Source: Gammaproteobacteria bacterium (lineage in GTDB: Bacteria; Pseudomonadota; Gammaproteobacteria; Ga0077536). From it: a DNA stretch of 33,088 nt. The stretch lies in assembly GCA_030429865.1 (NCBI GenBank), contig JAUIFX010000026.1, positions 1 through 33,088 on the forward strand, in the 5' to 3' direction. The position numbers were made by a program, and so were the translations under genes. Positions 1 to 33,088 of the stretch are shown in pieces. Every line of letters starts with the position of its first letter. Positions within the stretch are counted from its first letter, which is position 1. The notes beneath the pieces are model-generated. The model had not been told where the DNA came from and searched no databases. It worked only from the letters and a program-made list of their open reading frames with translations.

Positions 1-1
1 C

Positions 2-184
2 GATCCGAAGCGCGACCAGTTTGAACGCTTTGCCGACAAGCGCTACGAGGTCATCGTCTCCGACGACCTGCCGGGTTACATCTACCGCGTGGAGACGGTG
101 GTGCCGGGCGAAGGCGACGGTTCCGAGCCGCTCATCCGCGAGGTGCTCGAACTCGACGCGATCGAGGGGGCTGGCAGCAGCTAG
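2..184 (+). CDS. C-terminal end of an unidentified protein (partial)
   Basis: An open frame enters from the left edge and ends at TAG 182-184, giving the last 60 residues of a protein. The visible part is soluble and acidic, with a segment reading DLPGYIYRVET and a C-terminus ending IEGAGSS. It contains no cysteine, no membrane segment and no motif I recognise. Codon use is GC-rich like the rest of the window, so it is probably a real gene end. It converges on the formate dehydrogenase operon, with a strong hairpin between the two stops. I do not assign a function. Confidence 0.55.
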   Translation, partial: DPKRDQFERFADKRYEVIVSDDLPGYIYRVETVVPGEGDGSEPLIREVLELDAIEGAGSS

Positions 185-191
185 TCACAGC

Positions 192-218
192 CGGGCCCGG
201 CGCGGATCGCCGGGCCCG
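192..218. terminator. GC-rich hairpin between convergent genes
   Basis: Perfect 11-bp inverted repeat: arm 192-202 (CGGGCCCGGCG), loop CGGAT at 203-207, arm 208-218. It lies between the stop at 184 and the fdhA stop at 268. Neither side carries a clear T-run, so it may act as a bidirectional transcript end or a 3' stabilising structure rather than a canonical intrinsic terminator. The rest of 185-267 shows nothing else. Confidence 0.5.
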
Positions 219-267
219 TGCCGGCTCGCGGCGCCGCCGGGCTTCATACCGCTGGCGAGGCCCCGGG

Positions 268-3012
268 CTAGGCGAGCTCCGGTTCTTCCGCCAATGCCAA
301 CCGCACCGCGCAGTACTTGAACTCGGGGATCTTGCCGAACGGGTCGAGTTCCTCGACCGTCAGCAGGTTGGCCGCGGCTTCGACGTAGCAGAAGGCCATG
401 AACACCGAGCCGCGCTGCATGCCGCGGTCCGGGCGCACGCGCGCCGTGAGGCGTCCGCGGCGCGATTCGACGACGATGAAGTCGCCTTCCTCGGCGCCGA
501 TGTCGGCCATGTCATCGGGATGTACGTTGACCACGGGTTCGGGCTCGATGGCGTCGAGGACGCTGGCGTTTCGCGTCATGCTGCCGGTATGCCAGTGCTC
601 GAGCTGGCGGCCGGTAATCAGGATGTTGGGATACTCCGTGTCCGGCAGCTCGGCGGCATGGGTGTATTCGGCGGGCACGAAGCGCGCGCGGCCGCTGGCG
701 GTCGGGAACGCGTCGCGGAACAGGATGGGCTCGCCGGGGTCGCCCTCGGCCAGGCACGGGTAGGTGATCGAATCCTCGCGCTCCAGCCGCTCCCAGGTCA
801 TGCCGGCGATACTCGGCGTGGCCTGGCGCATTTCGTCGAAGACGTCGACGATACTCGGGTAGTTCCAGTCGAGGCCGAGACGCGCTGCGAGCTGCTGGAT
901 GATCCACAGGTCCTGGCGCGCGTCGCCCGGCGGATCGATGGCCTGGCGGCCGAGCTGCACGCGGCGGTCGGTGTTGGTGAAAGTGCCGGTCTTCTCGGGG
1001 AAGGCGGAGGCCGGCAGGATGACGTCGGCGAAGCCCGCGGTCTCGGTCAGGAAGATGTCCTGTACGACGAGGTGCTCGAGCTTAGCCAGCGCTTCGCGCG
1101 CGTGGTTGAGATTCGGATCGGACATGGCCGGGTTCTCGCCCATGATGTACATGCCCTTGAGCTTGCCGGCATGGACGGCATGCATGATCTCGACCACCGT
1201 CAGCCCCGGGTTGGGATCCAGGGTCGTCCCCCAGAGCTCCTCGAAGCGTGCCCGCACGGCGCTGTCACCGACCGGCTGGTAGTCGGGATAGACCATCGGG
1301 ATGAGGCCGACGTCGGACGCGCCCTGCACGTTGTTCTGCCCGCGCAGCGGGTGGATGCCGGTGCCCGGCCGGCCGATGTGGCCGCACAGCAGCGCGAGGG
1401 CGATGAGGCAGCGCGCGTTGTCGGTGCCGTGGATGTGCTGCGATACGCCCATGCCCCAGAAGATCATCGAGCCGCGCGCCCTGGCGTAGACGCGCGCGAC
1501 CTCGCGAATGGTCTCGGCCGGAATGCCGCAGATCGGCGCGACTTTCTCCGGCGGGTAGTCGCGCACGCACTCGGCGAGCGCGGCGAAGCCCTCGGTGCGC
1601 TCGGCGACGAACGCGGCATCGTGCAGCTCTTCGGCGATGATCGTGTGCATCATGGCGTTGAGCAGCGGCACGTCGGTATCGGAGTGGAACTGCAGGAAGT
1701 GGTCGGCGTGACGGGCGAGGTCGGAGCGGTAGGGATCCATCAGGATCAGCGTCTTGCCGGCCTGTGCCGCATTCTTCATGAACGTGGCGGCCACCGGGTG
1801 ATTGACCGTGGGGCGCGAGCCGATGACGACGATGACCTCGGTCTCGGCGACGTCGGCGACCTGGTTGGAAACGCCGCCGGAACCGATCATCTCGAGCATC
1901 GCGGCGACCGACGAGGCATGGCACAGGCGCGTGCAGTGGTCGACGTTGTTGGTGCGGAACGCCGTGCGCACGAGCTTCTGGAACAGGTAGGCTTCTTCGT
2001 TCGAGCCCTTGGCCGAACCAAAGCCGGCCAGCGCCTGGCCGCCGTCGCGATCGCGGATGCGCAGCAGTCCCGTGGCGGCACGCTCCAGCGCTTCGTCCCA
2101 GCTCGCCTCGCGGAAGTAGCGCGGTATGTCGGCGTCCTCGAGAATGGTGGTCGTCTTGGGCGCGTCGTCGCGCCGGATCAGCGGTTTGCGCAGGCGATCG
2201 GGATTGTGCACGTAGTCGAAGCCGTAGCGCCCCTTGACGCACAGGCGCGAATGGTTGGCCGGCCCGTCGCGGCCCTCGACGTAGTGGATACGCTCGTCCT
2301 TGACGTGGAAGGTCAGCAGGCAGCCGACGCCACAGTAGGGGCAGGCCGACTCGACGGTCCGGTCCGCCGCGACCTTGCCGGCTTCCCGGGCCGGCATCAG
2401 CGCGCCGGTCGGGCAGGCCTGGACGCATTCGCCGCAGCTCACGCAGGTGCTGTCGCCCATCGGGTCCTCGATGTCGAAGACGATGCGCGACTCGGCCCCG
2501 CGGAAGGCGTAGCCGATGACGTCGTTGACCTGCTCCTCGCGGCAGGCACGCACACAGCGCGTGCACTGGATGCAGGCGTCGAGGTTGACCGCGATGGCGG
2601 GATTGCTGAGGTCGGGCGTGGGCTGCACGCGGCCGGGCAGGCGCGGCGTGCCGACGCCGAGGTGCTCGGCCCAGTAGTCGAGTTCCGAGCGCGGCGTGTG
2701 CGGGGAGGCGCCGCCGTCCGGCATGTCGGCCTTGAGCAGCTCGACGACCATGCGCTGGCTGGCGCGCGCGCGCTCGCTCTCGGCGCGCACCACCATGTCC
2801 TTGCTCGGTTGGCGGCAGCACGACGGTGCGAGCACCCGTTCGCCGTCGATCTCGACGACACAGGCGCGACAGTTGCCGTCGGCGCGGTAGCCGTCCTTGT
2901 AGCAAAGGTGGGGAATGTCGATCCCGGCGCGCTTGGCGGCCTGGAGGATGGTCTCACCGGCGGCCGCTTCGATGTCGCGGCCGTCGAGCTGGAAGCGGAC
3001 GGCGGCAGTCAT
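268..3012 (-). CDS. fdhA: NAD-dependent formate dehydrogenase, alpha (catalytic Mo/W) subunit
   Basis: 914 residues. The catalytic subunit of soluble NAD-linked formate dehydrogenase oxidises formate to CO2 and passes electrons to the flavin subunit FdhB. Domains seen in order: a plant-type [2Fe-2S] domain (C37, C48, C51, C65); two ferredoxin [4Fe-4S] motifs (C147/150/153/157 and C190/193/196/200); the molybdopterin domain [4Fe-4S] (C224, C227, C231, C258); the active-site pair C364-H365 in HCTRLCHASS; and a C-terminal molybdopterin dinucleotide domain. The metal ligand is Cys rather than selenocysteine. The start ATG at 3012 lies 2 bp after the fdhB stop and begins the conserved N-terminus. 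The same frame stays open further upstream by chance, inside fdhB. Length is near that of the FdsA/Fdh1A family (about 960 to 990). Whether Mo or W is used cannot be read from sequence. Confidence 0.95.
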   Translation of the reverse strand: MTAAVRFQLDGRDIEAAAGETILQAAKRAGIDIPHLCYKDGYRADGNCRACVVEIDGERVLAPSCCRQPSKDMVVRAESERARASQRMVVELLKADMPDGGASPHTPRSELDYWAEHLGVGTPRLPGRVQPTPDLSNPAIAVNLDACIQCTRCVRACREEQVNDVIGYAFRGAESRIVFDIEDPMGDSTCVSCGECVQACPTGALMPAREAGKVAADRTVESACPYCGVGCLLTFHVKDERIHYVEGRDGPANHSRLCVKGRYGFDYVHNPDRLRKPLIRRDDAPKTTTILEDADIPRYFREASWDEALERAATGLLRIRDRDGGQALAGFGSAKGSNEEAYLFQKLVRTAFRTNNVDHCTRLCHASSVAAMLEMIGSGGVSNQVADVAETEVIVVIGSRPTVNHPVAATFMKNAAQAGKTLILMDPYRSDLARHADHFLQFHSDTDVPLLNAMMHTIIAEELHDAAFVAERTEGFAALAECVRDYPPEKVAPICGIPAETIREVARVYARARGSMIFWGMGVSQHIHGTDNARCLIALALLCGHIGRPGTGIHPLRGQNNVQGASDVGLIPMVYPDYQPVGDSAVRARFEELWGTTLDPNPGLTVVEIMHAVHAGKLKGMYIMGENPAMSDPNLNHAREALAKLEHLVVQDIFLTETAGFADVILPASAFPEKTGTFTNTDRRVQLGRQAIDPPGDARQDLWIIQQLAARLGLDWNYPSIVDVFDEMRQATPSIAGMTWERLEREDSITYPCLAEGDPGEPILFRDAFPTASGRARFVPAEYTHAAELPDTEYPNILITGRQLEHWHTGSMTRNASVLDAIEPEPVVNVHPDDMADIGAEEGDFIVVESRRGRLTARVRPDRGMQRGSVFMAFCYVEAAANLLTVEELDPFGKIPEFKYCAVRLALAEEPELA

Positions 3013-3014
3013 GG

Positions 3015-4676
3015 TCAGTCGAACTCCTGGGGGAAGTAGCGCAGTGCGCAGCGTAGCGGGTTGGGCGCGGCCTGGCCGAGGCCGCAGATGGAGGCATCCT
3101 CCATGGTGCGGGCGAGCTCTTCGAGCAGCGGCTGATCCCATGACTCGCGCGCCATCAGGATGCTCGCCTTGGCGGTGCCCACGCGGCACGGCGTGCACTG
3201 GCCGCAGCTCTCGTGCTCGAAGAAGCGCATCGCGTTCAGCGCGGCGTCGCGCGCGCGGTCGTGCTGCGACAGCACGATCACGGCGGCCGAACCGATGAAG
3301 CAGCCGTGCGGCTGCAGGGTGTCGAAATCGAGCGGTTCGTCGGCCAGCCGGGCCGGCAGGATGCCGCCCGAGGCGCCGCCCGGGAAATAGCCGTAGAGCT
3401 CGTGGCCGGGCAGCATGCCGCCGCAGTATTCGTCGACGAGCTCGCGCAGCGAGATGCCCGCCGGCGCCAGGTGCACGCCGGGCCTGGCGACGCGGCCGCT
3501 GACCGAGAACGAGCGCAGCCCATGACGCTCGCGGCGGCCATGGCCGGCGAACCAGTCGGCGCCGCGCTCGAGGATCTCGCGTACCCAGTACAGGGTCTCC
3601 ATGTTGTGCTCGAGGGTCGGACGGCCGAACAGGCCGACCTGCGCGACGTAGGGCGGGCGCAGCCGCGGCATGCCGCGCTTGCCTTCGATCGACTCGATCA
3701 TCGCCGACTCTTCGCCGCAGATATAGGCGCCGGCACCGCGCCGCAGTTCGATTGCCGGCAGCGGGCAGGGTGGGTCGGCACGCAGGCGGTCGAGTTCCGC
3801 GGCGAGCGACTGGCGGCACGCGGCGTACTCGTCGCGCAGGTAGATGTAGCAGGCCTCGGCCTCGATCGCCCAGGCCGCGATCAGCATGCCTTCGAGGAAG
3901 CGATGGGGGTCGCGCTCGAGGTAATAACGGTCCTTGAACGTGCCGGGTTCGCCTTCGTCGATGTTGACGGCGAGCAGGCGCGGCGCAGGCTGGTCGCGCA
4001 GGATCGACCACTTGCGCCCGGCCGGGAAGCCGGCGCCGCCGAGGCCGCGCAGCTTGGAGTCGGTTAGCGTGGCGATGACCTCGTCGACGGGACGCTGGCC
4101 GGCGTGGCAGGCGGCGAGCAGGTCATAGCCGCCGGCCGCGCGGTAGCCGGCGTAGTCGAGATGTTCGGTGGGCGGGGCCTCGACGTCACCTGCCTCCACG
4201 CGGGCGGCGACCGTGTCCGCCCGTGCATGCTCGAGCGGGTTCTGGCCGACCACCGCGACCGGTGCGCCGTGACAACGGCCGACGCAGGGCACGGGCTGTA
4301 CGCGCACCGCGTCACCGAAGCGCTCGCGCAGCGCGTCGGCGAGCTGCTCGGAGCCGAACAGGCTGCAGGTCACCGATTCGCACACGCGCACGGTGAGTTC
4401 CTGCGGACGCTCTGCATCCTCGCGGATGACGTCGAAGTGGTGGTAGAAGGTCGCGACTTCGTAGACTTCGGTCATCGACAGGTCGAGGCACTCGGCGAGT
4501 GCGGCGACGTGGTCGGCGCTGATGCAGTGATGATGGTCCTGGACCGCGTGCAGGTACTCGATGAGCAGGTCGCGGCGCCACGGCGCCGGACCGATCAGCG
4601 CCTGCACCTCGGCCAGCGCCTGCGGGCGTACGCGGCGCCCGCGGAAGCGGCCCTTGCGTCCCTTGGCGCCGCTCAT
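3015..4676 (-). CDS. fdhB: NAD-dependent formate dehydrogenase, fused NuoE/NuoF-like beta subunit
   Basis: 553 residues. It accepts electrons from FdhA and reduces NAD+. The N-terminal third is NuoE-like with a thioredoxin-fold [2Fe-2S] site (CESVTC and, downstream, CVGRC). The rest is NuoF-like: the NAD-site glycine motif GLGGAGFPAGRKW, the FMN-site motif NIDEGEPGTFKDRYYLERD, and a C-terminal [4Fe-4S] site made by SCGQCTPCR plus the later Cys in ASICGLGQ. The NuoE+NuoF fusion resembles Fdh1B of Methylorubrum extorquens rather than the separate FdsG and FdsB. The ATG at 4676 overlaps the fhcC stop as ATGA, so translation is probably coupled to the formyltransferase/hydrolase complex. No separate small FdsD or FdhD-like gene is present in the window. 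Confidence 0.94.
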   Translation of the reverse strand: MSGAKGRKGRFRGRRVRPQALAEVQALIGPAPWRRDLLIEYLHAVQDHHHCISADHVAALAECLDLSMTEVYEVATFYHHFDVIREDAERPQELTVRVCESVTCSLFGSEQLADALRERFGDAVRVQPVPCVGRCHGAPVAVVGQNPLEHARADTVAARVEAGDVEAPPTEHLDYAGYRAAGGYDLLAACHAGQRPVDEVIATLTDSKLRGLGGAGFPAGRKWSILRDQPAPRLLAVNIDEGEPGTFKDRYYLERDPHRFLEGMLIAAWAIEAEACYIYLRDEYAACRQSLAAELDRLRADPPCPLPAIELRRGAGAYICGEESAMIESIEGKRGMPRLRPPYVAQVGLFGRPTLEHNMETLYWVREILERGADWFAGHGRRERHGLRSFSVSGRVARPGVHLAPAGISLRELVDEYCGGMLPGHELYGYFPGGASGGILPARLADEPLDFDTLQPHGCFIGSAAVIVLSQHDRARDAALNAMRFFEHESCGQCTPCRVGTAKASILMARESWDQPLLEELARTMEDASICGLGQAAPNPLRCALRYFPQEFD

Positions 4677-5506
4677 CGGCCGGCAGCGGCGGCTGCCGCG
4701 AGGAGGATTTCGCCCTTGCCGCCGTGCGCCATGTCGCCGCACCAGCGTTCGGCGCGGCTGAAGTCGGCGATGCGGCGCGCCAGGCGGCGATCGATATCGA
4801 CCACGTACTGTGCGAGCAGGGGCATGATGGTCAGGGCGAAGGTGCCACTGGGATTGAACGTGGCCGGCATCTGCGCCGGCCGCTCGGCGAGCAGCAGGGT
4901 GCCACGGCGCATCCCGGCGCCGGCATGCGGGCCGCAGGCGCCGAGCACGATGATGGTGCCGGCCAGCATGCGATCGCCGGTGTAGGCGCCGCTGTCGCCG
5001 CAGATCGCGATGAGACCGCGGCGCATGCGTTCGCCGACGCGCTCGCCGGCGTCGCCGGTGACGATGATGGTGCCTTCGTTCATGCCGCGGGTTGCGCCCG
5101 GGAGCATGCCGCCGACACGATCGCCGACGCTGCCCTGGACGCGGATCAGGCCGCCGCGCATACCGAGGCCGACGCCGTCGCCGGCATTGCCGCGGACCAG
5201 GATGGTACCGCCGCTCATCTCGCGTCCGAGCTCGTCGCCCGGGTTGCCGCTGACCTCGAGCGTGCCGGATGTGAGCCCGGCGCCGACGCGCAGGCAGCCG
5301 CTGGTCAGGCCGCGCAGCGCGAGCAGCTCGCCGGGTTCGCCGTTGACCGCGAACAGGTCGCCGAGTGCGCTGCTGCGCGTGCCGTGCCGCAGGCGCAGGC
5401 GCCTGACCTGGTCGAGCGTCATGCCGTCGAGCGCGGCCGGCAGCAGCGGCGCGAGATCGAGCGCACCCACCGGGGCCGCGGCGAGAGTCAGTTCCAGGCG
5501 CGTCAC
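4673..5506 (-). CDS. fhcC: Formyltransferase/hydrolase complex subunit C (FwdC/FmdC family)
   Basis: 277 residues. Structural subunit of the Fhc complex, homologous to subunit C of archaeal formylmethanofuran dehydrogenase. It consists largely of glycine-rich beta-helix repeats, visible from about residue 65 to 205 as recurring G-x-I/L-x-V-x-G-x-x-G-D units, for example GTILVRGNAGDGVG and GTIIVTGDAGERVG. The start is GTG at 5506, overlapping the fhcD stop as GTGA. The stop overlaps the fdhB start as ATGA. It lies fourth in the minus-strand operon fhcB-A-D-C-fdhB-fdhA. Confidence 0.93.
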   Translation of the reverse strand: MTRLELTLAAAPVGALDLAPLLPAALDGMTLDQVRRLRLRHGTRSSALGDLFAVNGEPGELLALRGLTSGCLRVGAGLTSGTLEVSGNPGDELGREMSGGTILVRGNAGDGVGLGMRGGLIRVQGSVGDRVGGMLPGATRGMNEGTIIVTGDAGERVGERMRRGLIAICGDSGAYTGDRMLAGTIIVLGACGPHAGAGMRRGTLLLAERPAQMPATFNPSGTFALTIMPLLAQYVVDIDRRLARRIADFSRAERWCGDMAHGGKGEILLAAAAAAGR

Positions 5507-6396
5507 TTGAGGATGTCCCGCAGCTTGAAATGGTAAGGGCCGAGGCTGCCGCCGTAGTTACCGGCACTGATGCGCAGCACGCCGTGATTGCGTCCGCGGC
5601 AGGCCGCGCGGATGCCGACCCGCGTGGCTTCGTCGATGCTCGCGGTGTCGAGGCCGTCGATGACGATTTCGAGCACGGCGCCGACATCGGCTGAGAGCTC
5701 GCTGTCGACCGCACCTTTGAGCGTCGGGCAGAACAGGTGGTTGGTCGAGGCCGACAGCGTCTTGTACTTGGAGCCGACCTTGGAACCGGAACGCACGACA
5801 CCGCCCGGGAACGGCATGATCACGCCGGGTACGGTCTGCATGGCGACGATCGCGCGCTCCGCCGCGGCCAGGGCCGCGGCCTGGTCGCGCGCCAGGATGA
5901 GGAAATTGCCGCCGCCGATGGCCTTGACCATGCGCGTCATCTCCTCGCACACGAACTCGCCGTCCATCACCGGTACGCGCCAGTAGCGCTTGCCGCCGAA
6001 CTTCTTCGATATCTGGTGACCGTCGCCGAAGTAGCGCAGGTTCTTGCCCAGCGCGATCGGCTCGCCCTCGTCGAGCCCGGCGAAGCATGCGCTGGTCGGC
6101 GAGGTCAGCACGCACTGGCCGACGCGGTTCTGGATCTGCTTGCCGAGCTCCTTCTTGCTCATGGTGAACAGCAGCACCGCGATGCCCGGGCGGCCGTCGG
6201 GGGTTTCGCTCGGCTTGAGACGGCGTTCGATGCCGGCTTCGCAGCCGCAGGCGATGACCGAGGTGGCGAAGCCCGTCATGGCGCGCGCGGCGTGCTCGGC
6301 CCAGGTCTCGTTGTAGGCGGTGACGACCAGCCGCGTGGCCTTCATGGGAAAGGCCTCGGCGAAGGTGTTGTCTATGGCGACGCCGTTGATCTTCAT
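5503..6396 (-). CDS. fhcD: Formylmethanofuran:H4MPT formyltransferase subunit (Ftr/FhcD)
   Basis: 297 residues, the usual Ftr length. It transfers the formyl group from formyl-H4MPT to methylofuran within the Fhc complex, the step before hydrolysis to formate. Conserved features include the N-terminal INGVAIDNTFAEAFPMKATR, the central FGDGHQISKKFGGKRYWRVP, and the C-terminal KYKTLSASTNHLFCPTL and GRNHGVLRISAGNYGG. The start ATG at 6396 overlaps the fhcA stop as ATGA. Reading further upstream in this frame gives only an arginine/alanine-rich shadow of fhcA. Expected to be a cytoplasmic tetramer-forming subunit of the complex. Confidence 0.96.
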   Translation of the reverse strand: MKINGVAIDNTFAEAFPMKATRLVVTAYNETWAEHAARAMTGFATSVIACGCEAGIERRLKPSETPDGRPGIAVLLFTMSKKELGKQIQNRVGQCVLTSPTSACFAGLDEGEPIALGKNLRYFGDGHQISKKFGGKRYWRVPVMDGEFVCEEMTRMVKAIGGGNFLILARDQAAALAAAERAIVAMQTVPGVIMPFPGGVVRSGSKVGSKYKTLSASTNHLFCPTLKGAVDSELSADVGAVLEIVIDGLDTASIDEATRVGIRAACRGRNHGVLRISAGNYGGSLGPYHFKLRDILK

Positions 6397-8057
6397 GTCG
6401 AGCGCTTCGTCGGGTGCACGACCAGCTCGCCGCGCCCGTCGTCGCGGACCTCGTCGTCGGTGACGCGCAGGTTGTCCTTGCGCACCGTCATGTAGCGGTC
6501 GAAGTAGGTATCGAGGTCGCGTTCGATGGCGGTGTCGTAGTCCGGGTGGACGACGTGGGTCGCGCCGTGCACTTCCTCGACCACGCGGCCGTTGCGCACG
6601 ATCAGCTGCCCGTCCTTGAACACGTACTCGGGCTTGGCGAACATCTTCTCGCGGTTGGCCTGGTCCTTGTACACGGTGATGTGCGCGCGGGCGCCCGGCG
6701 CGAGCGAACCGAAACCCTTGAGGCCCAGCGAGCGGGCCGGCGCGGCGCGCGTCATGATGGCAATCTCGTAGAGCGAATACTCGCGGTCGATTGCGCCGAG
6801 CGTGGTCGCCGCCTGCGCCTCGGGGTTGATGGTGGCGAGCATGTCGCGGCGGAAGCTGCGGTCCATCAGCAGGCGGATCAGGTGCGGGTAGCTCGTGAAG
6901 GGCGCGCCGTTCGGGTGGTCGGTGGTGAGAAAGATGCGCCAGGGATCGTCGACGAGCAGGAACATTTCGAGGCCGATGGCCCACTGCAGCGCGTTGACGA
7001 AGTTGCGGTCCTTGTAGCGGAACGGCACGACGCCGCAGCCCGCTTCGCACTCGATGTCCATGCCGACCCATTTCTTCGGATCGGCGAAGGCGCTGCCCGC
7101 ATACTGGCGCATGCTGTCGCCCGATTCGGTGATGGTACGGCCGAACATGATCTGGCCGACGTCGAGCGAGACGTTGGGCGCCGCGTTCACCGCCTCGGCG
7201 ATGCGCGCCGCGCCGGAGGAGAACTTCTGGTCGCCTTCGGTGCCGTAGCTGTGGAACTGGACGTGGGTGAGATGCGCGCGCAGGCCTTCGAGTCCGCGGA
7301 TGGTGTCGAGCGTGGTCTCGACGTTACCCGGCACGCCGAGGTTGCAGCCGTGGACGTGCAGCGGGTGGGCGAGCCCGAGCGCGCGTACGCTGTCGGCCAG
7401 TGCGGTGAGGATCTGCCGCGGCGTAATGCCGTAGCCGGCGTTCTTCTCGTCGAGATCGAGCTTGCGCTGATTGAACTTGAACGCGTTGATGCCGCCCGGG
7501 TTGACGACCTTGATCGCAAGCGCCTGGCTTGCGTTCAGGGTCCAGGCGACGTAGTCGCGCAGGTATTCGGGGTCACGCTTGGCAGCGAGTGCGCGCAGCA
7601 GGTAGTCGTCGTTGCCGAGCAGCACGTAGGCGCCCTTGTCGACCATCGGCGTGTCGGCCAGCTCCATGTGCGCCTGGCGCGCATTACCGGCAAGCATGGC
7701 GGGTTCGAAGCAGGCCACGTAGCCCATCTCGGCATAGCGGTAGCCGGCGGTGCGCGTCGACGGCGCGGCGTGGCCGCAGCCGAGGTGCGGATGGCGGTTC
7801 GCGGCGACGAGGTCGGTCGCGTGATCCTCGGGCAGCATCATGCGGCCGATGTTGACCTTGCCGCCGCCGATGTGGGTGTGGATGTCGATCGCGCCGGACA
7901 TCACCACGCGGCCGGAGATGTCGATGACCTCCTTCGCCTCGCGCGGGTCGGCCGGTGCCTCGACGATGCGGCCATTGCGCAGGTAGAGATCGCGCACCTC
8001 GCCGTCGTCCCCGTTCTCGGGATCGTAGATGCGGCCACCCTTGAGTCTCGTCAGCAT
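6393..8057 (-). CDS. fhcA: Formyltransferase/hydrolase complex subunit A (amidohydrolase)
   Basis: 554 residues. Amidohydrolase-fold subunit that hydrolyses formyl-methylofuran to formate and methylofuran in the bacterial Fhc complex; it is homologous to FwdA/FmdA. A binuclear metal site is visible: H60-T-H62, a probable carboxylated lysine K183 in AIKVVNPGG, histidines in HPLHVHG (about 231-236) and HLTHVQFH (about 262-269), and D380 in TTDHPNG. The start ATG at 8057 is 7 bp after the fhcB stop, with a weak GAGAC purine stretch upstream. Length matches the family (about 540 to 570). All expected metal ligands are present, so it should be active. Confidence 0.96.
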   Translation of the reverse strand: MLTRLKGGRIYDPENGDDGEVRDLYLRNGRIVEAPADPREAKEVIDISGRVVMSGAIDIHTHIGGGKVNIGRMMLPEDHATDLVAANRHPHLGCGHAAPSTRTAGYRYAEMGYVACFEPAMLAGNARQAHMELADTPMVDKGAYVLLGNDDYLLRALAAKRDPEYLRDYVAWTLNASQALAIKVVNPGGINAFKFNQRKLDLDEKNAGYGITPRQILTALADSVRALGLAHPLHVHGCNLGVPGNVETTLDTIRGLEGLRAHLTHVQFHSYGTEGDQKFSSGAARIAEAVNAAPNVSLDVGQIMFGRTITESGDSMRQYAGSAFADPKKWVGMDIECEAGCGVVPFRYKDRNFVNALQWAIGLEMFLLVDDPWRIFLTTDHPNGAPFTSYPHLIRLLMDRSFRRDMLATINPEAQAATTLGAIDREYSLYEIAIMTRAAPARSLGLKGFGSLAPGARAHITVYKDQANREKMFAKPEYVFKDGQLIVRNGRVVEEVHGATHVVHPDYDTAIERDLDTYFDRYMTVRKDNLRVTDDEVRDDGRGELVVHPTKRST

Positions 8058-8064
8058 GACTGTC

Positions 8065-9348
8065 TCAGTACTTCTCGAGGATACGCGTGAGTACGCCGGC
8101 GACGCTCGGCAGGCCGCTGTCGCGCTGCTGCAGCAACGGCAGGGTGACGACGCTGTCGGCGCGCACCAGGCGCGCGAAATGATCGAGTCCGGGCGTGCCG
8201 ACGGGGATGAACACGCCGCACTGCGCCGCCACGCTCGGCCGGCTGCTGGCCAGCATCACGGTGCGGTCGAGCGGCGCGTCGGGCGGCGGCGTCGCCTGTT
8301 CGCCGAAGGCGTCGATCCACAGCAGGGCGTCGATGGCGCCGCCGTCGAGCAGCGCGCGGGTGGCGAACGCCTGCGGTTCGTACTGCAGCGTCTGCCCGAA
8401 GCCCACGCGCAGCGGGAATCCGCTCAGCCAGGCGCAGGTGTTCACGGCCGACTGTCCGCCGTCGTCGCCACCGAGCGCGAGCATGGCCGCGCGCGTGGTG
8501 CGGTTGAGTTCGTCGACGAGGTCGCCGATGGCCGCCATCGCGGGTTCACGGTGCTCGGCGAGCGCCGCCGGGGTGAAGACGAAGGTCGCGTAACGGGCCT
8601 CGCGCAGTTTCCCGGCGAGGTCGGCGAGCGCGCTCGCCGCGCTACCCGCCGGGCGGCGCGCGGCAAGACGGTGGCCGCGCAGCGTGGCGAGCAGCGCGAG
8701 CAGGACCTCGACGAGGTTCTCGCTGCGGCAGCTGAGCGTGGTGTCGGCACCGAGCGCCTCGGGTGCACGCTTGCCGGCGCCGATGAAGACGACTTCGCGG
8801 CCCTTGCCTGGCGCGTTGCCCGGGGCGGGCCGGGCATCCAGGCAGCGCCGCTTGAAGTTCTCGTAGCGTTGCGAGACGTCGACGTCGATGACGACCACGA
8901 GGTCGGCGCGGTTGCGCACTTCCGACAGCGTCGTCGCGTACCAGCCGCGCCCCTGCAGCATGCGCGACATCGAGGCGAGCGCGTCGCCGTGCACGTGGTC
9001 GAGGATGGCGTTACAGCGTTCGGCCAGGTTGACGCACGCGCGGATGCCGTCGACGTCGGTGGCCAGACCGCCGAAGAGCGGTTGGCGCGCCCGCTTGAGC
9101 AACTTCGCGGCGACGCCGATGGCCTCGTCGAGTGGCGCGCTGCGGCCGCCGATCAGCGCCTCGCTCGCGAGCGGTGCGCGCGCGTAACCGGCGGCGGCGC
9201 GGCGGCAGCCGTGGCGCGCGACGGTGAAACTGGCATCGGGGCGTTGATTCAGCGCGAGGTCATCGCACAGCAGCGCGCAGAACGGGCAGACTGCGGAGGT
9301 CGGCGCGGGCTTATCGGTCGATCCCTTGGACACGGTCAGTGACGGCAC
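8065..9348 (-). CDS. fhcB: Formyltransferase/hydrolase complex subunit B (FwdB-like, probably non-catalytic)
   Basis: 427 residues. Bacterial counterpart of the Mo/W subunit of formylmethanofuran dehydrogenase. It keeps the N-terminal cluster-type cysteines C21, C24, C28 (CPFCALLCDD) and C48 (RHGC). At the place where archaeal FwdB has the metal-binding Cys in a VCHGPS-like motif, this protein reads DHVHGDA, so the metal ligand appears lost. This fits the known role of the bacterial complex, which releases formate instead of oxidising it. The first codon is GTG at 9348 with no convincing Shine-Dalgarno; GTG at 9333 would shorten the protein by 5 residues and is equally possible. First gene of the six-gene operon; its promoter must lie in 9349-9578. 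Confidence 0.92.
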   Translation of the reverse strand: MPSLTVSKGSTDKPAPTSAVCPFCALLCDDLALNQRPDASFTVARHGCRRAAAGYARAPLASEALIGGRSAPLDEAIGVAAKLLKRARQPLFGGLATDVDGIRACVNLAERCNAILDHVHGDALASMSRMLQGRGWYATTLSEVRNRADLVVVIDVDVSQRYENFKRRCLDARPAPGNAPGKGREVVFIGAGKRAPEALGADTTLSCRSENLVEVLLALLATLRGHRLAARRPAGSAASALADLAGKLREARYATFVFTPAALAEHREPAMAAIGDLVDELNRTTRAAMLALGGDDGGQSAVNTCAWLSGFPLRVGFGQTLQYEPQAFATRALLDGGAIDALLWIDAFGEQATPPPDAPLDRTVMLASSRPSVAAQCGVFIPVGTPGLDHFARLVRADSVVTLPLLQQRDSGLPSVAGVLTRILEKY

Positions 9349-9578
9349 GCTTGCTCGCCCGCGCGGACGCGGGCCGGTTGAGTGAATACGGACTACTCGA
9401 CGCGAAAGTCATGCTCGCCGCGGCCATCGACTCCCAGTCGCCGTAAGGTAACACACTCACCAGGCCTGCTCTAGACGATACGCCGGCGCATGCCGCATGC
9501 ACGCCGGGGGCGCGCACGTACCCATGCGAACGGTGTGCGTTGGCTTCTATAATCCGGCTCTTCCTGTGATCAACGATA
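9349..9578. promoter_or_regulatory. Divergent promoter region between fhcB and mptG
   Basis: This 230-bp region separates the two halves of the C1 island and must hold promoters in both directions. On the plus strand there is a perfect -10 TATAAT at 9548-9553; the -35 area (9525-9530, TGCGAA) is poor, hinting at an activator. Upstream lies GCATGC-C-GCATGC at 9488-9500, a 13-nt perfect dyad with an odd centre, about 50 bp before the -10. On the minus strand I cannot point to a convincing promoter. A 38-codon frame there (9427 to 9311, with GGAG before its ATG) overlaps the fhcB start in another frame and is doubtful. Confidence 0.55.
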
Positions 9579-10595
9579 GTGCGTGGACTGTCCAACGTGA
9601 GCGCGACCCAGACTGCTTTCCGTGTCGACGCCGCGGCGCGCCTGCATCTCGGATTCCTCGACCCGGGCGCCGCGCTCGGACGCCGCTTCGGCAGCATCGG
9701 CCTGGCTATCGAGGGTTTGTCGACGAGCGTCGTGGCCATGCCGCACGACGAGCTGCAGATCCTCGGCGAGGAATCGACGCGCACCCGTGCGCTGGTCGAG
9801 CGGCTGCTCGCACACTACGGGTTTGCGCCGCGCGTGCGCGTGGTCGTCGAGCGCGCGATCCCCGGGCACGCCGGTCTCGGATCGGGCACACAGCTCGCGC
9901 TTGCCGTCGGTACGGCGCTCACCGCGCTCAACGGTCGGCGTGCGGACAGCGGTGAGCTCGGGGCGTTGCTCGGGCGCGGTCGGCGTTCCGGCATCGGGCT
10001 GTCGCTGTTCGAACACGGCGGGCTGGTCGTCGATGCCGGTCACGGCAGCGCCACGGTGACCCCACCGGTCGTGACCCGCCTCGCGTTCCCCGCGGACTGG
10101 CCCATCATCCTCATCTTCGACCAGGCGAGCGAAGGCCTCAGCGGCGGTGCCGAGCGGCGCGCGTTCGAGACCCTCGAGCCGCTGCCCGCGGCGGCCGCGG
10201 CGCACCTGTGCCATCTCACGTTGATGCGCATCCTGCCCGCGGTGCTCGAACACGATTTCGAACCGTTTGCCGACGGCATCGGCGAGGTGCAGGCGGTCGT
10301 GGGTGACCACTTCGCCGCGGTCCAGGAAGGCCGTTACACGAGCGCGCGCGTGGCGCGCGCGGTGGCGCTGCTCGAGTCCCGCCTGGGCCTGCGCGGGGTC
10401 GGGCAGAGCAGCTGGGGGCCGACCGCGTTCGCCTTCGCCCCCGACCGTGACACGGCGACCGCGGCGCTTGCCGCGCTGCGCGAGCAGTTCCCGCGCGAGC
10501 CCGGGCTCGAGTTCCGCCTGTGCACGGCACGCAACGACGGCGCGAGCTGCGCCGCGGCGGCGACGGCAGTCGATGCCCGGCGTGCGAGCGCCTGA
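9579..10595 (+). CDS. mptG: Beta-ribofuranosylaminobenzene 5'-phosphate synthase
   Basis: 338 residues. GHMP-kinase-fold enzyme that condenses 4-aminobenzoate (4-hydroxybenzoate in some archaea) with PRPP, releasing CO2 and PPi, the first committed step of the H4MPT side chain. Family signatures seen: AARLHLGFLDPG near residue 20, GSIGLAIEG, the glycine-rich IPGHAGLGSGTQLALA near residue 92, RRSGIGLSLFEHGGLVVDAG, and GVGQSSWGPTAFAF near residue 270. The first possible codon is GTG at 9579; GTG at 9597 (MSATQTAF) has a slightly better upstream GTGGA and may be the true start. A TATAAT lies 26 bp upstream of 9579. First gene of the plus-strand H4MPT operon, 30 bp before mtdB. The pabB gene at 18262 may supply its substrate. 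Confidence 0.92.
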   Translation: MRGLSNVSATQTAFRVDAAARLHLGFLDPGAALGRRFGSIGLAIEGLSTSVVAMPHDELQILGEESTRTRALVERLLAHYGFAPRVRVVVERAIPGHAGLGSGTQLALAVGTALTALNGRRADSGELGALLGRGRRSGIGLSLFEHGGLVVDAGHGSATVTPPVVTRLAFPADWPIILIFDQASEGLSGGAERRAFETLEPLPAAAAAHLCHLTLMRILPAVLEHDFEPFADGIGEVQAVVGDHFAAVQEGRYTSARVARAVALLESRLGLRGVGQSSWGPTAFAFAPDRDTATAALAALREQFPREPGLEFRLCTARNDGASCAAAATAVDARRASA

Positions 10596-10625
10596 AACGC
10601 GCCACCGGTCCTCCAGGAGCCCGAC

Positions 10626-11537
10626 ATGGATCATCCCTACCTGCTGCACATCTTCAGCCCGACGAAGTACGTCAGCCCCTTCGACATCAACATGGCCTAC
10701 GAGGCGCAGTTCGACGACGTCATTCCCTATTGCAACGTCGAGCTCGACGAAGTGCACGGACTGACCCAGGACACCATCTTCTCGCGCAGCCCGGAAGGTG
10801 TGAAACGCACCGGTATCTTCATCGGTGGGCGCGAGTTCGGCTTGTCGCTGGAGATGCTGGCGGCCGCCCGCGCCGCCATGGTGCCGCCGTTCGAAGTCTC
10901 GGTGATGGCCGACCCGAGTGGCGCCATCACCACGGCTGCGGCAATGGTGGCGCTGGCCGGCCATTGGCTCGCACGGGCCGGTGGCGACCTCGACGGCAGC
11001 CGGGTGTGCGTGTTCGGCGGCACCGGGCCGGTCGGTATGTGCGTCGCGCTGCTCGCCGCGCGTGCCGGTGCACAGGCGGCGATCGTGTCGCACCAGGGGC
11101 TCGGTGCGGCACAGCTCGTCGCCGACCGCATGACGCGTGACTTCGGCGCCCGCATTCATGGCCTCGATGGCAGCTCCAGCGAAGCCGTGGCGCAATGGCT
11201 CGGTGACATCGACATCGCCTTCAGCGCGGCCAAGGCGGGTGTGCGCGTGGTCGAGCGTGCGCAACTCGACACGGCTGCTGCGCTCAAAGTCGTCGCCGAT
11301 GCCAACGCAGTGCCGCCGAGCGGTATCGAGGGCGTCGACGCCAACGATCGCGGCGAGCCGCTCACGGTCGGTGACGGCGGCACGGCGTATGCACTCGGCG
11401 CGCTTGCCATCGGCGACATCAAGTACCGCGTGCACACCTCGTTGCTGCGCCAGATGTACAGTGCGGCGGAACCCGTCTACCTGGGCTGCGACGAAGCCTA
11501 CGCGACGGCATGCAAAGTCGTCGCCGAGCGCACCTGA
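10626..11537 (+). CDS. mtdB: NAD(P)-dependent methylene-tetrahydromethanopterin dehydrogenase
   Basis: 303 residues. Oxidises methylene-H4MPT to methenyl-H4MPT, the step after Fae. The N-terminus carries the substrate-domain motif HIFSPTKYVSPFDINMAYEA. A Rossmann motif GGTGPVGMCVA follows near residue 135. The C-terminal VVADANAVPPSGIEGVDAND and GALAIGDIKYRVH are family-typical. A good AGGAG at 10615-10619 sits 6 nt before the ATG. MtdB-type (NAD/NADP) and MtdC-type (NADP) enzymes are close relatives. I favour MtdB because of the linkage with mch and fae, but cofactor choice cannot be settled by eye. Confidence 0.93.
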   Translation: MDHPYLLHIFSPTKYVSPFDINMAYEAQFDDVIPYCNVELDEVHGLTQDTIFSRSPEGVKRTGIFIGGREFGLSLEMLAAARAAMVPPFEVSVMADPSGAITTAAAMVALAGHWLARAGGDLDGSRVCVFGGTGPVGMCVALLAARAGAQAAIVSHQGLGAAQLVADRMTRDFGARIHGLDGSSSEAVAQWLGDIDIAFSAAKAGVRVVERAQLDTAAALKVVADANAVPPSGIEGVDANDRGEPLTVGDGGTAYALGALAIGDIKYRVHTSLLRQMYSAAEPVYLGCDEAYATACKVVAERT

Positions 11538-11603
11538 CGCGGCGGCGCGGGCAATGACGGCGCGCGGCCCCGCGGGCGCGCACGGCGCAGCCGGCGGTTG
11601 CCG

Positions 11604-12776
11604 GTGAACCGGCCGCCGCTGCTGATCGTCGCGACCAGCGCGCGCGCCATCGCCGCGGCGGCGAGCGAGCAGTTCACGCCGCTGACGATCGATCTCTTCG
11701 CCGATCGTGACACGCAGGCGTGCGCCGCGCGCGCCGTGCGCGTGACGGCCGGGGACGATTACGCGCTGCCGCAGGCGCCGGTGCTGGCGGCCGTCGAAGC
11801 GCTGGCGCGCAGCAGTGCGTCGCGCCTGCCGGCGATCTACGGCAGCGGTTTCGAAGCCGCGCCGGCACTGCTCGCGGCGATCGCGCGCCACGTCGATGTC
11901 CTCGGCTGCGAGAGCAGCGTGCTGCGGCGGCTCGGCGACATGCCCGCGCTGACGGCATGCTTTGCGGGTGATACGGCGCTGCGCTTTGCGGCGACCACGC
12001 GTGACGCGCCGGCGCTGCCGCACGGGTGGCTGGTGAAGCAGGACGCGCGCTGCGGCGGCCTGCACGTGCGCGCCGCGCGCGCCGGCGACGTGGCCGCCGC
12101 GGGACGCTACTTCCAGCGGCGTGTCGACGGCCCGGTGTGGTCGGCGCTGTTCGCCGTCGCGGGCGGCCGCTGCGTGGTGTGCGGCGCCGCGCGGCACCTG
12201 CGCACGTTGCCGGCGCCGCGCGCACCGTACGCCTGGCAGGGCGCACTGAACACCGGTGATGTACCGCTCTGTGTGCAAGCGCTCGAACGATGCGGACAAC
12301 GGTTGGCGGAAGTGCTCGGACTGCGCGGCGTGTTCGGCATCGATTTCGTGCCGCGCGACGGGCTCCCGATCGTGCTCGACATCAACCCGCGCCTGACCGC
12401 GAGCCTCGACGTCTACCCCGAGCGCGGCGCGCTCGTCGCTGCGCACGTGGCCGCTTGTGCCCGGGACACCCTCTTGTATAGTAGGCCGGCGGCGCGTTCC
12501 GTGCGCGGTGCGGTGGTGCTTTACGCGTGCCGGTCCGGCCGCGTGCCCGACGCGTTCGCATGGCCCGAAGGCGTCGCCGACGTACCGCATTGCGGCAGCG
12601 CGGTTGCCGCGGGCGCACCCCTGGTGAGTGTCATCGTCGAGGACCAGTCTGGCGACACGGTCCGCGCCCGGCTCACCGAAACCAGTCGCGCGCTCGCGCA
12701 CCGGCTCGCCGCGCGCGGCGCAGACCTGCTGCCGCACGACATAACGATAAGACCCGTGGGAGGACCCGATGTCTGA
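11604..12776 (+). CDS. ATP-grasp ligase of the H4MPT/methylofuran cluster
   Basis: About 390 residues. The C-terminal half has an ATP-grasp look: [15 protein letters not shown] near residue 145, a lid-like region, then [12 protein letters not shown] and [17 protein letters not shown] (metal-binding Asp/Asn), and a small C-terminal domain. It resembles the carboligase-like ATP-grasp group (COG2232) that accompanies C1 genes in methanogens and H4MPT-using bacteria. The reaction is unknown; an acid-amine ligation in methylofuran or H4MPT side-chain synthesis is inference. The start is uncertain: GTG at 11604 is preferred over TTG at 11598, and neither has a Shine-Dalgarno. The end overlaps mch by 8 bp, so the two are translationally linked. 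The 60-bp gap after mtdB holds nothing recognisable. Confidence 0.72.
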
Positions 12777-13752
12777 ACTGCAACTGGATGGCTCCATCAA
12801 CGTCAGCGAGCGCACGCGGCCCCTGGTCGCGGCCCTGTGCGAGAACGCCGCCGAGTACCGCGTCGGCGTGAGCCGCAGCGACAGCGGCGTGACCCTCATC
12901 GACGCCGGCATCGATGCGCCGGGCGGCCTCGAGGCCGGCCGCCTCATTGCCGAGATCTGCATGGGCGGACTGGGGCGCGTGGCGCTCAGCGGCGCAGCGC
13001 CGTTCGCACGCTGGCGCTGGCAGGTCGACGTCACGTCCCTGCATCCCGTCATCGCCTGTCTCGGGTCGCAGTACGCCGGCTGGAGTCTCAGCCACGGCGA
13101 GGGCAAGGGCGCCTTCTTCGCGCTCGGCTCGGGCCCCGCACGGGCGATGGGCAGCAAGGAGCCGCTGTTCGACGAACTCGGCTGGCGCAACCCGGCCGGC
13201 GACACGGTGATCGTGCTCGAGGTCGACCGCGTGCCGCCGCCCGAGATCGCGGAGAAGATCGTCAGCCGCTGCGGCATCGAGCCGGCGCAGCTGACCCTCG
13301 TCCTGACGCCGACGTCGAGCCTCGCCGGCGGCATGCAGATCGTCGCGCGCGTGCTCGAAGTCGCCTTGCACAAGGTGCACGAGCTGCATTTCCCGCTCGG
13401 CGACATTGTCGACGGTGCGGCGAGCGCGCCGTTGCCGCCGCCGTCACCCGATTTCATGACCGCGATGGGCCGCACCAACGATGCCATCCTGTTCGGCGGC
13501 CAGGTGCACCTCTACGTCCGCGGCGAGGACGAGGCCGCGCGCGATCTCGCCGAACGCCTGCCGAGTTCGGCCTCGCGCGATTTCGGCAAACCGTTCGCGC
13601 AGGTCTTCAAGGACTACGGTTACGACTTCTACAAGGTCGACCCGATGCTGTTCTCGCCGGCACGCGCGCTGGTGACGAACGTCACCAGCGGCAACAGCTT
13701 CGAGGCCGGCGCGCTGCACGAGGACTTGCTCGCGCAGTCCTTCGGCGCCTGA
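12769..13752 (+). CDS. mch: Methenyltetrahydromethanopterin cyclohydrolase
   Basis: 327 residues, the family length. Hydrolyses methenyl-H4MPT to 5-formyl-H4MPT, linking MtdB and the Fhc complex. Family signatures seen: [16 protein letters not shown] near residue 45, [70 protein letters not shown] and [18 protein letters not shown]. The ATG at 12769 is preceded by GGGAGGA with 4 to 5 nt spacing and lies inside the end of the preceding ATP-grasp gene. 13 bp separate its stop from the next gene. Confidence 0.96.
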
Positions 13753-13765
13753 CGCGGCGCGCGCC

Positions 13766-14671
13766 GTGCGTCCGCGCCTGGCGATCTTCACCGACGAACC
13801 GGGTTGGCACGGACGCCAGCTCGCGCGCGTGTTCGAGCGCGCCGGCTACGAGGCCGTGTTCGTCTCGCTGACGGACTGCCGCGTCGAGCTCGGCGCGTGC
13901 GGTCACGGCGTGGTTGTGCCCGGCTTCGACGGTGCGCTGCCGGCCGGGGCCTTCGTGCGCGGTGTGCCCGGCGGTTCGCTCGAAGCGATCACCTTGAGGC
14001 TGGACTTCCTGCACCTGCTCGCGGCGCTCGGCTGCCCCGTGTTCAACGACGGCCGCACCATCGAGCGGACGGTCGACAAGGCCATGACGACGCTGCTGCT
14101 GCGCCACCACGACGTGCCCACCCCCCCGACCTGCGTCACCGAGTCGCACGCCGCCGCGCTGGCCCACGTCGCGCGCGCGGAGGCCGAGGGCCGCGTACTG
14201 GTCAAGAAGCCGTTGTTCGGTTCGCAGGGCAAGGGATTGCGCCGCATCGCGCGCGCCGCCGATCTCGGCTTCCTGTTACCCGGCGAGGTCGCCTACCTGC
14301 AGGACTTCGTGCACACCGGTGACGGACCGTTCCGCGATTGTCGCGTGATGGTCGTCGATGGCCGGGCGATCGCGGCCATGGAGCGCAGCAGCCATCACTG
14401 GATCACCAACCGCGCGCAGGGTGCGGAGTGCCGTTCGATCCCGCTGCAGGACACGCTCGCGGGGATCGCCGAGCGCGCTGCCGGCGCGGTCGGCGCGGCC
14501 TATGCCGGCGTCGACCTGCTGCGCGACCGGGACGGCCGCTGGCTCGTCACCGAGGTCAACGGCATTCCGGCGTGGCAGGGTCTGCAACGCGCCACCGGCA
14601 TCGACGTCACCGCGCTGATCGGCGCGGCGTTCCTGGCGCGGCTCGATCGCGGCCTCGCGGCGCTCGCCTGA
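13766..14671 (+). CDS. RimK-like ATP-grasp ligase (orf5-type gene of H4MPT clusters)
   Basis: 301 residues. RimK/glutathione-synthetase-type ATP-grasp protein: N-terminal pre-ATP-grasp domain, FNDGRTIERTVDKAMTTLLL near residue 92, LVKKPLFGSQGKGLRRI near residue 147, QDFVHTGDGPFRDCRVMVV, and the C-terminal metal site GVDLLRDRDG then LVTEVNGIPAWQG. Archaeal MptN of this superfamily adds glutamate to H4MPT, and RimK adds alpha-linked glutamates. A role in adding a side-chain acid to H4MPT or methylofuran is therefore plausible but inferred. The order mch, RimK-like, CitG-like, fae matches mch-orf5-orf7-fae as I recall it from Methylorubrum extorquens. The start is GTG at 13766, 13 bp after mch, without a clear Shine-Dalgarno. 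Confidence 0.8.
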   Translation: MRPRLAIFTDEPGWHGRQLARVFERAGYEAVFVSLTDCRVELGACGHGVVVPGFDGALPAGAFVRGVPGGSLEAITLRLDFLHLLAALGCPVFNDGRTIERTVDKAMTTLLLRHHDVPTPPTCVTESHAAALAHVARAEAEGRVLVKKPLFGSQGKGLRRIARAADLGFLLPGEVAYLQDFVHTGDGPFRDCRVMVVDGRAIAAMERSSHHWITNRAQGAECRSIPLQDTLAGIAERAAGAVGAAYAGVDLLRDRDGRWLVTEVNGIPAWQGLQRATGIDVTALIGAAFLARLDRGLAALA

Positions 14672-14679
14672 GCGTGGCG

Positions 14680-15528
14680 ATGTCCGCGCCCCTGGCGCGC
14701 GCGCGGCGCGAGGCGGCCCTGCTCAAGGCCTGCCGCCTGGACGTCGTCGCCTTCAAGCCCGGCAACGTCAGCCTGTGCTCGCCCGGCCACGGCATGCGGG
14801 CGGCGGACTTCCTCGCCAGCGCGCGCATCGCCGTGCCCCGGCTGTGCGCGGAAGGCCTCGGCGTCGGGCAGCGCACGAAGCACGCGATGGAAGCAACGAT
14901 GGCCGCGGTCGGCTGCAACACCAATCTCGGCATCGTTCTGCTGCTCGCGCCGCTGGCCGCGGCGAGCGAGCGGCGCGCGCCGCTGCGCGAAGCCCTTGCC
15001 GAAGTGCTCGCATCGCTGACGGTAGACGACGCGCGGGCCTGTTACGCGGCGATACGCGCCGCGCAGCCGGCCGGACTCGGCACGGTCGAGGAGGGTGACG
15101 TGCACGCGCCCGTGACGCACGATCTCGGCGCGGCGATGGCGCTCGCCGCCGCGCGCGATTCGGTCGCACGACAATACGGCACCGTATTCAACGACGTCTT
15201 CGCGCACGGCGTGCCGTTGCTCCGCGAGTTGCGCGCGCGCTGGCGTTCGCTCGCCTGGGCGACCACCGCGTGCTACCTCGATCATCTTGCGCGCTGGCCC
15301 GATTCGCATGTCGCGCGCAAGCACGATCGGGCACGTGCCGGGGCGCTCCAGGCGTCCGCGCAGGAGGTAGCAAAGGCCATGAAAGCGTGCGAGAATCCTC
15401 GCTCGCTCGCGGTCCGTCTGACAGCCTTCGATCGCGAGCTCAAGACGAGGGGCAGCAATCCGGGTACCAGCGCAGACCTCACGGTCGCCAGCGTGGCAGC
15501 GCTGCTTCTGCTGGAACGCTCTTCCTGA
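14680..15528 (+). CDS. CitG-like (triphosphoribosyl-dephospho-CoA synthase family) protein, orf7-type
   Basis: 282 residues from ATG 14680; GTG at 14674 would add two. Family signs: an early VVAFKPGNVSL (the KPGNVS signature), TMAAVGCNTNLGIVLLLAPLA, DVFAHGVPLLREL, and the C-terminal KTRGSNPGTSADLTVASVAAL. CitG joins a phosphoribosyl moiety to dephospho-CoA, and the same chemistry could install a ribosyl-phosphate on an H4MPT precursor. That substrate assignment is inference from cluster linkage; no citrate lyase gene is present. It follows the RimK-like gene by 8 bp and ends 158 bp before the preferred fae start. Confidence 0.8.
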   Translation: MSAPLARARREAALLKACRLDVVAFKPGNVSLCSPGHGMRAADFLASARIAVPRLCAEGLGVGQRTKHAMEATMAAVGCNTNLGIVLLLAPLAAASERRAPLREALAEVLASLTVDDARACYAAIRAAQPAGLGTVEEGDVHAPVTHDLGAAMALAAARDSVARQYGTVFNDVFAHGVPLLRELRARWRSLAWATTACYLDHLARWPDSHVARKHDRARAGALQASAQEVAKAMKACENPRSLAVRLTAFDRELKTRGSNPGTSADLTVASVAALLLLERSS

Positions 15529-15560
15529 CTCCGAACAAGAAGAACAAAACGGAATTCACT

Positions 15561-15588
15561 CACGCATTTGTGTCGCGAGAGATGCGTG
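15561..15588. promoter_or_regulatory. Inverted repeat upstream of fae
   Basis: CACGCAT at 15561-15567 and ATGCGTG at 15582-15588 form perfect 7-bp arms around a 14-nt centre that itself contains the palindrome TCGCGA (15573-15578). The segment 15529-15680 is clearly more AT-rich than its neighbours, as expected for a control region. There is no T-run after it, so a terminator is unlikely. It could be an operator or a leader hairpin governing fae. Confidence 0.45.
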
Positions 15589-15686
15589 CAATGAAACGCT
15601 GACGAGGAGTTGGCGCAATGTCCATTTTCAAGGCACTCTTTGGAACACAAACCGTAGAATCCCAAGTATCAGAAGGAGATAGAGGC

Positions 15687-16199
15687 ATGGCAGTTGTTGA
15701 TCGAGTACTCGTTGGCGAATCGCTCGTCGGCGATGGAAACGAAGTCGCTCACATCGATTTGATCATGGGTCCGCGCGGCAGCGCGGCCGAAGCCGCGTTC
15801 TGTAACTGCGTGACCAACAACAAGGACGGCTTCTCGAGCCTCCTCGCCGTGGTTGCGCCGAACCTCGCGTGCAAGCCCAACACCGTGATGTTCAACAAGG
15901 TGACCATCAAGGGTTCCAAGCAGGCCGTGCAGATGTTCGGCCCGGCGCAGCGTGGCGTCGCCATGGCCGTTGCCGACAGCGTCGAAGACGGCACCATCCC
16001 GGCTGCCGAGGCCGACGATATCTTCATCTGCGTCGGTGTGTTCATCCACTGGCTGGCCGAGGACAACGCCAAGATCCAGGACTACAACTACCAGGCGACC
16101 AAGGAAGCCATCCAGCGCGCCGTCGCGCGCGAGCCGAAGGCTGCCGACGTCGTTGCCCAGAAGGGCAGCGTCGATCATCCGTTCCAGGCGCACAGCTGA
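15687..16199 (+). CDS. fae: Formaldehyde-activating enzyme
   Basis: 170 residues. Condenses formaldehyde with H4MPT to methylene-H4MPT in the cytoplasm, the entry point of the pathway. Near-complete family signature: [20 protein letters not shown] with the conserved catalytic-region His22, [36 protein letters not shown] and [22 protein letters not shown] 15687 is chosen because it gives the standard Fae length and start and has AAGGAG at 15673-15678 with 8-nt spacing. A second in-frame ATG at 15618, also with a good GAGGAG, would add 23 residues. A TAGAAT at 15655-15660 between the two starts could be the -10 of a promoter private to fae. It is followed by an intrinsic terminator. Confidence 0.96.
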
Positions 16200-16236
16200 G
16201 CGCCGCCGGGCCGCGCGGCCCGGAGCGGAACGCAAG

Positions 16237-16265
16237 AACGCCCCGCTGGTCGGGGCGTTTTTTTT
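16237..16265 (+). terminator. Intrinsic terminator after fae
   Basis: Perfect 9-bp stem AACGCCCCG (16237-16245), loop CTGGT, CGGGGCGTT (16251-16259), running into eight consecutive T (16258-16265). It ends the plus-strand H4MPT operon. A second GC palindrome (7-bp arms, 16206-16223) just upstream may help. On the other strand the T-run is poor, so it terminates the HisA-like transcript only weakly, if at all. Confidence 0.92.
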
Positions 16266-16293
16266 GCGCGGCTGTCGCCGGCTGGCAGGCCGC

Positions 16294-17004
16294 TCAGCCG
16301 TGAAAGGCGGCGAGGGACGCCGCGTCGAGGCGGCCGTCATGCAGTGCGCTGCCGATCAGCACGCCCGCGATGCCGTCCGCGGCGAGGCGCGCAAGGTCGC
16401 CGGCATTGCGCACGCCACCCGCGGCGAACAGCTGCCGTGCGGGGCCGGCCCGGGTGCGCAGCTCGGCGAGCCCGGCGAAATCGGGCCCGCCGTCGCTGCC
16501 GACCCGGCTCAGGTTCATGTGGATGAGGCGCGCCGGCCAGGCCGACGGCGTGTCGAACACCGCCGCGCAGCCCAGGCGCCGTTCGCCCTGGCGATCGAGC
16601 GAGAGGAACGTGCGCCCCACGGGCAGCGCCGTAAGCAGCGTTTCGAGTTCCGCGAGCGAAGACAGGGCTTCGCTGCCCAGCACGATGTCGACGTTCTCCT
16701 GCGCGGCGCACGCCGCGGGCGAATGGGCCGCCGAGAAACCCGCGTCGACCAGCACGCGCAGGCCGGCGTGGGCCGCAGCGATGCGTGAGATCAACGCGGT
16801 GTGCGGCCGCGCATGCATGATGGCATCGAGGTCGGCGATGTATATCGCCGCGATCGGCAGCGCTGCGCACAGTGCGCCAACGAGCACCTCGGGATCGGTG
16901 CTGTCGCTGTAGCGGCTGACCAGTGGGCGGTAGCTGTCACGACGGCCCTGCACGGCGTGCACCGCGATGCCGTCCTTGATGTCGATCACGGGAATTATCT
17001 GCAT
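16294..17004 (-). CDS. HisA-like TIM-barrel protein of the C1 cluster
   Basis: 236 residues. Related to phosphoribosyl-formimino-AICAR isomerase (HisA): N-terminal IPVIDIKDGIAVHAVQGRR with the first catalytic-type Asp, IYIADLDAIM, VDAGFS, SLDRQGERRLG, HMNLSRVGSDGGPDF (second catalytic-type Asp region) and LFAAGGVRNAGDLARLAADG as the phosphate-binding end. HisA-related proteins (COG1411) recur beside H4MPT genes in methanogens and methylotrophs, so a role in methylofuran or H4MPT synthesis is likelier than histidine synthesis. No other his gene is nearby. The ATG at 17004 starts the conserved first strand. It is the only minus-strand gene between two plus-strand C1 blocks. Confidence 0.8.
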   Translation of the reverse strand: MQIIPVIDIKDGIAVHAVQGRRDSYRPLVSRYSDSTDPEVLVGALCAALPIAAIYIADLDAIMHARPHTALISRIAAAHAGLRVLVDAGFSAAHSPAACAAQENVDIVLGSEALSSLAELETLLTALPVGRTFLSLDRQGERRLGCAAVFDTPSAWPARLIHMNLSRVGSDGGPDFAGLAELRTRAGPARQLFAAGGVRNAGDLARLAADGIAGVLIGSALHDGRLDAASLAAFHG

Positions 17005-17209
17005 CGACGAGGTCCGTGCGAACTCGAAGAAAAGGGCGCGCCATGGTAGCGCAGATCGTCGCCGGCCCGGCGTGACGCGCAACGTTTTCCAAGCACTGCG
17101 ACAGCCGATATGCTGAGCGGGGTCTGAACACGGCGTCTGCCCCGCGCCCGGGCGTGGCGGTTCACGCTTTCGGCGCTTACCGGGCGCCCGTTTCCTTCGT
17201 CGGTACAAC
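17005..17209. promoter_or_regulatory. Divergent intergenic region, hisA-like / mfnF-like
   Basis: 205 bp separating divergent genes, so it should contain both promoters. Only weak candidates are visible: TACCAT on the minus strand near 17042 and TATGCT on the plus strand near 17108, neither with a convincing -35. The palindrome GGGCGCCC lies upstream of the mfnF-like start, which has no clear Shine-Dalgarno. Confidence 0.3.
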
Positions 17210-18262
17210 ATGAACACGGACATCTTCGGCTGGGACATCGGCGGCGCGCACCTCAAGGTCGCGCGGCTCGACGCATCCGGCAACGTCTCGAGCGTGCACC
17301 AGCTCGCCTGCCCGCTATGGCGTGGCGTGGGCGAACTCGCGCGCAGTGCGGCGCCGCTTGCCGGTATGTTCGAGCTGCCCGGCGCCGTGCACGCGGTGAC
17401 CATGACCGGTGAACTGTGCGACGTCTTCGCGACGCGCGCCGACGGGGTTCGGGCGATCCTCGGTGCCTTCACCGAGCTGGTCGGCGGCGACGCCCGCATC
17501 CGCGTGTTCGCTGGAAAGGCGGGCTGGCTGAGTCCGCGCGAAGCGATGTCCTCGGGGGGTGGCGCGGTGGCGTCGGCGAACTGGCTGGCCCTGGCTGTCC
17601 ATGTCGCCGAACAGGTCGGCGACGGTGTATTGATCGATGTCGGCAGCACGACGACGGACGTGATCCCGTTCAGCGCGGGCGCGGTCCGCGCCGAGGGTCA
17701 TGACGACGCCACGCGGCTGGCCAGCGGCGAGCTCGTCTACACCGGCGTGGTGCGGACGCCGGTCGCGAGCGTGTGCACGCGGGTACCGTTTCGCGGGCGC
17801 TGGCAGCCGCTCGCCGCCGAGACGTTTGCCACTATGGCGGACGTCCATCGCCTGTGCGGTACGCTCACCGAGCGTCACGACCTCATGGAGACGGCCGACG
17901 GCGGCGCCAAGGATGTCCCGGCGAGTGCGCGCCGCCTCGCGCGCATGGTCGGCTGCGATCTGGCCGGCGCCGCGGGGCTCGCCGAGATGCGGCAGCTGGC
18001 GCAATACGTCGCGCGGCGCCAGCGCGGCACGATCGCCGACGCGCTGGCCCTGGTCATGAGCCGTGGCGGCGCCGCGAACGCCGATGCGCCGCTGGTCGGC
18101 GCGGGGGCCGGCCGTTTCGTCGTCGCGGCGCTCGCCGCCGCGGTGGGGCGCGCCTATCGCCCGTTCGAACAGCTCGTCGGCGCCGGCTCAGCGCTCGGCG
18201 ACGCCGTCGCCGTCGCCGCCCCCGCGGTGTCCGTGGCGCGCCTTGCCTGGATGGCCCGGTGA
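17210..18262 (+). CDS. mfnF: H4MPT-linked C1-pathway protein, MfnF-like (methylofuran synthesis)
   Basis: 350 residues. Hydantoinase/acetyl-kinase-like fold: FGWDIGGAHLKVARLD at residues 6-21 and LIDVGSTTTDVIPF at 141-154 are the two phosphate-site signatures. The family is the long-known one-carbon protein of H4MPT clusters. Its archaeal member MfnF joins the furan diphosphate to gamma-glutamyl-tyramine in methanofuran synthesis. The bacterial cofactor is methylofuran, in which tyrosine-based acceptors have been reported, so the exact acceptor here is open. It overlaps pabB by one base (TGATG), and the kinase gene two steps on fits the preceding MfnE step. Start at ATG 17210. Confidence 0.75.
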   Translation: MNTDIFGWDIGGAHLKVARLDASGNVSSVHQLACPLWRGVGELARSAAPLAGMFELPGAVHAVTMTGELCDVFATRADGVRAILGAFTELVGGDARIRVFAGKAGWLSPREAMSSGGGAVASANWLALAVHVAEQVGDGVLIDVGSTTTDVIPFSAGAVRAEGHDDATRLASGELVYTGVVRTPVASVCTRVPFRGRWQPLAAETFATMADVHRLCGTLTERHDLMETADGGAKDVPASARRLARMVGCDLAGAAGLAEMRQLAQYVARRQRGTIADALALVMSRGGAANADAPLVGAGAGRFVVAALAAAVGRAYRPFEQLVGAGSALGDAVAVAAPAVSVARLAWMAR

Positions 18263-19659
18263 TGCTCGCCGACGCCACGCTGCACGAGATCGAGTACTCG
18301 CCGGACACGGCCGCGCGCCTGCACCGGCTCGCGCCGCAGACGTGGTTCGTGCTGCTCGACAGCTGCGCCGCGAGCGGCCGTGGCGGGCGTTACGACATCG
18401 CTGCGTGGGAACCGGTGGTGACGCTGCAGACGCGCGGCGAACAGACCTGTATCGACGACCACGGCAGCGGCGCACGCGAGTGGTCGCAGGCCGATCCGTT
18501 CGCGCTCGTCGCCGCCCGGCTCGGCGACGAGGCAAGCCATCCCGAGCTGCCGTTCAGCGGCGGCGCGATCGGCCTGTTCGGCTACGACCTCGGACGACGC
18601 ATCGAGACGCTGCCCAGCCGTGCCGCGGCGGACATTGCGGTGCCCGACATGGCTGTCGGCATCTACGCGCGCTGCCTGGTCGTCGACCACCAGCGGGCGC
18701 GCGCCTGGTACGTCGAGCGGGGTGCGAGCGATGCCCAGGTCGCGCTCGACCTCGCGCGCCTCGAGGTGCCGCGCACGCTGACGCCGCCGGCGATCAGTAC
18801 CGACTTCGTCGTGACCTCGGCGGTGCGGCCGGAGATCGGCTTCGACGATTACGCGGCGGCGTTCGCGCGTATCGAGCATTACATCCGCGAGGGCGACTGT
18901 TACCAGGTCAACTACGCGCAGCGTTTCAGCGCCGCGGCCGACGGCGATGGCTGGGATGCCTACCAGCGGCTGCGGTTGCTCAACGGCGCGCCGTTCGCGG
19001 CCTTCATGCGCCTGCCGGACGGCGTCGTGCTGAGCTCCTCGCCCGAACGCTTCCTCGAAGTACGCGGTGACCTCGTCGAGACGCGGCCGATCAAGGGCAC
19101 GCGCGGGCGCTCCAGCGACCCGGTGCGCGATGCCGCGCTCGCCGAGGCGCTGCGGCACAGCCGCAAGGACCGTGCCGAGAACGTCATGATCGTCGACCTG
19201 CTGCGCAACGACATCGGCAAGAGCTGCGCGACCGGCTCGGTCCGCGTACCGCACCTGTTCGACGTCGAAACCTACGCGCGCGTGCATCACCTGGTGAGCA
19301 CCGTGCGCGGCCGCCTGCGCGCCGATGTCGGACCGCTCGACGTGTTGCGCGGCTGTTTCCCCGGCGGCTCCATCACCGGCGCGCCCAAGCTGCGCGCGAT
19401 GGAGATCATCGAGGAACTCGAACCGACGCGGCGCAACGTCTATTGCGGTTCGCTCGGCTATGTCTCGCACGATGGCCAGATGGATACCAACATCGCCATC
19501 CGTACCTTGCTCTACACCGGCGGGCGCCTCTACTGCTGGGCCGGCGGCGGCATCGTCGTCGACTCGGTGCTCGAGGAGGAATACCAGGAGTCGCTCGACA
19601 AGGCCGCGGCCATGCTCAACCTGTTCGCCGATGCCGAAATCCTCCACGTGGGTCGTTAA
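18262..19659 (+). CDS. pabB: Aminodeoxychorismate synthase component I
   Basis: 465 residues. Chorismate-binding enzyme that makes aminodeoxychorismate, the precursor of 4-aminobenzoate. It is PabB rather than TrpE because the core motif reads RPIKGTRGR, with Lys278 where TrpE has Ala. Other signatures: GGAIGLFGYDLGR near 100, IREGDCYQVNYAQRF near 208, ENVMIVDLLRNDIGK, FPGGSITGAPKLRAMEIIEELE and GGGIVVDSVLEEEYQE. The ATG at 18262 shares a base with the mfnF-like stop. Placement in the C1 island suggests a dedicated 4-aminobenzoate supply for MptG. No pabA (glutaminase) or pabC is in the window, so these must come from elsewhere. Confidence 0.93.
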   Translation: MLADATLHEIEYSPDTAARLHRLAPQTWFVLLDSCAASGRGGRYDIAAWEPVVTLQTRGEQTCIDDHGSGAREWSQADPFALVAARLGDEASHPELPFSGGAIGLFGYDLGRRIETLPSRAAADIAVPDMAVGIYARCLVVDHQRARAWYVERGASDAQVALDLARLEVPRTLTPPAISTDFVVTSAVRPEIGFDDYAAAFARIEHYIREGDCYQVNYAQRFSAAADGDGWDAYQRLRLLNGAPFAAFMRLPDGVVLSSSPERFLEVRGDLVETRPIKGTRGRSSDPVRDAALAEALRHSRKDRAENVMIVDLLRNDIGKSCATGSVRVPHLFDVETYARVHHLVSTVRGRLRADVGPLDVLRGCFPGGSITGAPKLRAMEIIEELEPTRRNVYCGSLGYVSHDGQMDTNIAIRTLLYTGGRLYCWAGGGIVVDSVLEEEYQESLDKAAAMLNLFADAEILHVGR

Positions 19660-20263
19660 ACTCGGCGGCGCGATGATGCACAGCGCGGTGCTCGCGCGCT
19701 GGCTCGCCGCTTGTGCCTCGTCCCGGCCGGTGCGCTGCGTGGTCGTGCTCGGCGGCGGCCGCCTGGCCGACGAGATCCGTGCGTTGCATACCCGTTGGGG
19801 TTTCGAGGAGGCGCGCGCGCACGAGTTCGCCATCGCCGCCATGGCGATAAACGCCGGCGTCGCCGCGGCGCTCGAGCCCGCGCTGGTGGATTTCACACGC
19901 CGTTTGCCGCCGGGTGAAAGCGGCGCCTTGTGGCGGCCCGAAGGTGCGTGCGAATGGCTGGACGTGCCGGCGAGCTGGGCGGCGACCTCCGACAGCCTGG
20001 CCGTCGCGCTGGGGTGCGCGCTCGACGCCGAGGCGGTCTGCCTGGTCAAGTCCCCGCCGGCGGCGGAATTCCCCGCCGGGGACGCCGCCGCCTGCGCCGC
20101 GGCGGGTTTCGTCGACGCCCACCTGCCGCGATTGCTCACCGAGTGCACGGTTCCCGTGCATGCCGTCTCGCGCGACGCGGTGGACGAATTCATCGCCGCG
20201 CGCGCGACGGGGGCGCTGCCCGGGCGCCGCTTGTACGTGACACCGGCCACGTCGACCCGCTAG
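19631..20263 (+). CDS. mfnE: Amino-acid-kinase-fold small-molecule kinase, MfnE-like
   Basis: 210 residues. Aspartokinase/UMP-kinase fold: WVVKLGGAMMHS at residues 7-18 (phosphate-binding KLGG), VVVLGGGRLADEIR near 34, SDSLAVALGCALDAEAVCLVKSP near 117, and a short C-terminus. Matches the small kinase group linked to methanofuran synthesis, in which archaeal MfnE converts the aminomethyl-furan phosphate to its diphosphate, the substrate of MfnF. Adjacency to the mfnF-like gene supports this. The only plausible start is ATG 19631, which lies 29 bp inside pabB in another frame, so its translation is probably coupled. The functional assignment is by homology and context. Confidence 0.68.
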   Translation: MPKSSTWVVKLGGAMMHSAVLARWLAACASSRPVRCVVVLGGGRLADEIRALHTRWGFEEARAHEFAIAAMAINAGVAAALEPALVDFTRRLPPGESGALWRPEGACEWLDVPASWAATSDSLAVALGCALDAEAVCLVKSPPAAEFPAGDAAACAAAGFVDAHLPRLLTECTVPVHAVSRDAVDEFIAARATGALPGRRLYVTPATSTR

Positions 20264-20377
20264 GCACGGGCGCGGCGCCGCGTTGCAGGGCGGGTGCGCC
20301 TGACGGCTGCAGCCTAAAGCTGCCGGCCGGCGTGGCCGATACCAGAACATCCCAGTTTCTGCGCCCGGAGCGACGAC

Positions 20378-21559
20378 ATGCGTGGCCTGATCGAAAAACT
20401 TGCCCTCTCGCACCAGATGTACCTGGTCGCGGCTCTCGGTGCCGGCGGTGGTTGCCTCGGCCTCGTCGTCGTCGTCAACGGCGGGGCGCCCGCGCTCGGC
20501 GCCGGAGTCGTCGCGGTCAGCATGGCCGGTGCCTTCGCCACCGCGTTCCTTTTCGGGCGCCGCAGCGGCCAACGCGCCGAAACGGTCGTCCAGGCACTGC
20601 ACGCCATGGCCGAAGGCGACCTCACGCGACGCGCCCGCCTGCAGGGCCGCGACGAGTTTGCCTGGATGGCATGGGAATATTCCTGTGCGCGCAAGAAGGT
20701 CGCCGAGATCATCGGCGGCGCGGTACACGGCGCGAGCCAGCTGGCCGTGGCCGCGCGCCAGCTCGACGTCGTCACCAGCCAGAGCAAGGATGCTACGCGC
20801 CGGCAGAGCGACGAACTCGAACAGATAGCCGCTGCCATGCAGCAGATGGCCTCGACGGTCGAGGACGTCGCCGGCCACGCGCATCACGCGGCCGAGGCAG
20901 CGGTGCAGGCCGACGGTGAATCACGCAAGGGGCTCGAGGTGGTCAAGGCTTCCCAGGCCACCATCGACGAGCTGGCCGCCGAAGTGACCACGACAGCCGA
21001 GCTGATCGGCTCGGTCAAGGCCAACAGCCTCAACATCGGCACGGTGCTCGACGTCATCCGTGGAATCGCCGAGCAGACCAACCTGCTCGCCCTGAATGCC
21101 GCGATCGAGGCGGCGCGGGCCGGCGAGCAGGGGCGCGGCTTCGCCGTCGTCGCCGACGAGGTGCGCAGTCTCGCCAGCCGCACGCAACAGTCGACGCAGG
21201 AAATTCAGGACATGATCGAGCGTCTGCAGATCGGCGCGAACCAGGCTTCGGAGGCGATGGAACATGGCCGCCAACGCGCCGAGGCCACCGTGCAGCAGGC
21301 GAGCGAAGCGGCCGAGTCGCTCGCTGCGATCGTCGAAGTGGTGAACAACATCCGCGCGATGAACGTGCAGATCGCCGACGTTGCCGAGGAGCAGCGTTCC
21401 ACCTCGAGCAGCATCAACGCGAGCATCGAGAACATCAGCCAGATCGCCGCCGAGACTTCGCAGAGTTCGGCCCGCATCGCCGCGTCGAGCGACGATCTGA
21501 CGGTTCTCGCGAACCGTCTCGAAGGCGCGGTTGGCAAGTTCGCCACCGAGACGGCGTAA
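20378..21559 (+). CDS. Methyl-accepting chemotaxis-type signal transducer without periplasmic domain
   Basis: 393 residues. Two membrane segments, about residues 13-32 and 38-58, are separated by only a few residues, so there is no periplasmic ligand domain. A HAMP-like linker follows (about 60-115), then a long coiled coil with the highly conserved signalling hairpin [20 protein letters not shown] / [21 protein letters not shown] near residues 225-265. No C-terminal CheR-binding pentapeptide is seen. A usable GGAGCGA lies before ATG 20378. It may report on a membrane or cytoplasmic state such as energy or redox. The link to the C1 genes is only positional, after a 114-bp gap that shows no clear terminator. 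Confidence 0.9.
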
Positions 21560-21621
21560 GGCGGACCCCGCCGCCGACGCGCCTCGCGCCTGCGCCGGGG
21601 TTCAGGCCCTGGAATAAAGGA

Positions 21622-21649
21622 GGCCGGTGAGGTTTGGGCCCCACCGGCC
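21622..21649 (-). terminator. Probable terminator hairpin of nrdAB
   Basis: Inverted repeat GGCCGGTG (21622-21629) / CACCGGCC (21642-21649) with a 12-nt loop, 50 bp past the nrdB stop and between convergent genes. On the minus strand it is followed by TCCTTTATT, a weak T-rich tail; on the plus strand there is none. The remainder of 21560-21699 holds only a looser GC-rich repeat (21565-21601). Confidence 0.45.
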
Positions 21650-21699
21650 AATGCAGCGCTTCCCAGCTCCCATGCGAGGAGGTCTGGTCTAATGCCCAA

Positions 21700-22989
21700 T
21701 TAGTCCCAGCTAAGAGCGCCGCCAGTCTGGTACTCGGTCACACGTGTCTCGAAGAAGTTCTTCTCCTTCTTGAGATCGATCACTTCGCTCATCCACGGGA
21801 ACGGGTTGCTCGCCCCCGGATACTGCTCGGGCAGGCCGATCTGGGCACAGCGCCGGTTGGCGATGAAGCCCAGGTAGTCCTCGAACATGTTGGCGTTCAG
21901 ACCGAGGATCCCGCGCGGCATGGTGTCGTGCGCGTAGGCGATTTCCAGCTCCACCGCTTCACGCACGATGGCGGTCATTTCACGCTGGAATTCCTCCGTC
22001 CACAGGTGCGGGTTCTCGACCTTGATCTGGTTGATCACGTCGATGCCGAAGTTCATGTGCATCGACTCGTCGCGCAGGATGTACTGGAACTGTTCGGCTA
22101 CACCGGTCATCTTGTTGCGCCGGCCCATGGATAGGATCTGCACGAAGCCGACGTAGAAGAAGATGCCTTCGAACACCACGTAGAAGGCGATCAGGTCGCG
22201 CAGCAGGCGTTGGTCGTCGGCATGCGTGCCGGTGTTGAAGGTCGGATCGCCGAGGCTCTCGGTGAACTGCAGCGCCCACGACGCCTTGTTGTGCACCGAC
22301 GGCACCTCGCGGTACATGTTGAAGATCTCGGCCTCGTCCAGGCCCAGGCTCTCGATGCAGTACTGGTAGGCGTGGGTGTGCAGCGCTTCCTCGAAGGCCT
22401 GGCGCAGCAGGTACTGGCGGCATTCCGGGTTGGTGATCAGGCGATAGACCGCGAGCACCAGGTTGTTGGCGACCAGCGAGTCGGCGGTGGAGAAGAAGCC
22501 GAGGTTGCGCTTGATGATCGTGCGCTCGTCGTCGGTCAGCCCGTTCGGATCCTTCCACAGGCTGATGTCCGCGTTCATGTTGATTTCCTGCGGCATCCAG
22601 TGGTTCGCGCAGGCATCGAGATACTTCTGCCACGCCCACTTGTACTTGAACGGCACGAGCTGGTTGAGATCGGCCCGGCAGTTGATCATCTTCTTGTCGT
22701 CGACGGCGATACGGCGCGCGCCGAACTCGAGCTCCTCGAGCCCGGTGACGCCGTGATCGATGTCGTCGTCGGCGGCGGCGTTGCTGTCGGCCGCCGGCGG
22801 CGTCACCGGTACGGCCCCGTCGTGCAGCGTGGCCGGGCGCGGCGTGACCGGCGCAGCCGGTGCCGGCGCCGGTGCGACGTAGACCTCGCGCTCGACTTCG
22901 GCGAGCGCTTCGTTGGCCATCAACGCGCCGTTGTCGCGCGGCGCGGCGCTGCCTTTGAATGGTGCAATGGGATCGTCCCAGTTGAGCAT
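21700..22989 (-). CDS. nrdB: Class Ia ribonucleoside-diphosphate reductase, beta (radical) subunit
   Basis: 429 residues. Holds the di-iron tyrosyl radical used by NrdA. Metal ligands and radical site are visible: D170, E201 and H204 with radical Y208 in EALHTHAY, E274 in FEGIFFYV, and E308/H311 in RDESMHMNF. The N-terminus carries an extra stretch of about 40 residues (39-78) very rich in Pro and Ala and then acidic, not needed for the ferritin-like core. The C-terminus [11 protein letters not shown] is the expected tail that docks on NrdA. ATG 22989 has a good AGGGGGA upstream. It lies 52 bp downstream of nrdA in the same transcript. Confidence 0.96.
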
Positions 22990-23041
22990 CTTCGTCCCCC
23001 TGATCTTCAGCTATCGTTCACCCGCTGTCGTCGGGCCTGCT

Positions 23042-25924
23042 CTACTGGCAGGCTTCGCAGTCGGGATCGAGGATCGAGCACACCTTCGGTGCTTCGTTTT
23101 CCTCCGTGGTGGATTTCTGCACGGCGTTGAGCTTGCCGTCGGCGAGCGTGCTCTTCTCGACGTGCGTGGCGCCCATGGTGCGCAGGTAGTAGGTCGTCTT
23201 CAGACCGCGCACCCAGGCGAGTTTGTAGAGGTTGTCGAGCTTGCTGCCGCTCGGCTGCGCCAGGTAGAGGTTCAGCGACTGTGCCTGGTCGAGCCATTTC
23301 TGGCGGCGCGAACCCGCTTCGATCAGCCAGCGCGGATCGATCTCGAAAGCCGTCGCGTAGAGTGCTTTCAGGTCCTGCGGAATCCGATCGATGGCGGCGA
23401 CGCTGCCGTCGTAGTACTTGAGATCGTTGACCATGACCTCGTCCCACAGGCGGCGCTGCTTGAGGTCGTCGACCAGGTACATGTTGATCACGGTGAAATC
23501 GCCCGACAGGTTCGATTTCACGAACAGGTTCTGGTAGGTCGGCTCGATCGACTGGCTGACGCCGCAGATGTTGGAGATGGTCGCCGTCGGCGCGATGGCC
23601 ATGGTGTTGGAGTTGCGCATGCCGACGCTGGTCACGCGCTCGCGCAGCGCGCCCCAGTCGAGCGTCGCTTCGCGGTCCATGTCGAGGTAACCGCCGCGGC
23701 CTTCGGCGAGCAGGTCGATGGAGTCGATCGGCAGCACGCCCTTGCTCCACAGCGAACCCTCGAAGCTCTGGTAGACCCCGCGCTCCTCGGCGAGGTCGGT
23801 CGACGCCTTGATCGAGCAGTAGCTGACCGCTTCCATCGAACGGTCGGCGAAGGTGACCGCTTCTTCCGACGCGTACGGCAGGCGCAGCTTGTACAGGGCA
23901 TCCTGGAAGCCCATGATGCCGAGACCCACCGGGCGATGGCGCAGGTTCGCCGCACGCGCCGTCGGCACGCTGTAGTAGTTGTAGTCGATGACGTTGTCGA
24001 GCATGCGCATCGCGGTGCTGATGGTGCGCTCGAGCTTGAGGAAGTCGAGACCGTCGGGACCGACGTGCTGGGCGAGGTTGACCGAGCCGAGGTTGCACAC
24101 CGCGATCTCCTGCCCGGCCGAGGTGTTCAGCGTGATCTCGGTACACAGGTTGGAGCTGTGCACCACGCCGACGTGCTGCTGCGGCGAGCGCAGGTTGATC
24201 GAATCCTTGAACGTGACCCAGGGATGGCCGGTTTCGAACAGCATGCCGAGCATCTTGCGCCACAGGTCGACGGCGCGCAGGCGCTTGACGTTGCGGATCT
24301 CGCCGCGCGCGGCCTTGTCCTCGTACTGCGTGTAGAGGCGCTCGAACTCGGCGCCGTAGGCGTCGTGCAGGTCGGGCACCTCGTCGGGCGAGAACAGCGT
24401 CCACTGGCCGTCCTCGACGACGCGTTTCATGAACAGGTCCGGCACCCAGTTGGCGGTGTTCATGTCGTGCGTGCGGCGGCGGTCGTCACCGGTGTTCTTG
24501 CGCAGCTCGAGGAATTCCTCGATGTCCATGTGCCAGGTTTCGAGGTAGGCACACATCGCGCCCTTGCGCTTGCCGCCCTGGTTGACCGCGACGGCGGTGT
24601 CGTTGGCCACCTTGAGGAACGGCACCACGCCCTGGGACTTGCCGTTGGTGCCCTTGATGTGGGCGCCCATGCCGCGCACCTGCGTCCAGTCATTGCCGAG
24701 CCCGCCGGCGAACTTCGACAGCAGCGCATCGTCGCGGATGGCGCTGAAGATGCCGTCGAGATCGTCGGGTACCGTGGTCAGGTAGCACGAGGACAGCTGC
24801 GGGCGCAGGGTGCCGGAGTTGAACAGCGTCGGCGTCGAGCTCATGAAGTCGAACGAGGAGAGCAGGTCGTAGAACTCGATGGTCCACTTCTCCGGCTCGA
24901 TCTCGTTGATCGCCAGGCCCATCGCGACGCGCATGAAGAACGCCTGGGGCAGCTCGAAGCGGGTGCCGTGGCTCTGCAGGAAGTAACGGTCGTAGAGCGT
25001 CTGCAGGCCGAGGTAGTTGAAGTTGAAATCGCGCTCGGGCTTGATCGCGGCGCCGAGACGCTTGAGGTCGTAGTTGCCCAGCCGCGGATCCATCAGCTCG
25101 AGATCGATGGCGCGCTTGATGTAGCCCTCGAAGTAGAGCGCGTAGCGTTCGCCCATGTCTTCCTGCGTCGCCTCGTCGCGACGGCCGCTGACGAAGCTCA
25201 GCGCCTCCTGGCGCAGCGTGTCGAGCAGCAGTCGGGCGGCGACGTAGGTGTAGTCCGGCTCGCGCTCGATGAACATGCGCGCGCTCATCGTCGCTGCGCG
25301 GGCGACGTCGGCCTCGGCCACGCCGTCGAACAGCTGGCGCAGGGTTTCGTCGATGATCGCGCCGGCGTCCGCACCGTCGATGTCGGCACAGGCTTCCTGG
25401 ATGACCTTGCGCAGGCGGTTCTCGTCGAGCGGCGCCTTGCTGCCGTCGGGCAGCACGACGTTCAGCGTGCTGGTGCGGGCGACAGGCGGCTGCGCGGCCT
25501 CGGCGGCCTTACGCTCGCGTGCGCGCTCCTCGCGGTAGAGCACGTAGGAGCGTGCCACCTTGTGCTCGCCAGCGCGCATCAGGGCGAGTTCGACGTAATC
25601 CTGGATGTCCTCGATGTGCACCGCGCCGCCGATCGGCATGCTGCGTGTGACGCCGCCGACGACCTGCTCGGTGATCTCGTCGACCAGCCGGTGGATGCGC
25701 GTCGAGGCAGCCGCGTTGCCGCCCTCGACGGCGAGGAAGGCCTTGGTGATGGCGACCTTGATCTTGTTGCCATCGAACGAGGTGACCTTGCCGTTGCGGC
25801 GGATGACGCGGTAGCCATCCGGTGCGGTCGCCGCGATTTCCGCGCGCATTTCGCTCGCGCCCGCGTTTGGCGTGCCCTGCGCCGAAGTCGATTCGTTACT
25901 GGCGACGGCGTGGTCGAATTCCAT
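23042..25924 (-). CDS. nrdA: Class Ia ribonucleoside-diphosphate reductase, alpha (catalytic) subunit with two ATP-cones
   Basis: 960 residues. Reduces ribonucleoside diphosphates to deoxy forms. Two successive ATP-cone domains occupy about 37-130 (VIRRNGKVTSFDGNKIKVAI) and 155-245 (VVLPDGSKAPLDENRLRKVI), then the catalytic barrel with active-site cysteines (NSGTLRPQLSSCYL, NLCTEI, CNLGSVNL) and a C-terminal redox pair C956/C959 in PDCEACQ. A duplicated ATP-cone of this kind is known from Pseudomonas aeruginosa NrdA. In the second cone here the usual glycine-rich edge is more diverged, so one regulatory site may be degenerate. AGGAGGGG precedes ATG 25924. Upstream are a clear promoter and NrdR-like sites. 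Confidence 0.97.
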   Translation of the reverse strand: MEFDHAVASNESTSAQGTPNAGASEMRAEIAATAPDGYRVIRRNGKVTSFDGNKIKVAITKAFLAVEGGNAAASTRIHRLVDEITEQVVGGVTRSMPIGGAVHIEDIQDYVELALMRAGEHKVARSYVLYREERARERKAAEAAQPPVARTSTLNVVLPDGSKAPLDENRLRKVIQEACADIDGADAGAIIDETLRQLFDGVAEADVARAATMSARMFIEREPDYTYVAARLLLDTLRQEALSFVSGRRDEATQEDMGERYALYFEGYIKRAIDLELMDPRLGNYDLKRLGAAIKPERDFNFNYLGLQTLYDRYFLQSHGTRFELPQAFFMRVAMGLAINEIEPEKWTIEFYDLLSSFDFMSSTPTLFNSGTLRPQLSSCYLTTVPDDLDGIFSAIRDDALLSKFAGGLGNDWTQVRGMGAHIKGTNGKSQGVVPFLKVANDTAVAVNQGGKRKGAMCAYLETWHMDIEEFLELRKNTGDDRRRTHDMNTANWVPDLFMKRVVEDGQWTLFSPDEVPDLHDAYGAEFERLYTQYEDKAARGEIRNVKRLRAVDLWRKMLGMLFETGHPWVTFKDSINLRSPQQHVGVVHSSNLCTEITLNTSAGQEIAVCNLGSVNLAQHVGPDGLDFLKLERTISTAMRMLDNVIDYNYYSVPTARAANLRHRPVGLGIMGFQDALYKLRLPYASEEAVTFADRSMEAVSYCSIKASTDLAEERGVYQSFEGSLWSKGVLPIDSIDLLAEGRGGYLDMDREATLDWGALRERVTSVGMRNSNTMAIAPTATISNICGVSQSIEPTYQNLFVKSNLSGDFTVINMYLVDDLKQRRLWDEVMVNDLKYYDGSVAAIDRIPQDLKALYATAFEIDPRWLIEAGSRRQKWLDQAQSLNLYLAQPSGSKLDNLYKLAWVRGLKTTYYLRTMGATHVEKSTLADGKLNAVQKSTTEENEAPKVCSILDPDCEACQ

Positions 25925-26011
25925 GGCCCCTCCTGATTTTCATGCCGCTGCAGGCTTGGTGATCGAGCGTGGCCTGCTTGTTATGGTGGCGCTCGTTGCG
26001 AGCGATGCCCA

Positions 26012-26061
26012 CCACAATAGGATGTGGCGGGGATTAAAGCAACCACTAGATGATGTGTAAA
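26012..26061 (-). promoter_or_regulatory. nrdAB promoter with a pair of NrdR-box-like sites
   Basis: On the minus strand -35 TTTACA (26061-26056) and -10 TTTAAT (26038-26033) each match consensus 5/6 and are exactly 17 bp apart. Two sites resembling the NrdR box (acaCwATATaTwGtgt) lie at 26043-26058 (CCACTAGATGATGTGT, 12/16), overlapping the -35, and 26012-26027 (CCACAATAGGATGTGG, 11/16), over the expected start of transcription near 26026. Their starts are 31 bp apart, the usual three-turn spacing for NrdR. A hairpin (CGCTCG-TTG-CGAGCG, 25990-26004) lies in the roughly 100-nt leader. Confidence 0.75.
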
Positions 26062-26257
26062 GATTGTGCGTTACCCGCCACAAATGGTCGAGTATCCCGG
26101 GAACAAACTGGGGATAAAATCGTGATCACGAACGCAATCAGACGCTTAGCGCCCGGGTGCCGCGGTACGCCGGGCGCCGGCCGTCGCGGCGGCGGAAACA
26201 CGGGTCCGCCGGCGGGATGACGACGGCCGCGCGCGGCGTTTTCACCGGAGACCTGCC
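26062..26257. promoter_or_regulatory. Intergenic region upstream of cpdA with a perfect palindrome
   Basis: Contains the 12-bp perfect palindrome TCGTGATCACGA at 26120-26131, directly after TAAAAT (26115-26120), a possible plus-strand -10 for cpdA with no good -35. TGGGGATAA at 26109-26117 matches a DnaA box (reverse TTATCCACA) in 8 of 9 positions. The rest is GC-rich spacer up to the cpdA Shine-Dalgarno (GGAG 26247-26250). Confidence 0.4.
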
Positions 26258-27031
26258 ATGACGCGAATCGTCCAGCTCACCGACACCCACATCTACGCCG
26301 ATGCGGCCGCCCGCTTCGACGGCGTCGATACGCGCGCGAGCCTGCGCGCGGTGCTCGCACACCTGCACGCCGGGCCGCCGTACGACCTGCTCGTGCTGAG
26401 CGGCGATCTCAGCATGGACGGCTCGCGCGCATCCTACGCGTGGCTGGCCGAGGCGCTCGCCGGCGAAACGGCGCCGGTCGTCGCGTTGCCGGGCAACCAC
26501 GACGACCCGGCGCGCTGGGCGGCGTCCGCGGGAGCCGGTTTCACGCCGACCCCGGCGCTGCTGACGCGCGGCAACTGGCGCCTGCTGATGCTCGACACGC
26601 ACATCGACGGGGTCGCCGACGGCGCGCTCGGGCCAGGCCAGCTGGCCTGGCTGGAGCGCGCGCTCGCCGCGCGCCCCGCGGGTTGTTACGACCTCGTGTT
26701 CCTGCATCATCCGCCGCTCGCCGTCGACAGTCCGTGGATAGATGCCATGGGGCTGCGCGATGCCGCCGCGTTGTGGCAGGTGCTGGCGCGCTCGCCGCGC
26801 CCGGTGGCCTGTGTCGCCGGCCACGTACACCAGACCTTCGACCGCCTCAACGCCGGCGTGCGCGTGTTGACCACGCCGTCGACCTGCGTGCAGTTCCGAC
26901 CACGCTCGGTGCGCTACGCGGTCGACGCGCGCGCGCCCGGCTACCGCGTGCTCGAACTGTTCGACGACGGCCGTCTCGCGACCGAGATCGTGCGCGTGCC
27001 CGGCGCGCACGCGTGTCCGTCCGCGGCTTGA
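26258..27031 (+). CDS. cpdA: CpdA-type 3',5'-cyclic-AMP phosphodiesterase (metallophosphoesterase)
   Basis: 257 residues. Class III cyclic nucleotide phosphodiesterase family with a binuclear metal site. All five motifs are present: D9-T-H11, GD50-LS, GN80-H81-D, FLHHPP near 150 and GHVHQ near 190. Expected to hydrolyse cAMP in the cytoplasm; related family members act on other phosphodiesters, so the substrate is inferred from closeness to gammaproteobacterial CpdA in length and motif spacing. ATG 26258 has GGAG at 7-nt spacing. It is divergent from nrdA and converges on tsaB. The 54-bp gap to tsaB contains a small GGGG/CCCC hairpin (27066-27080) without a T-run. Confidence 0.85.
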   Translation: MTRIVQLTDTHIYADAAARFDGVDTRASLRAVLAHLHAGPPYDLLVLSGDLSMDGSRASYAWLAEALAGETAPVVALPGNHDDPARWAASAGAGFTPTPALLTRGNWRLLMLDTHIDGVADGALGPGQLAWLERALAARPAGCYDLVFLHHPPLAVDSPWIDAMGLRDAAALWQVLARSPRPVACVAGHVHQTFDRLNAGVRVLTTPSTCVQFRPRSVRYAVDARAPGYRVLELFDDGRLATEIVRVPGAHACPSAA

Positions 27032-27085
27032 GCGGCGCTTCGCCAACGCGGCGAGACGCGCCGGGCGGGGTTTCTCCCCGGCCGC

Positions 27086-27754
27086 CTAGTCGAGCGCGCC
27101 GCGCAGGTAGGCGGGCAGCGCCGCGCCCGCGTCCTGGCCGTTGCCGGCGCCGAGTTCGCGCGCCGCGAGGGTGGCGACGTCGACGGCATGCGGGTACGCG
27201 TCGGCCGCGCGGGGCAGGGCGCGCAGCTCGGGAGCGAAGCGCTCGGCGTACACGTCCCAACCGGTGCCGGCCGCGAGCCAGTCGCCGCCGGGCGGCAGCA
27301 GCAGCGCTTCGGGCGCGATGAGGACGTCTTCGCCGAGGCGGGTCACCGTGCCGCCGGCGCAATCGAACGTGGCGGCGTAGATCTCGGCGCGCCGCGCGTC
27401 GAGCACGGCGACGACACGGCCGCGGTGGCCGCCGCGCGCGGCACCTGCGGCGAGCGCGGCGAGCGTCGAGACGCCGCACACCGGCACTTCGCGGCCGAGC
27501 GCGATGCCCTGCGCGAGCGCGGCGGCGACGCGTACGCCGGTGAAGCTGCCGGGACCCCGGCCGAACGCCACCGCGTCGAGATCCGCGCGGCCGAGTGCGG
27601 CTTCGGCAAGCACCGCGTCGAGCATGTCGAGCACGATCTCGGTATGGCGCCGCGGCGCCACCTCGTGGCGCGCAGCGATGCCGCCGGCATGGCGCAACGC
27701 GACCGAGCAGGCGTCGGTCGCCGTCTCCAGCGCGAGCAGCGTGGGTCCGCTCAT
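27086..27754 (-). CDS. tsaB: tRNA threonylcarbamoyladenosine biosynthesis protein TsaB
   Basis: 222 residues. Partner of TsaD in making t6A37 on ANN-decoding tRNAs, cytoplasmic. Family signatures seen: N-terminal LLALETATDACSVAL, HTEIVLDMLDAVL, FGRGPGSFTGVRVAAALAQG and VVAVLDARRAEIYAATF. The length agrees with the family (about 220 to 240). It starts at ATG 27754, 48 bp from the divergent lolC start. The C-terminal third (from about 150) is more variable, as usual. Essential gene in most bacteria. Confidence 0.93.
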   Translation of the reverse strand: MSGPTLLALETATDACSVALRHAGGIAARHEVAPRRHTEIVLDMLDAVLAEAALGRADLDAVAFGRGPGSFTGVRVAAALAQGIALGREVPVCGVSTLAALAAGAARGGHRGRVVAVLDARRAEIYAATFDCAGGTVTRLGEDVLIAPEALLLPPGGDWLAAGTGWDVYAERFAPELRALPRAADAYPHAVDVATLAARELGAGNGQDAGAALPAYLRGALD

Positions 27755-27788
27755 CGCACGCGGCGCCGCTGCACGTGAACAGACCGCC

Positions 27789-27794
27789 TATAAT
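27789..27794 (+). promoter_or_regulatory. -10 element immediately before lolC
   Basis: Perfect TATAAT at 27789-27794, only 8 nt before the lolC ATG at 27803. Transcription would begin within about 0 to 3 nt of the start codon, implying a leaderless or near-leaderless lolC message. No good -35 is visible at 16 to 18 bp and no Shine-Dalgarno precedes the ATG. Confidence 0.5.
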
Positions 27795-27802
27795 CGCCCG
27801 CC

Positions 27803-29044
27803 ATGTTCGCTCCCGTCGAATGGTTCATTGGTATCCGCTACATCTACGCGCGGCGCGGCAACCATTTCATCGCCTTCATTTCGCTCACCGCGATCGTCGC
27901 CACGGCGCTCGGGGTCGCCGTGCTGCTGACCATATTGTCGATCATGAACGGCTTCGAGGGTGAACTGCGCGAGCGCATACTCGGTATGTCGGCGCATCTC
28001 GAGGTCGATACGCGTGGCGCGGCCGGCGCCGACTGGCCGGCCGTCGCGGCCGCGCTCCGCGCCCGCGAGGGCGTGCTCGCGGCCGCACCCTACATCAGCC
28101 GCGACGTGCTCGTCGCCCAGCGTGGCGTGGTGCGCGCGGTCGAGGTGCGCGGCATCGTGCCGGCGGCGGAGATCGGGGTGACCACGCTCGATGCCCACAT
28201 GATTTCCGGCAGCGCCGCGAGTCTCGGCGCGGGGCGCTACAACGTCGTCGTCGGTGCCGAACTCGCCGACCAGCTGGGCCTGCGCCTCGGCGACGATCTC
28301 ATGCTGCTCTCGCCGCAGCCGGTCGTCACCCCGGCAGGGCTGGTGCCGCGCCTGAAACGCTTCACCGTCAGCGGCGTGTTCGAGTTCGGCCTGCAGGAGC
28401 ACGACGGTGCGCTGGTGCTGGTCAACATCGACGACGCCGCGCGCCTGTTCCGTCTCGGCGAGCGCGTCGACGGGGTGCGCGTGCGGCTCGCCGACGCCGC
28501 CACCGCGCCGCGCCTGAAAGAGACGCTCGCGCGCGAACTCGCCTTGCCCGCGCGTGACTGGACGGACACGCATCGGAACCTGTTCCGTGCGCTCGGCACG
28601 GAGAAGATCGCGATGTTCGTGATCCTCGCCCTGGCCATCGCGATCGCGGCCTTCAACCTCGTCTCGATCCTCGTCGTCGCGGTGACCGAGAAGCGTGGCG
28701 ACGTGGCCATGCTCGGTGCGCTCGGCCTCACGCGCGGCGGCATCATGCGCATTTTCTTCGTGCAGGGCGGCGTCACCGGTGTGATTGGCGTGCTTGGCGG
28801 CCTCGCCCTCGGCTACCTGCTCGCGGTCAACGTCGGCACGGTGGTGTCCACGCTCGAGACGCTGCTCGGCTTCCGCGTCTTCTCGCCCGAGGTCTACTAC
28901 ATCTCGACCATTCCGTCGCAGCCACGCTGGCCGGATTTCGTCATCACCGCGGTGTTCGCGCTCACGCTCGCGCTGCTTGCGCCGCTCTACCCGGCCTGGC
29001 TGGCGGCCCGGCCGAGCCCCGCGGAGGGTCTGCGCCATGAGTGA
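27803..29044 (+). CDS. lolC: Lipoprotein-releasing system permease (LolC/LolE family)
   Basis: 413 residues. Inner-membrane subunit that extracts outer-membrane lipoproteins and hands them to LolA. N-terminal membrane anchor about residues 22-48 ([20 protein letters not shown]), a periplasmic MacB-like domain, then three C-terminal membrane segments near 268-290, 315-345 and 375-400. The conserved N-terminal [20 protein letters not shown] is typical. It is the only permease gene before lolD, and the gene after lolD is unrelated, so if no second copy exists elsewhere the system would be of the LolF homodimer kind. It overlaps lolD by 8 bp (ATGAGTGA). Confidence 0.94.
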
Positions 29045-29720
29045 GAGGGTCATCGAGTGCCGTGATCTTGCGCGCCGTTTCGATGATGGCGCGACCGTCG
29101 TCGACGTGCTTGCCGGGGTCTCGCTCGACGTCGCCGCCGGCGAAACCGTTGCCGTCACCGGCGCCTCCGGCTCGGGCAAGAGCACGCTGCTGCACCTGCT
29201 CGGCGGCCTCGACCGGCCGACCCGCGGCAGCGTGCGCCTGTGCGGCCACGACGTCCACCTCGCGCGCGAACGCGAGCGCAGCCGCCTGCGCAACCGCGTA
29301 CTCGGCTTCGTCTACCAGTTCCACCACCTGTTGCCGGAGTTCTCGGCGCTGGAGAACGTCGCGATGCCGCTGCTGATCGGCGGCGAGGCGGCCGCCGCGG
29401 CGCGCGCGCGTGCCGCCGCCATGCTCGCCCGTATCGGTCTCGAGGCGCGTGCCGAGCATCGTCCGGCCGAACTGTCCGGTGGCGAGCGTCAACGGGTCGC
29501 CATCGCGCGCGCACTCGTCAACGCGCCGCGCTGCCTGCTCGCCGACGAGCCGACCGGCAATCTCGATCAGCGCAATGCCGCCCGGGTGTGCGACCTGCTG
29601 CTCGAACTGTGCGGCGAGCACGGCGCGGCGCTCGTCGTCGTCACCCACGACGCCGCGATCGCCCAGCGCATGCAGCGCCGTTACGCGCTCGTCGAAGGGC
29701 TGCTCACCCCTCTCGCCTGA
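29037..29720 (+). CDS. lolD: Lipoprotein-releasing system ATP-binding protein
   Basis: 227 residues. ABC ATPase that powers lipoprotein release. Walker [12 protein letters not shown] near residue 42, Q-loop in [22 protein letters not shown], signature [15 protein letters not shown] near 147, Walker [13 protein letters not shown] near 166 and switch His in VVVTHD. The [14 protein letters not shown] stretch distinguishes LolD from general MacB-type ATPases. The start ATG 29037 lies inside the end of lolC. The stop overlaps the convergent DUF2062 gene by 17 bp. Confidence 0.95.
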
Positions 29721-30249
29721 CGCGCGCCAGGCGTTTCTCGCGCCGGCGGTAGAGCAGGTAGCCGCGCCACAGCCAGCGCACCGCGAGGTTGCCGATCGCC
29801 GCGGCGCTCAGGCCGCAGACGAAGCAACCGAGCAGGAGCGGTTGCCAGATGTCGCCAAAGGCGGCCATCACGCCGCTGAAGGTCGGTTCGAACTGCTGTG
29901 CGGGTCCGTTCGCGGCGTGGGCGGCGTGTCCGCTCAACCAGCTCCCGACCTTGTAGGCGAACAGGAACATCGGCGCCATCGTGAGCGGGTTGGTGAGCCA
30001 GATCGCGGCCATCGTCACCGGCAGGTTCACGCGCAGGAGGAATGCCAGCACGCTGCCGATGAGCATCTGGATCGGCAGCGGAATGAAGGCCAGGAAGAAT
30101 CCCAGGCCGACGCCGCCAGCCACCGAGCGGCGCCCGAGGTGCCACAGCTCGGGGTCGTGCAGCCGCGCGCCCAGCCAGCCGAGGCCGCGCGCGTGGGAGA
30201 AACTTTCGCGGCTGACCAGGTAGCGCTTGAGCAGATGGCGCGGGCTCAT
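29704..30249 (-). CDS. DUF2062 inner-membrane protein
   Basis: 181 residues from ATG 30249, which begins the family-typical [14 protein letters not shown]; a GTG at 30294 would add 15 poorly conserved residues. Membrane segments near 62-85 ([21 protein letters not shown]), 92-118 (containing the family motif [20 protein letters not shown]) and 140-165. Function unknown. The gene is commonly found next to lolD/comEC in gammaproteobacteria, which supports the call. It is the only minus-strand gene in this stretch and overlaps the lolD end tail to tail. Confidence 0.88.
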
Positions 30250-30460
30250 GTGGCGCGAAGACGGGGGCGCGCGCGGTAGCGCGACGCCGGACACGGCGGT
30301 GGCCCCGGGTGCCGTGCGGGCGGATGGCGGTCGGCTGCTGTCATCGTCTGTCGCGTCGCGTGGATTGCGCCGCGGGCATTCTCCGCGCTACGTTGGCGAG
30401 GCGCCCGCCACGGCGGGCGCGGGGAGGGCGTGGCAAGGATGTCACCGAACCGACCCGAAC

Positions 30461-32815
30461 ATGAGCATCGATCGTCAGGGAAGACGTGTGCAACGCTCAA
30501 TTCTACTCTACCTGATCGCGATCACGGTCGGCCTGCTGTCGCCACGTGTTCTGCCGTGGCAGCCCGCCGTGCTGCTGCTGGCCGCCGCCGCGCTGGCCGC
30601 CCTGTACCCGCGGGCGCGGCCGTTCGCCGCCGTGCTCGCCGGGCTGGGCTGGGGCGGCGTGCACGTCGCCGCGTGGCTGGCCGCGTTGCCGGTGCCGGAT
30701 GCACGCGGCAACGCGGTCCCGCTGCGCGGACAGGTGGTGAGCTTTGCGCGGGCCGACGCCGATGGTTACGCGTTCATCCTGGCGCTGCCGGCCGCGACGC
30801 TGCCGGCGCGGCTCGCGGCCGTCAAGGTCGCCGTGCGCGGCTTCGACGGCGCCGAGCCGCGGCCGGGCGCCTGGTGCGCGCTGCGCGTCAGCCTGCGCGC
30901 CGCGCGTGGTCTGGCCAACTTCGGTCAGCGCGACCGCGAGCGTGCCTACACCGCGCGACGCATCGGCGCGACCGCGCGCGTCGTCGCCCACCCGGCCAAT
31001 GTCTGCCTGCCCGTGGCCGCGGCGGGCGGTCTGCACGCGTGGCGCTGGCGGCTCGCGCGTGCCATCGACGAAGCCGTCGCCGAGCCGCGCCGGGCCGCGG
31101 TGATCCGCGCGCTGGCCGTGGCCGATCGCAGTGGCCTCGCGCCGGCGCAGTGGTTGCTGATGCGGAGCACGGGAACGGCCCACCTGCTCGCGATCTCGGG
31201 CCTGCACGTGGCCTTGTCGGCGGCCCTCGCGTTCGCCGTGTGCCGGGTAGTTGCCGGCATCGCCGGCTGGTACCGGCAGGGTTACCCGGCAGTCCGCGTG
31301 GCCTGGCTGGGCGCTTGCGGCGCGGCGCTGGTCTACGCCGGGCTCGCCGGTTTCGGCGTGCCAGCCACGCGCGCCGCGCTGATGGTCGCCCTGGCCGCGT
31401 TCGCAGCGCTGCGCGGCCGCCGCGTGCTCTCGCTGCACAACCTGCTGGTCGCGCTTGCGGTCATGGTGACGCTCGATCCGTTTGCGTTGCTCGGTGCAGG
31501 CCTGTGGCTGTCCTTCTGCGCCGTCGCCGTGCTCCTGTGGCAGGGGCTGCGGCGCGGGCCCGGGCCGTCGCCCTGGCGGCGCGCATGGCGCGCCCATGTC
31601 GCGCTCGCCGTCGGCATGGCGCCGCTGCTCGGCGCGGTCTTCGACGGTGTGCCGCTCGTCGCGCCGCTGGTCAATCTGCTCGCCGTACCCTGGTGCAGCG
31701 TCCTGGTCGTGCCGCTGGTCCTCGCCGGCATCGCGCTGACGCCGTTGAGCCCGATGCTGGCAGCGTTGGCCTGGGACATGGCGGCGCGCTTGTGGGGCGG
31801 GCTCGCGTACTTCCTCGCCTGGGCCGCGGCGCCCGAACTGGAACTCGCGCTCGGCGTGCTCGCCGGACCTGCGCTGGCGCCGCTCGCGCTCGGGATCGTG
31901 CTGTTCGCGTTGCCGCGCGGGCTCGGCCTGCGTCGCCTCGCGTTGCTGCTGTGCGCCGCCCTGATCGCCGCGCGACCGCCGCCGGCGGCGCCCGGAGCGT
32001 TCGCGATCGACGTACTCGATGTCGGCCAGGGACTCGCGGTGATCGTGCGAACGCGCCACCATGCGCTGCTCTACGACGCGGGACCGCGCTGGTGGCGCAG
32101 CGGCGACGATGCGGGGCGCGCGGTGGTCGTGCCGGCCTTGCGGCGCCAGCGCATCGCGCGGCTCGACGCGCTCGTCGTCAGTCACACCGATAGCGATCAC
32201 GTCGGCGGTCTGGCATCGGTGCTTGCTGCCGTGCCGGCCGAGGCCCTGTATGCGCCGCCCGGTGCCGGCTTGCCAGGGCCGCAGCCGGCGGTGTCGTGTG
32301 CCGGTGCCGATGGCTGGGACTGGGACGGGGTACGTTTTCGCTGGCTCGACAGCGGCGTCGCGGGCGCCGCCGGCATCACGCGCAACGACGGCTCCTGCGT
32401 CCTGCTCGTCGCGGGGCGCCACGGACGGCTGCTGCTGAGCGGCGACATCGAGCGGCGCGCCGAGACGGCGCTGGTCGCCCGGCATGCCGCGGATCTCGCC
32501 GCCGCCGTGCTCGTCGTACCCCACCACGGCTCGGGCACGTCATCGAGCCCGGCCTTCGTCGCCGCGGTTGCGCCCGCCGTCGCGATCGTGACGAGCGGCT
32601 ACCGCAACCGCTACGGACTGCCCGACGCGCAGGTCGTCGCGCGCTATCGCGCCGCCGGAGCGCGCGTTCTCGACACCGCGCGCGACGGCGCCGTGCGCGT
32701 CGGTTTCGCTGCTGGCGGGATTGCCGTCGATGCCGCGCGCCACGCGCGCCCCGGCTTCTGGTCAGGCCGCGCGGCAACGCCGCCGCAGGATCGGTGCGCC
32801 ACTTTCGACTGCTGA
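30461..32815 (+). CDS. comEC: ComEC/Rec2 DNA-uptake channel protein
   Basis: 784 residues. Inner-membrane channel that takes single-stranded DNA into the cytoplasm during transformation. In order: N-terminal membrane helices and an OB-like DUF4131 domain (to about 240), the Competence membrane domain with GTAHLLAISGLHVALSAALA near 240 and GFGVPATRAALMVALAAF near 300, and a C-terminal metallo-beta-lactamase domain with IDVLDVGQGLAVIV, SHTDSDHVGGL (HxxxDH metal site) and VPHHGSGTSSS. Key metal motifs are intact. ATG 30461 has no good Shine-Dalgarno; GTG at 30488, preceded by AGGGAAG, is a serious alternative (775 residues). The 211 bp before it are GC-rich without a recognisable element. Confidence 0.93.
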   Translation: MSIDRQGRRVQRSILLYLIAITVGLLSPRVLPWQPAVLLLAAAALAALYPRARPFAAVLAGLGWGGVHVAAWLAALPVPDARGNAVPLRGQVVSFARADADGYAFILALPAATLPARLAAVKVAVRGFDGAEPRPGAWCALRVSLRAARGLANFGQRDRERAYTARRIGATARVVAHPANVCLPVAAAGGLHAWRWRLARAIDEAVAEPRRAAVIRALAVADRSGLAPAQWLLMRSTGTAHLLAISGLHVALSAALAFAVCRVVAGIAGWYRQGYPAVRVAWLGACGAALVYAGLAGFGVPATRAALMVALAAFAALRGRRVLSLHNLLVALAVMVTLDPFALLGAGLWLSFCAVAVLLWQGLRRGPGPSPWRRAWRAHVALAVGMAPLLGAVFDGVPLVAPLVNLLAVPWCSVLVVPLVLAGIALTPLSPMLAALAWDMAARLWGGLAYFLAWAAAPELELALGVLAGPALAPLALGIVLFALPRGLGLRRLALLLCAALIAARPPPAAPGAFAIDVLDVGQGLAVIVRTRHHALLYDAGPRWWRSGDDAGRAVVVPALRRQRIARLDALVVSHTDSDHVGGLASVLAAVPAEALYAPPGAGLPGPQPAVSCAGADGWDWDGVRFRWLDSGVAGAAGITRNDGSCVLLVAGRHGRLLLSGDIERRAETALVARHAADLAAAVLVVPHHGSGTSSSPAFVAAVAPAVAIVTSGYRNRYGLPDAQVVARYRAAGARVLDTARDGAVRVGFAAGGIAVDAARHARPGFWSGRAATPPQDRCATFDC

Positions 32816-32944
32816 GCGGGTTTGGTAATGTCTGCGCCGATCGCCGTTCCGCCGCACGCTTTTTGTATACACTGCCGGTCGCGGCCTGGCCGGCGAGCGC
32901 GGCCGCGCCCTTTTTCACAGCCTCCCTACAGGAAACAATCACCC

Positions 32945-33088
32945 GTGTTGGAATTCGTCAGTGCCGGCGGCTGGATGATGCTTCCCATCCTGCTCTGCTC
33001 GGTGGTCGCGATGGCGATCGTGGTCGAACGTTTCTGGTCCCTGCAGCGCCGCCGTATCACGCCCGACAACCTCGTCGCCCAGGTCTGG
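32945..33088 (+). CDS. exbB: ExbB/TolQ/MotA-family proton channel protein (partial, 5' end)
   Basis: Only the first 48 residues are in the window. They read like the ExbB-type N-terminus found after comEC in gammaproteobacteria: EFVSAGGWMMLPILLCSVV, then AIVVERFWSLQRRRITP, with one membrane helix at about 8-27. Start is GTG 32945 after AGGA at 32930-32933 (11-nt spacing). The family forms inner-membrane proton channels energising TonB- or Tol-type systems. The 129-bp gap before it is locally AT-rich with TGTATACA at 32864-32871 as a possible -10 area, but no clear -35. Confidence 0.85.
   Translation, partial: MLEFVSAGGWMMLPILLCSVVAMAIVVERFWSLQRRRITPDNLVAQVW

Follow-up and report, generated by a model that had tools for sequence, protein, structure and literature searches.

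A pabB gene interlocked with mfnF-like and mfnE-like genes in a gammaproteobacterial tetrahydromethanopterin/methylofuran gene island

A stretch of gammaproteobacterial DNA of 33,088 nucleotides (the window) carries three open genes on one strand, each overlapping the next: an mfnF-like gene, pabB, and an mfnE-like kinase gene. The first and third belong to the furan branch of C1-carrier synthesis, while pabB had been assigned to the pterin branch. From such interlocking the initial annotation had concluded that the two carriers, tetrahydromethanopterin (H4MPT) and methylofuran (MYFR), are made in concert. The overlaps themselves are confirmed: the genes lie at 17210-18262, 18262-19659, and 19631-20263 and share 1 bp and then 29 bp.

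A block of three genes within a C1-cofactor island

The block is set within an H4MPT/MYFR gene island, whose features in the window are as follows.

4673..9348, minus strand: fhcC, fhcD, fhcA, and fhcB, the formyltransferase/hydrolase complex, as open reading frames, with an FTR (PF01913) match at 5968-6396
9579..16199, plus strand: mptG, mtdB, ATP-grasp, mch, RimK-like, CitG-like, and fae, the island neighbours
16294..17004, minus strand: HisA/HisF-like TIM-barrel gene, divergent from mfnF
17210..18262, plus strand: MfnF/Orf9 homolog with a hydantoinase/oxoprolinase fold, 350 aa
18259 (GTG) or 18262 (ATG)..19659, plus strand: pabB, aminodeoxychorismate synthase component I, 465 aa from the ATG at 18262
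19631..20263, plus strand: MfnE/Orf21-type kinase of the amino-acid-kinase family, 210 aa
19631..19659, plus strand: the pabB/kinase overlap, 29 bp, no Shine-Dalgarno

Also upstream, along with fhc, are genes presumably of the formate dehydrogenase type, a name given from sequence. The HisA/HisF-like product reaches 94.8 bits with TIGR00734, under the cut-off of 180. Downstream of the kinase gene lie a chemoreceptor-like gene and then nrdB, and mfnB is found on a separate contig (C110), after a DUF447 gene. Three of the neighbours are named by position: the ATP-grasp gene stands in the orfY/myfA position, the RimK-like gene in that of orf5/myfB, and the CitG-like gene in that of orf7, the orf and myf names being drawn also from passages of published work (PMC8141765, PMC3615186). 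For pabB, an in-frame GTG three bases upstream of the ATG is an equally possible start; its use would lengthen the mfnF/pabB overlap from 1 bp to 4 bp (GTGA), a spacing that many relatives could also use. The kinase has a sole in-frame start before its KLGG motif, the ATG at 19631.

Family matches and a 50-row alignment uphold the names first given to the three genes at the level of homologs. The MfnF-like product exceeds the cut-off of TIGR03123 (H4MPT-linked C1 transfer protein, Orf9; 316.2 bits, cut-off 244.1), falls under that of the MfnF equivalog NF040623 (141.4 bits, cut-off 520), and has a solved relative in 3c0b/3cet (E 1.6e-30). The pabB product exceeds the cut-off of TIGR00553 (378.1 bits, cut-off 328.4) and has the motif PIKGT where TrpE of the same genome has PLAGT; we take the lysine to be a mark of PabB. 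The sole NCBIfam match of the kinase is MfnE (NF040622), at 39.4 bits with an equivalog cut-off of 300, and it is consequently named an MfnE/Orf21-type homolog rather than a certified MfnE.

So low a score is what would speak for the kinase acting on another substrate and being a mere neighbour of the furan genes. However, MfnE is its best family among the NCBIfam kinases, with the KxGG, GGG, AH, SW, and D residues conserved, and all 50 rows of its alignment match MfnE, whereas no more than 19 match any other kinase family (19 ArgB, 5 archaeal PyrH). Residues K10, G12, G13, G41-43, A63, H64, W116, D121, K140, and D162 are invariant over these rows. Among solved structures the profile has a single strong match, 7qrh (E 1.7e-28). 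Its aligned part reaches 344 bits with the MfnE model and thus, unlike the window kinase, passes the cut-off; both belong to the amino-acid-kinase family, and to the shared KxGG, GGG, and D they add AH, SW, and TSD in common. Finally, in the relative G018, discussed below, no kinase match is found and mfnF and mfnB are gone as well. The window kinase is divergent from the archaeal-type MfnE, and a different substrate seems very improbable.

Taken together, these results favour a reading, to which we give a probability of roughly 0.85, in which the block forms the furan end of a proteobacterial island for H4MPT and methylofuran and encloses the only PabB gene of the cell. The enzyme activities are inferred by homology. 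The kinase would carry out the presumed second phosphorylation, from aminomethyl-furan phosphate to the diphosphate, and MfnF/Orf9 would presumably condense this diphosphate with the Glu-Tyr or Glu-tyramine part. PabB would provide aminodeoxychorismate for the 4-aminobenzoate on which folate and H4MPT both draw. The gene order would then reflect co-expression of cofactor supply and not a mutual dependence of the two carriers.

Islands of this kind are known. Passages of one study (PMC8141765) describe Orf22, Orf21, and Orf9 as the proteobacterial MfnB, MfnE, and MfnF homologs, and the "archaeal-like" cluster of Methylorubrum extorquens treated there has the same Orf9, Orf21, and Orf22 families, likewise beside fhc and H4MPT genes; in the window, in contrast, pabB separates mfnF from mfnE, and mfnB lies on a different contig. 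That pabB occurs in H4MPT islands is already in print: for the Methylophilaceae it is named alongside orf9 and further genes of the islands (PMC4109929), and in methylotrophs it is said often to accompany the H4MPT genes, with none reported for Methylosinus trichosporium OB3b (PMC3615186). The passages concerned in these two accounts give no overlap or exact order. The same annotated order, mfnF-pabB-kinase, is found on plasmid pTs485 of Candidatus Thiodictyon syntrophicum, where the pabB/kinase overlap is 14 bp and an ATP-grasp gene (mfnD/orf1 type, named by position) precedes mfnF, unlike in the window's order.

Conservation of the gene order and its limits

The initial annotation had pointed to the synteny of pabB with mfnE and mfnF as a check on its proposal. 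Three samples bear on this: 36 genomes of the order, 369 of the class, and a phylum sample that gave 17 further loci. In the order, MfnF is found in 21 of the 36 genomes, and 19 of these 21 loci have the order mfnF-pabB-kinase; the remaining two are cut off in pabB by a contig end, and one of them (G008) has pabB-kinase on another contig (L171). In the class, MfnF is found in 46 of the 369 genomes (41 over the cut-off and 5 under it). Short under-cut-off matches had been dropped before counting (G405, and in the class sample G518, G768, and G773); three further genomes under the cut-off (G763, G672, and G702) are counted among the 46 without their loci being included, so that the class loci come from 40 of the 43 genomes outside the window's family. 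The triple is present in 32 of these 40. Five of the other eight end at pabB (at least three of them at contig ends), one has mfnF-kinase without pabB, one has mfnD-mfnF, and one has mfnF alone. The three phylum-sample loci that fall within the class comprise one triple and two cases of mfnF-kinase, and the triple appears in none of the 14 from other classes.

Because the mfnE and mfnF products are 32-57% identical to those of relatives in the same order outside the genus, and the arrangement with pabB is kept, as are for the most part the lengths of the pabB/kinase overlap given below, the block is not a chance assembly. An mfnD/orf1-type ATP-grasp gene precedes mfnF in 37 of the 40 class loci, and none of the 21 loci of the order has it in that position (17005-17209 in the window, and 20 others). 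The HisA/HisF-like gene adjoins mfnF in 71 of 81 loci. The Fhc formyltransferase is present in all 46 MfnF-bearing class genomes. Few genomes of the class sample have FTR without MfnF, 4 of 50 (75, 87, 78, and 95% complete), and incompleteness may explain these four. In a separate observation, several class genomes (G543, G557, G442, G653, and others) have two FTR matches a few kb apart, some with a divergent extra FTR.

This pattern bears on the view with which the locus was first read, namely, that the block ties pterin and furan synthesis together and thereby fixes the ratio in which the two carriers are made, and that pabB serves H4MPT specifically. The conservation of the interlocking order is in keeping with it, as is Azospirillum, in which the kinase gene overlaps one annotated as dihydroneopterin aldolase, another pterin-type gene, and mfnF lies elsewhere. 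Yet Aquabacterium, Azoarcus, and Paraburkholderia have mfnF-kinase with no pabB between, the triple is missing from the sampled loci of other classes, and mfnB, in the window's own genome, is on another contig. When the PabB supply and the gene losses described below are added, fixed proportion appears unlikely, and co-expression of cofactor supply is preferred.

PabB supply and the loss of furan genes

The assignment of pabB to pterin-branch supply holds for the identity of the enzyme but is too narrow as to its role. Two chorismate-binding enzymes were found in the genome, which is 95.7% complete: the island PabB and TrpE (576 bits, cut-off 518). The island gene thus appears to be the only one of the PabB type, although at this completeness a second could be missed. 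With one PabB and one TrpE, PabB must supply folate as well as H4MPT, a point that counts against its serving H4MPT in particular. Among the 36 genomes of the order, PIKGT-type PabB is seen only in the island. TrpE stands alone in nine genomes that are cluster-less or fragmentary (G003, G005, G024, G027, G029, G030, G032, G033, and G034), and G021 and G022 have a different enzyme with PMKGT. As a related observation, relatives without the island (loci L164, L165, L166, L167, and others) have TrpE, and no PabB was found in them. A CADD-type replacement of PabB in these genomes was considered and rejected, as none of the 36 reaches the cut-off of TIGR04305; the sub-cut-off match in the window's genome adjoins the mfnB locus and resembles what we take to be PqqC.

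The relation between the two branches can be examined in G018, G019, and G020, three genomes of one genus of the window's family. G018, which is 99% complete, has on one contig (L185, C214) fhcB, fhcA, fhcD, mptG, mtdB, myfA, mch, the RimK-like and CitG-like genes, fae, pabB, the chemoreceptor gene, and nrdB, but within 9753-13123 of that locus the hisA-mfnF stretch is missing to the left of pabB and the kinase to its right. At a second locus (L186, C287, 9576-10620), the next gene follows directly after DUF447, where relatives have mfnB. Searches of the whole genome found no MfnF, MfnB, MfnE-type kinase, or hisA-like gene. The same four were not found in G020 (92% complete), in which the chemoreceptor gene lies about 90 bases after pabB with no kinase between (L193, C169, 7235-8122); here the missing kinase is the only loss seen directly, the other junctions being at contig ends and the mfnB locus possibly unassembled. 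G019 has all four, including the kinase. Since G019 and G020 are the closer pair by identity in most genes compared, this suggests two losses, in G018 and in G020, or one loss followed by regain. G003 was weighed as a third case but set aside: here the hisA-like gene runs into a contig edge, a kinase piece of 74 positions still matches, and mfnB is split into two fragments, which looks like an assembly gap.

In G018, mfnB, mfnE, and mfnF are gone while pabB, Fhc, mch, mtdB, mptG, and fae are retained, which weakens the idea of concerted synthesis of the two carriers; persistence of the pterin genes and pabB under these circumstances argues against strict concert. Nor does Fhc look decayed in either genome, judging by its conserved positions: of the columns invariant in six other sequences (214 in FhcA, 69 in FhcB, and 144 in FhcD), none is changed in both G018 and G020. 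Methylofuran is described, in a passage of PMC8141765, as a prosthetic group of Fhc. If so, G018 makes it in some other way, has the genes on an unbinned replicon, or takes up the furan core and glutamylates it. The last possibility leads to a speculative proposal, which we think more probably wrong than right by a wide margin: a furan-core auxotrophy within one genus, in which G018 has undergone deletions at three places that removed the hisA-like gene along with mfnB, mfnE, and mfnF, has kept an Fhc of normal conservation together with the glutamate ligases MyfA and MyfB, and would take up the core from its neighbours and add the glutamate tail. In G020 at least mfnE is gone, in what appears to be an independent loss. 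On this proposal the hisA-like gene would belong, so far unrecognised, to the furan branch, and its loss together with the others in G018 makes it a candidate for a missing furan step.

Translation of the kinase gene

The initial annotation had also noted that the kinase starts inside pabB without a Shine-Dalgarno of its own, and this proves correct: none is present upstream, and the anti-Shine-Dalgarno duplex energy is +1.0. With a 29-bp overlap and no ribosome-binding site of its own, the pabB/kinase junction has the two features expected of a coupled pair. In the mechanism proposed here, the block would be read from one polycistronic mRNA, and translation of the kinase would be fed by ribosomes that finish or cross pabB.

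Of the 19 triples of the order, 11 have a 29-bp overlap, 7 a 26-bp overlap, and 1 an overlap of 1 bp; among 33 junctions from other families, 14 bp is the commonest value (n = 10), and the range runs from a 41-bp overlap to a 27-bp gap. Such drift is compatible with another explanation, in which the kinase starts independently and the overlap is mere compaction, tolerated because change is readily borne both by the PabB tail and by the residues preceding the first strand of the kinase. This explanation also draws on L065 and L066, which have a GGAGG Shine-Dalgarno at the same 29-bp overlap and so count against coupling, and on L047, L049, and L056, which have GGAG at the same place. However, the window start itself is poor, and as a group the kinase starts are weaker than controls: a duplex energy of -5 or lower is reached by 8 of 19 in the order and 7 of 33 more widely (shuffled level about 0.2), whereas among the control starts (fae, mch, nrdB, mtdB, and mcp) 32 of 36 in the order and 21 of 25 more widely do so. 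Only loci in which the window protein aligned within its first 6 residues enter these control counts, the loci are related and not independent, and shuffled control upstreams reach -5 in 0.22 to 0.61. The relative lack of Shine-Dalgarno sequences favours coupling, which is plausible on these sequence comparisons, and independent initiation, though it keeps some weight, is the less likely of the two.

Thus, the block is ordinary, a well-conserved part of an island type already known, and it illustrates that tight gene overlap does not prove linked carrier levels. A pabB gene in such an island can be the cell's whole supply of 4-aminobenzoate, and its mutants should accordingly affect folate and H4MPT alike. 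The loss in G018 is the lead to pursue, as this genome offers a natural test of the possible sources of methylofuran.
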